A stretch of 64,000 nucleotides of DNA from Hyphomicrobiales bacterium (GTDB lineage: Bacteria > Pseudomonadota > Alphaproteobacteria > Rhizobiales > Methyloligellaceae). The stretch lies in contig JAJFHN010000036.1 in NCBI GenBank assembly GCA_021775595.1, positions 1 to 64,000 of the forward strand, written 5' to 3'. Below, piece after piece: positions 1 to 64,000 of this stretch (position 1 is the first letter of the stretch; every line of letters starts with the position of its first letter). A program made the position numbers and the translations under genes. The notes below the pieces were generated by a model that had not been told where the DNA came from, ran no database searches, and worked only from the letters and a program-made list of their open reading frames with translations.

Positions 1-1
1 G

Positions 2-172
2 GCAAAGCTGAAAAAATCAGTTCCCGTGCACTTTATATATGTCACGGCATGGGCCGGTGGCGACGGCACGGCGCACTTCCGGCAGGACATCTACGGCCGG
101 GACGGCCTCTTAAGCGTTGCCGGTCACGATCAGGACGACGACGCGCCACAGCTAAGCTCAATCACACCCTAA
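2..172 (+). CDS. L,D-transpeptidase, C-terminal end (partial)
   Basis: Only the last 56 residues are in the window; the frame is open from base 2 to the TAA at 170-172. The visible tail reads VPVHFIYVTAWAGGDGTAHF followed by RQDIYGRDG. This matches the end of YcbB/LdtD-type murein L,D-transpeptidases, which make 3-3 cross-links in periplasmic peptidoglycan. The catalytic Cys domain lies upstream, outside the window, so activity cannot be judged. The family call rests on this short but characteristic tail. Confidence 0.7.
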   Translation, partial: AKLKKSVPVHFIYVTAWAGGDGTAHFRQDIYGRDGLLSVAGHDQDDDAPQLSSITP

Positions 173-341
173 AACGGCAGGTTTTCTGCGCGTTCGGGCA
201 ATGGTAGGTACCATGCCCTCCCTTTGGCCAATGTGGCGACGAGGACACAGGCGAACCGCATTCTAGTGGCTCAGACGCCGATACAAGTTGTGGCGAACAT
301 CGCTCGACTGTCTAATCGCGTTCCAAAGGAGTGCGAACGCC

Positions 342-740
342 ATGACTTGGCGCCTGAACGTGTCACGACGCAAATTCATCGCCTGCCTGGCCGCCCTGTG
401 CGTGCTGGTGCAAGCGGGCTTGGTTGCGTGGCACGTTTCCACAAACTTTGCGGCAACGGCCCATGCCAGCGGCGATCAAGCCGCGATGTGTCACGCCGAA
501 GGCGCAGCATCAAACGCGCTTCATGTTGATGGCGCGCCCACCGACGGCAGCCATCACGGATTGCCGGACGGTTGCAGTTGTTGTCAGGGTCTGCTGGCTG
601 GCGGCACCATACCGCAAGACGCGGCTATGGCCTCGTCGCAGCAGCCAGAATCAGTGAAAGTTTCGGCGTCCGCCGGCAATATTTCGGCCGGCAGCCACCC
701 GCTCGCGCCAGACAGCCGAGCGCCGCCTCACCTCATCTGA
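342..740 (+). CDS. Small secreted DUF2946-like protein
   Basis: A 132-residue protein. I start it at the ATG at 342 because AAAGGAG (325-331) sits 10 bases upstream; an in-frame ATG at 288 lacks this. The N-terminus has basic residues then a hydrophobic stretch (about 10-30), a signal peptide or anchor. The mature part carries MCHAEG, SHHG and CSCC, a Cys/His-rich pattern typical of DUF2946 proteins, which are often found beside copper-handling and outer-membrane transport genes. The next gene, 114 bases on, is a Met-rich outer-membrane barrel, so a periplasmic metal role is plausible but inferred. Confidence 0.65.
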   Translation: MTWRLNVSRRKFIACLAALCVLVQAGLVAWHVSTNFAATAHASGDQAAMCHAEGAASNALHVDGAPTDGSHHGLPDGCSCCQGLLAGGTIPQDAAMASSQQPESVKVSASAGNISAGSHPLAPDSRAPPHLI

Positions 741-854
741 CATATCCGCTTTCGCTTGAACCGCGCCGACAATCGAGTTTTCGGCGCATTTGGTACCGGG
801 AACAGCCGTCGGCTGCCCGATAGATTTGAGTAATTCGTGTTTTTGGGGGAACCA

Positions 855-2051
855 ATGTTGAAACGATTTATCAAAAAACCACGCGCTTTAGCCGCCGCGG
901 CCGTCTTAGGTTTGGGCGCAATTGGATTTGCCGGTCAGGCGCTGGCCGATCCGAATCACAGTGCTCCGCAGGGCGGCGCTTGGACCATTGAAAATGGTGA
1001 ATTCAAAGTGGCGCCGCGCGTAGATGATCACGCGCCAATCGGCGTCATGGGAGAGCATCGCCACAAACCGGGTGATTTGATGCTGTCATACCGCTTCATG
1101 CGGATGTGGATGGAAGACAATTTGATCGGCAAAGACGAAGTCGATCCAGCGGGCATCGCAGCGAACGTGCCGAATATCTTTTTCGGCAATGCACCGTTCC
1201 CGACTGGCGTTGCGCCCAATCTGCGTATCGTACCCATCAACATGATGATGGACATGCATATGTTTGGGGCGATGTACGGTTTGACCGACCGCGTTACGCT
1301 GATGGGTATGCTTCCCTATGTCGAGAAATCGATGGAGCATCTGACCTTTTTGGGGCCAAGAGGCACCAATTTGCGCGGCGCCTTCACGACCAAGTCCAAG
1401 GGCATCGGCGACATTTCGGGTACCGCTTCGATCGGCTTGATCGATAGGGAAGCACCTGACGCCGAAATGCATGTCGATCTTCTGTTGGGTCTCTCGGCAC
1501 CAACGGGATCGACGTCGAAGAGCGACGAGGTGCTGACACCGATCGGCACGCGGCCGACGACGCGTTTGCCCTACCCAATGCAAATCGGCTCCGGCACCTG
1601 GGATTTCTTGCCAGGCGTGACCTATACCCAACGCGAAGGCGATATCTCTTGGGGTGGTCAGTGGCGCGGAACTGTCCGCTTGGAAAACAGCAATGACGAT
1701 GGGTATTCGCTGGGCGACAAGCATATGGGCACGGCATGGGCGGCATACCGCTGGGCGCCCTGGATCAGCTCATCGCTGCGTGTGATGGCGCAAACGATGG
1801 AAAAAATCGATGGCTTTGATCCGCTGATTGTGGCTCCGGTGCAGACCGCGAACCCCAATTTCCAAGGTGGCGAACGGGTCGATCTGCTGCTCGGCGTCAA
1901 CTTGATCGCGCGCGAAGACGCCGGTCATCTGTGTGGTCATCGTCTGGCGCTTGAAGCCGGCATGCCGGTCTATCAGAACCTGAATGGTCCCCAGCTCTCC
2001 ACCGACTGGACTTTCACGGTCGGTTGGCAAAAGACGTTAGGCGACTGCTAG
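855..2051 (+). CDS. Outer-membrane beta-barrel protein (Phenol_MetA_deg-type), Met-rich
   Basis: A 398-residue protein started at ATG 855, with GGGGGA (845-850) just upstream; an in-frame start at 837 is less likely. It has a signal peptide ending near QALA (residues 28-31), then alternating amphipathic strands with many Gly and aromatic residues, ending in VGWQKTLGDC. The pattern resembles the 'transporter' family of MetA-pathway phenol-degradation barrels. Around residues 129-140 there is a Met/His cluster, NMMMDMHMFGAM, followed by more Met in MLPY and KSMEHL, which suggests copper binding. It probably forms one unit with the DUF2946-like gene before it. Substrate is unknown. Confidence 0.65.
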   Translation: MLKRFIKKPRALAAAAVLGLGAIGFAGQALADPNHSAPQGGAWTIENGEFKVAPRVDDHAPIGVMGEHRHKPGDLMLSYRFMRMWMEDNLIGKDEVDPAGIAANVPNIFFGNAPFPTGVAPNLRIVPINMMMDMHMFGAMYGLTDRVTLMGMLPYVEKSMEHLTFLGPRGTNLRGAFTTKSKGIGDISGTASIGLIDREAPDAEMHVDLLLGLSAPTGSTSKSDEVLTPIGTRPTTRLPYPMQIGSGTWDFLPGVTYTQREGDISWGGQWRGTVRLENSNDDGYSLGDKHMGTAWAAYRWAPWISSSLRVMAQTMEKIDGFDPLIVAPVQTANPNFQGGERVDLLLGVNLIAREDAGHLCGHRLALEAGMPVYQNLNGPQLSTDWTFTVGWQKTLGDC

Positions 2052-2067
2052 GTATCGCATCATCTAA

Positions 2068-2095
2068 GCCGCGCTCGGTTTCTACCGGGCGCGGC
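2068..2095 (+). terminator. GC-rich stem-loop after the Met-rich barrel gene
   Basis: GCCGCGC and GCGCGGC pair around an inner CGG/CCG, starting 17 bases after the stop codon. There is no T-run behind it, so it is a weak intrinsic terminator at best or an mRNA 3' stabiliser. Confidence 0.35.
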
Positions 2096-2158
2096 ACAAA
2101 CTATCGACTGTAGTGACAACCGGTCGGGGGCGGCCCAACCCGATAGAAGGACTCGCTG

Positions 2159-3574
2159 ATGCGCGCCTCAATGTCCGACAGCATTACCAGGCGATTGTCG
2201 GCACAATTTATCGCAAAAAATCCGTTCGCCGGGCTGGCCCAGCGAAGCTCTTTGTTGCCGCGCTGGGGATGGATTGCATTGCGGCTGCTCCTGCTTGGTT
2301 TCACGGCGGCGATGATCTGGTTGCTGCTCAGCCAACCAAGCCTTGGCGTGGCGGTATTTTGGCTGATCGCAATTCCTGGGTTGCCGCTGTTGTTTCTCGT
2401 CGCGCCAGGAGTCTGGCGCAATGTCTGCCCGATGGCGACGCTCAATCAGCTTCCAGCCCAGCTGGGCCTGAGCGCCAGACTGAGACTTCCGAATGCGCTC
2501 AAGCGAAACGCTTATCTGGTTGCTGTCGGGCTGTTTATGGCTCTGATCTTTTTGCGCCACCCCTTGCTCAACTACGATCCCGGCGCGCTTCTGCTCTTGC
2601 TGTCGGCGGCGTTGGTATCGGCGTTCTTAGGTGGCGTACTGTTTCAAGGTAAAAGCGGTTGGTGCGGGACGTTTTGTCCGTTGTCGCCCATCGAGCGGGC
2701 CTACGGACAGTCACCGGCTTTCGTGGTCGCCAACAGCCACTGCAGCCTTTGCAACAACTGTCAAAAGAACTGCTACGACATCAATCCCAACGCGGCGATC
2801 TTTAAGGACCTGGAGGACGATAGCGCCTGGTACGTCGAAAATCGCAAACTGTTCTTTGGCGCGCTTCCTGGTCTTATCTATTGGTTTTTTACAACTGCCG
2901 ACCCGGGCCAGATCGGCTATGGCGCGTATCTCGCGGGCTTGGCGCAAAGCGTCTTGGTGACCCTGGGCTTGTTCTATGCAGCCATATACTTGACGCGGTT
3001 GCGGCTGTTTCATGTGGTCCAGCTTTTCACGGTTTCGGCCATCTTGATTTTCTACTGGTTCGCCGCGCCTTCCGTGCAAGCTGGTTTGAGCGAGCTGTTT
3101 GCCGCAAACATCCCGCGTTGGACCGTGCCGGCACTCCAGGTGTTCGTTGTGCTCGCTGTCGCTCTGACATGGATGCGTGGACTCGGGCACGAACTGGCCT
3201 ATCGACAACGCGTGCCCGTGACAGATCAATCAACTGGATCAAGCTTTTCGGTTGTGAGAGGCCAACCTCTTCTAGAGGCCATCGAAAGCGCGGGAATTTC
3301 CATCCGACATATGTGCCGCAGAGGCCAATGTGGCTCCGACCCCATCGTGATCGTTACGGGCGAAGAAAACGTCGACACCGCCACGGGCGACGAACGTCAG
3401 ACGCTGCGTCGCCTGGGACTGGAAGGACAAGTCAGGCTGGCCTGTTCGTGCATCGTCAATGGTCCCATAACAATCGATACGGCAGCGGGGAAATTGGCCA
3501 AAATTGACGCGTTGCGGCAATCTGGATTTGTGTGCCCAAATGCCGTGGAGAACGCAGAACGCAGCAGCGATTGA
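2159..3574 (+). CDS. Membrane 4Fe-4S protein with C-terminal 2Fe-2S ferredoxin-like domain
   Basis: A 471-residue protein; AGAAGG (2145-2150) precedes the ATG. Several hydrophobic helices carry NapH/CcoG-like cysteine motifs: VCPMATLNQLP, WCGTFCPLSP and a 4Fe-4S signature CSLCNNCQKNCYD in the middle. The last ~120 residues form a plant-type ferredoxin domain with CRRGQCGSD and, downstream, LACSCIVNG. In plant-type ferredoxins the first motif is C-x4-C-x2-C; here the third position is Asp. The likely role is moving electrons across the inner membrane, either to or from the periplasmic sulfite dehydrogenase encoded next (149-base gap). Partner and direction are inferred. Confidence 0.7.
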   Translation: MRASMSDSITRRLSAQFIAKNPFAGLAQRSSLLPRWGWIALRLLLLGFTAAMIWLLLSQPSLGVAVFWLIAIPGLPLLFLVAPGVWRNVCPMATLNQLPAQLGLSARLRLPNALKRNAYLVAVGLFMALIFLRHPLLNYDPGALLLLLSAALVSAFLGGVLFQGKSGWCGTFCPLSPIERAYGQSPAFVVANSHCSLCNNCQKNCYDINPNAAIFKDLEDDSAWYVENRKLFFGALPGLIYWFFTTADPGQIGYGAYLAGLAQSVLVTLGLFYAAIYLTRLRLFHVVQLFTVSAILIFYWFAAPSVQAGLSELFAANIPRWTVPALQVFVVLAVALTWMRGLGHELAYRQRVPVTDQSTGSSFSVVRGQPLLEAIESAGISIRHMCRRGQCGSDPIVIVTGEENVDTATGDERQTLRRLGLEGQVRLACSCIVNGPITIDTAAGKLAKIDALRQSGFVCPNAVENAERSSD

Positions 3575-3723
3575 TTGCTCCCATCGGCAAGTTGCAGCCC
3601 CTCACATAAGTTTACCTTGCCGCATGAAGTTCGCGGACGCTAGCATTCGGCCAACGGTCGCCGAGGTCATGGCAGCCAACGGCTTGCAGGCACGTGGCGG
3701 GCAATAAACTCTGGGAGGATCGC

Positions 3724-5028
3724 ATGACAGGGACAAAGTTGCCGAGCGAGCGCGGTTTGTTCGAACTCTACGAACATGATGCAGAAGAAGCCGATGCGCA
3801 GATTTTCGGACGCGCCCCCAATCATGACCGGCGCGGCTTCCTCAAGGGCGCTGGACTGGCGGCCATGAGCGCGGCGCTCGGCGCCACGATCCCCTTCCAC
3901 CGCAACATGCCCGCTGGCTTTGTTCCCGCCGCGTTGGCTGAGGAAAGCGATCCAATACCCGGCAAAGAGGGTCTCACCATTCTCAATGATCGCCCCCTCA
4001 ATGCGGAAACGCCGGCTTACCTACTCAACGATGCTATCACGCCCACCTCGCGCCATTTCGTTCGCAACAATGGCGTGCCGCCCGAGAGTCCCAACGCGCA
4101 GGATTGGGCGCTCACGATCGATGGGCTGGTGGAAAAACCATTGAAGCTTTCGATCACAGATCTGCAAAAGCAATTCGATGTTGTCGATTTGGCGCTTCAA
4201 ATCGAATGCGCCGGCAATGGCCGCGCGGCGTTTGATCCGCCCGCCAGGGGGAACCAATGGACCTATGGTGCGATTGGCTGTGCCAAATGGCGTGGCGTTC
4301 GCCTGGCTGATGTTCTAAAGGCAGCAGGTATCAAGCCAAACGCGATCTATACGGCGAACGAGGGCGCCGACACGCACCTCTCCGGTCAAGCGGACAAGAA
4401 GCCGATTTCGCGCGGCGTGCCCATGGAAAAAGCGCTCGATCCCAGCAACTTGATCGCATTTGCCCAGAACGACGCGGACATCAACCCGATGAACGGCGCA
4501 CCGCTGCGCTTGGTGGTGCCCGGCTGGCCGGGATCGTGCTCGCAAAAATGGCTTACGCGCATTTGGTTGCGCGACGTGGTCCATGACGGCGCCAAAATGA
4601 CCGGCACGTCTTACCGCGTCCCGAGGGATCCCGTGGCGCCCGGCGAAAAAGTGCCGAAGGACGATTTCGTCATCATCCAGTCCATGCCGGTGAAATCATT
4701 GATCACGCTGCCCCGAACGGGACTGAAGACGGCGTCACGGACGCTGGATGTCGGCGGCCACGCCTGGGCTGGCGACCGCAAGGTCAAGGCGATGCATGTC
4801 TCTTCCGACTTCGGGGCAACCTGGATCGAGGCGAAGCTGGATGATCCGGTCAATGCCTTTGCCTGGCAGCAATGGAAGGCGACGGTCGCGTTTCCGAAAC
4901 CCGGTTATTACGAAATCTGGGCACGGGCAACTGACGATAAGGACGTCACCCAACCCTTCGCCATCGCTTGGAACCCAAAAGGCTATCTGAACAATTCCAT
5001 GCACCGCATCGCCGTGACCGTCAGCTGA
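3724..5028 (+). CDS. SorA-like sulfite dehydrogenase, molybdopterin subunit
   Basis: A 434-residue protein. The ATG at 3724 follows GGGAGG (3713-3718); the in-frame start at 3694 does not. A twin-arginine signal, DRRGFLKGAG, lies near residues 35-44, so the folded cofactor-loaded enzyme is exported. The sulfite oxidase-type molybdopterin domain has the Mo-ligand Cys at about residue 162 in IECAGNGR, and WPGSCSQKWLTRI further on. A C-terminal Mo-co dimerisation domain covers the last ~110 residues. A cytochrome c gene starts 4 bases downstream, as in SorAB. It likely oxidises sulfite to sulfate in the periplasm; the exact substrate is unproven because other family members act on different oxyanions or organics. 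Confidence 0.8.
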   Translation: MTGTKLPSERGLFELYEHDAEEADAQIFGRAPNHDRRGFLKGAGLAAMSAALGATIPFHRNMPAGFVPAALAEESDPIPGKEGLTILNDRPLNAETPAYLLNDAITPTSRHFVRNNGVPPESPNAQDWALTIDGLVEKPLKLSITDLQKQFDVVDLALQIECAGNGRAAFDPPARGNQWTYGAIGCAKWRGVRLADVLKAAGIKPNAIYTANEGADTHLSGQADKKPISRGVPMEKALDPSNLIAFAQNDADINPMNGAPLRLVVPGWPGSCSQKWLTRIWLRDVVHDGAKMTGTSYRVPRDPVAPGEKVPKDDFVIIQSMPVKSLITLPRTGLKTASRTLDVGGHAWAGDRKVKAMHVSSDFGATWIEAKLDDPVNAFAWQQWKATVAFPKPGYYEIWARATDDKDVTQPFAIAWNPKGYLNNSMHRIAVTVS

Positions 5029-5032
5029 CGGC

Positions 5033-5356
5033 GTGGCACGGTCACTTTTCGCTCATATCTTTTTCGGGTTTCTGTTGGTCAGTGCGCCCATCGCCTGGGG
5101 CGAGGAGGATACGGATTCGGACCTGCCCCCAGGCGAAGGACGCGAGGAAGTCGAAATCTATTGTTCGGCCTGTCACTCCCTGAAAATCGTTACCCAGCAG
5201 GGGCTGAGCCGCGCAGACTGGGACGAGCTGCTGGTCTGGATGGTGGACGAGCAGGGCATGGATGAATTACCGCCCGATGACCGCAAGTTGGTTTTGGACT
5301 ATCTGGCCAAGCACATCAGCATTGAGCGTGTGCGCGAAATGCGTAAGACGCCATAA
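5033..5356 (+). CDS. SorB-like periplasmic cytochrome c
   Basis: A 107-residue protein with a GTG start four bases after the sorA-like stop, indicating translational coupling. It has an N-terminal signal peptide (residues 1-23), an acidic linker, and one haem c motif CSACH at residues 44-48. The length and position match the small monohaem subunit of SorAB sulfite dehydrogenases, which takes electrons from the Mo centre and passes them to the respiratory chain. A cbb3 oxidase cluster is encoded elsewhere in this window and could be a terminal acceptor, but that link is only inference. Confidence 0.8.
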   Translation: MARSLFAHIFFGFLLVSAPIAWGEEDTDSDLPPGEGREEVEIYCSACHSLKIVTQQGLSRADWDELLVWMVDEQGMDELPPDDRKLVLDYLAKHISIERVREMRKTP

Positions 5357-5367
5357 CGAAAAGCCGT

Positions 5368-7170
5368 TCAAGTGCCACTGACCGCGCGTAAAACCGGCTG
5401 ATTGAGCGCGTGCGCTTCGACCAAACCGCGCACCGAATTACCGAGATAAACGCGGTCGGCTGTCTCGAGATCGGCCAGAGTGAGGACGCCTTCACGCGCC
5501 TCACCTTTGGCGAGCAGCTCCGCGCGCAACGTGCCTGGCAGGAGGCCGCATTCGAGTGCGGGAGTTATCAGTGTACCGCTGCGCTCGAGAAAAATATTGG
5601 TGCGGCTGCCCTCCGCCAACTCACCGCGTTCATTGAGAAACACGACCTCGTCGCAGCCAAGCCGGCCGCTGAGCGCCGCGTGTTCGCCGTCATAGAGCTC
5701 CCGGCGCGTGGTCTTATGATAAAGAAACGTGTCGTCGGATCGCACGGCATGCTCCGACACCACATATGTCATTTGCGCCGCAGACGCCGGATGATCAATT
5801 TCAACGGCGGTCACCGAGCACTCGCCGTTGCTGTCGAGCAACAACCGCACCCGCTGAACCCGCTGCCCGAATGTGCTGGCTTGGCTTTCCAGCGTAGCCA
5901 CCACAGCCTTTTGGTCGATTGGGTAACCGAAATAGCGTGCTGAATCTGTCAGCCGCTCCAGGTGGCGATCGAGCAGGTAGTATCCGTTGTCGGGCTCGAA
6001 ACGCATTGTTTCTATCAGCTGGAAGGTGTGCGCCGGTTCGGAGAGAAAACGCAGTTTCAGCAGGCACTCGTCATATTCGGCTTCGGCGCTTGAATCTTGA
6101 ACAATGCCGCTGCCAATTCCGATTTCCCCTTGGCCATCGCAAATCGTCAATGTGCGGATTGCGACATTGAAGCTGGCGTCGCCGCTGGGCGCGACCATGC
6201 CCACTGCGCCGGTATAGACGCCGCGAGGATCGGTCTCCAATTCATTGATGATCTCGATGGCGCGCATTTTTGGCGCACCGGTGACAGAGCCCGGCGGAAA
6301 AATGTTCGTCACCAATTCCGCCAATCCCACATCGGTGCGCAACCGGGCGCGGACACCTGACGTCATTTGATGGAGTGTGCTGTATGGCTCGACCGTGAAG
6401 AGATCGCTCACCGTGACGCTGCCCGTGTCGGCCACGCGACCGAAATCGTTGCGCATCAGATCCACGATCATCAAATTTTCAGCTCGCGATTTGGCATCTG
6501 TCCGCAGCCATTGCTGCTGAGCCTCGTCAAGTTTTGTGGTTGGGCCGCGCGCGACCGTACCTTTCATCGGACGCGTGCTGATCTCTTGGCCACTGCGCAG
6601 CAAAAACACCTCGGGTGAAATGGAAAGAACCGAGAATTCTTGGGTTTCGATCAAGGCGCCATAGGCGACGGGCTGCTTTTCACGAAGTTCAGCGAACAGC
6701 GACCGTGCATCGCCGGCGAAATTGAAGTGCGCCTTGAAAGTGAGATTGAGCTGGTAGATATCGCCGCTGGCGATATAGCTCTTCACTTTCTCGAAGCGCT
6801 CGCGATAAGCGTCGAGGTCCATGCTGAACTGCAATTCCGACAACTGGCATGGCGGCGCATCCGATCGGCGCAAGTGGTCCCCGACATTACGGCCTGATAG
6901 CGTCCGGGGCGCATCGAATACGCCAAACCAGAGAAGCGGTACGCGGCGCTCCGTGGGCATCAACGGCGCCAGCCTGGCCTCGAACGCATAGCCCAATTCA
7001 AATGCAAAGAAGCCAGCTAGATATGCGCCCTTTTCAAGCGCCGCCTGCATGGCCGCCAGCGCCGATGGCACCTGATCGGCTTCGCTCGCGCTGATAACGC
7101 CGGATGGCTCTTCGAACAACAAGGCGCTGCCGCCAACGGTATTGTCATCGATTAAAACGGACGTGGTCAC
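5368..7170 (-). CDS. pabB: Aminodeoxychorismate synthase component I fused to aminodeoxychorismate lyase (PabB-PabC)
   Basis: A 600-residue bifunctional protein. The chorismate-binding domain (about residues 120-375) shows GDIYQLNLTF, RPMKGTVARG, a PPGSVTGAPKMRAIEII segment and the closing IGSGIVQDSSAEAEY block. The C-terminal third is a PLP fold-type IV (PabC-like) domain with FLNERGELAEGSRTNIFLE and CGLLPGTLR. It converts chorismate and ammonia to aminodeoxychorismate, then to 4-aminobenzoate for folate. The glutaminase PabA is not encoded nearby. The GTG start overlaps the stop of the upstream phosphatase gene by 4 bases, so the two are co-transcribed despite unrelated jobs. Confidence 0.9.
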   Translation of the reverse strand: MTTSVLIDDNTVGGSALLFEEPSGVISASEADQVPSALAAMQAALEKGAYLAGFFAFELGYAFEARLAPLMPTERRVPLLWFGVFDAPRTLSGRNVGDHLRRSDAPPCQLSELQFSMDLDAYRERFEKVKSYIASGDIYQLNLTFKAHFNFAGDARSLFAELREKQPVAYGALIETQEFSVLSISPEVFLLRSGQEISTRPMKGTVARGPTTKLDEAQQQWLRTDAKSRAENLMIVDLMRNDFGRVADTGSVTVSDLFTVEPYSTLHQMTSGVRARLRTDVGLAELVTNIFPPGSVTGAPKMRAIEIINELETDPRGVYTGAVGMVAPSGDASFNVAIRTLTICDGQGEIGIGSGIVQDSSAEAEYDECLLKLRFLSEPAHTFQLIETMRFEPDNGYYLLDRHLERLTDSARYFGYPIDQKAVVATLESQASTFGQRVQRVRLLLDSNGECSVTAVEIDHPASAAQMTYVVSEHAVRSDDTFLYHKTTRRELYDGEHAALSGRLGCDEVVFLNERGELAEGSRTNIFLERSGTLITPALECGLLPGTLRAELLAKGEAREGVLTLADLETADRVYLGNSVRGLVEAHALNQPVLRAVSGT

Positions 7171-8018
7171 GGATCCGGCCGATCACTGGGGGATGTCTTG
7201 TTGCTTTTCTGTGGCGCCTCGTTGCCGGCTCCTGCCAGCCCGCGCACCGCGAGCGCGCCGCTTGTGGCCATCGCGGCCAAGCGCGTGTGAACGGGTCCGT
7301 CATCATTCAGCGTGGCCGAGGCAAACTCAAAAATCAGCCAATGAACCAATTCGGCGATCAGTGCCATCAATACGCCCGCAAATATAACGTCGCTCAAAAA
7401 ATGCCCGCCCTGGGCTATACGCACAAAGCCCGCGAGTGTTCCAGCCAGTATGCCCAGTCCGATCAGCCGCGCGCGTCTCCGGCGCGCCAGCAGCGCCAAG
7501 GCGAAAAACACCATATAGATCGAAGACGCCTCACCACTGACGAATGAGCAATTATCTTCACACTGGTCGGAGCGTGCCAGCGCCGGAGTAAAGCGCTGTT
7601 CGCCACCGTATTCTTGGACATGGAAGGGCCTTGCACGTCCCCAGTTGTCTTTGAGAATCACATTTGCGGTCAGACCGGGGCCAAGGGCCAAACAGGCGAC
7701 GAGATAGAACCACTTCTGAAAGCCCATCGTTAGGAAGGTGCGCCTGGTCAGGGCAGAATACAGCAGGCCCACGATTACCAGCGCGCTGGCTGCATAGAAG
7801 ACGATTTTAAAGAAAACGCGCAGATCCTTGCCGACGCCAGGAAAATTGAAAATAAACGCGCGGTTGCCGCCATAGAACAAATTCGTCACGGCGAAATCGA
7901 TTTGCGGAAAACCGACAAAAATGAACGCTGCCGTCAGGCCCACAAATGAAGTCCAGGCAAAAATCCTCCATCGTCCGGCGCCTTGCACCGCTTGGTCTTG
8001 GGCTACGTTCTGTGTCAT
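7167..8018 (-). CDS. PAP2-family membrane phosphatase, lipid A phosphatase candidate
   Basis: A 283-residue protein with about six hydrophobic helices. The PAP2 signature is present in three parts: KDNWGRARP (K-x6-RP), CSFVSGEAS, and RIAQGGHFLSDV carrying the catalytic His and its Asp. The middle motif reads SGEA where the classical family has SGHA. The gene starts 1 base downstream of the GT39 gene's stop and overlaps pabB by 4 bases. In this setting, with an ArnT-like transferase upstream and an LpxQ-like barrel nearby, the substrate is likely lipid A or an undecaprenyl-type phosphate (LpxE/LpxF/LpxT-like); which position is removed cannot be told. Confidence 0.75.
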   Translation of the reverse strand: MTQNVAQDQAVQGAGRWRIFAWTSFVGLTAAFIFVGFPQIDFAVTNLFYGGNRAFIFNFPGVGKDLRVFFKIVFYAASALVIVGLLYSALTRRTFLTMGFQKWFYLVACLALGPGLTANVILKDNWGRARPFHVQEYGGEQRFTPALARSDQCEDNCSFVSGEASSIYMVFFALALLARRRRARLIGLGILAGTLAGFVRIAQGGHFLSDVIFAGVLMALIAELVHWLIFEFASATLNDDGPVHTRLAAMATSGALAVRGLAGAGNEAPQKSNKTSPSDRPDP

Positions 8019-8019
8019 T

Positions 8020-9498
8020 TCATTTGCCCTTGTATCCGCTCAATGCGGTCAAATAGACCGTGCGAACCGATTTTGGTCCAGCCGCCACCTTTTGGCTCGT
8101 TAATGGCTCGGCGCGGGCGAAGTGATCGCTGACGTGGCGCACATTAGGGCGAAGCGAGACGAGCAATACGGGATCCTGCGCGTTCCCATCGAACGGTCGG
8201 GAAAACTCGAAGTGATCGCGCGGCACATCCCCCGGGCGCCAAGATCGGACGGGCACGCTTTCGTCCCGCAAATAATAAAGCATCTCCGCCGTTACCAAGC
8301 GGTCTTCGGTCAAAATCGTACCGTAAGAACGCCCATCCAGCGCGCCGCGAACCGACTGAGCCGTTTCCCGCCAGCCCAACACGCGCGCAAAGGGATCGAT
8401 GCGCCCGGGGAAGTATAGACCGGGCGCAAGAATTGCTCCCACAGTGATCGCCAATAACACGATTGCGTGGAGACCAAGCGAAGCGGCGAACAGGCGTTTA
8501 AAGTCATTTTTGAGCAGCGTAGCGGTGACCAGAATTGCCGCTGCCGGATAGGCGGTCGCCGCCCAATTTGCATGCGCCCGCGACAGCAGTGCCTGAACCG
8601 TAACGAGCGCAATGATGGGAAGCGAAAACGACAGAAGCGTGCGGGCCATCTCGTTCGTACCCTTGCGCGCGGCGCCGTAAGCAACACCGATCAGCACGGC
8701 CATCAGAATCGGTCCGAAAACACCGAATTGAGAACCGGCAAATTCCAGCATCTTCAAGGGCTTAATGAGATTTCCGCGCCAGTTAGCGTTGTCGGCCGTG
8801 TGGCTGACTGTGATCCAGCCATTGTCGATATTCCACAATATGTTCGGCAGGACGATCAGCGCTGCGAGCGCCAGAATCGTCAAGCCCTTGACGTCGCGCA
8901 ACATCCAACGTGGCCTTTCCGAAACCACCATATGGACACCGGCACATAGGACGAAATAGACCATGGCGTATTTCGCCATCATGCCGAGCCCCAGTGCCGT
9001 GCCCAGGACCAGGGCCCACGACCATGACGGGCCCTTCTGTAAATTGATCCAGGCCAAGAGCGCCAGCGTCCAAAAAAACAGCAGCGGCACGTCGGTCGAG
9101 ATCAGGCCGGCGGAAAATGAAATACCCGGCAGCGTGGCGAAGACAATTGCCGACCAGAAGCCGATACGTTCGTCGTAAAGCGCTCTGCCCGTTAGATAAA
9201 TCAAACCAGCCGCAAGCGCATAAAGAACGGGCGAGGCGGCTCTGATGCAGAATTCGCTGTCTCCGCACATTGTACCGAAGCCGGCGATGAGCCAGGCAAT
9301 CAATGGGGGTTTGGAGAAATAGCCGAAATCGAGAGCCTGCGACCAAGACCAGTACTGCGCTTCATCAAAAAACAGATCCGTCCCGGCATTGGCCAACCCA
9401 AAGAGCCGCAGCAGCAGCAATAAGCCCAGGCAGATCAGGGCAGCTAAGGCATATCGGTTTGTGGAGGGCACGAGGCTGCTGAATTCCGATCGTGTCAT
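8020..9498 (-). CDS. GT39/ArnT-like polyprenyl-phosphate-dependent glycosyltransferase
   Basis: A 492-residue integral membrane protein with about 11-12 hydrophobic helices. The first periplasmic loop carries the conserved acidic pair in FFDEAQYW (Asp45-Glu46), followed by FSKPPLIAW, as in GT39/GT83 enzymes. These use a lipid-linked sugar phosphate as donor on the periplasmic face, for example ArnT (aminoarabinose) or the rhizobial RgtA-D galacturonosyl transferases. The divergent gene 183 bases away is a GT2 enzyme that could make the donor, and the downstream PAP2 enzyme could free the acceptor position. The sugar is unknown; galacturonic acid is my guess from the rhizobial precedent. Confidence 0.8.
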   Translation of the reverse strand: MTRSEFSSLVPSTNRYALAALICLGLLLLLRLFGLANAGTDLFFDEAQYWSWSQALDFGYFSKPPLIAWLIAGFGTMCGDSEFCIRAASPVLYALAAGLIYLTGRALYDERIGFWSAIVFATLPGISFSAGLISTDVPLLFFWTLALLAWINLQKGPSWSWALVLGTALGLGMMAKYAMVYFVLCAGVHMVVSERPRWMLRDVKGLTILALAALIVLPNILWNIDNGWITVSHTADNANWRGNLIKPLKMLEFAGSQFGVFGPILMAVLIGVAYGAARKGTNEMARTLLSFSLPIIALVTVQALLSRAHANWAATAYPAAAILVTATLLKNDFKRLFAASLGLHAIVLLAITVGAILAPGLYFPGRIDPFARVLGWRETAQSVRGALDGRSYGTILTEDRLVTAEMLYYLRDESVPVRSWRPGDVPRDHFEFSRPFDGNAQDPVLLVSLRPNVRHVSDHFARAEPLTSQKVAAGPKSVRTVYLTALSGYKGK

Positions 9499-9680
9499 AG
9501 GGGGGATCTCATCGCGCGCCAGGCGCCGCGGCTACGGTCATTTGTGCCATCCGCAGACGGTCTTTCAAACCGGTCGATGGGCCCCGGCGGGTCCGCGTTG
9601 GTGATTTACATGGTTGTGCGCTGCAACGGAAGCTTGTTATTGGTTCGCGCCCCGCACCCGTCGGGACTGCAGCTGGAAAA

Positions 9681-10424
9681 ATGAGTGCAATGCGTATCAG
9701 TGTCGTTATCCCCGCCTACAACGAACAGGGCAATATCGGCCGGCTTGTCGAAGAAACCTTCGGCGCTGTGTCCGACGACGTACTGGGCGAGGTGATCGTC
9801 GTTGACGATTGCAGCGATGACGGGACGGGCGATGAGGTTAAGGCGCTGCTGGCGCGCCATCCCCAGCTGCGTTACATGCGCCACGCCGACCGTGCCGGCC
9901 AAAGTACGGCGCTCCGCACGGGCGTTATCGTTGCCGATCATGACGTCATCGCAACAATGGATGGCGACGGACAAAACGACCCGGCGGATATCGAAAAATT
10001 GTTTGCTCGGCTCGCCGAGCCGGGCGCCGTGGGACCGGCACTGGTGGGGGGCATTCGCACCCAGCGAAAAGCCAGCGGATCGCGACGCTGGGCCTCGCTG
10101 TCGGCCAACTGGATCCGAGATCGCGCGCTCAAAGACAATTGTCCCGACACCGGTTGTGGCATCAAAGTTTATTGGCGCGATGCATTTATGCGGTTGCCGT
10201 TTTTCACCAGCATGCACCGCTATATGCCAGCGCTTTTTCTGACTTATGGCTATAAGGTTGACTACCTGCCAGTAAACGACCGCCCCCGCGTGGCCGGCGT
10301 TTCGAAATACTCAAATCTTGGCCGCGCACTGGTAGGCATATACGATCTGATTGGTGTCACCTGGTTGCGCAAGCGAACCAGTGCACCCGCGATCTCCGAG
10401 GATTCCTCGGGCGGCGCTGCATGA
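9681..10424 (+). CDS. GT2 polyprenyl-phosphate glycosyltransferase (DPM1/ArnC/RgtE-like)
   Basis: A 247-residue protein without clear membrane helices. The N-terminal GT-A domain has ISVVIPAYNEQGNI, VDDCSDDGTGDE and a metal-site region TMDGDGQNDP (about residue 93-102). Later CPDTGCGIKVYWRDAF matches dolichol-phosphate mannose synthase relatives. It should transfer a nucleotide sugar to a polyprenyl phosphate on the cytoplasmic face, making donor for the divergent GT39 enzyme. ArnC and GtrB have two C-terminal membrane helices, absent here. The next genes (LAB_N protein, PAP2 phosphatase, LpxQ-like barrel) follow on the same strand within 70 bases of each other. Confidence 0.8.
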   Translation: MSAMRISVVIPAYNEQGNIGRLVEETFGAVSDDVLGEVIVVDDCSDDGTGDEVKALLARHPQLRYMRHADRAGQSTALRTGVIVADHDVIATMDGDGQNDPADIEKLFARLAEPGAVGPALVGGIRTQRKASGSRRWASLSANWIRDRALKDNCPDTGCGIKVYWRDAFMRLPFFTSMHRYMPALFLTYGYKVDYLPVNDRPRVAGVSKYSNLGRALVGIYDLIGVTWLRKRTSAPAISEDSSGGAA

Positions 10425-10463
10425 TGCCGGATCAGGAATTGGGACCAAAGGTGGATTGATGAA

Positions 10464-10793
10464 ATGTCTGGATTAGCCACGTGGTGGGCAAGCGTAACGA
10501 CAACTGAGCTGATATGGCTCAGCGTTGGCTTCCTGGCCCAGTTCATGTTCTCGATGCGCTTTCTGCTGCAATGGATCTACAGCGAGCGGGCCCAAGCGAG
10601 CGTTGTCCCCGAAGTGTTTTGGTATTTCAGTTTTCTGGGTGGCGCGATGTTGCTCGTTTATGCAATCCACCGCGTCGATCCGGTCTTTATCCTTGGCCAA
10701 GCGATGGGCCTCGTCATTTACAGCCGCAACATCTATTTCATCTGGCGATCGAAACGTCAGGGCGAACAGTCCGCTCCAGGCGCGGCCGAATAG
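10464..10793 (+). CDS. Stand-alone LAB_N (lipid-A-disaccharide synthase N-terminal domain) membrane protein
   Basis: A 109-residue protein with three hydrophobic helices. It contains FSMRFLLQWIYSE, VPEVFWYFSFLGG and LGQAMGLVIYSRNIYFIW, the conserved core of the LAB_N family, which is found fused to LpxB in some bacteria or as a short free protein. A good Shine-Dalgarno (AAGGTGGA) precedes the ATG. Free LAB_N genes commonly sit next to GT2 polyprenyl-phosphate transferases, as here (39-base gap), and may help move or present the lipid-linked sugar across the membrane. That function is inferred; no catalytic residues are evident. Confidence 0.8.
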   Translation: MSGLATWWASVTTTELIWLSVGFLAQFMFSMRFLLQWIYSERAQASVVPEVFWYFSFLGGAMLLVYAIHRVDPVFILGQAMGLVIYSRNIYFIWRSKRQGEQSAPGAAE

Positions 10794-10858
10794 CAGGCGC
10801 ATCCGCGCAGCGGAGCTGTTCTGCGCCAGCCACACAGCATGACACTCGGCGAGGGACC

Positions 10859-11620
10859 ATGGCATCGGTGAAATCAGTCTTTGCGCCCGCTGGCAGGATG
10901 AGCCCGTTGGAATGGCTAGCGATCTTGGGATCGATTTTGCTTGCCTCATTCCTGTTGGTCGATCCCCTGGTTTATTCGCTCGTGAGCGAATTCGATCCCC
11001 AACTCAAGGGGGTATTTCAGCGCTTGACCCATTTGGGGCGCTCGAGCTGGATCCTGTTTCCGACGGGGGCGGCGATTATTGTGCTCCTTGGCCTGCGTAC
11101 CCGCGATATCGGAGCCAGAAGCACCGTGGCCTACGCCTATGTTGCGCAGCTCTGTGCGTTCGTTTTCGCCAGTGTGGCCGGTGCGGGCATCATCACATCT
11201 CTCGGCAAGAACATCATCGGCCGCGCACGGCCAAAGCTGTACGACGCGGTCGGTTCGGTTGAATTCGAACCGTTCACGTTTCACGCCGACTTCGCATCAT
11301 TTCCTTCGGGTCATGCGACGACGATATTTGCGCTGGCCGCGGCGCTGGCGATTCTATTTCCCAAGGCGCGCATCTATCTCTTCGTCGCGGCCGCTTGGAT
11401 CGCTGCGACACGATTTCTGATCGGAACGCACTACTTCAGCGATGTGGTGGCGGGCGCCATTGTCGGAACGGCATTTACACAATTTTTGATGCAACGCATG
11501 GCAGCTCGGCGCTCGCTGTTCCAAACAGCGCAAGACGGCACCGTTCAGCAGCGCGGGCGATCCTTGATGCCATGGATGGTATCGCAACTGCGACTGGCGA
11601 TCTCGTCGCGTGGACGCTGA
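10859..11620 (+). CDS. PAP2-family membrane phosphatase
   Basis: A 253-residue protein; I use the ATG at 10859 with GAGGG just upstream, not the long upstream extension, which runs through the LAB_N gene in another frame. About six helices carry a textbook PAP2 signature: KNIIGRARPK (K-x6-RP), FPSGHATT, and TRFLIGTHYFSDV. Targets of such enzymes are lipid A phosphates (LpxE, LpxF), phosphatidylglycerol phosphate or undecaprenyl pyrophosphate. This is the second PAP2 gene within 4 kb, both beside lipid-linked glycosyltransferases, which suggests that one removes a lipid A phosphate and the other may act on a different position or recycle the carrier. Confidence 0.8.
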   Translation: MASVKSVFAPAGRMSPLEWLAILGSILLASFLLVDPLVYSLVSEFDPQLKGVFQRLTHLGRSSWILFPTGAAIIVLLGLRTRDIGARSTVAYAYVAQLCAFVFASVAGAGIITSLGKNIIGRARPKLYDAVGSVEFEPFTFHADFASFPSGHATTIFALAAALAILFPKARIYLFVAAAWIAATRFLIGTHYFSDVVAGAIVGTAFTQFLMQRMAARRSLFQTAQDGTVQQRGRSLMPWMVSQLRLAISSRGR

Positions 11621-11653
11621 GCGGCAACACGATTCAACGGGGACTGGGCAGCA

Positions 11654-12769
11654 ATGATATTTTCACTTGAGTTCGGCGCGCGGGTCATTCGCAAGCCGAT
11701 TGCGCGCGCCTTGGGAGGAGATGTTGGAGCGTCACGCCGCCGCGCGTTGGTGTTTACCGCCATCGCACTTGCGGGCTTGGCCTTCGTATGGACCGCGATT
11801 GCGTGGCCCGCAGCACAAAGCGTGCTCGCAGACGCACATCAATCTTTCGAACTGACCCACGCCTTGACGGCGGCGTTTGTTCTGTTTGCGCTCGGCAGTT
11901 GCGGCGTCTTGCTGACTGGCGCCGGACTCGAACTTGTCCTCAGCGCCGAAGCGCTTCACAAGGCAGCGCTTGGTCTGGCCGTGCTCGCGCCCTTGAATTT
12001 TGCCGCCAAGCCAGAATCCAACAAAGCCACCGCGACGACAGAACCTTCAGCGGCCATTTCAGCCGCTCAGCCCGAAATTCAGCTCGGTATTTATGGCGGC
12101 GGCAATTACACGCCCGATGCCGATGTCTTCCTCAAGCAACCCAATGGCACCGACATGGTTCTCAAGAACGTGCCTTGGACGGGCGAGCCATTTGACGATC
12201 CGCCCTATTACGGATTGCGCGGCACCTATTGGACCTCTGCAGCACCCAAATTCGGCGCCATGTTCGATTTCACCCACGCAAAAGCCATTTCGCGACGCAA
12301 GCAGGAAGTCGAGCAATCAGGCACCCGTGACGGCAAGGCCGTGCCGCCCAGAGAACAGGTCGACGCGACGTTTACAAAGCTCGAGTATTCACACGGGCTC
12401 AATTTCCTGACCCTCAACGCGGTCTATCGCATGAGCGGTTGGCATAAGCGCTTTGTGCCCTATGTGGGTGCTGGCGCAGGGCTCGTGATTCCGCATACCG
12501 AAATCGCGCGCAAGGATATCGGCCGGCAGAATTGGACCTACCGATACGAGATAACAGGACCGGGCTTCCAGGCTCTGGCCGGCATCGAGTGGCGGATTTT
12601 CCCGTCCGACAAGTACAGCGTTTTCACCGAATACAAGGCGGGCTACGCGATCAACAGCACCGAATTGCTCGAGGGCGGGACAGTCACAAATCAGCTTTGG
12701 GCGCATCAGGCCATTTTCGGCCTCTCGGCAATCGTCTACCGGCCGGCATTGGCGAGCGCGACCCGCTAG
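11654..12769 (+). CDS. LpxQ-like outer-membrane beta-barrel protein with hydrophobic N-terminal region
   Basis: A 371-residue protein. The C-terminal ~230 residues look like a small beta-barrel: IQLGIYGGGNYTPDADVFL (about 142-160), VPWTGEPFDDPPYYGLR (173-189), then strands up to the end. This matches proteins annotated as lipid A oxidase (LpxQ, which makes 2-aminogluconate in Rhizobium lipid A). The first 115 residues are unusual, with two to three hydrophobic helices (31-52, 66-92, 104-116) before the barrel. An in-frame TTG at 11909 would give only the last helix as a signal peptide and a more ordinary barrel protein. The gene sits 33 bases after a PAP2 phosphatase in a lipid A-type cluster. 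The enzyme assignment is moderate. Confidence 0.6.
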   Translation: MIFSLEFGARVIRKPIARALGGDVGASRRRALVFTAIALAGLAFVWTAIAWPAAQSVLADAHQSFELTHALTAAFVLFALGSCGVLLTGAGLELVLSAEALHKAALGLAVLAPLNFAAKPESNKATATTEPSAAISAAQPEIQLGIYGGGNYTPDADVFLKQPNGTDMVLKNVPWTGEPFDDPPYYGLRGTYWTSAAPKFGAMFDFTHAKAISRRKQEVEQSGTRDGKAVPPREQVDATFTKLEYSHGLNFLTLNAVYRMSGWHKRFVPYVGAGAGLVIPHTEIARKDIGRQNWTYRYEITGPGFQALAGIEWRIFPSDKYSVFTEYKAGYAINSTELLEGGTVTNQLWAHQAIFGLSAIVYRPALASATR

Positions 12770-12799
12770 CGCTCTGGGGCTCGTGACGCTGGCCGAAGG

Positions 12800-13396
12800 C
12801 TAGCGTCCAAACAGCGCGCGCGCGTTTTCACCCAGCAACAACAGCAACCGATCTGCGAAAAGTCCAACGAGCAGCGCGACGCTCAAATAACCGTAAGGAT
12901 TGATGCGAATGAGGTTTGCGTCGGGTTGGAACAAGGCTCGCAGCAGCAGATAGACCCCGATGCCGAGCGCGGCGGCCATGAACGGTCGCAACAGCGTCCA
13001 ACTGATCGAGAGCCCAGCCTCTGTCCGGCCCGCGACCGCTAACCCAAGCGACAACAGCGAGCGCAGCAGCGCGCCGATCGCGGCCATGATGCCGGCCATG
13101 GCAAACAGGCCCTGGTCAGCGGAAAGAAACGTGTGGGTGCCGCCAAGATTGACGCGCGTGACGGGCAGGTCGCCAAATTTGCAGTTCACCTTGCCCGCGC
13201 GCTTCACCGTTTCGAGATATTCGGCGCGGTCGGCTTCAGGGATCGTCAATGACCGCTTGCAGAGTTCGGAGTGAACGCCGATCGAAGGCCATATATCGAT
13301 CATCGTATCGATCAAAACGCCTGTGAGGGCCACCATCAGCAATCCGGTTAGTGCGAGCGCGCCCTTGCGCACGGGCGATGTTGTTTGCTTGGCCAT
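12800..13396 (-). CDS. Hypothetical inner-membrane protein
   Basis: A 198-residue protein I do not recognise. It has an N-terminal helix (about 12-30), a periplasm-like segment of ~65 residues with two Cys (SELCKRS and KVNCKFG, possibly a disulfide), then three helices (about 98-125, 130-155, 165-190). It lies 73 bases downstream of the second GT39 gene, on the same strand and convergent to the LpxQ-like gene. Position suggests envelope biogenesis, but no family is evident. Confidence 0.6.
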   Translation of the reverse strand: MAKQTTSPVRKGALALTGLLMVALTGVLIDTMIDIWPSIGVHSELCKRSLTIPEADRAEYLETVKRAGKVNCKFGDLPVTRVNLGGTHTFLSADQGLFAMAGIMAAIGALLRSLLSLGLAVAGRTEAGLSISWTLLRPFMAAALGIGVYLLLRALFQPDANLIRINPYGYLSVALLVGLFADRLLLLLGENARALFGR

Positions 13397-13469
13397 TACT
13401 TGGTCCCCTCGTTGGTGATCGTCATTGCCCAGCGCTTAGCCAGTCTGTCTGGCCAAGTCTAGGATTTGT

Positions 13470-15383
13470 TCAATCCTGTGTTTCACATCGCGCGAATTCA
13501 GGCAACCGGCAGGCCGCAAGTTCATTTTCGTTCGCAACCACATAGAGCGATATGTTGGTCCAAAAAAACCGCCCGACATTGAAGCCCCGGGTGCATGCGA
13601 TGCGCAGCGGAGCCTTCAGACCGATGCGTTTGACGTGATCGTGAAAATTCGCATCGGCGTGGTCGGTTACAAATGCGATGCGCCCCTTGCCCTCATCCAG
13701 CCAGTTGGCAGCCGATTGGCCCGCGGCCGGGCCCTTTGTGACATAGGTCGTAGAGCCGATGTCGAACACCGCGCTCGGTTCGCCGTAATCGGCGACCAGC
13801 ACGCGGCCGGGCACACAAGGTTCGATCGCACGCGAGATTTCCGCCATGCGCGCACTGGTCCAAATGCCTTTGAAATTCGGCACAACAATCTGAAGCGTGG
13901 TGACATAAAACAGAAGGCTCGCCGCGACTGATAGGCCCAGCCATGCGTAGATTCGCCCTTTCAATAGCCCCAGATGCGCCATGACAACACCGGCCGCGGC
14001 GACAAGCGCCAGGATCAGCGGTAGCAACGTGAAGGGGCGCACCGACCATAAAACAAAGCCCGCAAGACCCAGTGCAGGCAACAGAGCGTGAAGAAGCGCA
14101 CCAAGCCAATAGGCTTTCAAGCGCCGCGTTTTTGGAAGCACGGACGGTGCAAAATTGGTCAGTGCCGAGGCGATTGCCACCATGACGGCCGGCAGCACAA
14201 CTTGCAGAGAATAAAGCGGCGGCTTGTCGGAAAGCACCTCCAGCACAATCAAGTAGGGCACAATCCAAGCCAGCAGAAAACGATGCGCGCGTTCTTCGCG
14301 GGAGGCCCAGCTGCGTCCAGCGGCAAAAAGAAACAACACCGAGCCGGGCAGCAAGCAGAGCCAAAGGCCCGCGAAATACATGCCGGGAAATCCGCTCCAG
14401 TTCATCCTTTGCGGGCCTGCGAGCTTGTCGAAAAATCCGTCTGTCCAAGCCCCCCGCACGAGATCGGGATCGGCGTTGAGCGCGAGCGCCACCATCCACG
14501 GCGCCGCGATCAGGCACGCCAACGGCAAGCCCCAAAGGATGTGCAGGCGCCGCAGCCAGCCGGCATCGCGGTCGGCGGCGACCAAAGCGACAATCGTGCA
14601 GAACGACAGCAGCGGCAGCGCCAACACGCCGGTCAAGATGCTACCGCCTTGCGCCGCCCAAAATGTTAGTGCGTGGCGCCAGCGCCGGTCGTCGCGCCGG
14701 CCAATGTAGAGATGAGCGAGGCTCCATTGGCCCAGTGCGACAAAAACCAAATGCAGCCCCTTGGACAGCGCCAGATGGGCTTGCAAAACGATGACGATAT
14801 TGACGCCAAGCAAAACCGCGCCGATCAGGGCCGTCTCACGCCCAAACAGGCGATAGGCGCCAAGATAGGTGATGAAAACCGCGAGCAAAGCGCCAAGCAA
14901 TGAAGGCACCCTGTATGCCCATATGGGGTTTTGCACCCCATCGCCGATTAGGCTGGCGCTGGCGGCTTGCAGCCAAAAAACGCCAATCGGCTTGGTGGGC
15001 TCGCGCTCTTCCAAAAAGCGTGGATTGACGTAATCGCCCGTCTCGAGCATTTGCTTGGAGATCTGGGCATACCGCACTTCGGTCCGGTCGATCGGCGGCA
15101 GATCGAAAAAGCCAGAGAGGAAGGCCGGCAGCACGATTGCAAGCAGCAGCAACGCGCCGCGCAATGGGTTTTGCGCAGCCAGGCTCACGCCGTGGCGGCA
15201 ATACGTATCGATCCGATCGAGCGCATCGGCCAGGTGTTTAAACCATCGGGCCGATCGCTGGGGGCTGTTCGTCAGCTCCGCCTCCAATGACAGCTGTGAC
15301 CCCCCTGAGGGCGCCTGAAAATCAGTAATGGATTGGGACGGCAGACCATCCACGTCAACCGCCAATTTGGCAAAGACACGCAT
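13470..15383 (-). CDS. Second GT39/ArnT-like glycosyltransferase
   Basis: A 637-residue membrane protein with about 12 helices. The first loop after helix 1 has DLPPIDRTEVRYAQ (acidic residues at 99 and 102) and REPTKPIGVFWLQ, features of ArnT-like GT39 enzymes that use polyprenyl-linked sugars in the periplasm. Before the first helix there is an unusual ~75-residue hydrophilic N-terminal part; I kept the ATG at 15383 because no better in-frame start is visible. It differs clearly from the GT39 protein at 8020-9498, so the two probably add sugars to different acceptors or positions on the same glycolipid. Confidence 0.75.
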   Translation of the reverse strand: MRVFAKLAVDVDGLPSQSITDFQAPSGGSQLSLEAELTNSPQRSARWFKHLADALDRIDTYCRHGVSLAAQNPLRGALLLLAIVLPAFLSGFFDLPPIDRTEVRYAQISKQMLETGDYVNPRFLEEREPTKPIGVFWLQAASASLIGDGVQNPIWAYRVPSLLGALLAVFITYLGAYRLFGRETALIGAVLLGVNIVIVLQAHLALSKGLHLVFVALGQWSLAHLYIGRRDDRRWRHALTFWAAQGGSILTGVLALPLLSFCTIVALVAADRDAGWLRRLHILWGLPLACLIAAPWMVALALNADPDLVRGAWTDGFFDKLAGPQRMNWSGFPGMYFAGLWLCLLPGSVLFLFAAGRSWASREERAHRFLLAWIVPYLIVLEVLSDKPPLYSLQVVLPAVMVAIASALTNFAPSVLPKTRRLKAYWLGALLHALLPALGLAGFVLWSVRPFTLLPLILALVAAAGVVMAHLGLLKGRIYAWLGLSVAASLLFYVTTLQIVVPNFKGIWTSARMAEISRAIEPCVPGRVLVADYGEPSAVFDIGSTTYVTKGPAAGQSAANWLDEGKGRIAFVTDHADANFHDHVKRIGLKAPLRIACTRGFNVGRFFWTNISLYVVANENELAACRLPEFARCETQD

Positions 15384-15428
15384 CGGATGACGATAGCGAG
15401 TAGCGCCTGTGTCTTTTTTGAAAAGAAC

Positions 15429-16097
15429 TCAGATCTGCAAGCGCGAAACGATTGTGTCATCGGTATCGACTGGATGAGCGAGAACAGCGGCGATTGCCGC
15501 GCTCACACCCGCGGCGGCAGTTTCCACAGACATGCTCGGTGCGCCCAAATTCCCTTCAAGGACTGCGACCTCGGGCAAGTGGGGCAGATGTATCCAGCCC
15601 GCGCGGATTGCCAGATTGTTGACCGCGATGTGATGCAAGATGCCGTACATCAGATGGTTGCAGCAAAACGTGCCCGCCACATCGGAGATGTCGGCGGGTA
15701 TGCCGGCATCACGCATCGCTCGCGTCATCGCGCGTATCGGCAAGGTGGCGTAATAGGCGGCCGGTCCGTCGGGGACCGTGAGTTCGCCCTGCATCCTGCG
15801 GCCGTCATTGTCGAGCAATTGATAGCGGGCGCCGTCGTTGAGGTTTTGCGCCATCCTTTCGACAGTCAGCATGGCTCGCCCGCCATATTCACCCATCATG
15901 ACGACGGCTTCGGGCTGGACCTCTTCGATTGCCGCGCGAACGACATCAATGCATTTGAAAAAAGTATTGGGAATGACGCGGGCCACGACCTTGGCGCCGC
16001 TGATTTTAGAGCCGCCCAGATGCATGGCCACCATCTCGGCAGGATTGATGGGCGTGTCGCCGAACGCTTCGTAACCGGTAACAAGGACGGTGCTCAT
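15429..16097 (-). CDS. pcp: Pyroglutamyl-peptidase I (peptidase family C15)
   Basis: A 222-residue cytoplasmic enzyme that removes N-terminal pyroglutamate from peptides. The N-terminus VLVTGYEAFGDTPINPAE is the family signature. The catalytic triad is visible as Glu in MGEYGGR (near residue 70), Cys in VAGTFCCNHLMYG, and His in AGWIHLPHLPE. Length is normal for the family (about 210-220). It lies 45 bases upstream of the GT39 gene on the same strand; no functional tie is obvious. Confidence 0.88.
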   Translation of the reverse strand: MSTVLVTGYEAFGDTPINPAEMVAMHLGGSKISGAKVVARVIPNTFFKCIDVVRAAIEEVQPEAVVMMGEYGGRAMLTVERMAQNLNDGARYQLLDNDGRRMQGELTVPDGPAAYYATLPIRAMTRAMRDAGIPADISDVAGTFCCNHLMYGILHHIAVNNLAIRAGWIHLPHLPEVAVLEGNLGAPSMSVETAAAGVSAAIAAVLAHPVDTDDTIVSRLQI

Positions 16098-16150
16098 TGG
16101 ACTGGAAACTCTTCAGGCGCTGATTTTCTCATTTCCGTAAACGTACAATG

Positions 16151-16672
16151 TCACTCGTTGCCCACGACCTTTTCCCACAGAGTGAAGTCGTCGGCGTGGT
16201 GGGAAATCATCTTCCAGTCACCGTCTTCTTTGCGAAAAACGCTGGTCTCTCGAACGGTAGATTCTTTCATTTGCCCATTGGCGTCCGCCACCGAGCCCTT
16301 GGTGTAGTGCTGGGCAGTTGCCATGTCGCCGCCGATTACGATGTGAATGTCGGAGCCTTCGAGTTTGCCGCCTTTGGCTTTTTCCGCCTGAAGTTTCCAA
16401 TCGGCATAGGTCGCTTCCCAACCAATTCGATAGGTGCCCTCGGCGCTCAAATAGCTGACGTCATCGGCATGAGAGTAGAGCGCAGCGAATGGTGCGGGGT
16501 CGCCGTTCAACATCGCATTGAGAACGACAAACCACTGGTCGACTGCGGCTTTCACTGCCTTTTGATCTTCCATCGCTACCCCCTGTTTTGCCGCCGTCTC
16601 CGCCCTAGACTCCACTGGGACGCCCAGCACCAACAGGACAAAGACGAAGCGGTATGGTTTCAACAGATCCAT
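16151..16672 (-). CDS. Secreted SnoaL/NTF2-like protein
   Basis: A 173-residue protein with a signal peptide (about residues 1-24, ending at SRA). The rest fits an NTF2-like/SnoaL (DUF4440-type) fold: AVKAAVDQWFVVLNAMLNGD, FAALYSHADDVSYLSAEG and a C-terminal VFRKEDGDWKMISHHADDF. Such proteins are small ligand-binding or isomerase-type folds with very varied roles, and no catalytic pair can be assigned here. It is divergent from the MFS gene, with a 131-base shared upstream region. Confidence 0.7.
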   Translation of the reverse strand: MDLLKPYRFVFVLLVLGVPVESRAETAAKQGVAMEDQKAVKAAVDQWFVVLNAMLNGDPAPFAALYSHADDVSYLSAEGTYRIGWEATYADWKLQAEKAKGGKLEGSDIHIVIGGDMATAQHYTKGSVADANGQMKESTVRETSVFRKEDGDWKMISHHADDFTLWEKVVGNE

Positions 16673-16803
16673 AAATTCAAACCAGAATTCGATTTGGGCC
16701 GGTCAGTTGCAGAAATCAGCCATATTGAATGGCTGATATTCGGTGGTATCAAGGACGCTCTGCGGCCTTTGGCCAAATTTATCAGGTTGGTGGCGGAATG
16801 CCC

Positions 16804-18165
16804 ATGATCAGCGCCGCAAGTCGCAAATGGTGGATTTTGGCCGCGATGGGCGGTGCCCTCGGGCTCGTTGTGCTCGACGAAACAATCGTAGGCGTTTCGT
16901 TGCCGACCATCCGACGCGAACTGGGCATGAGCCTGGTTGCTTCCCACTGGGTCATCAGCGCCTATTTGGTCGTCCTGACCGGGCTCGTGGCCGCGGCAGG
17001 AAAAATCGGCGACCTGATCAACATCCGAAATCTATTTGTCGCCGGTGTGCTGATATTCGGGCTCTCCTCTACGGCTTGCGGATTTGCCCAAAGCGGAACA
17101 TGGCTGATCACGGCGCGCATTTTTCAGGGAATTGGCGCTGCCATCATATTTCCGACCACAGTGGCCATGATCGCCAAGACATTTCCGCCCGAACAGCGCG
17201 GCCTGGCATTGGGAATCCAAATCGCTTGCGGCGGCACATTCATGGCGCTCGGGCCTCTGGCCGGCGGCTTCATTATCGACGTCTTGTCCTGGCGTTGGAT
17301 TTTTTGGATCAACATGCCCGTGGCAATCGCAGTTGCCTCGATCGTGTGGATGGGTTGGATCGATACGCTGCCATCGGGCCCCAAGCCGCGCTTTGACAGC
17401 GCTGGCCTGGTCACCCTTGTTGGCGGGCTCGCTGCGCTGGTCTTGGGAATTATGCAAGGCGCCGACTGGGGCTGGACGGCGCCAGCGACCTTGGCGCTCT
17501 TGGCAAGCGGTGCCGTTGCGTTGGCTGCTTTCGTTGTGATTGAAATCCAAAAGTCTGCACCGCTCATCGATGTCCGGCTTTTTCAGATTCCGACCTTCAG
17601 CATCGCCGATCTGGCGATCGCCACCGGTCAATATGGTCAGATGGCTGTGGTCGTCTTCGTCGCCATCTATCTCCAACACGTGCTTGGCATGGGACCGCTC
17701 CAGGCTGGCATCGCCATGCTTCCGGCGGTTTTGCCATTGCCCATTTCACCCATTGTCGCTGGTCGGTTGAGCGACCATTTCGAACCGCGCCACCTGATCC
17801 TTATCGGCCTGCTGCTTTTCGGTATGTCGCTGTTTGGCATCGCATTCGCCGTCTGGGCCAAGAGCTACACGCTGCTCGTGGCGCCATTGATCGCTTGGGG
17901 CTGCACGATGCCATTGCTATATGTGCCGACCCGGCGGGCGGTCATGGCGGTCGTGCCCGCGGCCGCGCACGGCGAGGCGGGCGGCATCAATCTGACAGCT
18001 CAGTTGCTCGGTGGAACGATCGGCGTGGCTGTCTCCGGCGCGCTGTTGAACGCGACCGGTGACTACCGCGTCATTTTCCTGACGGCGGGCTTTTTGGCGA
18101 TGGCGGTTCTGGTCATCGCCTGGTTCACACTCGTGCGCCACCGGAGCGCCGAGTCCGTCCCATAG
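16804..18165 (+). CDS. DHA2-type MFS multidrug efflux transporter
   Basis: A 453-residue protein with about 14 hydrophobic helices, as in the DHA2 (EmrB/QacA) branch of the major facilitator superfamily. Motif C-like and D-like residues appear in LGLVVLDETIVGVSLPTI (helix 1), and the motif A region follows helix 2. I chose ATG 16804, with GGCGGA (16792-16797) at a proper distance; ATG 16798 and 16729 are also in frame but lack spacing or a ribosome site. It exports drugs or other small molecules using the proton gradient; the substrate is unknown. No regulator gene is adjacent. Confidence 0.85.
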   Translation: MISAASRKWWILAAMGGALGLVVLDETIVGVSLPTIRRELGMSLVASHWVISAYLVVLTGLVAAAGKIGDLINIRNLFVAGVLIFGLSSTACGFAQSGTWLITARIFQGIGAAIIFPTTVAMIAKTFPPEQRGLALGIQIACGGTFMALGPLAGGFIIDVLSWRWIFWINMPVAIAVASIVWMGWIDTLPSGPKPRFDSAGLVTLVGGLAALVLGIMQGADWGWTAPATLALLASGAVALAAFVVIEIQKSAPLIDVRLFQIPTFSIADLAIATGQYGQMAVVVFVAIYLQHVLGMGPLQAGIAMLPAVLPLPISPIVAGRLSDHFEPRHLILIGLLLFGMSLFGIAFAVWAKSYTLLVAPLIAWGCTMPLLYVPTRRAVMAVVPAAAHGEAGGINLTAQLLGGTIGVAVSGALLNATGDYRVIFLTAGFLAMAVLVIAWFTLVRHRSAESVP

Positions 18166-18391
18166 TGCGGTCGAATCCATATCGAACTGCCCTATTGTAA
18201 GATTTGCCGGCCACGATTACCATGAAGGCCAGCTGTGGACGCGTTCAAGATGTTGATTTCACTGCTAAAACTCTCCGAACACGCATCCGACAGCAAAATC
18301 AAATGAGAACGCGGGCTGATTTGCGTCCTCTTCGTTTTGTCGGCAGAAATGGAAGACGCCGCTACATTGAAAACGATCAAGGAGAATGAGT

Positions 18392-18865
18392 ATGAAACTG
18401 CGTATTCGTCCCGCTAATATTTGCGCATCAGCGATGGCTTTGTTTGTTGTGGCCGGCATGAGCGCGCCGGCAGAAGCTGCTTGCACCGTGAACGTATTTG
18501 TCAAAAACGTCGGCAAAAACAGAATTTGGATCAGGAACGAGTTGGCGCCGAATGGTGATGGCACAGCCGTGCAGGCGACGGCTGGCGGTTGGCGTGCTCT
18601 CAACAAAGGTGGCTGGGCGCCGCAGGGAATTGTTGATCGCGAGCGAGGCCCCTTTTTCGGATTGAATTCGAACCAGCGCATTGGCGATGGCTACGACACC
18701 GCTCTTGGTTGCAACGTCCGACGCCGCTTTCGCTTTGAATATATCTGCGATTCTGGGCCGAGCGACGGATCACGCTTCGTAAAGTACTACCCCTCGGTCG
18801 ACACATGGACACCCCAAGCAGGCATGGACATCATCGATGTCGAGTTGGGCAGCAAGTGCAATTAG
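18392..18865 (+). CDS. Small secreted Cys-containing protein, unknown function
   Basis: A 157-residue protein. AAGGAG (18379-18384) is 7 bases before ATG 18392; the in-frame ATG at 18386 is too close. A signal peptide of about 29 residues ends in APAEAA. The mature part has four Cys (first residues ACTV, then ALGCN, YICDS and SKCN at the end), enough for two disulfides, and is rich in Gly, Asn and basic residues (GCNVRRRFRFEYICD). I recognise no family. It stands alone between the MFS gene and tRNA-fMet. Confidence 0.65.
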   Translation: MKLRIRPANICASAMALFVVAGMSAPAEAACTVNVFVKNVGKNRIWIRNELAPNGDGTAVQATAGGWRALNKGGWAPQGIVDRERGPFFGLNSNQRIGDGYDTALGCNVRRRFRFEYICDSGPSDGSRFVKYYPSVDTWTPQAGMDIIDVELGSKCN

Positions 18866-19128
18866 GCTGAGTGGCGGTTGCGGCCTAATCCAAGGCGAAC
18901 CCGTTTCAAGTGGCTGGATGTCACGCGGAAAGAGGTCGGACGATAAGGCTTAACAGCGTGTGTTCGCTCGAAAAATCGGGCGTAGAGCCAATTGGCTCAA
19001 AGCGTCCGGTGCTTCCGAGCGGGCAGCCATTTTTGCAATAATTTTCGGCGGTTGCGTCAGGGCACCTGCTCGCCTACATATGTGTGCCACGCGGCCAAGC
19101 AGAATTGTATTCGGTCGCCTTCGAATGA

Positions 19129-19205
<77 letters not shown>

Positions 19206-19207
19206 AT

Positions 19208-19241
19208 AAAAAGACCCGGCTTCAGCAACCGGGTCTTTTTT
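19208..19241 (+). terminator. Rho-independent terminator of tRNA-fMet
   Basis: AAAAAGACCCGG (19208-19219) pairs with CCGGGTCTTTTT (19229-19240) around a 9-base loop, with a T-run at the end. The A-run on the left means it can also work for the convergent regulator gene that ends at 19271. Confidence 0.9.
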
Positions 19242-19270
19242 GTTGGCTTAGAGCGGCGATCGCGCTCGGA

Positions 19271-19687
19271 TTAATCGACGAGCGTGCGCATCAAATCGAG
19301 CACGATACGGCGGACCTTCGGCTCTTTGATTTGCATAAAGGCGCGATTGAGTTCGACGCCCTCATAGGAATTCAAGAAATCGTATATCGAATAAGCGTCG
19401 CTCTCATCTTGCCCATCGGTCCGCGAGCGCTCCAAATCATCATCGGTGTCTTGAAAAAAATACTCTACCGGCACGTCCAGTATCTGAGCGAATTCAAACA
19501 GTCTGCTTGCGCAGATCCGATTGGTGCCCTTTTCATATTTTTGAATCTGTTGAAACGTCAAACCGACTTGTTTTGCCAGCTTTACCTGGCTCAGTCCGGT
19601 CATCACACGCCGCATACGCACGCGATTGCCAACGTGAACATCGATCGGGTCGGGACCGGCTTCCTTCAATGTGTTTGCTTTGGCCAA
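19271..19687 (-). CDS. XRE-family helix-turn-helix regulator
   Basis: A 138-residue cytoplasmic protein. The HTH_3 domain spans about residues 17-75: VGNRVRMRRVMTGLSQVKLA, then VGLTFQQIQKYEKGTNRI as the recognition helix region, then SRLFEFAQILDVPVEYFF. The C-terminal 60 residues are acidic and probably drive dimerisation. This arrangement is very common in Alphaproteobacteria as a small stand-alone regulator with several paralogues per genome. Its targets are unknown; the long intergenic spacing to the barrel gene (115 bases) may hold its own promoter. Confidence 0.85.
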   Translation of the reverse strand: MAKANTLKEAGPDPIDVHVGNRVRMRRVMTGLSQVKLAKQVGLTFQQIQKYEKGTNRICASRLFEFAQILDVPVEYFFQDTDDDLERSRTDGQDESDAYSIYDFLNSYEGVELNRAFMQIKEPKVRRIVLDLMRTLVD

Positions 19688-19802
19688 CGAAGGTGACTCT
19701 CATCTGCCCAGTTGAGTGTAGCTTACGATGAAGCCAAAAGAAGGCATAGCTTCGTCTTGTTACAATCTTGTAATCAGATTGCATCTCGCGTTGCGAGCTA
19801 AG

Positions 19803-20798
19803 CTAGAATTTCAGTCCTCCAGTAAAGGTGTAGAGATCACCCTGGAAACGGTTTCTCACGTCGTATTCGTGTAGCCACTTGGCAGAAAAATAAGTTTGCT
19901 TTCCAGAAACCACCGGGCGGAATAAAACGGCCGGGCCGATCGAGGATGCCTCGCCCTTGAATGATCCGAGCGCCGCGCCGGTGCCGCTGTCGCCGGTGAA
20001 TTGCCTGTAGTACGACCCGTGCACGCCGATCCCGAACAAGGGCGTGAAAAATTTGTTGAACATGTAGTCCAGGTGAAACTCGGCGCCTGTCTGATATTTC
20101 GTCGCCAGGTCCTCTGTATTGACGATAATGCCCGGCACCAGTGAGACCTCCAGACCGTAGTTCCAGTCGAGCCAGGTCATGGCCAACACCGTATCAAAGC
20201 TCCACTGATTGCGGCTGATATTCGGAAAGTCGTTGCGGTCGAAAACGGCCGTCGGCGCCGTGATCGTCTCATACAGATTGAAATGGAAGTTGCCGCGCTG
20301 CCAGTAGAGCGAAGCCGGTATGAAGCCGAAATCGCCCAATTGAGCGTTCACTTTGGTCGCTTCCAGAGCGCCGATCGGCGTTTCAACGGTCACGTCCAAG
20401 TCGATGTGGATGATGGGAATGCGGATTCCCATGGCGAATCGGTCCGACCCCAGGAAACCACCACTATCGGTGATCCAAAAGCCTCGGATGAGGTTGAGAT
20501 AGGCAAAACCGTCGAAGGTTTGTTCGGTTTCGAACGGAAATGGCAGGGTAGGATAAATGCTTTTGGCATCGAGATAGGTGTTGGTCGTCAGCAGGTAGAG
20601 ACCAGGATCGGGCGTGAAGGCCACGCCGAAGTCACCGTAAAAGCCAGGCAGATAAAAACTAAGCGCACCCTCGCCGGCGTTGACCCGCTTGCTCCCAGAA
20701 ATGGAGATGAACATGGCCAGCAATAGGAAAATCGATACACGGCGCAGCCGCGCCGAAAAATTGGATACGCTCACTGAAATTTTGCCCCCCGCTATCAC
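19803..20798 (-). CDS. Outer-membrane beta-barrel protein (Phenol_MetA_deg family)
   Basis: A 331-residue protein with an N-terminal hydrophobic signal (about 19-36, cleaved near VNAGEG). The rest alternates short amphipathic strands, e.g. LSFYLPGFYGDFGVAF and YLLTTNTYLDA, and ends in an aromatic residue (FTGGLKF), as expected of a Bam-inserted barrel. It resembles the MetA-pathway phenol degradation/transporter family and is related in kind, not closely, to the barrel at 855-2051. The assigned GTG start at 20798 is weak, with no clear Shine-Dalgarno. Substrate unknown. Confidence 0.7.
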   Translation of the reverse strand: MIAGGKISVSVSNFSARLRRVSIFLLLAMFISISGSKRVNAGEGALSFYLPGFYGDFGVAFTPDPGLYLLTTNTYLDAKSIYPTLPFPFETEQTFDGFAYLNLIRGFWITDSGGFLGSDRFAMGIRIPIIHIDLDVTVETPIGALEATKVNAQLGDFGFIPASLYWQRGNFHFNLYETITAPTAVFDRNDFPNISRNQWSFDTVLAMTWLDWNYGLEVSLVPGIIVNTEDLATKYQTGAEFHLDYMFNKFFTPLFGIGVHGSYYRQFTGDSGTGAALGSFKGEASSIGPAVLFRPVVSGKQTYFSAKWLHEYDVRNRFQGDLYTFTGGLKF

Positions 20799-21068
20799 TT
20801 GCGAACGAGCGCAGCGCAGCCAGCGACGACATCGTCCGCCTCCTCACCCCCATGAGAAGTGGTTGTACTATAGCGCCGACTGCCAGAAGGAGTTGAGTGA
20901 ATCGCGTTGGAAGCATGCCAAAATTACATGATGTTGCCGAAAAGCAACAAATTGCGCGACGGAATTACCACAGACGACTCATTGAGTTAGGTCTAGGAGT
21001 TGACCTGGCGGTCGCTTCGAATATGTGAATTAGCCACAGTCTGGGACGATGCGCGCTTAGGCGCGGTG

Positions 21069-21950
21069 CTATGCGGCGCGCTCGAGCACCATGATCTGAA
21101 TCCCGATCTGGTTATAGGCGGTCTGGTTCTGCGACCAGGAGTCGATTTCGCATCGTGCGTCGTCAAACGGGAAGTCGATTTCACCTGCACCCTCGAGAAT
21201 ATCGATCCACAACCGCAGCATCTGCAGCAGCCGCGTATTGGCGAAGGGGCCGGTGTGGGGAACCGTCTTGCGCACGTGGCCCACAAGTCGCCATCCAGGC
21301 ACGGCATCCAGCCCCATTCCGAGCCGGGCGAGATTGCCCTTGTTGCGTGCATTGCTCGTTGCGTGGTCAGCCACCGCCTGCAGGAGCGCGTCGAACACAG
21401 GCGTCTGGGGATGATTGGCGAAGTGTTCTGGATCAGGCTCGATGACCACGACACGGCCGTCATCTTTGATCAAGTTTGCGGCGCGATCCAGGATATCACC
21501 GATGCCCCTCATGTGCTGCACGATAAGGCGCATCAAAACGATGTCGTGTTGTTCGCGGGGCACGTAGTCGAAAAAGTCGGCGGCTTGATAGCGGATGCCG
21601 TCCGCCTGGCCAGCCGTGTTTGCAATTTCGATCAAGCGCGGCGAAATATCGATACCCGTGTAGCGCTTTTGCGGGAAGAAGGTCTTTAGTTTCGACAAAT
21701 AGTAGCCGTTGCCGCAGCCCACATCCAAGACTGAGCCGGCTTTGGCCCATGCTTTATCGGAAAGAAAGAATTCGATCTCGTGGGGCAGGAAAACATCCGT
21801 CTGCGCTTCCAGCAATTGGTCCCAGCGCGAGGCGGCGCAGACGCCACCCATGTCGAGCAGCTTGTTCTGATCTGGCAACTGGCTTTCGACGTGCATCGGG
21901 TGTGCTCCATTAGACTCAAGACACGCTTGTTCGCTGGGTCTAGACATCAA
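21069..21950 (-). CDS. Class I SAM-dependent methyltransferase
   Basis: A 293-residue protein. SAM-binding motif I is clear in VLDVGCGNGYYLSKL (about residues 75-90), followed by YTGIDISPRLIEIA (motif II acidic residue) and DIVLMRLIVQHM (motif IV/post). The C-terminal part after residue 180 is unlike common small-molecule methyltransferases I know, so the substrate is open. It is the last gene of a tight minus-strand operon that starts at 24029, and its start codon overlaps the previous gene's stop by 4 bases. It likely modifies the product of the two acyltransferase-like proteins upstream. Confidence 0.8.
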   Translation of the reverse strand: MMSRPSEQACLESNGAHPMHVESQLPDQNKLLDMGGVCAASRWDQLLEAQTDVFLPHEIEFFLSDKAWAKAGSVLDVGCGNGYYLSKLKTFFPQKRYTGIDISPRLIEIANTAGQADGIRYQAADFFDYVPREQHDIVLMRLIVQHMRGIGDILDRAANLIKDDGRVVVIEPDPEHFANHPQTPVFDALLQAVADHATSNARNKGNLARLGMGLDAVPGWRLVGHVRKTVPHTGPFANTRLLQMLRLWIDILEGAGEIDFPFDDARCEIDSWSQNQTAYNQIGIQIMVLERAA

Positions 21951-22147
21951 ATGATTTGTCGTTTCTTGGCGTCCAATACGCTGATGGCGTCATCGTGCCA
22001 GTGCAGAGTGTACAAATCGATTTCCTTGATTGCATGGCGAATAATGTCCGACAATTTATCGTTTTCGATCGCCTTCGCTTCATGACTCGCATAGGTCAAC
22101 AGTCGCCGAAGGGCATCGATGTTTTCTTTGCTTTTGTTCATGATCAT
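21947..22147 (-). CDS. Small 66-residue protein, unknown
   Basis: A predicted all-helical, charged protein with no signal peptide or membrane segment. It includes RRLLTYASHEAKAIENDKLS and HAIKEIDLYTLHWHDDAISV. It has no DSL-type phosphopantetheine site, so it is not an obvious carrier protein. It sits between the isochorismatase-like gene (7-base gap) and the methyltransferase (4-base overlap), which is strong evidence that it is translated and works with them. Confidence 0.65.
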   Translation of the reverse strand: MIMNKSKENIDALRRLLTYASHEAKAIENDKLSDIIRHAIKEIDLYTLHWHDDAISVLDAKKRQII

Positions 22148-22154
22148 TCCTGTC

Positions 22155-22739
22155 TTATTCAGGCACGACTTCGGACAGATATGAGATAACCTCGCCCGCC
22201 GAGGCCGTGTCGCCGTAGAGCGATATCAATTCGAAAATCGACTTGTGCGCCTCGGATTCCGACAGGTTTCCGAGCGGTCGCGATGCCGAGGCATCGGATA
22301 CGAAGATGACGTCATGGGACTGGTGATGGGCGTGAACCGATGTTGATACGAACGATGATTCACCGGAGAATCCGAGAAAGATGGTTGTCGGATTGTCGAT
22401 GGTCGACAGCAGGTTCAAGTAATCGATATTGCTGTAGCAGGATGGCATCCGCCGCTCGAACACCATTTCGTTCGGTTTCGGTTGAAACCCGTCGATCCAG
22501 CCAGAGAATTCCGATGACTTATTGAAATAGGCGGAGGATTTCAGTTGCCGGAAATGGGCGATGGGAAGGCCCTCTTTCCTGCAGTACTCGAGCACCTCCT
22601 TGCATTTTGCCAGCATCGCGTCGGTTTCTTTGACGCAATAGGCCCTGCCGTCGGCGACATATTCGACTTGCAGGTCGACGAAGGCCGTAATCGGGACTCC
22701 GCGCACCTTTCTCCAATGTGGAAAATTTTGGATATTCAT
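22155..22739 (-). CDS. Isochorismatase-fold protein lacking the catalytic Cys
   Basis: A 194-residue cysteine-hydrolase fold protein. ITAFVDLQVEYV gives the conserved Asp (residue 22). The usual catalytic Lys region reads FERRMPSCYSN (about 95-104), with Arg where Lys is expected. The usual catalytic Cys loop (G-x-x-x-N-x-C) reads GFSGESSFVST (123-133), with Ser at the Cys position (129). So two of the three catalytic residues appear changed. It may be a binding protein or use another chemistry. It is third in the operon, 5 bases after the GNAT gene. Confidence 0.65.
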   Translation of the reverse strand: MNIQNFPHWRKVRGVPITAFVDLQVEYVADGRAYCVKETDAMLAKCKEVLEYCRKEGLPIAHFRQLKSSAYFNKSSEFSGWIDGFQPKPNEMVFERRMPSCYSNIDYLNLLSTIDNPTTIFLGFSGESSFVSTSVHAHHQSHDVIFVSDASASRPLGNLSESEAHKSIFELISLYGDTASAGEVISYLSEVVPE

Positions 22740-22744
22740 CGACG

Positions 22745-23407
22745 TCAGCCGCTCGCTTGGCCATTGAGATCATGGCGCTGGGGTGAGGAGGCGGGGCGTT
22801 GGGCCGAGCCATCCAGCACGCCGGACCGGTGCCAAGATCCTTCTGGACGGATGATGGTGTATGGGTCGCTGTCCAGTGTGATCGGGTCGGAATGCAGGTC
22901 CGTTTCCAAGAGCATCTCGGTGTAGGAGTAGTCCGAAAAGACGAGCTCCTTGTCCTTCGTCTTTGGCAGCGGACGCGCGCCGAAGCGCGACCAGAAATTG
23001 ACCAGCCTGTCTTGGGCGTGGCCGTAGACGCGTCGGTAGCCTTTCTTGCGCGCGAGCTCGATTCCAGCCTTCACAATGGCGAAGGACATCCGCGTGTTGC
23101 GGTATTCGTGGCGCACGGCCAGCCGCTCCAGCTTTGCGAAATCGGCAAAGAAACGCGCCCGCAGACACGCGACCGGTTCAAACCCGCGATATCCAATCAG
23201 ATGGACGGCGCAAAAATCGTTGCCGTCGAATTCCTCGTGATAGGGACAGTTTTGTTCGCTTAGAAAAACCGCGGCCCGGATTGCAGCCACCTGCATCATG
23301 TCGTTGAGCGAGTGGGCCACTTTGATTCCATAGCGCGTATCGTTCGGCCGGGAGGAATTTGCATCCGGCTCCCAGAACGTGTCGTAAATTGGCGTGGATT
23401 CAGTCAC
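22745..23407 (-). CDS. GNAT-family N-acyltransferase (autoinducer-synthase/ElaA-like N-terminus)
   Basis: A 220-residue protein. The N-terminal half reads IRAAVFLSEQNCPYHEEFDG, then HLIGYRGFEPVACLRARFF and AKLERLAVRHEYRNTRMSFA, the typical GNAT core in which the last segment binds acyl-CoA pyrophosphate. The first segment resembles the R-x-x-V-F block shared by ElaA-type GNATs and LuxI-type synthases. The last ~50 residues are disordered-looking and Pro/Ser-rich. It could acylate a small amine made in this operon. The next gene follows after 5 bases. Confidence 0.75.
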   Translation of the reverse strand: MTESTPIYDTFWEPDANSSRPNDTRYGIKVAHSLNDMMQVAAIRAAVFLSEQNCPYHEEFDGNDFCAVHLIGYRGFEPVACLRARFFADFAKLERLAVRHEYRNTRMSFAIVKAGIELARKKGYRRVYGHAQDRLVNFWSRFGARPLPKTKDKELVFSDYSYTEMLLETDLHSDPITLDSDPYTIIRPEGSWHRSGVLDGSAQRPASSPQRHDLNGQASG

Positions 23408-23426
23408 CTTGTGCCCCCACTATCGA

Positions 23427-24029
23427 TTACGCAGCCTGAGACATCGGCGACGCGCGGTTGACCAGACGGGTGTAGCGAAACAGTCCCGGCGTCTGTGATT
23501 CAATGGGACGGAAGCCGAGACTGTGGTTCAGCTTGATGCCCACATCAGTGTTGGGCCGCGAGAAGAAATTGGTGCGCAAATAAAGCGGCTGGCGAAGAAA
23601 ACGGCTGACGTGCCGAATGCCCTCCGCGGCCATACCCGGCGCAACGACGGCCCATTTGTAGATCGCCACCGGCCTCTCGCCGCCTGGCGTCAGAAAACGA
23701 AAATCAGGGTCGATGGCGTTGAACTCGCCGAGCAGCAATTGCTCAAGCGCAACCGGGCCAAGCATCAGCATCGCCCATACGCCGACGATTTTATCGTCCC
23801 GGCTGAAGGCCAACACGCTGTCTGGATTGTGCAGAATAGCTTTTTCCAGGACCTCGCCTGCCGCGATATTGCCGGGCAGTTCGCGCTGTGCGAATTCGCG
23901 CGCGGTGTCGATATCCTCGACTGTAGCGTTCCTGAGCTGTATCCGAGCCACCTTGGGCGGCTCAAGTAAATCGAATTCGTGACGACTATATTGAATATTT
24001 TCCATGAGCTTGCCGTTGCACATTCCCAT
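23427..24029 (-). CDS. GNAT-like protein, first gene of operon
   Basis: A 200-residue protein that I read as a divergent GNAT fold: RIQLRNATVEDIDTAREFAQ at about 29-48, VLAFSRDDKIVGVWAMLMLG as the central strands, and FRPIESQTPGLFRYTRLV at the C-terminus. The acyl-CoA loop is not clear (KWAVVAPGMAAEGIRHVSRF). Start is uncertain: ATG 24029, 24023 and 24005 are all in frame, none with a strong ribosome site. It is divergent from a LysR gene, sharing an upstream region of roughly 80 bases, so LysR control of this operon is likely. Confidence 0.6.
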   Translation of the reverse strand: MGMCNGKLMENIQYSRHEFDLLEPPKVARIQLRNATVEDIDTAREFAQRELPGNIAAGEVLEKAILHNPDSVLAFSRDDKIVGVWAMLMLGPVALEQLLLGEFNAIDPDFRFLTPGGERPVAIYKWAVVAPGMAAEGIRHVSRFLRQPLYLRTNFFSRPNTDVGIKLNHSLGFRPIESQTPGLFRYTRLVNRASPMSQAA

Positions 24030-24111
24030 TAAGCGTAGTTCAATTGCGTAATACCCAGTTTTGACTTACCCATATGCGGTTCTCATCCATATCCATTTTG
24101 GGACATCTGAG

Positions 24112-25161
24112 ATGCAGCAAAGTGCGCAGCGGCCTGTTGCAAGAATCGAGCACACAGCTTTACTTCCCAAAATTGGCCATTTCTCCTGGGATGATTTCAG
24201 GATCTTCTTGGCCTGCGCCGAAGCCGCCAGTTTCAGAAAAGCCGCAATCACGTTGGGTCTGAGCTCCTCTACGGTCGTTCGTCGTATTGAACGCTTGGAG
24301 TCCGCGCTCGGAACCCGATTGTTCGAGCGGGTTCCCGATGGCATCGCACTCACAGGCGAAGGAAACTCACTGCTGCAAAACGCGCGCCAGATGGAACAGG
24401 CGATATTCGACGTCATTCACAAGCAGGCGGCCCAAGACGTAACGGCGTGTGGACCGGTAAGCATTTCCATTACGGAAGGGCTTGGCTCGTATTGGGTCAT
24501 GCCGCGGCTCGTCGAATTTCAACGGCAATACCCCTTCATCATCATCAATTTGCGCTGTGCGATGGATAACGCAGACGTGTTACGCCTCGAGGCCGATATG
24601 GCGATCCAATTCAGCAAGCCGACAAATCAGGATCTGAAACAGGTCAAATTGGGACGGCTGCACACCCACGCGTTTGCATCAAAACGGTACCTGGAGACCT
24701 ATGGCATGCCCGAGACGGCCGCCGATCTCAGAGAACACCGATTGGTGCAACAGATTGCGCCGGGCCTCGATGACTCAGCGTTTGCGGAATTTTTCGGCCT
24801 GCCCAGCGTCGAAAAAATAGTGGGCATCCGCACGAACACCAGCACGGCTCATTTTTATGCTGTCGAAAAGGGCGCCGGCATCGGAGTGCTGCCAACCTTT
24901 GCCGCTGCGCTTGGAGCACCGGTCGTGCCGATCGACATCGGCGGTCGATACAATCTCGACATCTGGCTGACGTACCATCCAGATGCGCGCAAAACACCGC
25001 GACGCGCTCTGGTAATCGATTGGTTGAAGCGGATTTTCGATCCCAAACTTTATCCCTGGTTCCGCGACGACTTTATTCATCCAAGCAAGCTCGCCGAGCA
25101 CATGCCGCCGGAAGCAAAAGCCAATATTGGTTCAGGTTTTTTCTCCGCCAATCCAGTGTGA
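24112..25161 (+). CDS. LysR-family transcriptional regulator
   Basis: A 349-residue protein started at ATG 24112; the open frame extends to a TTG at 24061 with little support. The winged HTH is in FRIFLACAEAASFRKAAITL through SSSTVVRRIERLESALGTRL (about residues 28-75). The LysR effector-binding domain follows. LysR regulators are usually divergent from the genes they control, and the target here would be the five-gene operon starting at 24029. After residue 320 there is an extra tail, longer than the ~300-residue family average. An inducer, perhaps a precursor or the product of that operon, would bind the C-terminal domain. Confidence 0.85.
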   Translation: MQQSAQRPVARIEHTALLPKIGHFSWDDFRIFLACAEAASFRKAAITLGLSSSTVVRRIERLESALGTRLFERVPDGIALTGEGNSLLQNARQMEQAIFDVIHKQAAQDVTACGPVSISITEGLGSYWVMPRLVEFQRQYPFIIINLRCAMDNADVLRLEADMAIQFSKPTNQDLKQVKLGRLHTHAFASKRYLETYGMPETAADLREHRLVQQIAPGLDDSAFAEFFGLPSVEKIVGIRTNTSTAHFYAVEKGAGIGVLPTFAAALGAPVVPIDIGGRYNLDIWLTYHPDARKTPRRALVIDWLKRIFDPKLYPWFRDDFIHPSKLAEHMPPEAKANIGSGFFSANPV

Positions 25162-25198
25162 CGTACAACTACCCCGCCGATCCAAATGGTCAGCTCTT

Positions 25199-26029
25199 AT
25201 GAACAGGTTGGCACCGAGTTCGTTCGAAGACGTGATCGAGACGCCTGCGGGCAGCACGTTCGTGAAAACGATTGGGCAAGGGCCATCGGTCTTCGTCATT
25301 CATGGCGGGCCGGGATTTGACCACACATATCTGTTGTCCGCTCTAAGCTCTTTGGCCGATCGCCGAACACTGGTGTTTTACGACCAGCCCGGATGCGGCC
25401 GTACTCCACTCCCGCCCGAAGGATTGTCAGTGGCGGGCTGCGCGGCGCAGCTGCGCACTTTGTTCACGCGCTTTTCGGCCGACGCGCCTGTCGGCGTTAT
25501 TGCTCACTCCTGGGGCGCGCTTGTGCTCGCAGCGGCGCTCTCGCGCCCCAAACAGCACGAGCGGCCGCTGCCCGAAATAGCTGAAGGCTTGCTCATCAAT
25601 CCAATGCCATCCACGAGCGGCAAATACGACTCCGCCCGCGCCACGCTGATCGGCAGGATACCCCTGGCGGCGCGTATCCGCGCACCGCTCACAGCGCTCT
25701 TAACCGGCAACGGCGCCGCCGTGATGAAGCTTTTGCTGCCCTACTACGTTGTCGATCAGGCATCTATTCCGACCGATGCTCTGGCGTTGAATCTCGCCAC
25801 CTTCAAAGCGTTGGACGCCCAGCTCAAGCAATTCGATTTCACCGACAATCTGGCGGCTCTGCGACGCGTTGCAATTGTGCGCGGCAGCAACGAGTTTGCT
25901 TCTTGCGAAGACATCGCCGATCTGACCGACAAGTGCGCTGCCTTGCACACAATGGATCAGGTTGGGCATTTCCCTTTCTGGGAGTCTCCCAAGGCATTCC
26001 GGGCCATAATCGAGCGCACCTTCGGCTGA
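25199..26029 (+). CDS. Alpha/beta hydrolase (prolyl iminopeptidase-like)
   Basis: A 276-residue protein; ATG 25199 lies just after the LysR stop at 25161. The oxyanion motif HGGPG is visible in VIHGGPGFDHTY, the nucleophile elbow is AHSWGALVLA (Ser), and the C-terminal catalytic His is in DQVGHFPFWE. This is the prolyl-iminopeptidase/S33 pattern, also seen in lactonases and esterases. Downstream of a LysR that faces a biosynthesis-type operon, it may process or degrade the same compound, but that is inference. No signal peptide is seen. Confidence 0.75.
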   Translation: MNRLAPSSFEDVIETPAGSTFVKTIGQGPSVFVIHGGPGFDHTYLLSALSSLADRRTLVFYDQPGCGRTPLPPEGLSVAGCAAQLRTLFTRFSADAPVGVIAHSWGALVLAAALSRPKQHERPLPEIAEGLLINPMPSTSGKYDSARATLIGRIPLAARIRAPLTALLTGNGAAVMKLLLPYYVVDQASIPTDALALNLATFKALDAQLKQFDFTDNLAALRRVAIVRGSNEFASCEDIADLTDKCAALHTMDQVGHFPFWESPKAFRAIIERTFG

Positions 26030-26134
26030 GGGCGGCGACGAGCACACAGCAAACGCCGGCCACTCGGCTCGCCGGAAAAACCATCCGCACAGAATATCAA
26101 CCGCGGCTTAGAACCGGACGCGGCAGGCCCCTTC

Positions 26135-26148
26135 TTGACCTGAATCAA
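26135..26148 (+). promoter_or_regulatory. FNR/FixK-type binding site upstream of ccoN
   Basis: TTGACCTGAATCAA fits the FixK/FNR consensus TTGA-N6-TCAA exactly and differs from TTGAT-N4-ATCAA at one base. It lies about 115 bases upstream of the ccoN start, where an Anr/FixK-dependent, low-oxygen promoter would be expected. Confidence 0.8.
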
Positions 26149-26263
26149 AGCGCCCCTTGCGGGGATTCGGCACCACAGACGCGCGTAAGCGGCGCACTGA
26201 GTCGTTCGGGAGATTCTGCCGTGCGACCGCGCGATTCTGCATCGATGTGGCGAGGGGCCAGTC

Positions 26264-27904
26264 ATGAGCGAGACAAAAAACCTGCGTCTGGGAGAGGGCC
26301 TGACGGCTGCCTGCCTTGGCCTTGGACTGATCTTAATGATCGTCATTGCCGGCAAGACGCATGACGGCGCCATGCAATTTCATGCCTATCTGTTGGCCGC
26401 TGCCGCCCTTGTCGCCATCGCTGCAATCGTCAACCGCTTTCTGGACCGGCAAGAGACTGATGCCTGGCGAACTGGTGAGTCCGGCTACAATTTGGGCGTG
26501 GTCAAGCTCGCGACGGTAGCGGCTGTTTTCTGGGGACTTGTAAGTTTTCTGGCCGGTCTGGTGATCGCGCTTCAGCTGGCCTATCCGGCAATCGATTTGG
26601 ATTTGCCGTGGTTCAGTTTTGGACGACTCAGGCCACTGCACACTTCAGCCGCCATTTTCGCGTTCGGCGGAAACACTTTGTTGGCGACATCGCTTTATGT
26701 CGTCCAGCGCACCAGCCGGGCCCGTTTGGCCGGCGATATCGCTCCGTGGTTTGTGGTGTGGGGCTACAATCTGTTTATCGTGCTTGCCGCCACCGGCTAT
26801 CTGTTGGGCGTCACCCAATCGAAGGAATACGCCGAGCCCGAATGGTACACCGATCTGTGGCTCACGATCGTTTGGGTGGTCTATTTGCTGGTCTATCTGG
26901 CCACCCTGATGAAGCGGAAAGAACCGCACATTTACGTTGCCAATTGGTTTTTCCTGGCCTTCATCGTGACCATCGCGATGTTGCACGTGGTCAACAATTT
27001 GGCCGTGCCGGTATCAATCTATTCGACCAAATCCTACATCGTCTGGGCAGGCGTGCAGGATGCCATGACCCAGTGGTGGTACGGCCACAACGCCGTTGGC
27101 TTCTTTCTGACCGCCGGCTTTCTCGGCATCATGTATTACTTCGTTCCAAAACGCGCCGACCGTCCGGTTTACTCCTACAGGCTTTCGATCATCCACTTTT
27201 GGTCGCTGGTGTTTCTCTATATCTGGGCCGGCCCCCATCATCTCTTCTACACGGCGCTGCCCGATTGGGCGCAAACACTCGGCATGACGTTTTCGGTGAT
27301 GCTGTGGATGCCGTCCTGGGGCGGCATGATCAATGGCCTAATGACGCTCTCAGGCGCTTGGGACAAGTTGCGCACCGATCCGGTGCTGCGGATGCTCGTC
27401 GTATCGGTCGCCTTTTACGGCATGAGCACATTCGAGGGACCGCTGATGTCGGTGAAGGCCGTCAACAGCCTGTCGCACTATACCGACTGGACCATTGGCC
27501 ACACTCACTCGGGCGCGCTCGGCTGGGTCGCGTTTGTCAGCTTCGGCGCGATTTATTGCCTTGTGCCGTGGCTGTGGCAGCGCAAGGGGCTCTACTCCGA
27601 CAAACTGGTCAATTGGCATTTCTGGATATCGACCCTGGGCATCGTGCTCTACATCACGGCGATGTGGGTGTCGGGAATTCTGCAAGGCCTGATGTGGCGC
27701 GCCTATGACAGCCTCGGCTTCCTCGAATACAGCTTTGTCGAATCCGTGGAGGCGATGCACCCCTTCTATGTGATCCGTGCCTTTGGCGGTCTGCTCTTCG
27801 TCATCGGAACGCTCATCATGATCTACAACCTCTGGCGCACGGTCCACAGCGGCGAGGTCATGGAAAAACGTGCAGCGCTGCTTCAGCAGCAGCCGGCCGA
27901 GTAG
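26264..27904 (+). CDS. ccoN: cbb3-type cytochrome c oxidase subunit I
   Basis: A 546-residue protein with about 14 helices in the inner membrane. It carries the haem-copper oxidase core: the low-spin haem His in [14 protein letters not shown], the Cu-B/haem region [29 protein letters not shown], and the late [15 protein letters not shown] pair of haem ligands. These are diagnostic of the C-family (cbb3) enzyme, a high-affinity oxidase used at low oxygen. It begins a ccoNOQP operon followed by ccoGHIS, and an FNR/FixK box is found upstream. Confidence 0.95.
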
Positions 27905-27913
27905 GGACTCCCC

Positions 27914-28642
27914 ATGTCATTCAGCCACGCAACGATTGAGAAGAACTCGATTTTCCTATTGGTCGGAATTCTGATCGTAATAGCCATTGGCGGCATCATC
28001 GAACTGGTGCCGCTGTTCTTGATGAAGAGCACTATCGAAAAGGTGCAGGGCGTGCGCCCATACACGCCGCTGGAGCTCGCCGGGCGCAACATCTATGTCC
28101 GTGAGGGTTGCTATGTGTGCCACAGCCAGATGATCCGCGCCCTGCGCGCGGAGGTGGAGCGCTATGGCCATTATTCGCTCGCGGCAGAGAGCATGTACGA
28201 CCATCCATTCCAATGGGGATCGAAACGCACCGGCCCCGATCTTGCCCGCTTGGGCAACAAATACTCAGATGAATGGCACAGCGACCATCTCAAGAATCCG
28301 CGCTCGGTTGTGCCAGGTTCGATCATGCCGTCTTACTCTTGGCTTGCGACAACGGATCTATCCTATGCCACCATCGCAGACGACCTCAGAGTGAACCGGA
28401 TGATTGGCGTTCCCTATACCGACGAGATGATCGAGAACGCCAAGCAGGACTTGGAAGCGCAGGCGAACCCTGATTCCGACGGCGTCAGCGACTTCGAACA
28501 GCGCTATCAAAAAGCCGCCTCCCGTGTTTTCGACGGCGACGCCAACCGCATTACCGAAATGGACGCTCTCATCGCCTACATGCAGATGCTGGGAACGTTG
28601 ATCGACTTCAATCTCTACGACGAAAACGCAAATAAGCGCTGA
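27914..28642 (+). CDS. ccoO: cbb3-type cytochrome c oxidase subunit II (monohaem cytochrome c)
   Basis: A 242-residue protein with one N-terminal membrane anchor (about 14-40) and a periplasmic haem c domain. The motif CYVCHSQM gives the haem attachment, and the later GSIMPSYSW Met is the probable axial ligand. It accepts electrons from CcoP and passes them to CcoN. It starts 9 bases after ccoN, so the genes are transcribed together. Confidence 0.95.
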
Positions 28643-28653
28643 GAGGTGGACCT

Positions 28654-28818
28654 GTGACCTTTGAAGACGCAGCCCTGTTCTCAAACACCTGGGGACTGGT
28701 TTTTCTGGTGATCTGCTTCAGCGTCGTCGTCGTCTACGCGCTTTGGCCGAGCAATCGCGAAACCTTCGATAGGGCAGCGCGCCTGCCGCTCGATGAGGAT
28801 GCAGACGATGGCGAATAA
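28654..28818 (+). CDS. ccoQ: cbb3-type oxidase subunit CcoQ (FixQ)
   Basis: A 54-residue protein with a GTG start behind GAGAGGTGGA. It has one hydrophobic helix (about 14-31), then WPSNRETFDRAARLPL, the CcoQ-typical motif. It stabilises the cbb3 complex in the inner membrane. Its end overlaps ccoP by 11 bases. Confidence 0.9.
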   Translation: MTFEDAALFSNTWGLVFLVICFSVVVVYALWPSNRETFDRAARLPLDEDADDGE

Positions 28819-29674
28819 GGAAATTGACGAAATCAGTGGCGTCGAGACCACGGGCCACGAATGGGACGGCCTGAAGGAATTGAACAATCCGCTCCCTAAA
28901 TGGTGGGCTTGGACATTTTACGCCTCGATTATCTGGTCCTTCGTCTATTTCCTGCTTTATCCGGCATGGCCCTGGTTCGGCGGCCCGACCAAGGGCTTTC
29001 TCGACTGGTCGAGCCGTGGGCAGTTGCGTCAAGAACTGAATGACGCAAGGGCGCAACAGCAGGCCCTCTGGGACCGCATTGCGGTCGCCGAACTGGCCGA
29101 GATTCGTACCGATCCCGCACTGCTCGAATTTGCAATGGCAAGCGGCAAGGCCGCATTCGGCGACAATTGCGCGCCATGCCATGGCTCAGGCGCCGCAGGA
29201 ATGGTTGGCTACCCGAATTTGAACGACGATGATTGGTTGTGGGGCGGAACGCTGAACGACATCCATAAAACCATCGCCGTTGGAATTCGCGCCGTGCATG
29301 ACGAGACTCGCGACAATGCCATGCCCGCCTTTGGCCGCGATGGGATTCTTCAGAAGCAACAAATTCTCGACGTTGTCGGATACGCGCGCGGCTTGTCTGG
29401 ACAGACGACGGCGGGTGCAAACCTTGATGACGGCGCCATCATTTTCGCCGAGCAGTGCGCCGCCTGTCACGGCGAGGACGGACGCGGCAATCAGGAGCTC
29501 GGTGCTCCCAATCTGGCAAATGGCATTTGGCTCTATGGCGGTGGTACGGAAGAGGTTATTGCTTCCATTGCCAACAGCCGGAATGGCGTCATGCCGTCTT
29601 GGGACGGCCGTGTTGAACCGACCGTCATCAAAGCTCTCACCGTTTACGTGCACAGTCTGGGTGGAGGCCTCTAA
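28808..29674 (+). CDS. ccoP: cbb3-type cytochrome c oxidase subunit III (dihaem cytochrome c)
   Basis: A 288-residue protein. ATG 28808 has GAGGA (28795-28799) ahead; the frame also opens at 28793. The N-terminal part WDGLKELNNPLPKWWAWTF with an adjoining membrane helix is the FixP N-terminal domain. Two haem c motifs, CAPCHG (about 124) and CAACHG (about 220), give the two haems. It is the electron entry subunit of the oxidase, receiving electrons from soluble or membrane cytochromes. Confidence 0.95.
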   Translation: MANKEIDEISGVETTGHEWDGLKELNNPLPKWWAWTFYASIIWSFVYFLLYPAWPWFGGPTKGFLDWSSRGQLRQELNDARAQQQALWDRIAVAELAEIRTDPALLEFAMASGKAAFGDNCAPCHGSGAAGMVGYPNLNDDDWLWGGTLNDIHKTIAVGIRAVHDETRDNAMPAFGRDGILQKQQILDVVGYARGLSGQTTAGANLDDGAIIFAEQCAACHGEDGRGNQELGAPNLANGIWLYGGGTEEVIASIANSRNGVMPSWDGRVEPTVIKALTVYVHSLGGGL

Positions 29675-29681
29675 CGGTCCA

Positions 29682-31133
29682 ATGGACGATACCGCATCGA
29701 TCTACGAGCACGAGCCGTCACTCTATGCGGAACATAAGAAGATTTATCCGCAGAAGGTCAGCGGAACGTTTCGGAAGCTGAAGTGGGGCATTCTCGGCCT
29801 GACGCTCGCTGCCTATTATCTGCTGCCCTTTGTGCGCTGGGACCGCGGGCCAAATGCTCCCGATCAAGCGATCCTGGTCGATTTTCCGGGGCGGCGCTTT
29901 TACTTCTTCTTCGTCGAGATATGGCCGCAAGAGGTCTACTATTTTACCGGGCTGCTGATCTTGGCGTCGCTCGCACTCTTCTTGATGAACGCGCTCGCTG
30001 GCCGCGTATGGTGCGGCTACATGTGTCCACAGACGGTCTGGACCGACCTCTTTCTGCTGGTCGAGAGTTGGACCGAAGGCGACCGGCGCGCGCGCATGAA
30101 ATTGGACTCCGCCCCTTGGAGCGCGTCAAAGGTCGGAAAAAAAGCCTCAAAGCACACATTGTGGCTCATTATCGCCTGGTGGACGGGCGGGGCATGGGTT
30201 CTCTATTTCGCCGATGCGCCGACGCTCGTCTATCAGCTTGCCACATTCCAAGCGCCCGCAACCGCCTGGATGTGGATCGGCATTCTGACGCTCACCACCT
30301 ATTTGCTCGCAGGCTTCGCCCGCGAACAGGTTTGCACCTATATGTGTCCCTGGCCCCGGATCCAGGCGGCGCTTACGGATGAGGAAGCGCTCAACGTCAC
30401 ATATCGAGTCGACAGGGGAGAGCCCCGCCATGCCCTAAAGAGGGCAGCGGCTTTGCAGGCAAAGGGCGAGCAGGCTGGCGACTGTGTCGACTGCTATCAA
30501 TGCGTTGCTGTTTGCCCGACCGGCGTCGATATCAGAAAAGGCATTCAGCTCGAATGCATTCAATGCGGACTTTGCATCGATGCCTGCGACACCGTGATGG
30601 CGAAAATTGGCAGGCCTTCCGGATTGATCGCCTATGACACGGATCTGAACATCGCGCGCCGGCAAAAGGGCGAACCCACCAGTTTCCGATTTATCAGGCC
30701 ACGCACGATCATCTACTCGGCAATGCTGCTCGCCGTGGGCGGTCTAATGGTGAGTCAGTTTCTGACACGCGACGAATTCGACATCAGCGTGCTGCACGAC
30801 CGCAATCCACAATTTGTTTTGCTCAGTGATGGCGGTGTGCGCAATGGCTACACCGTGCGCCTGCTGAACAAACAGCTGGAGCCAAGGACATTCGCACTCG
30901 AGGTCTCCGGGTTACCGGGCAGCCGACTGCAGGTGGTGGGCATCGATCGGATCAATGGCGGTCCTTTGGAGATCGAAGTCGCGCCCGACACGACGCGCGC
31001 GGTGCGCGCTCTGGTGTTCGCCCCCGCAAACGCCAATTCCAGCAGCCCGACGCCGGTGACCTTCCGAGCGGTGGAAACGGTGAGTGGCGAGCGCATAGAG
31101 GTTGAGGATTTCTTCAAATGGCCAGTCCGATGA
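29682..31133 (+). CDS. ccoG: CcoG (FixG/RdxA) cytochrome oxidase accessory ferredoxin
   Basis: A 483-residue polytopic protein with iron-sulfur motifs CGYMCPQTVW, CTYMCPWPRI, then CVDCYQCVAVCP and CIQCGLCIDACD (two 4Fe-4S ferredoxin clusters). The C-terminal ~110 residues form a FixG Ig-like domain. CcoG is a cupric reductase that helps deliver copper to the Cu-B site of CcoN. It lies 7 bases downstream of ccoP and overlaps ccoH, so it is part of the same transcript. Confidence 0.95.
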   Translation: MDDTASIYEHEPSLYAEHKKIYPQKVSGTFRKLKWGILGLTLAAYYLLPFVRWDRGPNAPDQAILVDFPGRRFYFFFVEIWPQEVYYFTGLLILASLALFLMNALAGRVWCGYMCPQTVWTDLFLLVESWTEGDRRARMKLDSAPWSASKVGKKASKHTLWLIIAWWTGGAWVLYFADAPTLVYQLATFQAPATAWMWIGILTLTTYLLAGFAREQVCTYMCPWPRIQAALTDEEALNVTYRVDRGEPRHALKRAAALQAKGEQAGDCVDCYQCVAVCPTGVDIRKGIQLECIQCGLCIDACDTVMAKIGRPSGLIAYDTDLNIARRQKGEPTSFRFIRPRTIIYSAMLLAVGGLMVSQFLTRDEFDISVLHDRNPQFVLLSDGGVRNGYTVRLLNKQLEPRTFALEVSGLPGSRLQVVGIDRINGGPLEIEVAPDTTRAVRALVFAPANANSSSPTPVTFRAVETVSGERIEVEDFFKWPVR

Positions 31134-31642
31134 GTGAAGGCGGTACATCGATCGATCGCCAGGCCGGCAAGGTGACCGGCCGCCATGTGCTGATCTGGTT
31201 TGTGGGGTTTTTCGCGGTCGTATTCACCGTAAACGGCATCATGACCTATCTGGCCATCAGCACATTCAGCGGCCTCGATGTGCCCGATGCCTATGTCCGA
31301 GGCCGGTCATATGGCGATGAAATCGCCGCTGCGGCCGCCCAAAACAAGCGAGCCTGGAACGTCGATCTGTCGCATCGCCTCGCCGCCAATGGTGAATTGG
31401 AACTGGTGGTGACGGCGAAGGATGCGTCCGGGCAGAGCGTTGCCGGCTTGCGGGTTGAGGCTCTCATCAAGCGGCCGACGCGGGCGGCACACGACACCAA
31501 TGTGCGCTTGCGCGAAATCGGTTCGGGACTTTACCGCGAGTCCGTGCAGTTGCCGCACTCCGGTCAATGGCTGCTGGAGATCAATGCCTTTCGTGGCCCG
31601 ACACGGGTCTACCGGACAAAGGACAGGATCACCGTCAAATGA
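31118..31642 (+). CDS. ccoH: CcoH/FixH family protein
   Basis: A 174-residue single-pass membrane protein. The helix near residues 24-46 is followed by a FixH periplasmic beta-domain (ELVVTAKDASGQSV, TNVRLREIGSGLYRE, GQWLLEI). FixH/CcoH is needed for stability of the assembling cbb3 complex. I use ATG 31118, which has GAGGA nine bases upstream; an ATG at 31130 that overlaps the ccoG stop is possible. Confidence 0.9.
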   Translation: MASPMSEGGTSIDRQAGKVTGRHVLIWFVGFFAVVFTVNGIMTYLAISTFSGLDVPDAYVRGRSYGDEIAAAAAQNKRAWNVDLSHRLAANGELELVVTAKDASGQSVAGLRVEALIKRPTRAAHDTNVRLREIGSGLYRESVQLPHSGQWLLEINAFRGPTRVYRTKDRITVK

Positions 31643-33831
31643 CCCTTGCTGCTTCCACGGCCCCGCACGTGCAAGCGCGGGAGGCGCGCAACGAGCAGAT
31701 TGTCCTGGCGGTTGATAATATCGAGTGCGCCGGCTGTATGAGCAAAATTGAGCGCGCGGTCGGCGCCATACCGGGCGTGGAATCGGCGCGTCTCAACCTG
31801 ACCTCGCGCCGCCTCGCAGTAGAGGCCGAACCCGATACCGTCGCCCTGCCGCAGCTGATTGCAGAGCTCGAAACACTTGGTTATGCCGCGCGACCCTACG
31901 CGCCGGATGAAGCGGAAGCCGGCGCCCTCGAACAGGAATCACGGCTCATTCGGGCGCTTGCAGTTGCCGGCTTCGGTGCCGCAAACATTATGTTGCTGTC
32001 GGTCGCCGTCTGGTCTGGCGGCGTCCAAGATATGCAGGCGGAGACGCGCGACCTGTTCCATTGGATTTCTGCCCTGATCGCGCTGCCCGTGGTCGCCTAT
32101 TCGGGTCAACCGTTTTTCGAAAGCGCCTTCAGCGCGCTTCGGGCCCGCCGTCTCAATATGGATGTTCCCATATCGTTGGCCGTGCTGCTTGCCTTGGTGA
32201 TGTCCGTGATCCAAACCGCAGGCGGCGGGCAAGAGGCTTATTTCGACTCTGCGGTGATGTTGCTCTTTTTCCTCCTGATTGGCCGCGTCCTGGAGATGCG
32301 AAGCCGCTCCCGGATGCGCAGCCTCGGCCAAAATTTATTGGCCTTGCAAAAGCCGACGGTCACCAAGCTTGATACCAGCGGCTCCACCCGCGAGATCGCC
32401 GCCAGCGAGATCCGCGTGGGTGACAGAATTCTTGTCGCGCCGGGCAACCGCATCGGTGTTGACGGCATCGTGGTGGGCGGCACATCGAACCTGGATGACA
32501 GCCTGGTCACGGGCGAAAGTGCGCCGAAGACAGTTCGCCCAGGAGATCGTGTATATGCCGGGACGCTCAATCTGAGCGGCGCTCTGACCATCCAAGCAAC
32601 AACAGCGCAAAGCGGTACTCTGTTGGCCGAGATCGGCGACCTGCTTGAGCGCGCGACGGCCCAACGGGGACGCTACAGGCGCCTCGCCGACCGGGCGGCC
32701 GCGCTTTATGCGCCGCTGGTTCATGGGCTGGCTGCGGTGACATTCATTGGCTGGATGGTCATTGGAGCGGGATGGCAGCCGTCGCTGTTGAACGCGATCA
32801 CTGTGTTGATCATCACCTGTCCGTGCGCCCTGGGCCTGGCGGTGCCCGCAGTCCAAGCCGTCGCCACCTCAGCGCTCTTCCGCAGAGGTGTTCTTGTCAA
32901 TTCAGGTGATGCACTTGAACGCTTGGCCGAGGTCGACACAGTGATCTTCGACAAGACCGGCACGCTCACCGATCCCAATTGCACCTTGCAAAACACCGAG
33001 ACGATCTCGCCCACCGCGCTGACTGCAGCCGCGCGCTTGGCGCATTCGAGCCATCACGTGTTGGCGCGCGCGCTGGCGCGCCTCGAGCCAGACGCTTCAC
33101 CGATCCTCGGCGCTCAAGAATTGGCGGGAGCCGGCGTCGTCGCGCAGGAGGCTGGCGTCGAATACAGGCTGGGAAGCCGCTCACATTGCGACGCGGGGGC
33201 CGCGGGCGATGTGGGTGGATTGCCGCGCATGGAGCTTTGGTTCAGGAAAGACGACACGGCGCCCGTTGCCTTTCTTTTCGATCAGCACCTCAAATCCGAC
33301 GCGCGCGAGGTGGTCGATGAACTGCGCAGATTGGACCTGGATGTTCGTGTGCTCTCCGGCGACCGCGAAGCGGCGGTGCTCGAGGCGTCCGAGCAGCTTG
33401 GCATTTCGCGCTGGTCCGCCGCTGCAGATCCCAAGGAAAAAATCGAGCGCGTTGGCGCGTTGCGCGGCTCCGGACACAATGTGTTGATGGTCGGCGACGG
33501 TCTCAATGACGCCGCCGCGCTGCAGGCGGCCAATGTGTCAGCCGCGCCCGCCACGGCGTTGGACATCACTCAGTCGGCCGCCGATATAATCGTCATCGGC
33601 GACCAGCTCGAACCGCTATTGGCCGCGCTGAATACAGGACGAAAGGCACGCCGCTTGATGCTGCAAAATTTTGCACTTGCCGGCGTTTACAACGCCATCG
33701 CCATTCCGTTGGCCGTGGCCGGGCTCGTCACACCGCTGATGGCGGCGCTCTTCATGTCTGGTTCTTCGATCGTGGTGACGCTCAACGCGCTGCGTGCAGC
33801 GTCATCAAAAGGACGTTCGGCATGGATGTGA
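31639..33831 (+). CDS. ccoI: Copper-exporting P-type ATPase for cbb3 assembly (CcoI/FixI)
   Basis: A 730-residue P1B-type ATPase. An N-terminal heavy-metal-associated domain has IECAGCMSKIE (residues ~25-35); the membrane metal site is TCPCALG; the phosphorylation site is FDKTGTLTD; the hinge motif is GDGLNDAAALQ. The order and neighbours (ccoG, ccoH, then ccoS) identify it as the CcoI type, which exports Cu+ for insertion into CcoN, not a detoxification pump. Its ATG overlaps the ccoH stop (ATGA). Confidence 0.95.
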   Translation: MTLAASTAPHVQAREARNEQIVLAVDNIECAGCMSKIERAVGAIPGVESARLNLTSRRLAVEAEPDTVALPQLIAELETLGYAARPYAPDEAEAGALEQESRLIRALAVAGFGAANIMLLSVAVWSGGVQDMQAETRDLFHWISALIALPVVAYSGQPFFESAFSALRARRLNMDVPISLAVLLALVMSVIQTAGGGQEAYFDSAVMLLFFLLIGRVLEMRSRSRMRSLGQNLLALQKPTVTKLDTSGSTREIAASEIRVGDRILVAPGNRIGVDGIVVGGTSNLDDSLVTGESAPKTVRPGDRVYAGTLNLSGALTIQATTAQSGTLLAEIGDLLERATAQRGRYRRLADRAAALYAPLVHGLAAVTFIGWMVIGAGWQPSLLNAITVLIITCPCALGLAVPAVQAVATSALFRRGVLVNSGDALERLAEVDTVIFDKTGTLTDPNCTLQNTETISPTALTAAARLAHSSHHVLARALARLEPDASPILGAQELAGAGVVAQEAGVEYRLGSRSHCDAGAAGDVGGLPRMELWFRKDDTAPVAFLFDQHLKSDAREVVDELRRLDLDVRVLSGDREAAVLEASEQLGISRWSAAADPKEKIERVGALRGSGHNVLMVGDGLNDAAALQAANVSAAPATALDITQSAADIIVIGDQLEPLLAALNTGRKARRLMLQNFALAGVYNAIAIPLAVAGLVTPLMAALFMSGSSIVVTLNALRAASSKGRSAWM

Positions 33832-33971
33832 TCGTTTATTTGCTGCCCGCGGCCCTAGTGCTCGGCCTGGTGGGGCTTGGCGCGTTTTTCTGGTGCCTCA
33901 AATCGGGGCAGTTCGACGATCTGGACGGCGCGGCTCACCGTATCCTGTTGGACGACGACGAGGATCGTTAG
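33822..33971 (+). CDS. ccoS: CcoS cbb3-type oxidase assembly protein
   Basis: A 49-residue protein with one helix (about 4-25) and the characteristic FFWCLKSGQFDDLDGAAHRI, matching CcoS/FixS. CcoS is needed to insert haem and copper into CcoN. It overlaps the end of ccoI by 10 bases and ends the operon. Confidence 0.92.
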   Translation: MDVIVYLLPAALVLGLVGLGAFFWCLKSGQFDDLDGAAHRILLDDDEDR

Positions 33972-34019
33972 GCGAACGGACCGTTCGTAGCTCACGCGAT
34001 ATCAAATCTCGCCCGTCAC

Positions 34020-36035
34020 TTACGGTAAGATTGGCAGTTGGAAGTGTTGGGCCAAATGGCGGGCCGCGACAGCGTTGAGATGGCCATGATCGCGGTAGAG
34101 GAACAACCCGTCCATCACGGTATAGCAGTGCTCTTTGTCGCAGATCACATCGCTTGGCAATCGGCTTTCGACGCCGGACTCCCGCTTGGAGACTTCGGCG
34201 ATGGCGCTGTTTGAAACCTCGATCTGGTCGCGGACGCTCTTGGCGGGAAAACCGCAATCGTTGCCGCTATCGCCTCTCCGACGCGCGCTGACCGCGCACG
34301 CAAACGGCAGGTCCTTCACATAAGGCACCTGGCCGATGATCATGACTTTCAGACCGCGGTCGCGCAGAAAAGCCACCGTTGTCTCCAAATGCCGTTGGAA
34401 TTCGTAGGGACCACGCGTTTCCGTGACCGGCGCGGCTGGATCGATAACGAGCCCGTTGTGGCCGACCATGTCCGGATATTGATATGACGCCCAATTGCTG
34501 GCGAGAATGACAAGCTTGAGCTGTGGATTCTCGTCGAGAAATTTGATGATTTGCTGCTGATAGGCGAGGCAGGTCCACTTTCGCCACTCCGGTTGGTTGG
34601 TGCGCCAAGCGCCCAGTAGAGCGGCACATGCGGTTTGTGTCACTTGCCGCCCTTTGAGCTTTCGCTGTTCAGCCAGTTTTGCAACCAGGGGCACGAATTG
34701 GTCGGCGTTGGAATCGCCGAAAATTGCGATGTCGTATGGTTGCCCCGGCGTCTGCGTGTGCCCGAAGGCGCATACGTCATCGTTCCCGAAGATCTTGTCG
34801 GCGCCATCGCATTGGGTGCGGTATGGATTGATGCTGGCGCGTTCGTAAAAGACCTGACGGGCCCTTTCGTCGAGCCGCCAGGGCAGACCGTTTCCCAGCC
34901 GGATTGCTGTGCCAAGCGATGCCGTCGCCAGCAAGCAGACAGCCGCCGTTGCCAGCGCGCGGCGTACCGGAAAATAGAATGCGCCTTGCTGTGCCCGAAA
35001 TGGCAGCTCGATGAAACGCCACGACAACCAGGCCGCGCCGAAGCTGATCGCGACGAAAGCGGCGATCGTCGTGTGGCTTAGTTCAGGCGTCAGCCAGACG
35101 CGTCCGAAGGCTAGAATTGGCCAATGCCAGAGATAGAGTGAATAGGAGATCAATCCGACCCAAACCATAGGACGAACCGACAGCGCTTGCCCGACAAGGG
35201 TCGTGCGATGATGGCAGGCATAAATGACGGCGGCTGTACCCATTGTTGCCGGCAGTGCCGCTAAGCCTGGAAAGCGGGAAGCGTTTGTCAGCAGAAAGAT
35301 GCTGCCGGCGATGGCCCCCAGCCCAGCAACCGCCATCGCCTCGCTGAACCACCCCTTGGCCGGTTTCACGTTGATCGCAAAGACGAGGCATGCGCCGAGC
35401 AAAAGCTCCCAAGCCCTGCAGGACAACGCGTAAAACGCATAAGTTCGCTCGCGAATGCTCTCGTCGTCCGTAAAACTTCGACCAACCTCGACCATGTATT
35501 CAGAGAATGCCAGTGAGGCGAAGGCTAGCGCGCCAATGAGAAAGGGCAAAATACGCCGCGGCAACCACGTCCAGATCATCAACAGCAGCAACGGCCAAAG
35601 AATGTAGAACTGCTCCTCAATCGAGAGCGACCACGTGTGAAGCAGTGGTTTCTCATGCGCCGGAGCCGAGAAATAATCCGTCGTGCGATTGAAATAGTAG
35701 TTGGCGGCAAACAAGGACGAGTAGAACAGGCTTCGCCCGTAGCTGCTGAACGTGTCAGGCAGAAGCAAAATGAGCGCGACCAGGGCGGTCGCGGCATAGA
35801 CGACGACGAGCGCCGGTGCGATGCGCCGCGCCCGGCGCGCCAGAAATCCAGCGAAGGAAAAGCGACCTTCTGCGATCTCGCGCACGATGATCGAGGTGAT
35901 CAGGAATCCGGAAATGACGAAAAACACATCGACGCCAACATAGCCGCCAGGTGCCAAATGGGGCGCCGCGTGATAGACGACCACCGCCAAAATGGCGCTT
36001 GCGCGCAGGCCATCGACGTGGGGCAGGTAGGTCAA
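34020..36035 (-). CDS. OafA-like membrane acyltransferase with SGNH C-terminal domain
   Basis: A 671-residue protein. The N-terminal ~370 residues (about ten helices) form an acyltransferase-3 domain with YLPHVDGLRASAILAVV, DVFFVISGFLIT and RRARRIAPAL. The C-terminal ~250 residues form a periplasmic SGNH hydrolase-like domain: block I is FGDSNADQF and the catalytic Asp-His pair is in YRDHGHLNAVAARH. Such fusions move acetyl or other acyl groups from the cytoplasm to polysaccharide or LPS sugars, so this is an O-antigen, peptidoglycan or exopolysaccharide O-acyltransferase. The target is unknown. Confidence 0.85.
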   Translation of the reverse strand: MTYLPHVDGLRASAILAVVVYHAAPHLAPGGYVGVDVFFVISGFLITSIIVREIAEGRFSFAGFLARRARRIAPALVVVYAATALVALILLLPDTFSSYGRSLFYSSLFAANYYFNRTTDYFSAPAHEKPLLHTWSLSIEEQFYILWPLLLLMIWTWLPRRILPFLIGALAFASLAFSEYMVEVGRSFTDDESIRERTYAFYALSCRAWELLLGACLVFAINVKPAKGWFSEAMAVAGLGAIAGSIFLLTNASRFPGLAALPATMGTAAVIYACHHRTTLVGQALSVRPMVWVGLISYSLYLWHWPILAFGRVWLTPELSHTTIAAFVAISFGAAWLSWRFIELPFRAQQGAFYFPVRRALATAAVCLLATASLGTAIRLGNGLPWRLDERARQVFYERASINPYRTQCDGADKIFGNDDVCAFGHTQTPGQPYDIAIFGDSNADQFVPLVAKLAEQRKLKGRQVTQTACAALLGAWRTNQPEWRKWTCLAYQQQIIKFLDENPQLKLVILASNWASYQYPDMVGHNGLVIDPAAPVTETRGPYEFQRHLETTVAFLRDRGLKVMIIGQVPYVKDLPFACAVSARRRGDSGNDCGFPAKSVRDQIEVSNSAIAEVSKRESGVESRLPSDVICDKEHCYTVMDGLFLYRDHGHLNAVAARHLAQHFQLPILP

Positions 36036-36045
36036 ATTGGCAAAC

Positions 36046-37740
36046 TCAAGTCAGCCCTTCGATCAGGCCATTTTGGTCGAGATGTATGTTGACCGCTGCC
36101 GGCTTTCTGGGCAAGCCAGGCATGGTCATGATGTCCCCGCAAATGACGACAATGAATTCCGCGCCGTTGGCCAGTCTTACCTCGCGGATGGGCACGGCGT
36201 GATTGCTCGGCGCGCCCTTGAGCTGAGGATCTGTCGAAAAACTATACTGGGTCTTGGCGATGCAAATCGGATAGTGGCCGGCGCCGATCCTCTCATACTC
36301 CTTGAATTGGTTGCGGACCTTGGTATCGGCGATGACTTCATCGGCACCATAGATCTCGCGCGCGATGGTCTGCACCTTGCCCCATAGCGAAATGTTATCG
36401 CCATAGAGAAAGCGGAAGGGCTGTTCCGCGACGCCGCCATTGTTTTCCAGCTTGTCGACAACGCGCTCGGCCAGCAGCTCCGCGCCGGCCGAGCCATTTT
36501 GCCAGTGCGATGAGGTGATTGCTTCGACGCCCAGCACTTCGGCGCAATAGTCGCGGATTGCCTCGTGCTCCTCTTTGCTGTCGGAGGTGAACTCGTTGAT
36601 GGCGACGATCGCGGGCAGGCCGAATTTTTGCATGTTCTCGACATGTCGGCGCAAATTGACGAGCCCCTTCTTCAAGGCTTTGACGTTTGGGTCGTTAATT
36701 TTGTCGCGCTCGACACCGCCGTGCATTTTGAGCGCTCGCGCCGTGGCCACAACGACGGCGAGATCCGGCACCAGGCCCGCCTTACGGCACTTGATGTTGA
36801 GAAATTTCTCCGCGCCTAGATCGGCACCAAAGCCCGCCTCCGTCACAACGTAATCGGTAAGTTTCAGCGCTGTTTTCGTCGCAATCGCCGAATTGCAGCC
36901 ATGGGCAATATTGGCGAACGGCCCGCCATGAATGAAGGCGAGATTGCCTTCCAGCGTTTGCACCAGATTGGGCATGAAAGCGTCTTTCAGCAGCACGGTC
37001 ATGGCGCCCGAGGCGTCGAGCTGTTCTGCGGTGACATAGTCGCGTTCGCGTGTTTCGGCGACAACCATTCGGCCCAACCGCCGCTGCAGATCATCCAGCC
37101 CGGTGGCAAGACAAAACACCGCCATGACTTCCGAGGCCACGGTGATGTCGAAACCGTCCTCGCGCGGGAAGCCGTTGGCGATGCCACCCAGCGAGCTGAC
37201 GATTTGGCGCAGCGCTCGATCGTTCATATCGACGACCCTGCGCCAAGAAACCCGCCGCTCGTCGATGGCCAGCGCGTTGCCCCAATAGACGTGATTGTCC
37301 AGCATCGCGGTCAACAGATTGTGTGCCGCGCCGATGGCATGGAAGTCGCCGGTGAAGTGCAGATTGATATTTTCCATCGGGACGACCTGCGCATAGCCGC
37401 CGCCTGCCGCACCCCCCTTCATGCCAAAGCACGGACCAAGCGAGGGTTCCCGAATGCAGATCATCGTTTCGCGGCCAATACGATTGAGCGCGTCGCCCAA
37501 GCCCACGGTCGTCGTCGTTTTACCCTCGCCTGCCGGCGTTGGCGTCATGGCCGTTACAAGAATGAGTTTGCCGTCGGGGCGATCGTTCAGACCGTCGATG
37601 AAGTCGAGATCCAATTTCGCGATGTGATGGCCGAAATTGTGCAGATGGGCGGGCGGGATGTCGAAACGTTCAGCCAATTCGACGATGGGCTTGAGTTTTG
37701 CCTCGCGGGCAATTTCTAGATCGCTTGGTATTGAAGCCAT
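36046..37740 (-). CDS. fhs: Formate-tetrahydrofolate ligase
   Basis: A 564-residue cytoplasmic enzyme that makes 10-formyl-THF from formate, THF and ATP. The P-loop region is [38 protein letters not shown] and [12 protein letters not shown] are family signatures. I start at ATG 37740, preceded by TGGTGGGGGAACG on the coding strand; an upstream open stretch to 37848 adds an unlike N-terminus. Length fits the family (about 555-560). Stop is 10 bases from the acyltransferase gene start, but the functions are unrelated. Confidence 0.93.
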
Positions 37741-37942
37741 GCGGCGTTCCCCCACCAATCGTATCGCGCCGCGCGGGCCCATGCAGTCGAGACATTGGCC
37801 AACATGACGCGGAATTGCACCCCCGTCTTCGAGCTGCGGCCGCGCCACATGATCAGTCGGACAATGCCGGTCATCGCCGAACTTTGGTGGTCATGTCTTA
37901 TCATGAAAGCTGATTGGCGAAAGCAGGACGCCCCTCGATTGG

Positions 37943-38518
37943 TCATCTCGCCATTGCGTGCAGCCACGCCTTGAGACGGTTTGCTTCGGATTCGACAGGA
38001 GCCGGATCGCTGAAGGTATGGGCCAGCAGACTTGCTCCCTGCAGAACCGAGATCAGATGCAGCGCGTTTGATTGGGCAACTTCCTGATCGTCGCCCATAA
38101 AGACGAACTGCCTTTGGAGCCAATCGAGCAGCATCTGAAACGCGACGCGCGCCTGCGCCGCAAGTTCGCCGCCGATGCGATTGGCGTCGTGAGAGAGGCC
38201 GCCAACAGGGCAGCCGTGCTCAGCGCGGGATTTGCTGGTTTTTTCGAATTCGTCGACAAAACGGGTCAATCTGTGCTCGGGGTCGCCTGATTTGTCGATG
38301 TCTGAGAGCCACGCGGCGATGAAGGCATTGCGCCGTGCGATGACCGCCTCGACGAGGTCTTCTTTGGTTTTGAAATAATAGTAGACGTTGCCGGGCGGGA
38401 CGGCAGCCTCTCTGGCGATTTCGGCAATGCTGCTGCGCTCGTAGCCTTGGCGGTGAAACAGTCGATTGGCCGCCAGAATCAGTCTCATTCGCTTGTTGGA
38501 TCGGCGTGCCATAGTCAT
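37943..38518 (-). CDS. TetR-family transcriptional regulator
   Basis: A 191-residue protein. The N-terminal HTH is in ILAANRLFHRQGYERSSIAE followed by AAVPPGNVYYYFKTKEDLVE (residues ~13-53), the usual TetR_N domain. The C-terminal part is a ligand/dimer domain of TetR_C type (HGCPVGGLSHDANRIGG), like YcdC/AcrR-type repressors of stress or efflux genes. A candidate operator lies 11 bases upstream of its start. Its target besides itself is unclear; the omp gene is divergent. Confidence 0.88.
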   Translation of the reverse strand: MTMARRSNKRMRLILAANRLFHRQGYERSSIAEIAREAAVPPGNVYYYFKTKEDLVEAVIARRNAFIAAWLSDIDKSGDPEHRLTRFVDEFEKTSKSRAEHGCPVGGLSHDANRIGGELAAQARVAFQMLLDWLQRQFVFMGDDQEVAQSNALHLISVLQGASLLAHTFSDPAPVESEANRLKAWLHAMAR

Positions 38519-38528
38519 TTTTCAATAA

Positions 38529-38544
38529 TTAGTAGGGCAACTAA
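38529..38544. promoter_or_regulatory. Candidate TetR operator
   Basis: TTAGTAGGGCAACTAA is an imperfect inverted repeat (TTAGT-N6-ACTAA, six of eight paired positions) 11 bases upstream of the TetR start. Position suggests autorepression. Size and spacing fit TetR dimers. Confidence 0.45.
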
Positions 38545-38621
38545 CTCAATGTATAGCAGATGCTCGAGAAAATGGCCATCCGCAGCCCGTATGCGTCATG
38601 TGTCCCGCCTTGAAAGAGCCG

Positions 38622-38636
38622 TTAAAACGCCCTTAA
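38622..38636. promoter_or_regulatory. Candidate CtrA-binding site
   Basis: TTAA-AACGCCC-TTAA matches the full alphaproteobacterial CtrA consensus TTAA-N7-TTAA with no mismatch. It lies about 177 bases upstream of the outer-membrane protein gene and 100 bases from the TetR start. A chance match is possible. Confidence 0.4.
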
Positions 38637-38812
38637 CCCTACCAAATGATGCCGCCATCACAGGCGACCCTCCTGGTAACGATTCGTAAGGGTCTGCGGC
38701 TAGGATTTCTTCAGGAAAGTGATCATCTGAATGCGGCGGTCGGGCACCGCAACTGGATGTTACCTCCCGCAAGGAGGTTCACGATGGGGAGCCCGACAGG
38801 AGAGTTAGAGTG

Positions 38813-39517
38813 ATGCGTAAGGCTAGTCACAAGAATTTGGCAAAGGGACTGACGGGGCTGTTGGCGACCAGTGCTCTGGTTGTGATCGGTACGGCCGCGT
38901 TGGCTGCGGATCTCCCGCCACTCCCATCTTCACAGTCTTATAATGCTGCCCCTCCAAATGTGGCATCGATGCCGTGGGCTGGATGGCAGGTTGGAGCGCT
39001 TTTGGGTTATGGCATTGCCGATACGGATCTGACCGCAGCGGCCGGTACAGCCAACTTTGACGCCGATGGTGTGCTGGGCGGCGTGCTGGTCGGCTGGTCC
39101 TGGCAGACCGGAGATTTCGTTTACGGCTTCGAAGGTGATTGGGTTGCGGCCGACTTGACCGATTCACAAGCGTTTGGAGCAAATCGAGTCAATGCCAGCG
39201 TCGATTGGATGGCGGAAATACGCGCTCGCGCCGGCTATCTGTTGGCTCCGGAGTTGTTGCTGTTTGGCATGGTGGGCTACGCCTGGGCCGACATCGACCT
39301 GCCGGTGACCGGTACCGGCGGCGGATCGGGTTCTGACACGTTTTCCGGTTGGCAGTTCGGCGGTGGTCTCGAATACCGCTTCGACAGCAATTGGAGCACG
39401 CGGCTGGATTACCTCTACACCGATCTCGACAGCGAGTCGGTCACATATTCCGGTCAAACCGTGACGTACGATCCCGACGTTCACGCGATGCGCGCTGGCC
39501 TGGTTTACAAGTTCTAG
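38813..39517 (+). CDS. Omp25-like outer-membrane beta-barrel protein
   Basis: A 234-residue protein. AGGAGAG (38798-38804) is eight bases before ATG 38813. The signal peptide is about 32 residues, ending in AALAADLPP. The rest is an eight-strand barrel of the alphaproteobacterial porin-like (Omp25/Omp31, OMP_b-brl) family: WAGWQVGALLGYGIADTDL, VYGFEGDWVAADL, RARAGYLLAPELLLFGMVGY, STRLDYLYTDLD and a C-terminal LVYKF. It is structural or adhesive in the outer membrane. A terminator follows it. Confidence 0.85.
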   Translation: MRKASHKNLAKGLTGLLATSALVVIGTAALAADLPPLPSSQSYNAAPPNVASMPWAGWQVGALLGYGIADTDLTAAAGTANFDADGVLGGVLVGWSWQTGDFVYGFEGDWVAADLTDSQAFGANRVNASVDWMAEIRARAGYLLAPELLLFGMVGYAWADIDLPVTGTGGGSGSDTFSGWQFGGGLEYRFDSNWSTRLDYLYTDLDSESVTYSGQTVTYDPDVHAMRAGLVYKF

Positions 39518-39548
39518 GCGACAGCGCCACGCTCGTATCGAAGATCTT

Positions 39549-39582
39549 ACGGCCCGCTGCATACAATGCGGCGGGCCGTTTC
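39549..39582 (+). terminator. Intrinsic terminator between omp and the cyclase gene
   Basis: ACGGCCCGC (39549-39557) pairs with GCGGGCCGT (39571-39579), and the inner bases extend the stem to a 3-base loop. A short T-run follows. It is convergent between omp (ends 39517) and the cyclase gene (ends 39597), so it may serve both. Confidence 0.8.
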
Positions 39583-39596
39583 CATTCAACTGACGG

Positions 39597-41828
39597 CTAT
39601 TTCGTCTCGAGCGTGAAGACGCCATCCCAATCGGGCGGAGGCGCTTCGAGAAAAGCAGCAATGCGGGTGCCGTAGAGATTGTAGAAGGTCTCCAAGCCGA
39701 ATTGATCATCGGCCCGTTTGCACGCTTGCAGTGCCACCAGCGCCTTGCCCCAATCGCCATGCCGGTAGGCCTTGAGCATGGTCTGAATGCGGTCGCGCAA
39801 CTCAACATAGCCACCTTCCATGATGAGATCGTCGCCGCCAAGGATGGTGTAAATGACATCCGGCTCGGACTTGCCTTTGACGCGAATGAAATCGAGCTCG
39901 AGCATCGCGAATTCGTCTTCGACATAGTTTGCCGTTTGCGATCCTATGATGATCGGCACGCCATAGGATTTGGATTGGCCTTCCAGGCGTGATGCCAGGT
40001 TGACGCTGTCGCCCAACACCGAATAGTCGAAGCGCAATTCCGAACCGATATTGCCCACGACGCACTCGCCCGTATTTATGCCGATACCGACCTTGATCGG
40101 GATGAAGCGCTGGCCCGATTGCTTGGCTTCGCCTGCGCGCTCGGTGTTGACCCTCTCCATGCGTTTCAGCATGTCGAGCGCTGCCTTACAGGCGCCGATC
40201 GCGTGCTCGGTGTTATCCAGCGGCGCGTTCCAGAACGCCATGATGGAATCGCCCATATATTTATCGATCGTACCGTTGTTATCGATGATGGCGTTTGAAA
40301 GCGGCGTGAGAAACCGGTTCATCAGGGCGGTCAACCCCTGAGGGTCGTCTCTGTAGAGCTCGGAGATGGCGGTAAAGCCGCGGACATCGGTGAACAGGAT
40401 CGTCATGTCTCGGGTCTCGCCGCCGAGCACGAGTTTGTCGGGATTCTTTGCCAGATCCTCGACCAGATCGGGTGAGAGGTATTGATTGAAGGCGTTGCGG
40501 ATTTGCTGGCGCTGGGCCTCCTCCCGAAAATAGTTGGTGAACACCAGCGCCAGAAATACGCCGAAGCTCGAAATCAACGGAAACGCCACATCGAACAAGA
40601 TATTGGCGCGCGAATAGAGCTGCCACGACACGCTCGCGAGAATAAGCGTGATGGCGAATCCCAACATGAACACGCGAAACGCGCCGAAAACAGGCACCAG
40701 AAAAATGATGGCGAGACCGACCAGCAGAGCAAGCCAAACCTCGGCGCCGACGGCGTAGCCAGGTCGGTTGAGGACGGATTTGCTTAGAATATTCTCGAGC
40801 ACCTGGGCTTGCACCTCGACGCCCGCCATCACCGGCTCGGTTGGCGTCGTCTTGAGATCGAACAAACCGCTCGCTGACGTTCCGATCAGCACGAATTTGT
40901 TTTCCAGACGCTTGCGGTCCACGCGACCCTCCAAGACGTCTTTCGCCGAGACAAAACGCAATGGATCGTGCGGTGAGAAATATATCCACAACTGGCCATT
41001 GGGATCGGTCGGCACCTCGGCGCCCGCCACGACGATGCTCCGCACACCGATGGAGTCGCTTTTGACCAGCAACGTCGATTGACCGGCGGCCACCCGAAGC
41101 ACGTCGATGGACAGAGCCGGAATGATGGTGTCCTTGGCCCGTACAATCAGCGGTGCCCGCCGCACGACCCCGTCGGCTTCAGGTAGAACCGTCAACATAC
41201 CGCGCCCGGATGCAGCGTCCTCCAGCGTTTTGATATTGGGCAGCAGCTCTGGATAGGTCAGCAGGAACGGTCCGGGCTCTTGCCCGATGTAGGCCAGCGG
41301 CGCTTTAGGTGAGATGCCTTCGCGCAACACCAAGCCCCTCGGATTGTAAGCCGATTGGCCTAGCACGACGCGCGAGCGGCGCAGTGATTCAGCCAAAATC
41401 GTGTCATGATTCCTCGCCTTGCGTAACTCTTCCTTGGTTGCCTCGCTTAGACCGGGCACTTTATCGGCCATGAGATCGGGCGATGTGCGGTCGGGTTCGG
41501 GAAAGACGATATCGAACGCGATTGCCAACGCGCCCTCCGACGTGATCCGATCGATCAAGTCGGCGATTAGGTCTCTGGGCCACGGCCATTGGCCGAGAAG
41601 TTCCAGGCTTTCTTCGTCGATATCGACAATTACGACCGGATGCGAATTGATCTCGCGCGGCTTTATCACCTGATAGATATCGAAGAATTTCAGGCGCAAC
41701 AGTTCGAGCGGCAGCGGATCCCAGATCCGCAGGGCGAGGAACGCGATCAGCAAGACGCTGGCCAGAGACCGCGCCCATCCGATGCGTTCTCCCAGATATT
41801 TAAGGGATGCGCCGATGCGACCGAGCAT
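39597..41828 (-). CDS. CHASE2-domain adenylate/guanylate cyclase
   Basis: A 743-residue membrane protein. An N-terminal helix leads into a periplasmic CHASE2 sensor domain (about 45-340, with NSHPVVIVDIDEESL and SEGALAIAFDIVFPEPDR). Three helices follow, then a class III nucleotide cyclase domain (about 475-650): ILFTDVRGFTAISELY with the metal Asp, MGDSIMAFWNAP, and VGIGINTGECVVGNIGSE. So it senses a periplasmic signal and makes cAMP (or cGMP). I used ATG 41828; a TTG at 41873, 10 bases after the upstream stop, would add 15 residues. Neither has a strong ribosome site. Confidence 0.88.
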   Translation of the reverse strand: MLGRIGASLKYLGERIGWARSLASVLLIAFLALRIWDPLPLELLRLKFFDIYQVIKPREINSHPVVIVDIDEESLELLGQWPWPRDLIADLIDRITSEGALAIAFDIVFPEPDRTSPDLMADKVPGLSEATKEELRKARNHDTILAESLRRSRVVLGQSAYNPRGLVLREGISPKAPLAYIGQEPGPFLLTYPELLPNIKTLEDAASGRGMLTVLPEADGVVRRAPLIVRAKDTIIPALSIDVLRVAAGQSTLLVKSDSIGVRSIVVAGAEVPTDPNGQLWIYFSPHDPLRFVSAKDVLEGRVDRKRLENKFVLIGTSASGLFDLKTTPTEPVMAGVEVQAQVLENILSKSVLNRPGYAVGAEVWLALLVGLAIIFLVPVFGAFRVFMLGFAITLILASVSWQLYSRANILFDVAFPLISSFGVFLALVFTNYFREEAQRQQIRNAFNQYLSPDLVEDLAKNPDKLVLGGETRDMTILFTDVRGFTAISELYRDDPQGLTALMNRFLTPLSNAIIDNNGTIDKYMGDSIMAFWNAPLDNTEHAIGACKAALDMLKRMERVNTERAGEAKQSGQRFIPIKVGIGINTGECVVGNIGSELRFDYSVLGDSVNLASRLEGQSKSYGVPIIIGSQTANYVEDEFAMLELDFIRVKGKSEPDVIYTILGGDDLIMEGGYVELRDRIQTMLKAYRHGDWGKALVALQACKRADDQFGLETFYNLYGTRIAAFLEAPPPDWDGVFTLETK

Positions 41829-41882
41829 GACTTTGTTCCATTTGTCGCCCAGCGCCGCCGGCGTCCGCTTCAAGGCGCGTTA

Positions 41883-42812
41883 TCATGCGGGACTAACGCG
41901 ATAGCCAACACGCGGAAAATTCAAGCAGATCGTTCCGACGCGCTCGTTCTCATGCAGCAGGCCAATTCTGTCGGAATCGACAAAACGCAGTATGCCCTCA
42001 ACTTCTGGCTCAATGAACGCGTCTGCGGGACACACCTTGACCTTCATTCCCGGCGCCAATCCTTGAGGGTCGTTGGGTTCGCCTTGTTCCGGAGTTTCGG
42101 GCTCGCACGCCAACGCCGTCGCAATCGCATCTGCCGATTGCATCTCTGTCGCTTCGCCATGTCCGATCGCCGCCATGCGCGCCTCCCAGGCCACAAGATT
42201 GGCGAATTGCGAGAACGCTTCTGTGGCGCTGGGCCAGCGCGCGCGAAGCACCCAGGGAATCGGGTAAATCGAAAAATCAGGCAGGCTCGGTTCATCGCCG
42301 AGGACAAAGGCGTTGTGGGCCAGCTGTTGATCGATCCATCCCAATTGGGCGCACAGCTGGGCCGCAGTGTTAGGCATCTGCTGCTGGAGATCTTCCGCCG
42401 TTTGATCTGGCCCGAACATCAACTGCATGCGGTCGCTCACCCATTCGGGCGGCATGGACTCGAGGGTTGCCGCCACCGCGATGCGCACGGCTTGATAAAA
42501 CAGCCTGTCATCCGACCAGCGCGCCAACGCCAGCGCTGCTCCAGGATTTGCGCTGGGGAAGAACGTCGGCGTGGCGGAGCGCTTCTCAAGCTCGGTTAGG
42601 ATGCAATGGGTATCGCAATAAATATCCGCACCGATTTGCATCACGGGCACGCGCCGATAACCACCCGTCAGAGGAAACAAGTCCGGTTTTGGCGGCAATC
42701 GCGGCACCTCGACCGAGTGCCATGGCAGTCCTTTGAAGCCGATTGCTAGCCGGGCCTTTTCGGCCATCGGCGAGGGTGGATAATGATGCAAAATGATCTC
42801 GCTCACACGCAT
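41883..42812 (-). CDS. Glutathione S-transferase family protein
   Basis: A 309-residue protein. The N-terminal thioredoxin-like GST domain reads ILHHYPPSPMAEKARLAIGF with RVPVMQIGADIYCDTHCILT. The C-terminal helical GST domain follows to about residue 200, and a further ~90 residues make this longer than usual (about 220), with an extra C-terminal segment rich in Pro and Val. The active-site Ser/Tyr/Cys is not obvious. It is located just upstream of the cyclase gene on the same strand; detoxification or isomerase roles are possible. Confidence 0.78.
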   Translation of the reverse strand: MRVSEIILHHYPPSPMAEKARLAIGFKGLPWHSVEVPRLPPKPDLFPLTGGYRRVPVMQIGADIYCDTHCILTELEKRSATPTFFPSANPGAALALARWSDDRLFYQAVRIAVAATLESMPPEWVSDRMQLMFGPDQTAEDLQQQMPNTAAQLCAQLGWIDQQLAHNAFVLGDEPSLPDFSIYPIPWVLRARWPSATEAFSQFANLVAWEARMAAIGHGEATEMQSADAIATALACEPETPEQGEPNDPQGLAPGMKVKVCPADAFIEPEVEGILRFVDSDRIGLLHENERVGTICLNFPRVGYRVSPA

Positions 42813-42955
42813 TCCTCATGGCTGGTGTCGTTGCAAGCCATCGAACAATTGACGGCGGAGAGGCGAATTTGTCAGCTTGGACATCACATAGCAAGGCTGC
42901 ATGCTAGCCGTCGCCGGGTAGGTGGATCGCAACAGATCAAAGAGGGACGTCGGAC

Positions 42956-43837
42956 ATGAAAATTGGTTTTCTCGGACTGGGTATAATGGGCGTTCATATG
43001 GCCAATCACCTTATCGATGCAGGCCACGACATTTCCACGGCCATTCATCGAAGCCCAGCGCATGAAACCCTGTTGGCTAAAGGCTTGGATGTCTTGGCGT
43101 CACCCAAAGCGGTTGCCGAAGCAGCGGAAACCGTCATCACAATGGTCTCCGATACGCCCGACGTTGAAGACGTGCTGTTCCGGCCCGATGGTGTGGCCGC
43201 GGGCCTGACGACTGGAATGACGCTCATAGACATGAGTTCGATCTCGCCGTTGGACACAAAAGCATTCGCAGCGAGGATCGCCGAGCTGGGCTGCGACTAT
43301 CTCGACGCTCCGGTCTCGGGAGGCGATATTGGCGCGCGCGATGGCACTTTGACGATCATGGTCGGAGGCCCCGAAGCGGCTTTTGCCAGGGCCTTGCCGC
43401 TGCTTGAGGTGATGGGCAAGACGATCACCCATATCGGTGGCAATGGCGACGGACAAACGGCAAAAGTTGCAAATCAGATCATTGTTGCGCTCACCGTCCA
43501 GGCGGTGAGTGAAGCACTCGTGTTTGCTTCCAAGGCAGGAGCAGATGTGAACGCGGTGCGCCAGGCGCTGATGGGCGGTTTTGCCGGTTCTCGGGTTCTG
43601 GACATTCATGGCAAGCGCATGATCGAGCGCTCATTCGAGCCAGGCTTTCGCATCTCGCTGCACCAGAAAGACCTGAACATTGCGCTCAGTGGCGCGCGCG
43701 AACTTGGCGTTGCGCTTCCTGGCACAGCGTGTGCGCAGCAATTGCTGTCGGGGTGCGTTGCCCAAGGTGGAGCAGATTGGGATACGTCGGCGATGATACG
43801 TACATTGGAAGCGCTTGCGGACCACGCAATCGGCTAA
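42956..43837 (+). CDS. NAD(P)-dependent beta-hydroxyacid dehydrogenase (HIBADH/GarR-like)
   Basis: A 293-residue cytoplasmic dehydrogenase. The Rossmann nucleotide loop is IGFLGLGIMGVHMANHL at the N-terminus, the substrate-binding motif is DAPVSGGDIGARDGTLTIMV (about 117-136), and the catalytic Lys is in GDGQTAKVANQII (about 170). This is the beta-hydroxyacid dehydrogenase superfamily, close in pattern to 2-hydroxy-3-oxopropionate reductase or 3-hydroxyisobutyrate dehydrogenase. Substrate cannot be fixed. It is divergent from the GST gene and convergent with a methyltransferase gene. Confidence 0.85.
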   Translation: MKIGFLGLGIMGVHMANHLIDAGHDISTAIHRSPAHETLLAKGLDVLASPKAVAEAAETVITMVSDTPDVEDVLFRPDGVAAGLTTGMTLIDMSSISPLDTKAFAARIAELGCDYLDAPVSGGDIGARDGTLTIMVGGPEAAFARALPLLEVMGKTITHIGGNGDGQTAKVANQIIVALTVQAVSEALVFASKAGADVNAVRQALMGGFAGSRVLDIHGKRMIERSFEPGFRISLHQKDLNIALSGARELGVALPGTACAQQLLSGCVAQGGADWDTSAMIRTLEALADHAIG

Positions 43838-43847
43838 GTGCAAAGGA

Positions 43848-44522
43848 TCAGAGGCGTCTGGCGATCAGGGCTTCAGATGCCACGCCCCATGGCTGAACCG
43901 TGATACGCTTTTCGATGTGCCAAATCTCCGGTTCGAGCGCGCCAGCAAGATCGATCGGACGGCAACCGCCCACGCGCAATGGCGCCAAGCGTTGCGCCAT
44001 CGACCAGAGCCGCGAAAGCGCCCAAGCCAAACCTCCAGACGAAGAGCGGCTCAAACTGGCGAGGCACAACAGGCCGCCGGATATCATAACGCGGGAAGCT
44101 TCATCGATCAGCGTCCGGGCCTCGGACTCCGACAACAGATCCATGACATAGGCAATGACCAGCCTGTCGACGCAACCGTCCCGAATCGGGAGTGGCAAAG
44201 TCACATCGCACTGAAGCAGCCGGGCGCCGGTGCCCCGCAGCCTTTCACGGGAAATACGTAGCATCTCCGCGCTGATATCCAGTCCGGTGTAACGGGCATG
44301 GTCAGGCAAATACCGGCCGAGCAACGTTGCGGCGAACTGTCCGGTGCCGCAGCCGATTTCGAGGAGATTGTTTGATTGATCGAAATCACCGTGAGCGACC
44401 AACCAATCGAGCGCCGCGTCCTCATACCAGCCCTGGCGGTCTTGCTTGAGGGCGAAACGCTCGTAATAGCGCCGCGCTTCATTGCTGGTGAGGGTTCGCA
44501 CCATGGTCTCTCGCGGTCCCAT
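43848..44522 (-). CDS. Class I SAM-dependent methyltransferase
   Basis: A 224-residue protein. Motif I is LLEIGCGTGQFAATLLGR (about 57-74), then YTGLDISAEMLRISRERL, LQCDVTLPLPIRDGCVDRLV and VIAYVMDLLSE. It is a UbiE/Methyltransf_11 type acting on a small molecule or lipid. It starts 163 bases from asnB, which is divergent. Substrate unknown. Confidence 0.85.
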   Translation of the reverse strand: MGPRETMVRTLTSNEARRYYERFALKQDRQGWYEDAALDWLVAHGDFDQSNNLLEIGCGTGQFAATLLGRYLPDHARYTGLDISAEMLRISRERLRGTGARLLQCDVTLPLPIRDGCVDRLVIAYVMDLLSESEARTLIDEASRVMISGGLLCLASLSRSSSGGLAWALSRLWSMAQRLAPLRVGGCRPIDLAGALEPEIWHIEKRITVQPWGVASEALIARRL

Positions 44523-44685
44523 TTGGGTTGCCCCCAGTGCACTGGCTTTACCAACTCGAATGCCGAGGGTTGCAAAAGGCGGCGATCAAGGCGTGACTTG
44601 ACCCCATGCGCCACATGCTGGATTGAGTCGCTCCGCAATTCAGCAGATCAAGCCTAGCTATTATGAACGCCCCTGTGGAGGGTCC

Positions 44686-46620
44686 ATGTGCGGCATTGCC
44701 GGACTGATTGAAAGCAAAGGCGCCACGCCAGCGTCCGATCTTGAGGCCATGGGCCGCGCGATGGCGTCTGCGCTTGCTCATCGTGGTCCCGATGACAATG
44801 GCACTTGGATCGACGCAGAGCGAGGTTTGGTGCTGGCGCACACCCGCTTGGCGATCATAGATCTTTCGGCCGCCGGTGCGCAGCCCATGGCCTCAAGCTG
44901 CGGCGGCTTTGTCTTGAGCTACAACGGTGAAATCTATAATGCGGCCGAGTTGCGCAGCGAGCTGGAGAATTTGGGCTGCGAATTTCGCGGCCATTCCGAC
45001 ACCGAGGTGATCGTCGAAGGCTGCGCGCGTTGGGGCGTCGAGGCCACCGTGAAACGCCTTATCGGCATGTTCGCATTTGCCCTCTGGGAGCGCCGCGCCA
45101 AGCAGCTTGTTCTCGTGCGCGACCGCCTCGGCATCAAGCCGCTTTATTGGGGTCAGCATGGCGGCCGCTTCCTGTTCGCGTCAGAATTGAAGGCCTTCAC
45201 GGCGCTTCCCGGCTGGCGCGGTGAAATCGACCGAAACTCACTCGCTGTCTATATGCGGCTGAGTTATGTCCCGTCACCGCAGTGCATCTATAAAGGCATA
45301 CACAAGCTTCAGCCGGGCAGCATGCTCGTGCTGAAACAAGGCGGCGAGCCAGCGATCAGCCAGTATTGGTCGCTGGAGAAGACCGTAACCAACGGGCGGT
45401 CTTCACCGCTTGTTATGTCCGACAGCGAGGCGTGCGACGAATTGGAGGCGTTGCTTGGCGATGCCGTCAAGAGACGCATGGTCGCCGACGTGCCGCTCGG
45501 AGCGTTTCTCTCCGGTGGCGTCGACTCCTCGGCAACCGTCGCCTTGATGCAAGCCAACGCCTCGTCGCCTGTCCGCAGCTTTTCCATCGGGTTCCACGAG
45601 AGCGAGTACAACGAAGCCAATCATGCCAAAGCGGTCGCTCAACATCTCGGTACCGAACACACGGAACTCTATGTAACGCCCGAGGAAACGCAGAATGTCA
45701 TTCCCAGACTGCCGACAATCTATGACGAGCCATTTGCGGACTCGTCGCAGATCCCGACATTTCTGGTGTCGCAGATGACGCGCTCGCACGTAACCGTCGC
45801 GCTCTCTGGCGATGGCGGCGACGAGCTCTTCGCCGGCTACAATCGCTACACGCAAGGCGCTCGTGCAGCACACATCGCCCGCCAACTTCCAAAGCCGGGC
45901 CGGAAAGCTTTGCAGCACGCCATAACGGCAATCTCGCCAAGCAGCTGGAGCAAATTGTTCCGATTGGTGCCGGCATCGATCAGACCCCGAATGATCGGCG
46001 ATAAACTGCACAAACTGGCCGTCGTTCTGGGCGAGGATGAAATGGGCTACTACCGCCATCTGGTTTCCCAATGGGACGGCGCCTGGACGCTGGTCAGGGG
46101 CGCCGACGAACCAAAGGGCCTGTATCAAGACGCCAGCGTAATGGCCCGCTTCGACGATCATGTCGATTGGATGCAATACATCGACACGATGACGTATCTG
46201 CCCGATGACATCCTAGCAAAAGTCGATCGCGCCAGCATGGCTGTTGCGTTGGAGGCTCGCGTGCCCATGCTGGATCACCGCGTCGTAGAATTTGCCTGGC
46301 GGTTGCCCATGGCCATGAAAGTGCGCGATGGTCAGGGCAAGTGGCTGCTGCGCCAGATGCTCTATCGCCACGTGCCCAAATCATTGATCGAGAGACCGAA
46401 GATGGGATTTGGGCTGCCGGTCAGCGAGTGGTTGCGCGGTCCGCTGAAGGAATGGTGCGAAGACCTGATTTCTCCAGACGCGCTCGAGCGCGCGGGCTAT
46501 CTCGATCCGGCGCCCATCCAACAAAAATGGCAAGAGCACTTGGATGGAAGCCGAAACTGGCAGTACGTGCTGTGGAACGTTTTGATGTTCGAGGCGTGGC
46601 GCCGGGAAAATCGTCTGTGA
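44686..46620 (+). CDS. asnB: Asparagine synthetase B-like, glutamine-hydrolysing
   Basis: A 644-residue protein. I start at ATG 44686, which puts the N-terminal Cys at position 2 (MCGIAGL), the glutaminase nucleophile after Met removal; GGAGGG is upstream. The N-terminal glutamine amidotransferase domain has HRGPDDNGTW, LAHTRLAIIDLS and YNGEIYNAAEL. The synthetase domain has the PP-loop FLSGGVDSSATVALM and SGDGGDELFAGYNRY. It makes asparagine from aspartate and glutamine, or amidates another acid; long-form AsnB-like enzymes also occur in cell-surface polysaccharide clusters. Confidence 0.9.
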   Translation: MCGIAGLIESKGATPASDLEAMGRAMASALAHRGPDDNGTWIDAERGLVLAHTRLAIIDLSAAGAQPMASSCGGFVLSYNGEIYNAAELRSELENLGCEFRGHSDTEVIVEGCARWGVEATVKRLIGMFAFALWERRAKQLVLVRDRLGIKPLYWGQHGGRFLFASELKAFTALPGWRGEIDRNSLAVYMRLSYVPSPQCIYKGIHKLQPGSMLVLKQGGEPAISQYWSLEKTVTNGRSSPLVMSDSEACDELEALLGDAVKRRMVADVPLGAFLSGGVDSSATVALMQANASSPVRSFSIGFHESEYNEANHAKAVAQHLGTEHTELYVTPEETQNVIPRLPTIYDEPFADSSQIPTFLVSQMTRSHVTVALSGDGGDELFAGYNRYTQGARAAHIARQLPKPGRKALQHAITAISPSSWSKLFRLVPASIRPRMIGDKLHKLAVVLGEDEMGYYRHLVSQWDGAWTLVRGADEPKGLYQDASVMARFDDHVDWMQYIDTMTYLPDDILAKVDRASMAVALEARVPMLDHRVVEFAWRLPMAMKVRDGQGKWLLRQMLYRHVPKSLIERPKMGFGLPVSEWLRGPLKEWCEDLISPDALERAGYLDPAPIQQKWQEHLDGSRNWQYVLWNVLMFEAWRRENRL

Positions 46621-46627
46621 AAATTGC

Positions 46628-47605
46628 TTATGCCAAATCCACTGGATGCTCGTCGTGTCCGTTCGCGGAAAAACCAATTGGCCGGCTGCTGTCGGTTGCG
46701 GTTTTGGCAAGCCCATCTGAGCGGCGCGCCGTACGCCAATAAGCACGCATGCGATCGCGAAAATCGCGCGGCCGTTCGCTGAACAGCCGCTCACCCAGCG
46801 GCCTGGCAGAAACGCGCATGATTTGCTGCCTGCTCTTGCAAGCATCGTAAAAGGCCTCGCCGTTCCACGAAGAGCAGGTTTTTTCTTGTTGCCGCATGTG
46901 GTCCATCAGAACCGAGAGATCGTGATCGAAGCCCAACAATTGCGATAGCTCGTAGGCCAATTCCGCCCGCGCCTCTAAGACAGCTGGCCAAGCGTGCCAA
47001 AGCAGCAACATTTGCCGCCAGTGCTGCTGAGCGCTTTTTCGCCAGTTGTGAAAATCCTCTTCGCGTTCCTTTTTGTACGAGACCAAAAAGTCATTGCGGC
47101 TTTGGCGATAGGTCTCGCCCAATCCTTCGGCGATATGACGTGGTCTCGCTTTTAACTTGAGGGTTCGATAGTGCTGGCGCGCGGCTCTCAATCCCTCGAT
47201 TGCGTCCCTCAATCCGTGGCGTTGCAAATCGCGCTCGGACTTGGCGCGGTCGCGATGCAGCCGAGATTTGAGCGATTGGGCCTCTGCTGCGCCCCAAATT
47301 CGCCCATCCTCCATCTCGATACGGCTCACTGTCTCGATCATCGCCTGGCTGTCTCGGGCACGTGACAGCGTGCGTGCGATATTTCGTATGCGTCGATCCT
47401 CGCGTTTGAATGATTTTTCGCCAAGAGCCGGGCGCAGCAGCCGCACGAGCGATCTCACGCGCTTGAGACATTTTCGCGCTTCATGCACGCTGCGATCAGT
47501 GTTGCGCGCGCTGGAAAGACCGCCGATCGCGGCATCAAGCTGCGCGTGCGCAATCTTGCGCACCTCCTCGTCCAAAGGTCTGTCAGGCCGCAGTCGGTAC
47601 TCCAT
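46628..47605 (-). CDS. CHAD-domain protein
   Basis: A 325-residue helical protein. The His/Arg-rich helices SVHEARKCLKRVRSLVRLLR, FHNWRKSAQQHWRQMLLLW and HDLSVLMDHM are the CHAD (conserved histidine alpha-helical domain) pattern, which binds polyphosphate. It is a free-standing CHAD protein: no CYTH triphosphatase domain or ppk gene is next to it. It converges with asnB (7 bases between stops). Confidence 0.85.
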   Translation of the reverse strand: MEYRLRPDRPLDEEVRKIAHAQLDAAIGGLSSARNTDRSVHEARKCLKRVRSLVRLLRPALGEKSFKREDRRIRNIARTLSRARDSQAMIETVSRIEMEDGRIWGAAEAQSLKSRLHRDRAKSERDLQRHGLRDAIEGLRAARQHYRTLKLKARPRHIAEGLGETYRQSRNDFLVSYKKEREEDFHNWRKSAQQHWRQMLLLWHAWPAVLEARAELAYELSQLLGFDHDLSVLMDHMRQQEKTCSSWNGEAFYDACKSRQQIMRVSARPLGERLFSERPRDFRDRMRAYWRTARRSDGLAKTATDSSRPIGFSANGHDEHPVDLA

Positions 47606-47748
47606 GCCTGGAGGCTCCGCTCATCAAGACGCCACAAATTACATCGTTACGCAGCACAGAATGAAGAAGGTCACATGGCCGAACCCTCGCCGTCAACGAC
47701 AGTTCGGCCGGCGTGCCTTCAGTTGTGGTCTGGTTCTCGCGCGGACCG

Positions 47749-48354
47749 TCATTGAGCGGTATCCATCTCATGTAACGATAGCCATCGGCGTGTGCGATCC
47801 TCTGGATTTGGATCAGTGACGAGGTCGGTCACCACCGCGATCGAGTCCGCGCCGGCGGCATATACGGCGTCGGCACGTTCAAGCGTTATCCCGCCAATGG
47901 CAATCAGCGGGCAACTGATCGCCGCCTTCCACTGGCCCAGGCGCGCAAGGCCCTGGGGCCTCCAAGGCATCGCTTTGAGTTTTGTTTCGTAAATAGGGCC
48001 GAGCGCGACATAATCGGCATCGACGGCAAGCGCTGTCGCCAACTCATTTTCGTCATGCGTGCTTATGCCGATTTTGAGGCCCGCCGCGCGAATGGTGCTC
48101 ACATCGGCAGCCGCCAAGTCCTCCTGTCCCAAATGGACATAGTCGGCGCCAAGCGCAATTGCCTGGCGCCAATAGTCATTGACGATGAGCTGACATTTCT
48201 GTGCCCGGCAAAGCGCCAGGCTTTCGCCGATTTGCCGCACTACTTCTTCCGCGGATGCATCCTTGAGGCGGAGCTGAACCAATTTGATGCCGAGCGGTAC
48301 AAGCCGTTCGAGCCATCCGATATCGGGTAAAACGGGGTAGAAGCTATGAAGCAT
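47749..48354 (-). CDS. thiE: Thiamine-phosphate synthase
   Basis: A 201-residue TIM-barrel enzyme joining HMP-PP and thiazole phosphate into thiamine phosphate. ATG 48354 overlaps the thiG stop; a TTG at 48384 is also in frame. Conserved blocks are [49 protein letters not shown] and [20 protein letters not shown]. It is last in the thiO-thiS-thiG-thiE operon. Confidence 0.9.
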
Positions 48355-49132
48355 TATCCAGCTTGAAAAACGGTGTGCCCGCAACAGGTGTCGACGGACT
48401 TGCCATGTCGCGCGGTTCCATCAAGCCGGCTTCGCGGGCCAATTGACCAGCTTCGATCGCCTTGGCAAAAGCCAGTGCCATGTTTGCCGGATCGCCGGCC
48501 TTGGCGACAGCCGTGTTGAGCAGCACGGCGTCATAACCCATCTCCATGGCCTGCGCTGCGTGAGACGGCGCGCCGACACCAGCGTCGATAATCAGCGGTA
48601 TGCCGGCAAAATAGGAGCGCATGCTGGCAAGCGCTTGCACGTTGGCCAGACCCTGGCCCGAGCCGATGGGCGCTCCCCATGGCATCAGCACTTCGCATCC
48701 TGCTTCGACCAGCCGCTCAGCAGCGCCGAGATCCTCGGTGGTGTAGGGAAAAATCTTGAAACCGTCTTCGCTGAGGATGCGTGCTGCCTCCACAAGTCCG
48801 AAGAGATCGGGCTGGAGCGTATCGTCATTGGCGATCACCTCGAGCTTAATCCATGGTGTCGCGAACAGCTCGCGCGCCATGTGAGCGGTGGTCACGGCGT
48901 CTTTGACGGTTCGACAACCGGCCGTGTTGGGCAGCACGTCAACACCCAGATCTTTGATCAGTTCCCAAAATCGCTGTCCCGCGCGCTCCCGCGCCGACTC
49001 GCGGCGAAGCGAAACCGTAACGATTTCAACGCCGGCGCTCTCGACCGCCTCGCGCAACACCTGAGGCGAGGGATAGGCCGCTGTGCCAAGCAGCAGCCGG
49101 TTGGAAAAGTCTTTGCCGTAAAGATGAAGCAT
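48344..49132 (-). CDS. thiG: Thiazole synthase
   Basis: A 262-residue TIM-barrel. The Schiff-base Lys is in [16 protein letters not shown] (about 97). Other family motifs are [14 protein letters not shown]-like [30 protein letters not shown] and [14 protein letters not shown]. It builds the thiazole ring from deoxyxylulose phosphate, the ThiO product (dehydroglycine) and ThiS thiocarboxylate. Its ATG overlaps the thiS stop by one base. Confidence 0.95.
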
Positions 49133-49332
49133 CAACCGCCCTGTCTGGGGGACACGATTTCGATTTGATCATCGGCGCGCAATTCGAGCTGCGCGCGAGC
49201 TCGCTCGGGCACGAAGGTACCGTTGACCGCGGTGGCAATTTTTTCTGATCCCATCTCTAGCGCCGCGCACAATTCAGCCAATGTGCGCACGACAGTTTCC
49301 CTGGGTTCACCGTTCACGACAATCTGCAACAA
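49132..49332 (-). CDS. thiS: Sulfur carrier protein ThiS
   Basis: A 66-residue ubiquitin-like protein ending in the required Gly-Gly (SPRQGG), which is adenylated and thiocarboxylated to give sulfur for the thiazole. The start is a TTG at 49332, with GGAG upstream, and the coding sequence overlaps the 3' end of thiO by 26 bases. ThiF is not encoded in the window. Confidence 0.88.
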
Positions 49333-50311
49333 AAATCTCCGGATGCTCGGTGCCGTCTGCGATGTGCTCGGCCACCATTTCCGCTAGGACGGGCGCCAAT
49401 ATAAATCCGTGCCGGTAGAGACCGTTTACATAGATATCGTCGCCTTTGACAACAATCCTCGGATGGTTATCCGAAAATGCTGGGCGCAATCCCACATCGA
49501 CATCAATGATTTCAGCCTCGCCGAATGCGGGATGCAAGGCGTAGGCGGTTGATAGCAATTCAAGTGCGGAGCGCACACTCACACCGCTGGTTGCTTCGCT
49601 CTCAAGTGCCGTCGCGCCCACCATAAACAGCTGATCGGGCCAGGGCACGACATAGATAGGGAAGCGGGGATGGAGCAGCCGGACGGGTCTGCTTAGCTCG
49701 ACGTCATCGCTGCGAATGATCGCGCGTTCACCGCGCACACCGCGCAAGCCGCTGAGATTGTCCCGGGCGCCGAGCCCGCGACAATCGATCAGGCGAGCAT
49801 AGGATTTGGGCACATCGGCAGTATCGAGCCGCACCTCGACGCCGGCGTCTCGAACCATCCGCAACAGAAACCCGAGCGCGGCTTGAGGTTCGAGATGGGC
49901 TTCGTCTGGATAGTACAGCGCCGCAGCGAAGCGGTCGGCCAAGTCGGGCTCAAGCGCGCCCAGCTCTTCGCCCGACAGTTGATTGTGGCCTTGGGTCAGG
50001 CGGGCAAAGCGATCGAGTTCGCGCCTGTCCCGTGGAGCAGTGACAACCAAGCTGCCATTGCAATTGAGCTCGGGATAGATTTCTCGCCACAGGGCAATGG
50101 ATCGCAAACCCAGCTGGCGGATCAGAGCATCGCTGGATTCTTCTTCGCAAAATGGCGCGAGCATGGCGCCGGCGACGGCGCTGCAGGATTGATCGAACGG
50201 TTTGGCCGAGCGCTCGATGAGCATGACGTCGTGACCGCGCCGGCTCAAGACAAGCGCCTGCCACAGACCGGCTATCCCTGCACCGCGAATGACGATTGGT
50301 TTTTTTGACAC
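49307..50311 (-). CDS. thiO: Glycine oxidase ThiO (FAD-dependent)
   Basis: A 334-residue protein. The FAD-binding Rossmann loop is VIRGAGIAGLWQALVLSRRG (residues 7-26), followed by the DAO fold with SCSAVAGAMLAPF and a C-terminal VNGLYRHGFILAPVLAEMVA. In this context it is the glycine oxidase supplying dehydroglycine to ThiG, in place of ThiH. GTG start. It lies 72 bases downstream of the ggt gene on the same strand and no TPP riboswitch is seen in that gap. Confidence 0.9.
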   Translation of the reverse strand: MSKKPIVIRGAGIAGLWQALVLSRRGHDVMLIERSAKPFDQSCSAVAGAMLAPFCEEESSDALIRQLGLRSIALWREIYPELNCNGSLVVTAPRDRRELDRFARLTQGHNQLSGEELGALEPDLADRFAAALYYPDEAHLEPQAALGFLLRMVRDAGVEVRLDTADVPKSYARLIDCRGLGARDNLSGLRGVRGERAIIRSDDVELSRPVRLLHPRFPIYVVPWPDQLFMVGATALESEATSGVSVRSALELLSTAYALHPAFGEAEIIDVDVGLRPAFSDNHPRIVVKGDDIYVNGLYRHGFILAPVLAEMVAEHIADGTEHPEIFVADCRER

Positions 50312-50383
50312 GGCGCTAACGGTTCTTTTCTGGGCCTAAGGCGGACGCGGCGGCATTGGAGCCCAACTCATGGGCGCAAGCAA

Positions 50384-52186
50384 TCAGTCTCCCAGCGGCA
50401 CGCCTTCGCGCCTGGGGTCGGCGCCGCCCTCCAATTGCCCGTCACGTACGGTGATAATATGGGCGCCGCTGTTCATCATGCCGGGGCGCACCTTGTGCGA
50501 TTTAAGCGCCATGCGGGCCGCGATGGCAGCTCCATCTATGCCGGCCTCCACCTCGAAAGCCTCTTTGCGTGCTCCGAAATTGACGAGCGCCGCGGAAGCT
50601 TGCGCGTCCTGTTGCCAATCGATCAGTGCTATCAGCGATTTCAATACGTATAGGATGATCCGGCTCCCACCAGGTGAACCAAGAACCGCCCAGACTCGCC
50701 CGCTGCTGTCGAACACAATCGTGGGCGACATGGAGCTTCGGGGCCGTTTGCCGGGTTCGACCCTATTGGCAACGAGTGCGCCAGCCTTATCACGCGGCCT
50801 GAAAGAAAAATCCGTCAGTTCATTGTTGAGCAGGAAGCCGTCGACCATCAGTTGCGCGCCGAAGGCCGACTCTATCGTGGTGGTCATGGCGAGCGCATTG
50901 CCTTGCGCATCGATGATCGAGATGTGGGACGTTCCGGGGCGTTCCCTGCTGCCGTCTCGCCCCGGCTGGGAGCGTGCCATGCCTGGTGGCGTGCCGGCAG
51001 GCGGTTCGCCCATGACGGCGTCCGGTTTGATCAGGGCGCGGCGCTTGTCGAGATAGTTGGGGTCCAGCAGTCCACCAGGGACGGGGGTGAAATCCGGGTC
51101 GCCCAAATAACGCAATCGGTCGGCGTAAGCCAATTTTTGCGCCTCGGCGATAAGGTGCAGGGCCTGTGTGTTGAGCGGCGTTTTTCCCAAGTCAAAGGGT
51201 TCCAACAGCCGCAGCACCTTGGCGATGGCCAGGCCTCCCGATGATGGCGGGCCCATACCGCAGACGCTGTAGCCACGATAGGGGACACAAACGGCCGGCC
51301 GTTTCTTTGCTTTGTAGCCGGTCAGGTCTTGCTCGCTCATGGCGCCTGGCAGACGTGGCGCTGACGCCACGCGTTGAACGATGGCGCGCGCGATCGAGCC
51401 GCCATAGAAGGCGTCCGCGCCACCTTGAGCGATCGCTTGAAGGGTTGCCGCGAAAGCCGGATTCTTCAGATTGTAGCCGGCCGGCCGCGGAGTGCCTGTT
51501 TCGTCGAAGAAGTAGGCTTGAGCGACCGGATCGAACCGCTCTGGTCCCAACCATTTGAGCAGCATTGTAAGACGTGGTGAAACTGTAAAGCCCGCTTTTG
51601 CCTGCGCGATGGCCGGCTCGAAAAGCGTGGCCCACGGCAAACGGCCGTGCTCCTTATGCGCCAGCTCAAGCGCGCGCAACACACCAGGCACGCCGACGCT
51701 GATGCCGCTCGATTTAACATCCCCGAATTTCAGCGGCTTTCCCGATGCGGTGAGAAAAAGATTCTGCGTCACCGCCGCCGGCGCCGTCTCGCGGCCGTCA
51801 TAGGTCGTGAGCTTTTTGGCGTTGGCGTCCCAATAGAGCAGGAAGGCGCCGCCGCCGATGCCCGATGATTGCGGCTCCACCAGATTGAGGACAAGCTGTG
51901 TGGCAATTGCCGCATCGATGGCGCTGCCGCCTTTGCGCAGGATGTCGCGCCCAGCTTGTGCGGCAAGGGGGTGCGCTGCGGCCACCATCTGGGTCTTTGC
52001 GCGGACAAGCGTCTTCGAGGTAACACCGGTGGCGGCTTCGGGCGCGGCGCGCGAGGCTTTCTGCGCCCACCCGGTCTGAGTGCCTGCCAGGGCGAGCACG
52101 AGAACGGCGAATATGCTGGCAAATCGCGCGACTACCGACCAGCGCGCGCCGGTCTCCGCGTCAATCTTATCCTTGGGGTCGCCCAT
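50384..52186 (-). CDS. ggt: Gamma-glutamyltranspeptidase
   Basis: A 600-residue periplasmic enzyme with an N-terminal helix (about 24-41, then a cleavage region near GWAQ). It is an Ntn-hydrolase precursor that cuts itself ahead of a Thr; the likely catalytic Thr is 419 in RPGTSHISII. GIGGGAFLLYWD (110-120) and the C-terminal PRSSMSPTIV and GSPGGSRI are family signatures that bind gamma-glutamyl substrates. It hydrolyses glutathione and transfers its gamma-glutamyl group. It lies 31 bases downstream of dnaE2, so read-through is possible. Confidence 0.92.
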   Translation of the reverse strand: MGDPKDKIDAETGARWSVVARFASIFAVLVLALAGTQTGWAQKASRAAPEAATGVTSKTLVRAKTQMVAAAHPLAAQAGRDILRKGGSAIDAAIATQLVLNLVEPQSSGIGGGAFLLYWDANAKKLTTYDGRETAPAAVTQNLFLTASGKPLKFGDVKSSGISVGVPGVLRALELAHKEHGRLPWATLFEPAIAQAKAGFTVSPRLTMLLKWLGPERFDPVAQAYFFDETGTPRPAGYNLKNPAFAATLQAIAQGGADAFYGGSIARAIVQRVASAPRLPGAMSEQDLTGYKAKKRPAVCVPYRGYSVCGMGPPSSGGLAIAKVLRLLEPFDLGKTPLNTQALHLIAEAQKLAYADRLRYLGDPDFTPVPGGLLDPNYLDKRRALIKPDAVMGEPPAGTPPGMARSQPGRDGSRERPGTSHISIIDAQGNALAMTTTIESAFGAQLMVDGFLLNNELTDFSFRPRDKAGALVANRVEPGKRPRSSMSPTIVFDSSGRVWAVLGSPGGSRIILYVLKSLIALIDWQQDAQASAALVNFGARKEAFEVEAGIDGAAIAARMALKSHKVRPGMMNSGAHIITVRDGQLEGGADPRREGVPLGD

Positions 52187-52217
52187 CCCGCATCATTGGC
52201 CCCGATCAGAGACTGGT

Positions 52218-55200
52218 TCAATGAAAATCCCTGGACTTAGGAATGATGCGTTGGGCCCGGGGATGACGGCTTGGGTGCCAGGAGCCGGGTGAGGGACGGC
52301 GCACCTCGTCGGCGCGCGCGAGCGGTGGAGCGAAGTCCAGGGTCCCCTCGGCCAACGCCTGCAGCCAGGGGCTGCGGTCTTCCAGGCTCATGGCGATGAT
52401 ATGGATTATCTCTTCGTGGCGCTGGATGCGGCCGCGGATGAGAACCAGCCGCGCGCCGATCACGGTCTTGCGGTAGCGCTCAAGCACCTTCGGCCAGACG
52501 ACCGCGTTGGCGATCCCGGTCTCATCCTCGAGCGTCATGAAGATGACGCCCTTTGCGCTGCCGGGGCGTTGGCGCACGAGCACGAGACCGGCGAGGCTCA
52601 CGCGCGCGCCGTCACCAAGCGCCTTGACGTCATCGCACGTGGCGATCTTCTCCTCATCAAGCGCGCGCCGCAGAAAACTCATAGGATGCGCCTTGAGCGA
52701 CAAACGCAGCGTTTGATAGTCGTTCACCACGTGCTCGGACAAAGGCATGTCGGGGAGATGAACTTCGGGATCTTTGCCCGTATCCGGTCCCCCGACATGC
52801 GCAAAAAGCGGTAAGGGCCTGGCACCGCTTAGCGCGCGCACCTGCCAGAGCGCTTGGCGCCGGTCGAGCCCCATCGAGCGGAAGGCATCGGCCGAGGCGA
52901 GCCGCTCGAGGGTGTTGCGTGAAAGCTCCGATCGGCGCCAGAGATCATCGACGCTGGCGAAGGGCCGGGACGCGTTTAGCCGCGTATCGATGAGCTTGAT
53001 GGCGTCGGACTCGCGCAGTCCATCTACTTGGCGCAAGCCAAGACGCAAGGCCCAGTCGTTCGCGTCCGCCGGCTCCAAGGTGGAATTCCATTCGCTTCGA
53101 TTGACGTCCACCTCGCGGGCCTCGACGCCGTGTTCGCGGGCATCGCGCACGATTTGCGCCGGCGCATAGAAGCCCATCGGCTGGGAATTCAGAAGCGCAC
53201 AAGCAAAGGCAGCCGGATAGTGGCACTTGAGCCATGAGGAGACGTAAACCAGCAGCGAAAAACTCGCCGAGTGGGATTCGGGAAAGCCGTATTCGCCGAA
53301 CCCCTCGATCTGCTTGAAGCAGCGTTCGGCCATGTCGGGCTTGTAGCCGCGCGCGATCATGCGCGAGACAAACTTGTCCTTGAGTGTGTTGATGGTACCG
53401 CGGCGGCGAAACGTCGCCATGGCGTGCCGCAGTTGATTGGCTTCTTCGGCAGAGAACTGGGCTGCGACGATGGCGATGCGCATCGCCTGCTCCTGAAAAA
53501 GCGGCACACCCAGCGTTTTTTTGAGGACATCCTCAAGCTCATCGGGCGCGCCGTGTTCGGGTGCGGGCCGGGGGTAATCGATTTTCTCCAAACCATCGCG
53601 CCGCCGCAGATAGGGGTGAACCATATCGCCCTGGATGGGGCCGGGCCGGACAATCGCGACTTCGATGACTAAGTCGTAGAAGCAGCGCGGCTTGAGACGC
53701 GGCAGCATGTTCATCTGCGCCCGGCTCTCGACCTGAAAAACACCAAGCGAGTCGGCGCGGCACAACATGTCGTAGACGGCGCCATCTTCGTGCGGCACCG
53801 AGGCCAGCGTTAGCGGGCGATGATAATGGCTGCGCAAAAGATCAAAGCATTTGTGGATGCAGCTCAACATGCCAAGGCCCAGCACGTCGACCTTGAGGAG
53901 ACCAAGCGCGTCGAGATCGTCTTTGTCCCACTCAATCACCGTTCGCTCCTCCATCGCTGCATTGGCGATGGGGACGACCTCGCAGAGCGGGCCCCGCGTG
54001 AGCACGAAGCCGCCGACGTGCTGAGAGAGATGGCGGGGAAATCCCATCAGTTCGCTGGCGAGTTCCACCACCCGCCAGAGCAATGGATCAGCCGGATCAA
54101 GGCCCGCCTCGCGGATATGGCCCTCGGGCGCGCCCTCTTTGCGCATGCCCCACATGATGGCCGAGAGAGCCGAAAGCGAGTCCTCCTCAAGCCCCATGGC
54201 CTTGCCCACCTCGCGCAACGCCGAGCGCGAGCGGTAGCAGATCACGGTCGCCGCCAAGCCCGCGCGATCGCGCCCGTAGCGCTCATAGATATATTGGATC
54301 ACCTCCTCGCGGCGTTCGTGTTCGAAATCGACATCGATATCGGGTGGTTCCTTGCGCTCGGGGCTGACAAAACGCTCGAACAGCAGGTCGATCTGAGTGG
54401 GATCAACGCTGGTGATGCCAAGGCAATAACAGACGGCTGAATTGGCGGCCGAGCCGCGGCCCTGGCAAAGGATGTCCTTGTCGCGGGCAAACCTCACAAT
54501 GTCGTAGACGGTGAGGAAATAGGGCGCGTAGCTGAGTTCGGCGATCAGCGTCAGCTCGCGGGTTAGGGTCTGGGCTACGTTTTTAGGGACGCCTGCCGGA
54601 AAACGCCAACGCGCGCCTTCCCAGGTGAGATCCTCAAGATGGCGTTGCGGCGTCTTGCCGGGCGGAACGGGCTCGTCGGGATATTCGTAGACGAGCTCGT
54701 CGAGGCAAAAACGGCAAGCTTCCGAGATTTCGGCCGTTCGAGCCACCGCCGCCTCATGGCCGGCAAACAGTCGGGCCATTTCATCCCCTGTCTTAAGGTG
54801 GCGCTCGGCGTTTGCCGTGAGCCGGAGTCCCGCTTCGCCGATCCGGCATTTTTCACGGATACAGGTGAGGACGTCCTGGAGCGGGCGGCGGGCGGCATCG
54901 TGATAGAGCACGTCGTTGGTGGCGACGAGCGGCGTCGCGCAAGCAAGCGCGAGCCGCGAAAGCGCCTCGATCCGCGCCCGGTCGTCACCGCAATAGAGAA
55001 AGCTGGCGGCGAGGTAGAGGGGCGCGTCGAGACGTGCCTTGAGGTGGCGAAGGCGTGGCTCGAAGAGATCCATCTCTGCTGCGGCGAGCGTTCCGCGTGA
55101 AGGAGGCAGCGCGACGAAAATCTGACCTTCGGCGTGGGGTTCAATATCGGCCAGATAAAGCTCGCATTCGCCTTTCACCGTGCGCCGCTGGCCAAGCGTG

Positions 55201-55481
55201 AGGAGCCGGCACAGCCGGCCATAGGCGGCGCGGTCCTTAGGATAGGCGAGCAGGCTCGGGCCGTCTTGCAGGTCGAGCCGCGTACCGACGATGAGCTTGA
55301 GGTCATGCTGTTTGGCCGCGACATGCGCTCGCACGACGCCGGAGAACGTGTTTCGGTCGGTGACGGCAATGGCCGTATGGCCCAGCGCCTTGGCCTGGGC
55401 AACCAGCTCATGGGCGTGCGATCCCCCGCGCAGGAAAGAGAAATTGGTGGTGACTTGAAGCTCTGCGTAGGGAGTGATCAT
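52218..55481 (-). CDS. dnaE2: Error-prone DNA polymerase ImuC/DnaE2
   Basis: A 1087-residue C-family polymerase. I start at ATG 55481, giving MITPYAELQVTTNFSFLRGG. The N-terminal PHP domain is followed by the polymerase palm with PDIDVDFEHERREEVIQYIY (acidic catalytic pair), then CFKQIEGFGEYGFPESHSAS and a C-terminal OB domain (about 960-1050). It performs translesion synthesis together with ImuA and ImuB in the SOS mutasome. It follows imuB by only 5 bases. The PHP metal ligands are partly changed (AVTDRNTFSG), as usual for DnaE2. Confidence 0.95.
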   Translation of the reverse strand: MITPYAELQVTTNFSFLRGGSHAHELVAQAKALGHTAIAVTDRNTFSGVVRAHVAAKQHDLKLIVGTRLDLQDGPSLLAYPKDRAAYGRLCRLLTLGQRRTVKGECELYLADIEPHAEGQIFVALPPSRGTLAAAEMDLFEPRLRHLKARLDAPLYLAASFLYCGDDRARIEALSRLALACATPLVATNDVLYHDAARRPLQDVLTCIREKCRIGEAGLRLTANAERHLKTGDEMARLFAGHEAAVARTAEISEACRFCLDELVYEYPDEPVPPGKTPQRHLEDLTWEGARWRFPAGVPKNVAQTLTRELTLIAELSYAPYFLTVYDIVRFARDKDILCQGRGSAANSAVCYCLGITSVDPTQIDLLFERFVSPERKEPPDIDVDFEHERREEVIQYIYERYGRDRAGLAATVICYRSRSALREVGKAMGLEEDSLSALSAIMWGMRKEGAPEGHIREAGLDPADPLLWRVVELASELMGFPRHLSQHVGGFVLTRGPLCEVVPIANAAMEERTVIEWDKDDLDALGLLKVDVLGLGMLSCIHKCFDLLRSHYHRPLTLASVPHEDGAVYDMLCRADSLGVFQVESRAQMNMLPRLKPRCFYDLVIEVAIVRPGPIQGDMVHPYLRRRDGLEKIDYPRPAPEHGAPDELEDVLKKTLGVPLFQEQAMRIAIVAAQFSAEEANQLRHAMATFRRRGTINTLKDKFVSRMIARGYKPDMAERCFKQIEGFGEYGFPESHSASFSLLVYVSSWLKCHYPAAFACALLNSQPMGFYAPAQIVRDAREHGVEAREVDVNRSEWNSTLEPADANDWALRLGLRQVDGLRESDAIKLIDTRLNASRPFASVDDLWRRSELSRNTLERLASADAFRSMGLDRRQALWQVRALSGARPLPLFAHVGGPDTGKDPEVHLPDMPLSEHVVNDYQTLRLSLKAHPMSFLRRALDEEKIATCDDVKALGDGARVSLAGLVLVRQRPGSAKGVIFMTLEDETGIANAVVWPKVLERYRKTVIGARLVLIRGRIQRHEEIIHIIAMSLEDRSPWLQALAEGTLDFAPPLARADEVRRPSPGSWHPSRHPRAQRIIPKSRDFH

Positions 55482-55486
55482 GAGGC

Positions 55487-57076
55487 TTACTCGAACAATC
55501 CATGCAGGTACCATTGGGGCAGGCCTGCGTGGGCTTGGGATTGATAGAGGCCTTCCCGGAACACCCAGTAGCGGGCGCCGGCTTCGTCTTCGATGCGGTA
55601 ATAGTCGCGCGGGCGAGGGTCTCGTTGTTTCCTGTCGCGGCTTTCAACAACTTCGCCTCTCTTGCTCATGCCCTCGTTATGGCCCGCGGTCACCGCGCGC
55701 CACCATTCGGGCGCGATGCGTTCAGGTCCCTGGGCGAGGATCACCCGGCGGGTCAGGCGCCGCCAGGTGAAGCGTATCGGCGGACCTTCGGGGACCTCGG
55801 CGATCACCGAAATGGCTTCCGGGCGCGCGAGCATGAAGGGCGGGCGCGGCGGCGTAAGCGGGCGGGCGCCAGCCCAACAGGACCGCGCGCCTAAGGCTGT
55901 GCGCCGTCCTTGAGCGCGCTCGGGAATGTGACTTTCCCGCGGCTCCAAAACGAAGACGCCCGCCGCCGACAAGCGGTTGGCAAGACGATCAATTAGACGC
56001 TCAGGAGATGTACGCTTGTTTTCCGCCACCAAATTTCTCTGCTCGGCCCCCAACGCTTCTGAGATGGTGGCGGCAAGGGTCAGGCAATCGATGCCAAAGC
56101 CCGCATCGAGATGTTCGATCTTTTCACCCAGCAGACGCGAGAAATGATCGCTTGCCCGGCACGGAGCGCTGAAACTCGCCCGGACCTGAGCCCATGTGCC
56201 GTCGGCGCGGTAGAGGGTGAGGGCGACCTCGCGCGCGCCTTGGAGGGCGCGTGCCAACTGGGCGGCGAGATCCTGGGCAAGCCCTTCGAGTGCGGCTTCG
56301 ACGGCAGCGCTCGAAATCAGGGGCTCAAGAAAGACGCGCCGTGCGACGTAACGGGACGGGGGAGCGAGCGGGGCAAGGGGTTCATCGCGGTGGCCGAAGG
56401 CCTCATCGAGACGGCCAAGCACCGCCTCGGCGATTTTTCTTGAGGGGAAGCGCCGCTTCAGGGCGGTGCGCGGCAGGCGTTCCAAATCGCCGATGCAGCG
56501 CAGTCCCAAGCGCTTCAGCAGCGCGAGCGTTTGTGGTGAAAGTCGCAAGCCCTCGACCGGAAGCCCGGCAAGGCGCGCATCCTGCCGCAGGGGAGCAAAG
56601 CGCGCCCGCGCCCAGGCCGCCCCAAGCGTTGAGCCAAGGCCGATGCAGGCGGTGAAACCAAAGCGGGTGAGACGGCTTTCAAGATCCAAGGCAAGCGCGT
56701 CCAGCCCGCCAAAAAGGTGGCTTGCTCCGGTCGCGTCGATCCATAGCCCGCTGGCTCCATCGACGTTGAACGAAGGGCTATAGCGCGTGCACCAATGGGC
56801 GAGGCGAAGCAGGGCGGCGGCGTCTTTTCCAGGTTCGGCCGGAGCGGTGAGAAGCCGCGGACAGCGCGCCCGCGCATCTGCAAGACCCAGACCCGGAAGA
56901 AGGCTTTCCCGTTCGGCAGCGGCGTTGACCGCCGTCAGTCTGAGGCCCTTCTCGCCCGTGCCGATAAGCGCAAAAGGATGCTCATCCAGACCGTGCGCGC
57001 AAAACCGCTTGCCCGTCTCGTGCCTCAGCCGTTCGATCGGCCAATGGGGCAGCCAAACCGAAACAATGTGCGCCAT
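55487..57076 (-). CDS. imuB: ImuB, Y-family polymerase-like mutasome protein
   Basis: A 529-residue protein. ATG 57076 gives MAHIVSVWLPHWPIERL, the ImuB N-terminus; the open frame continues upstream to 57271 but that would wholly overlap imuA. Downstream are ASGLWIDATGASHLFGG and LKRLGLRCIGDLERLPRTAL (helix-hairpin-helix). The acidic DxD polymerase residues of Y-family enzymes are absent, as in other ImuB proteins, which serve as a hub binding the beta clamp, ImuA and DnaE2. It overlaps imuA by 95 bases. Confidence 0.92.
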   Translation of the reverse strand: MAHIVSVWLPHWPIERLRHETGKRFCAHGLDEHPFALIGTGEKGLRLTAVNAAAERESLLPGLGLADARARCPRLLTAPAEPGKDAAALLRLAHWCTRYSPSFNVDGASGLWIDATGASHLFGGLDALALDLESRLTRFGFTACIGLGSTLGAAWARARFAPLRQDARLAGLPVEGLRLSPQTLALLKRLGLRCIGDLERLPRTALKRRFPSRKIAEAVLGRLDEAFGHRDEPLAPLAPPSRYVARRVFLEPLISSAAVEAALEGLAQDLAAQLARALQGAREVALTLYRADGTWAQVRASFSAPCRASDHFSRLLGEKIEHLDAGFGIDCLTLAATISEALGAEQRNLVAENKRTSPERLIDRLANRLSAAGVFVLEPRESHIPERAQGRRTALGARSCWAGARPLTPPRPPFMLARPEAISVIAEVPEGPPIRFTWRRLTRRVILAQGPERIAPEWWRAVTAGHNEGMSKRGEVVESRDRKQRDPRPRDYYRIEDEAGARYWVFREGLYQSQAHAGLPQWYLHGLFE

Positions 57077-57956
57077 AGCTCCACTCCACATCCCAGCTGC
57101 GTCCGCTCCGTCCCCACCGGCAACGCTCAAGACCGATCCGCCAGCGCGGCGGCCCAGGCGCCCGCAGGTCGAGGAGAGAGGGGCTTGAAGCAAGCGCGGC
57201 CACGCGCCAGCGGGTGAACGCAGCACCCAACCCAGACGTCTTCGATCCAGAGTCGCCGCTGTTTGAGACAATCAGGCAGGGCGTGTGATGGGCCTGGGCG
57301 GCAAGCGCCAGACGGCGCCCAAGCGTCCAATCTCCATCGTCGATTTGCCCAAGAAGAATGGCGAGCGCACGCGCCTTCAAGCTTTCTTCAAGCGCCCAAG
57401 CCAGGTCGCAATCGCGGTCTGCCTCAAGCACAACGAGCCTGTCGGGGTCGAGCCCTAGGGTAAAAAACCCCGGACCATAGGGCTGTCCGAATTCGCGTCC
57501 GCGGCTCCGGGTCGATGCCCATAGAGCCGGGCTCTTGTCGCTATCTGGCAGGCTCATCATGCGCCGGGTGATAAGCGCGAGCGCGAAGCCAAGCGCTGCC
57601 CAGCTGTCCCTATAGGTCGCGGCCTGGATCTCGTGCACGCCGTCCAGCGCCAGCCCCCCCCAAGGCAGGGCGTCATCGATCTCGTCGATGCCGAAGGTCC
57701 ATGGGGAACGCGCGGAGGGCGGGTGGCGCATATCGGCAGGCGCCGGAATGCAGGCGGGGCGGGCGTTTCCCATGTCATGATGCGCGGGGGGGCATGGGGC
57801 TGACATGGGCGCCTGCTCGATTGTGCGGATACGCGCGCGCAAACGCTCGATCAGGCTAGAACGCGCACCCACCCCGCCTGCAATTGGCGTACTCACGAAC
57901 AACGCTGACGGCGCATCAGATCTCTTCTGACCACCGACAGAACGCTTCAACGCCAC
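56982..57956 (-). CDS. imuA: ImuA, RecA-like mutasome protein
   Basis: A 324-residue protein. A GTG start at 57956 has AGGAGG five bases upstream, a very good ribosome site. The body resembles the RecA/SulA-like ImuA fold: FGIDEIDDALPWGGLALDGV, LVVLEADRDCDLAWALEESL, ALAILLGQIDDGDWTLGRRL and AAFTRWRVAALASSPS. A Walker A motif is not evident, as in known ImuA. It is the first gene of the imuA-imuB-dnaE2 SOS operon, and a LexA box lies 15 bases upstream. Confidence 0.9.
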   Translation of the reverse strand: MALKRSVGGQKRSDAPSALFVSTPIAGGVGARSSLIERLRARIRTIEQAPMSAPCPPAHHDMGNARPACIPAPADMRHPPSARSPWTFGIDEIDDALPWGGLALDGVHEIQAATYRDSWAALGFALALITRRMMSLPDSDKSPALWASTRSRGREFGQPYGPGFFTLGLDPDRLVVLEADRDCDLAWALEESLKARALAILLGQIDDGDWTLGRRLALAAQAHHTPCLIVSNSGDSGSKTSGLGAAFTRWRVAALASSPSLLDLRAPGPPRWRIGLERCRWGRSGRSWDVEWSYGAHCFGLAAPLADRTAEARDGQAVLRARSG

Positions 57957-57971
57957 TCGATCCTCCTACGT

Positions 57972-57986
57972 GTTCTTGCTTTGTTC
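57972..57986 (-). promoter_or_regulatory. LexA box upstream of imuA
   Basis: GTTCTTGCTTTGTTC (read on the + strand) matches the alphaproteobacterial LexA site GTTC-N7-GTTC exactly. It lies 15 bases before the imuA start, where bound LexA would block transcription until DNA damage. Confidence 0.88.
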
Positions 57987-58199
57987 TAATGCCGAATCGA
58001 GACGCTTGTCAAGGCTGGCCGTTTTGGCAGGCGCATCAGCGGCGTGGACCGTTGGGCCAACGACAACAGCCAAACCGGCAAATAAAATCAGACGGGAGGG
58101 AACAATAAAATTTGAATAAAATTAGTACGTAGAAAGAAATCGAAGTTTAAAACATGAAGACCAGTATGTAATACAACAATGATAACGGAGCGTCGAAAT

Positions 58200-59672
58200 A
58201 TGGTTGGCCGTTTTACACGCGATCAAAAGGGCGGCGTACTGTTCATATTCGCATTTGCCTTTCCAATAGCACTTGTTGTTATCGGGATGGCAATAGATTA
58301 TTCACGAGGACTCGCCGCGCGGCAAACAATCGCCAGCGCCATCGATGCCGCGGCGCTTGCCGTGGGCTCATCGGTCAATATGAGCGAATCGGAAATCGAA
58401 GCACACGCCCAGGCCTATTTCGATGCCAACAAGGCGGATGGGCAATCGGCAACAATATCGGTCAACGCCACGGAAGACATGGTGACGATCTCAGCCACTG
58501 GAACGGTCGACACGACATTCCTGCGGCTGATCCACATCACCAAGCTTGATGTCGGCGCCTCCACCGAAGTCACCAAGCGCCAGCGCAACATCGAGCTCAT
58601 TATGGCGCTCGACAACACCGGCTCGATGAGTTGGAGCGGCAAACTGACCGCGCTCAAGACCGCGGCGACCCAGTTGGTGAACACGCTTTATGGCGAAGAG
58701 GAAACGCCCGACGATCTCAAGATCGGCTTGGTGCCATTCGCGGCAGCCGTCAATATCGGCTCGGGCAACCTCAATTCAGGTTGGATCGACGTCAATGCGC
58801 TCTCGAGCATTGCCTCGGAAGATTTTACGCCCGGAACGAATCCGCTGACGCTCTACAGCGATATCACCAACCGTTCGTGGAACGGCTGTGTACGCGCGCG
58901 CCCCGCACCCTATGACACCAGCGACGCGGCGCCCACGACCGCCACGCCCGACACGCTCTGGGTGCCCTATTTCGCCCCCGACGAGCCGGATTTCTCGTGG
59001 TACGCCAACGGTTACGCCCCCGACGACGGCTACACCGGCGAACACAATGACTACGATGCCCGCCAGCGCTACAGCGCCAAATACGACGGCTACTCCATTC
59101 CAAGCTGGGAAGACGACGGTCCAGATTTCAATTGTTGGACGCCGACCGTTACGCCGCTGACAAATGTGAAATCGAATGTGATCGCGGCCATCGACGCCAT
59201 GACGGCCTCAGGCAGCACGGTCATTCCCGGCGGGCTTTCCTGGGGTTGGCGATTGGTCTCGCCAGATGCGCCCTTCACCGAAGGCGCGGCCTATGACGAT
59301 GAAGATACCGTCAAGGTGATTGTTCTCCTGACCGACGGCCAAAACAGTGTCGGCGGCGGTCTCGGCACCCACAACAACTCTTATTACAACGCCTATGGTT
59401 ACGCCCAATCGGGCCATTTGGGCGCCACAAGCGGCAGCCAATCGGAGTCAACACTCGACACCAAGACGGCGACGCTGTGTCAGAACATCAAGGATCAGGA
59501 TATCCGGATCTATACGATTACGTTTCAGCTCTCCGATGGCCCGACTCAGGACCTCATGCGCAACTGTGCGACGAGCACGAGCATGTACTACAACTCACCC
59601 ACAAACGAAGAACTGGAAACGGTATTCGACGATATCGCCAAGGGATTGAGCGAGTTGCGCATCAGCAAATAG
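58200..59672 (+). CDS. TadG-like pilus/secretion protein with VWA domain
   Basis: A 490-residue protein. ATG 58200 has GGAG nine bases upstream; an earlier ATG at 58179 lacks one. The N-terminus FTRDQKGGVLFIFAFAFPIA with IGMAIDYSRGLAARQTIASA is the TadE/TadG (Flp pilus assembly) anchor. A von Willebrand A domain starts near residue 130 with MIDAS residues in LIMALDNTGSMSW and later VIVLLTDGQNS. A long Asp/Tyr-rich region (about 230-320) lies inside it. TadG normally works in a tad locus; no other tad gene is in the window, so this one is isolated. Confidence 0.82.
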   Translation: MVGRFTRDQKGGVLFIFAFAFPIALVVIGMAIDYSRGLAARQTIASAIDAAALAVGSSVNMSESEIEAHAQAYFDANKADGQSATISVNATEDMVTISATGTVDTTFLRLIHITKLDVGASTEVTKRQRNIELIMALDNTGSMSWSGKLTALKTAATQLVNTLYGEEETPDDLKIGLVPFAAAVNIGSGNLNSGWIDVNALSSIASEDFTPGTNPLTLYSDITNRSWNGCVRARPAPYDTSDAAPTTATPDTLWVPYFAPDEPDFSWYANGYAPDDGYTGEHNDYDARQRYSAKYDGYSIPSWEDDGPDFNCWTPTVTPLTNVKSNVIAAIDAMTASGSTVIPGGLSWGWRLVSPDAPFTEGAAYDDEDTVKVIVLLTDGQNSVGGGLGTHNNSYYNAYGYAQSGHLGATSGSQSESTLDTKTATLCQNIKDQDIRIYTITFQLSDGPTQDLMRNCATSTSMYYNSPTNEELETVFDDIAKGLSELRISK

Positions 59673-59682
59673 CCACGCGACA

Positions 59683-59704
59683 GGCGGGCGTTCAGGCGCC
59701 CGCC
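59683..59704. terminator. Hairpin between convergent tadG-like and aminotransferase genes
   Basis: GGCGGGCG (59683-59690) pairs with CGCCCGCC (59697-59704) around a 6-base loop. It overlaps the stop end of the aminotransferase gene. There is no T-run, so a termination role is uncertain. Confidence 0.4.
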
Positions 59705-60876
59705 TTCGCCATGGCCGTGAAAGCGGGAATTGCGCGCTCGACCATCTCTTGCGACGCCGTCAGGCTGATGCGGAAATAACCCGGCACCTCCATCACATGA
59801 CCGGGTAGGACGAAAACATCCCGGTCAGCGAGCCCGTTCCAGAACGCCATTTCGTCATCATCAGGGCATTTGCAGAACAGATAAAACGTGCCCTCCGGCG
59901 GCAAGACATCGTAACCCGCTCCCAGCAAGGCATGGCTCAGCATATCGCGTTTGCGCGTCAGCGCATCGATATCGATGCTGAGATTTTCCAAATCCGGGAT
60001 GGCGTACTGCATCAGGGCGTTGGGGAAACACCAGCCAACGGCCATCTGCGTGGCAAACAAATTGTCTTGAAAAATTTTGCGGTCGGATGCCGGCATCAAA
60101 GGTGAAACGGCGAGATAGCCGAGCCGCTGACCAGGCGCCAGCAGCACCTTACCGTAGCTGTAAGAGATTAGCGTCCATGGATAGATCGCGGCTGGGCTCG
60201 TGAAGCCGCGCCCATCGAAACGGATGCGCCGATAGGGTTCGTCGGAGAGCAGATAGATGCGCCGGCCAATGCGCGCGGACGCGCGCTCGAGGGTTTCGGC
60301 AAGTGCGCTGAGTTGCTCGCGCTCATAAATGCGTCCGGTCGGATTGTGCGGCGTGTTGACGATCACAAGCCGCGTCTTGGGCGTAATCGCCGCGTCGATA
60401 CCCGCCAGATCGAGGTCGAAGCGTTCACCGGCAAGGTTCACCTTGACCGGCACCGCGTCGGCTGCGGTTAACATCGCCTCGTAACAAAACCACGGTGGCA
60501 GTGAGAAAATCGCTTCGTCACCCGCATCCAGCACCAACCGGAAGGCAACCGCGATGGCCGCGAATGCGCCAGTCGTGAGCGCGATATCTTCGGGTTGGAA
60601 TGCCAGACCAAGCTCGTCCGAAACCGCCTTTGCCAGAAATGCGCGTGGTTCAAGCTCGTTTGTCTTATAGGCAAACCAATCCTTATTGTGCGGCACGGCA
60701 CGGGCCTGAATCGCATCGACCAGGCCTTGCAGCGGAAATTCGTGTGGGTTGCCGAAGGTGAAATCGCAGATTTGCGGGTCTTCGCGCCGCTCACCGTAAC
60801 GGGAATGAAAATAGAAATTCTCGAGGGTCGAGAAGCTTGAAGCTGCCGCCAGTGCGCGTTTGGATATGACCGACAT
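59692..60876 (-). CDS. Class I/II PLP-dependent aminotransferase
   Basis: A 394-residue cytoplasmic enzyme of aspartate aminotransferase fold type I. Conserved blocks are FGNPHEFPLQGLVDAIQAR, LVIVNTPHNPTGRIYEREQL (Asn-Pro), LLSDEPYRRIRF (PLP-ring Asp) and the PLP Lys in SYSYGKVLLAPGQRLGY (about 232). It resembles Asp/aromatic/kynurenine-type transaminases, but I cannot assign the amino acid. It is convergent with the tadG-like gene. Confidence 0.87.
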   Translation of the reverse strand: MSVISKRALAAASSFSTLENFYFHSRYGERREDPQICDFTFGNPHEFPLQGLVDAIQARAVPHNKDWFAYKTNELEPRAFLAKAVSDELGLAFQPEDIALTTGAFAAIAVAFRLVLDAGDEAIFSLPPWFCYEAMLTAADAVPVKVNLAGERFDLDLAGIDAAITPKTRLVIVNTPHNPTGRIYEREQLSALAETLERASARIGRRIYLLSDEPYRRIRFDGRGFTSPAAIYPWTLISYSYGKVLLAPGQRLGYLAVSPLMPASDRKIFQDNLFATQMAVGWCFPNALMQYAIPDLENLSIDIDALTRKRDMLSHALLGAGYDVLPPEGTFYLFCKCPDDDEMAFWNGLADRDVFVLPGHVMEVPGYFRISLTASQEMVERAIPAFTAMAKAGA

Positions 60877-61080
60877 AGACCACAGGAATTGGCACAGACC
60901 GCAGCCGAAGGGAAGGGCCTCGATATGACCCTTGGGCGGAGCAATCTGGTTGTCCCGGTCGATGCCACTGGCGTCTCTTTTGATGAAAGCGCCGCGATGA
61001 GCCTTTTTAAGTCGTGGAATTTCGTGCGGGTCGTATAGGCTCCCGCCCGTTATGATCGAGCATTCGACCAGGGCCGCCTC

Positions 61081-63348
61081 ATGAGGCGCTTCGTTCTCGC
61101 CCTCGCGGTTTTGCTGGCCTCAACGCTGTCAGCCGTAGCGGCAGACGATGCAAAAGACACGCGGCGCGCAAATCGGCTGCAGGGCGAGGCGTCCCCCTAT
61201 TTGCGCCAGCACGCTCACAATCCAGTGGATTGGTATCCGTGGGGCAAGCAGGCGTTTGAAAAAGCGCGGCGTGAAAACAAGCCCATACTGTTGTCGGTAG
61301 GCTATTCGACTTGCCATTGGTGCCATGTGATGGCCCGCGAAAGCTATGAGAATCGGGGAATCGCGCGGCTGTTGAACAAATACTTTGTCGCGATCAAGGT
61401 GGACCGCGAGCGCCGGCCGGAGGTGGATGAGACCTACATGCTCGCCACCCAACTGCTGACCGGCCATGGTGGCTGGCCCAACAATGTCTTCCTGACACCC
61501 GACCGCAAGCCGTTTTTTGCCGGTACATATTTTCCGCAAAAAGAATTCAAGTCGATCGTACAGCGCATCGCCGACATGTGGCGCGATGACGAGACCCAAT
61601 TGCGCTCCGATGCCGATGGTTTATCGAGCGCGGTTGAGGCCGTTATGTCCAAGCGTGTCGCTGCCGCCGATTTGACACCGCAAGCAATTGATGTGGCGGG
61701 AAGCAAAATTCTTGAAAAACTGGACAGCTTCAATGGCGGTTTTTCGACCGCGCCAAAATTTCCGCAAGCACCGCTGATGCTGTTTCTTCTTCGTCTCGCC
61801 GAAAAGGACGGAACGGCGCAGGCGCTCTCTGCCGTTACGCTGACTCTCGACCGCATGCTCGACGGCGGCATCTGGGATCATGCGGGTGGCGGATTTCATC
61901 GCTACACGGTCGATGCCCAGTGGCGCGTGCCGCATTTCGAAAAAATGCTCTACACCCAGGCCCAATTGACCCAGGTTCTGTTGTGGGCGTTCCGGTTGAC
62001 CGGTCAGGAGAGATACGCGCAAGCCGCCCGCGACACACTCGATTACGTACTCTCCGACCTGACACATCCACAAGGCGGATTTTATTCCGCGCGGGATGCC
62101 GACAGCCGCGGAGCTGACGGCACGGTGGAGGAGGGTGCATTTTACGTATGGACGCCCGAGGAACTGCATCAGGCGTTGGGCGACAGCGATGCGGCGAAAG
62201 CGAAGCAAATTTTCGCTTTCACCGGTCTGGAGGGCGCGCACGGCAAATCGGTGTTGCATCTTCCGTCATCCCGTAACGAGCTTGCCGCGACACTGCAGAT
62301 CGACGCCAGCGATTTGGCCGCGGAAACGCGGAGACTGAGCAAGCGACTTGCCGTCCACCGAGCCAAGCGGCCGCCGCCGATGCGGGATGAGAAAATCGTG
62401 GCGGCTTGGAACGGATTGATGATTGCCGCTTTTGCGCAAGCGGCGGCTGAGTTGGGAGACAGCCGTTTTCGTGAAGCCGCCCTGCGTGCTGCAGGATTTG
62501 TTTGGAGCCGGCTCTATGACGACAACGGACTGAAACGCATCTACTTCGATGGCCGCACGGATATCGATGGCAGGCAGGAGGATTACGCATTCATAGCGCT
62601 GGCATTCGTGGCGCTATACGATCTCAACAACGATCCTCAATGGCTTCGCCGCGCAGAGATTTTAGCCAGTCAAATGAATGTGCGCTTTCTCGACAAAGAG
62701 ACCGGCGACTATCACATGACGGTCGACAATCAGACCATCGGTCGTGCCAAAATGCGTACCGATTCCAGCACCCCGTCCGGTAACGCGGCAGCCCTCGACC
62801 TGTTCGGTAAACTGATGCGCCGCCGGCCGGCGCCCCATCATCGTATCCAAGGCGAAGCATTGCTCAGCGCGCTGTCGGGCATTGCGCTCATGTCGCCCGA
62901 TAGCAGCGGCTACACGCTGTTGTCGGGCGATAGAATGCTGCGGGGCGAATCTGGACCGCGGCAATTCTTGGCCAAGGGCGCGGTCCGTGCGTCGGCCAAA
63001 CTGGCGCGCACGGAAGGACGGCTGGATATCCGTCTCACCATTGCGCCGGGATGGCACATCAACAGCAATGAACCGCTGGAAGATGCATTCATCGCCACCG
63101 AGGTCAGCCTTGTCGGGTTGCCGAAGGCCGTGGTGGTCTATCCTCCCGCCGCTCGCCGCAAGCTCGGTTTCCATGAACGCGAATTGGCGCTCTATGAGGG
63201 GAGCGTCGACCTCAGGGTTTTGTTGCCTCGAGATCTACCCTCCGCCCTCAAAGTCGCACTGAGGCTGCAAGCCTGCAGCGATCGAATTTGCTTGGAACCG
63301 GAAAACGTCGAACTCGCCATTCCTCTCGATGCAACTCCCAAAAGTTGA
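61081..63348 (+). CDS. Secreted DUF255 (YyaL-like) thioredoxin-fold protein with C-terminal DsbD-alpha-like domain
   Basis: A 755-residue protein with a signal peptide (residues 1-21). The N-terminal thioredoxin-like DUF255 domain has [12 protein letters not shown] and [12 protein letters not shown] with a Cys78-His-Trp-Cys81 site. A six-hairpin alpha/alpha-barrel domain follows (about 200-600; e.g. [23 protein letters not shown]). The final ~120 residues are extra: [30 protein letters not shown] and [19 protein letters not shown], resembling the DsbD N-terminal (alpha) domain with Cys732 and Cys737. The role may be thiol-disulfide reduction in the periplasm; substrate unknown. Confidence 0.82.
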
Positions 63349-63391
63349 CAATCCAACACGCTCCTTGCGCTCACAGGAAAGGACATCCGCC

Positions 63392-63835
63392 ATGCGATAT
63401 GCCTTGGCCGCAGTTGTCGGTACGATCATAGCCGCCACCGCTTCCCATGCCCGCACGACCGGCAACGACTACAAGCGGGTCACACCGCTGTTTTCGGGCG
63501 ATAAGACCGTTGTGGGCGAAACCGTTCACTATCCAACCGAGGGGCCCGCGAAAATCACCTCCGTCATCGTCACCATGTTGCCTGGCGAAACGACAGGTTG
63601 GCACACCCACGGCGTTCCTCTTTTCGCTTACATGTTGGAGGGAGAACTTCAGGTCGATTATGGCGCGAAGGGCGTGCGGACCTACAAGAAGGGCGATGCT
63701 TTTCTGGAGGCCATGGCGGTGCGTCACGATGGCATCAATAAAGGCCCGGTGCCCGCGCGCGTGCTGGCTGTCTTTATGGGTGCCCAGGGGCGCAAGAACG
63801 TCGAGCGCGGCGAGGCCTCGACACAGCCCCGCTAG
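63392..63835 (+). CDS. Secreted cupin-domain protein
   Basis: A 147-residue protein. AGGAAAGG (63375-63382) is nine bases before ATG 63392. A signal peptide ends near SHAR (about 20). The cupin barrel has VTMLPGETTGWHTHGVPLFA (cupin motif 1, with metal-ligand His) and MLEGELQVDYGAKG. The second His motif is AVRHDGINKGP. It binds a metal or small ligand in the periplasm. It follows the DUF255 gene by 43 bases and is probably co-transcribed. Confidence 0.8.
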   Translation: MRYALAAVVGTIIAATASHARTTGNDYKRVTPLFSGDKTVVGETVHYPTEGPAKITSVIVTMLPGETTGWHTHGVPLFAYMLEGELQVDYGAKGVRTYKKGDAFLEAMAVRHDGINKGPVPARVLAVFMGAQGRKNVERGEASTQPR

Positions 63836-63847
63836 TTTGCGTGTCGG

Positions 63848-64000
63848 CTACTTGGACTTGGCGTCGTTATAGACCACGAAATAAGCGGCAATGACGACAA
63901 CCAGCGTGACGATGACGATCAAATCGGGTTCAGGCGCAAACAGCAAAACCACGCCGATAAAGGCAGCAAAGGCCAAGAGTGACAGGACGCTCAGGAGTCG
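63848..64000 (-). CDS. Small membrane protein, C-terminal part (partial)
   Basis: The frame is open from the window edge to a TAG at 63848-63850, giving the last 50 residues. Two hydrophobic stretches (LSLLAFAAFIGVVLLF and LIVIVTLVVVIAAYFVV) lie around a short PEPD turn, and it ends in VVYNDAKSK. It is likely a small two-helix inner-membrane protein. The start lies beyond base 64000, so family and length are unknown. Confidence 0.6.
   Translation of the reverse strand, partial: RLLSVLSLLAFAAFIGVVLLFAPEPDLIVIVTLVVVIAAYFVVYNDAKSK

Follow-up and report, generated by a model that had tools for sequence, protein, structure and literature searches.

A candidate island for phosphate-free lipid A with LpxE-, LpxF-, LpxQ- and Rgt-type genes in a bacterium of the order of Hyphomicrobium

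Does a single locus in a bacterium from the order of Hyphomicrobium encode the enzymes for stripping lipid A of its phosphates and modifying the vacated positions, and where does such a locus end? The window (the whole stretch of 64,000 nucleotides that was analysed) holds genes for which a sequence-only reading had proposed an LpxE/LpxF/Rgt/LpxQ-type module ending at 12769. The six genes that it named, in a divergent arrangement, are all present and match Pfam families, except for the barrel gene F, whose OMP_b-brl score is sub-threshold (20.6 bits, cut-off 28.7). The end was set too early, since two more genes, G and the RgtF relative H, directly follow. The lipid A remodelling island thus occupies window 7167-15383 (8.2 kb) and comprises genes A to H, given here with the neighbouring pabB-pabC fusion:

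pabB-pabC fusion, 5368..7170, minus strand: Chorismate_bind and Aminotran_4 (Pfam); a recurrent neighbour
gene A, 7167..8018, minus strand: LpxF-like lipid A 4'-phosphatase (PAP2), 283 aa
gene B, 8020..9498, minus strand: RgtD-like sugar transferase of the GT-C class (GT39 type), probably acting at the 4'-position, 492 aa
gene C, 9681..10424, plus strand: RgtE-like GT2 of the polyprenyl-phosphate-hexuronate synthase type, lacking C-terminal membrane helices, 247 aa
gene D, 10464..10793, plus strand: LAB_N small membrane protein, candidate flippase for polyprenyl-P-sugar or partner of C in the membrane, 109 aa
gene E, 10859..11620, plus strand: LpxE-like PAP2 of the lipid A 1-phosphatase type, with the canonical PSGH motif, 253 aa
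gene F, 11654..12769, plus strand: LpxQ-like barrel of the outer membrane and candidate C-1 oxidase of lipid A, extended at the N terminus by hydrophobic segments, 371 aa
gene G, 12800..13396, minus strand: conserved membrane protein, function unassigned, 198 aa
gene H, 13470..15383, minus strand: RgtF-like alpha-(1,1)-GalA transferase (ArnT-type GT-C), 637 aa

Genes B and A are 1 nt apart, the gaps C-D, D-E and E-F measure 39, 65 and 33 nt, and the divergent starts of B and C are separated by 182 nt. For gene E the ATG at 10859 is the more likely start; its mechanical ORF begins at 10514 and overlaps the LAB_N gene. At E <= 0.001 the 2.9-Mb genome contains three PAP2 matches, two of them inside the island, and one match each to LAB_N, F and H. 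With so few matches genome-wide, and these concentrated in the island, chance clustering is unlikely.

We consider it likely, from homology, gene order, family-specific motifs and probable GalA-supply genes, that the island encodes a pair of lipid A phosphatases, an oxidase for C-1 and a glycosylation system of three components (C and D together with B or H), and that its product is phosphate-free lipid A bearing galacturonic acid (GalA) and/or 2-aminogluconate. The catalytic steps predicted on this basis would take place at the periplasmic face and the outer membrane. C would link a hexuronic acid, most likely GalA from UDP-GalA, to polyprenyl phosphate, and D would work with the helix-less C and presumably bring the sugar, on its lipid carrier, across to the periplasm. 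A would remove the 4'-phosphate and B add a sugar at 4'; E would remove the 1-phosphate, leaving C-1 open either to capping by H (RgtF type) or to oxidation to 2-aminogluconate by F (LpxQ type), so that F and H should compete for this position. Any phenotype, including the polymyxin resistance or altered immune recognition proposed in the sequence-only reading, would likewise be a prediction. Genes were assigned by gene order and published lengths, by the best-matching paralogue within the genome (with the full set of paralogues compared for PAP2 only), by a motif of LpxF type and by lpxQ primers. The published lengths were found in relatives' proteins as possible starts, and identities to these reference-length proteins are low (27-41%), except for C against genome G139 (65%) and for LAB_N (51%). 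None of the genes reached the cut-off of an NCBIfam model.

Gene A (Pfam PAP2, 70 bits) scores 134.6 bits (E 5e-39) against the NCBIfam LpxF model, whose strict cut-off is 400; the 257-aa protein of LpxF length in the Rhizobium-type genome G023 reaches 80 bits and matches gene A, neither gene E nor the third PAP2 of the genome. Both carry SGE in place of PSGH (FVSGE in gene A, FISGE in the G023 protein), as do 8/8 close A homologues among the matches listed, whereas PSGH is present in gene E and the third PAP2. An A homologue adjoins a B homologue in L107, L115, L120, L225, L226 and L227.

Gene E (Pfam PAP2, 87 bits) contains the tripartite LpxE motif described in PMC6581854, KX6RP-PSGH-SRX5HX3D, with TR for SR in the third element, a substitution also seen in the M. 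loti-length LpxE of the Mesorhizobium loti-like genome G136. Among the three PAP2 proteins of the genome it is the best match of this 271-aa protein and of the 223-aa protein of G139 that has the length of Rvan_2973, and it is the best own match of the PAP2 near an LpxQ homologue in Sinorhizobium sp. B11. The G023 counterpart has possible lengths of 250, 264 and 232 aa, the published LpxE length of 244 not being among them.

Gene F is 31% identical (E 7e-28) to a 224-aa G023 protein that sits between both published lpxQ primer sites (two mismatches each; the best of 30 shuffles per primer at this locus has six), and an F homologue in G385, a second Rhizobium-type genome, is likewise flanked, with three and two mismatches. 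At 371 aa against about 224, gene F departs from LpxQ in length, and in place of a short signal-like N terminus it has hydrophobic segments at 30-54 and 67-96, ahead of the barrel; longer N termini also occur in many Hyphomicrobiales homologues. The barrel is predicted to be 8-stranded and OmpA/NspA-like (residues 141-362; block pLDDT 88-98 to residue 360).

An unlikely alternative is that F is a structural or binding barrel and E mainly recycles undecaprenyl pyrophosphate, with only the 4' side acting on lipid A. LpxE enzymes are reported also to dephosphorylate C55-PP (PMC6581854), and the best NCBIfam models of gene E are C55-PP phosphatases, but these same models are also hit by the G023 PAP2 and by LpxE of the M. 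loti type. The nearest solved folds of F are OmpA, OmpW and NspA; the lipid A enzyme PagL is also among its fold matches (Z 11.5), though barrels resemble one another. Against a purely structural role, R189, D205, H208, K210, E283, Y298, Q306, E326 and other residues do not vary among 16 homologues, one of which is the primer-flanked protein. Homologues of A, B, C, D, E and H are absent from 70 of the 75 named F-homologue loci in the flanks examined, some of them short, and in many Hyphomicrobium and Filomicrobium loci F homologues adjoin alpha-2-macroglobulin and PBP1C genes instead; an E-type gene, however, adjoins an LpxQ-like gene in five named assemblies and in G044, in several lineages. 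Gene neighbourhood thereby ties LpxE to LpxQ in bacteria other than the model rhizobia.

Gene B (Pfam PMT_2/PMT, GT39-like, 93 bits) is 32% identical (E 2e-65) to the 473-aa G023 protein, 473 being the published RgtD length, and this protein matches neither H nor another GT39 of the genome, on contig C68. Gene H scores 68.7 bits against the ArnT model (cut-off 567) and is 33% identical (E 3e-70) to the 537-aa G139 protein with the length of Rvan_0660 (RgtF) and 27% (E 6e-46) to the 547-aa G136 protein of M. loti RgtF length; neither of these matches B or the C68 protein. Rgt-type enzymes include transferases of the LPS core (RgtABC), and on this ground the island might modify the core or another glycolipid rather than lipid A. 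We hold this to be very improbable: the three RgtABC-like G023 proteins match the C68 protein best, not B or H, and the donor genes are flanked by LpxF/LpxE-type PAP2 genes, neither of which core galacturonylation would need.

Gene C (Pfam Glycos_transf_2, 95 bits) was the sole own GT2 in the comparison with RgtE-length proteins. Its identity is 65% with a G139 protein of 263 aa (the length of Rvan_2632, RgtE), 41% with a G136 protein of 244 aa (as long as M. loti RgtE) and 30% with the RgtE-length G023 protein of 338 aa. In G136 the lengths 244, 547/549 and 271 (RgtE, RgtF and LpxE of M. loti) stand in the published order.

Does the system supply GalA? A gene of the UDP-Glc/GDP-Man-dehydrogenase family and an epimerase-like gene adjoin on contig C30 and are candidates for UDP-GalA supply; in PDB, the epimerase has as its nearest relative an entry titled dTDP-glucose 4,6-dehydratase. 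The phosphatases could instead act on lipid A while B transfers another sugar, for example mannose, perhaps made by C. G139 appears to be Rhodomicrobium vannielii, whose lipid A is described in PMC7795004 as phosphate-free, with GalA at C-1 and mannose, not GalA, at C-4', and the sugar of gene B is for this reason less certain than that of gene H; moreover, the donor and acceptor of a GT-C enzyme are not readable from 27-35% identity. We nevertheless give a non-GalA sugar a small probability, about that of the structural-barrel alternative. The C homologue that is 65% identical to the island's is that of G139, where LAB_N adjoins it too; B has its closest counterpart in the RgtD-length G023 protein; and epimerase-like genes lie beside GT2-LAB_N pairs in two Paracoccus, a Cetobacterium and a Paenibacillus record. 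In G139 the sole B homologue is weak (31%) and gene A has no match, so its C-4' mannose is probably added by another enzyme. A lipid A lacking phosphate and bearing uronic acid can be predicted with good reason.

The part of the sequence-only reading that concerned module type is backed gene by gene by these comparisons, and the relative of RgtF had been overlooked. Gene D (Pfam LAB_N, 111 bits) is probably a SemiSWEET/PQ-loop-like membrane protein and not a lipid A biosynthesis enzyme. In a profile search of PDB its top six matches, all weak (E 0.036-0.61), are SemiSWEETs or "chemical transport proteins" of the same size. A single-sequence model (pLDDT 71) has three long helices; in Foldseek it had no match below E 0.6, and SemiSWEET is absent from its 18 matches. 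GT2 adjoins LAB_N in 26/26 relatives' loci with both flanks readable (L102 and L103, where the contig ends first, are left out of this count), and the polyprenyl-phosphate-sugar synthases partnered by LAB_N have no membrane helices in 33/33 measured. The RgtE-length protein of G023, by comparison, is long and has two C-terminal hydrophobic segments.

We propose, tentatively and with confidence a little short of even, that LAB_N proteins are a widespread, unrecognised class of polyprenyl-phosphate-hexuronate flippases or membrane partners with a SemiSWEET fold. They would stand in for the C-terminal helices of the long RgtE-type synthases, be replaceable by a VTT-domain (DedA-kind) protein, and be analogous in role to eukaryotic MPDU1; in the island, one such donor pair would supply transferases at both ends of lipid A. 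PMC3281891 describes mammalian MPDU1 as necessary for every known class of dolichol-P-monosaccharide-dependent transfer; the protein has seven helices against the three predicted for gene D, the probable likeness being a three-helix PQ-loop-like unit. The flippase reading gains probability from G039, a single case without LAB_N, in which a VTT-domain protein occupies the LAB_N slot 8 nt after a C-like GT2. DedA proteins are reported to be C55-P flippases (PMC12893004) and are not homologous to LAB_N. LAB_N occurs even in a Gram-positive, and if the proposal is true the Pfam name 'Lipid A Biosynthesis N-terminal' is misleading. Three-component periplasmic glycosylation systems (GtrA/GtrB/Gtr and variants with SMR or MATE flippases) likewise encode a synthase, a small membrane protein and a GT-C together, but the middle component here is LAB_N, probably SemiSWEET-like, and not GtrA, SMR or MATE; 'PQ-loop' does not occur in the available text of PMC11127046 on such systems.

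All the LpxE, LpxF, LpxQ, RgtD and RgtE types of the Rhizobium leguminosarum/etli pathway are found in the island, whose predicted product, as there, carries a sugar at 4' and has its proximal glucosamine oxidised. The genes of R. leguminosarum 3841 lie at separate places (lpxE RL4708, lpxF RL1570, rgtD RL0684 and rgtE RL1470; PMC7663294 Table 4), whereas here such genes form a single island with a short RgtE beside LAB_N and an added RgtF relative. The rgtE-rgtF-lpxE cluster of M. loti shares the donor, C-1 transferase and 1-phosphatase types, and the G136 locus has LAB_N between GT2 and GT-C; in the island F and G separate E from H, which is encoded on the opposite strand. LpxF and RgtD are given as not detected in M. 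loti in Table 2 of PMC7795004. New are the presence of the enzyme set in one locus, the apparent joint encoding of LpxQ and RgtF as expected competitors for C-1, and LAB_N as a candidate SemiSWEET-like partner of helix-less polyprenyl-phosphate-sugar synthases. A full route to phosphate-free lipid A, scattered in model rhizobia, could be dissected here as a unit, making it testable which protein carries polyprenyl-P-GalA over the inner membrane and how an oxidase and a capping transferase divide C-1 between them.

Two neighbours call for brief mention. Gene G has no match in Pfam or NCBIfam; it contains four hydrophobic segments, and a homologue (40-44% identical) adjoins F in 3/75 loci. The pabB-pabC fusion, which overlaps gene A by 4 nt, is not thought to act in the module; it adjoins B, A or E homologues in several relatives.

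The sequence-only reading had placed a lipid A remodelling module, with LpxE, LpxF, LpxQ and Rgt types of protein, at 7167-12769. All six genes were found (ORFs and Pfam) as two divergent units whose starts are 182 nt apart, and the module is borne out and moreover extended: F is immediately followed by two minus-strand genes, G (198 aa, without a family) and then H (637 aa, ArnT-like), so that the island is taken as 7167-15383. Its genes, and the letters used for them, are:

7167-8018, minus strand: A, LpxF-like PAP2 phosphatase
8020-9498, minus strand: B, RgtD-like GT39-type GT-C glycosyltransferase
9681-10424, plus strand: C, RgtE-like GT2 glycosyltransferase
10464-10793, plus strand: D, LAB_N protein
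10859-11620, plus strand: E, LpxE-like PAP2 phosphatase
11654-12769, plus strand: F, LpxQ-like barrel
12800-13396, minus strand: G, membrane protein
13470-15383, minus strand: H, RgtF-like ArnT-type GT-C glycosyltransferase

In the minus-strand unit B is followed by A after 1 nt, and A shares 4 nt with a pabB-pabC fusion; the plus-strand genes C, D, E and F are separated by 39, 65 and 33 nt, the start of E most likely being 10859. The genome to which the window belongs (2.9 Mb in 103 contigs, 97.8% complete) contains three PAP2 matches at E ≤ 0.001, and one each for LAB_N, F and H. G has four hydrophobic segments and is kept beside F in some relatives.

The identities of A, B, C, E and H rest on published protein lengths and on back-comparison. 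The lengths given (PMC7795004 Table 2 and excerpts of PMC5644692) are LpxE 244, LpxF 257, RgtD 473 and RgtE 338 aa for R. leguminosarum 3841; RgtE 244, RgtF 547 (549 in another paper) and LpxE 271 aa for M. loti; and RgtF 537, RgtE 263 and LpxE 223 and 234 aa for R. vannielii. In the Rhizobium-type genome G023 the best match of B can be 473 aa and that of A 257 aa, while the match of C sits inside an RgtABC-like cluster with a possible length of 338 aa; the M. loti-like G136 has the gene order GT2 (244), LAB_N, GT-C (547/549), PAP2 (271), and G139 allows lengths of 537, 263 and 223 aa. These values are each one of a few possible starts per gene, and 257, 338, 547 and 271 require a non-ATG start. 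The E match of G023 can be 250, 264 or 232 aa, none of which is the published 244, and the search did not support G139 as a carrier of a B-like 4' enzyme. When the relatives' proteins were compared back to a panel of A-H, the third PAP2 protein of the genome (on contig C47) and another GT39 protein (C68), RgtD matched B, RgtF H, LpxF A, LpxE E, RgtE C and LAB_N D, all as expected, and three RgtABC-like proteins matched C68; the panel held all three PAP2 proteins of the genome, but C was its sole GT2. A and the LpxF-length protein of G023 share SGE in place of PSGH, and E has the canonical motif. This exchange of the motif-2 histidine for glutamate is found in 8/8 of the close A homologues listed.

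No island gene reached the cut-off of an NCBIfam equivalog. Against PDB sequences B found nothing, A found only a phospholipid phosphatase (E 0.18), and E found 18 PAP2-type chains, mainly acid phosphatases, with LpxE (6ebu) at E 0.085. The alternative raised with the first reading, that B and C come from an exopolysaccharide system, is rejected because their best matches are RgtD- and RgtE-length proteins.

No family match gave F a usable name, and it was connected to LpxQ through published primers. An excerpt of PMC3123555 gives lpxQ primers for R. leguminosarum bv. trifolii and a product of 850 bp. At up to 3 mismatches the first primer matched 5 of 397 genomes of the order. Two of the five, G023 and G385, also have a site for the second primer, which faces the first with 2 mismatches, and between the two lies an F homologue 31-32% identical to F; the primers would amplify about 1,056 bp from G023 and 923 bp from G385, versus the 850 bp reported. 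In G107, G166 and G365 the second primer has at least 9 mismatches and no F homologue occurs in the 3 kb examined, and these matches are probably due to chance. Thirty shuffles of each primer at the G023 locus gave at best 6 mismatches. As the primers flank an F homologue and the 224-aa protein between them in G023 matches F (E 7e-28), we call F, by sequence comparison, an LpxQ homologue, by name in the literature and not via a guess from its fold. The F profile found nothing among PDB sequences. A model of F built from 33 sequences has an eight-stranded barrel at 141-362, confident in the barrel and poor N-terminal of it, and among solved structures its fold is nearest to OmpA, OmpW and NspA; PagL is also matched, at Z 11.5 (3.1 Å over 134 residues). 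Residues R189, D205, H208, K210, E283, Y298, Q306 and E326 are among those invariant in 16 homologues, including that of G023, and H208, K210 and E326 are also invariant in another set of 33.

The function of D is suggested by the company it keeps. A GT2 gene adjoins LAB_N in 26/26 readable loci, and hydrophobic segments above threshold (Kyte-Doolittle, 19 residues, 1.6) are absent from all of these GT2s; the RgtE-length protein of G023 (338 aa, the only long RgtE measured) has two, and no LAB_N was found in that genome by protein and Pfam searches. LAB_N also occurs in 19 plasmid records, nine of which were inspected. The GT2 lies in the gene run of LAB_N in seven annotated records (Azospirillum, two Paracoccus, Pelagovum, Thalassospira, Ilyobacter and Cetobacterium) and beside it in an unannotated Paenibacillus record (tblastn). 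Seven further plasmid GT2s were below the threshold (Paenibacillus 1.41), so that 33/33 LAB_N-associated GT2s measured are helix-less. Paenibacillus is Gram-positive and without lipid A, yet it has the set of GT2, LAB_N and an epimerase-like gene. A Hymenobacter plasmid (L329:2608-3276) is an exception to the pairing, having two tandem LAB_N genes, perhaps a heterodimer, and no GT2 within 3 kb.

That such a GT2 is always paired with LAB_N is ruled out by G039, which has a C-like GT2 (66%; hydrophobicity maximum 1.27, and so helix-less) beside B and no LAB_N by protein and Pfam searches. There the protein that stands 8 nt behind the GT2, in the slot of LAB_N (L228:7726-9221), has a VTT domain (70 bits against a cut-off of 33.9); no VTT-domain gene was found beside the other loci compared. 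The VTT domain is carried by DedA proteins. Proteins of the DedA family are reported as C55-P flippases in an excerpt of PMC12893004. In G039 the VTT gene may thus replace a flippase to which it is not homologous. Residues W18, Q26, R32, P49, W53, Q79 and N89 of D are conserved, being invariant in the alignment examined. The LAB_N profile gave weak matches in the PDB, the six best being SemiSWEET-type, and a fold search with a single-sequence model of D returned nothing informative. From the GT2 pairing, the helix-less GT2s, the VTT replacement and the weak SemiSWEET matches, we propose D as the membrane partner of C or as its flippase. Searches of open-licence PMC papers found no description of LAB_N as a flippase.

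Two other arrangements occur among 149 further genomes sampled from the order. In type I, H-, E-, C- and D-like genes are grouped: of the 31 genomes having both D and a strong E match, 28 have them less than 6 kb apart, as do 35/46 for D and H and 27/30 for E and H. In type II, B is divergent from C-D; A adjoins B in three of the nine strong-B loci (L107, L115, L120), and pabB comes next in a number of loci. The window's arrangement is that of type II with E and H added. In relatives, F mostly lies away from the other island genes. In 75 loci with an F homologue, whose sources include the named strains Filomicrobium insigne and Hyphomicrobium facile, E adjoins F in five (L250-L254, with F duplicated in tandem) and G in three (L249, L250, L252); A, B, C, D and H were absent from the available flanks, some of which are short. 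E and F are neighbours in G044 as well. The F homologue of Sinorhizobium sp. B11 has a PAP2 gene three genes away, with genes for a response regulator and a histidine kinase in between. Among all loci examined only the window has the complete set at a single locus. L250-L254 (e.g. L250:9818-12127), from five Hyphomicrobiales-type assemblies, have the tandem LpxQ-like genes behind the LpxE-like gene, with pabB near in four of the five and A-D absent. Of the 67 loci with an F ORF, about 40 (L277:1070-8507, L294:5351-9844 and similar), many from Hyphomicrobium or Filomicrobium, have the F homologue behind a bacterial alpha-2-macroglobulin gene, a PBP1C-type gene and one further conserved gene, and a DUF4175 gene is on its other side.

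Genome-wide, mutual exclusion of LpxQ and RgtF is not supported, H being present in 4/14 other F-bearing genomes versus 55/149 overall (Fisher p 0.57). Neither is co-occurrence of F and E (5/14, p 1.0), though they are neighbours in some loci; in these genome counts, E matches had to reach 2.3e-20, anything weaker being treated as generic PAP2, which kept 50 of 82 matched genomes, the window's excluded. F is commoner in type II genomes (7/11 versus 7/138 others, p 3e-6), a group defined after seeing the data, uncorrected for relatedness, and including G039, which lacks LAB_N, and G062 and G016, judged from contig-end pieces.

In the proposed pathway C and D would make and present polyprenyl-P-GalA, A and then B would act at C-4', and E would ready C-1 for either GalA addition by H or oxidation by F. 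F and H would be expected to compete for C-1; their presence together is not unique, since H occurs in four of the 14 other F-bearing genomes. UDP-GalA is likely supplied by the genome itself, in which an epimerase-family gene (C30:26982-27941) lies beside a UDP-Glc/GDP-Man-dehydrogenase-family gene (C30:28367-28633) on the same strand. No NCBIfam cut-off was reached. The best PDB relatives of the epimerase-family protein are 5u4q, titled dTDP-glucose 4,6-dehydratase, and the epimerase 6zl6, which we take to be UDP-glucuronate 4-epimerase. Epimerase-like genes 39-50% identical to that of the window's genome accompany GT2-LAB_N in both Paracoccus records, Cetobacterium and Paenibacillus. Several LpxE enzymes have been shown to act on undecaprenyl pyrophosphate (excerpt of PMC6581854), and by analogy E may do so additionally. 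In the open-licence PMC papers searched, neither an island of this kind nor lipid A oxidation in Hyphomicrobiales was found. The island varies a known lipid A pathway in a new way, the LAB_N proposal being the most novel element.

Two-component systems adjoin LAB_N systems (Paracoccus TOH, Ilyobacter, Thalassospira, Cetobacterium) and the LpxQ-like/PAP2 pair of Sinorhizobium B11 (L021:5935-9525, L327, L328, L330, L331), which suggests regulated envelope remodelling; none was seen among the genes adjoining the window's island. Judged by eye from nothing but the ORF list, the region upstream of the island (837-5356) encodes a ferredoxin-type membrane protein, a sulfite-oxidase-like molybdoprotein and a small cytochrome, and downstream of it (26264-33831) there is a cluster for a cbb3-type oxidase that includes ccoG- and copper-ATPase-like genes.
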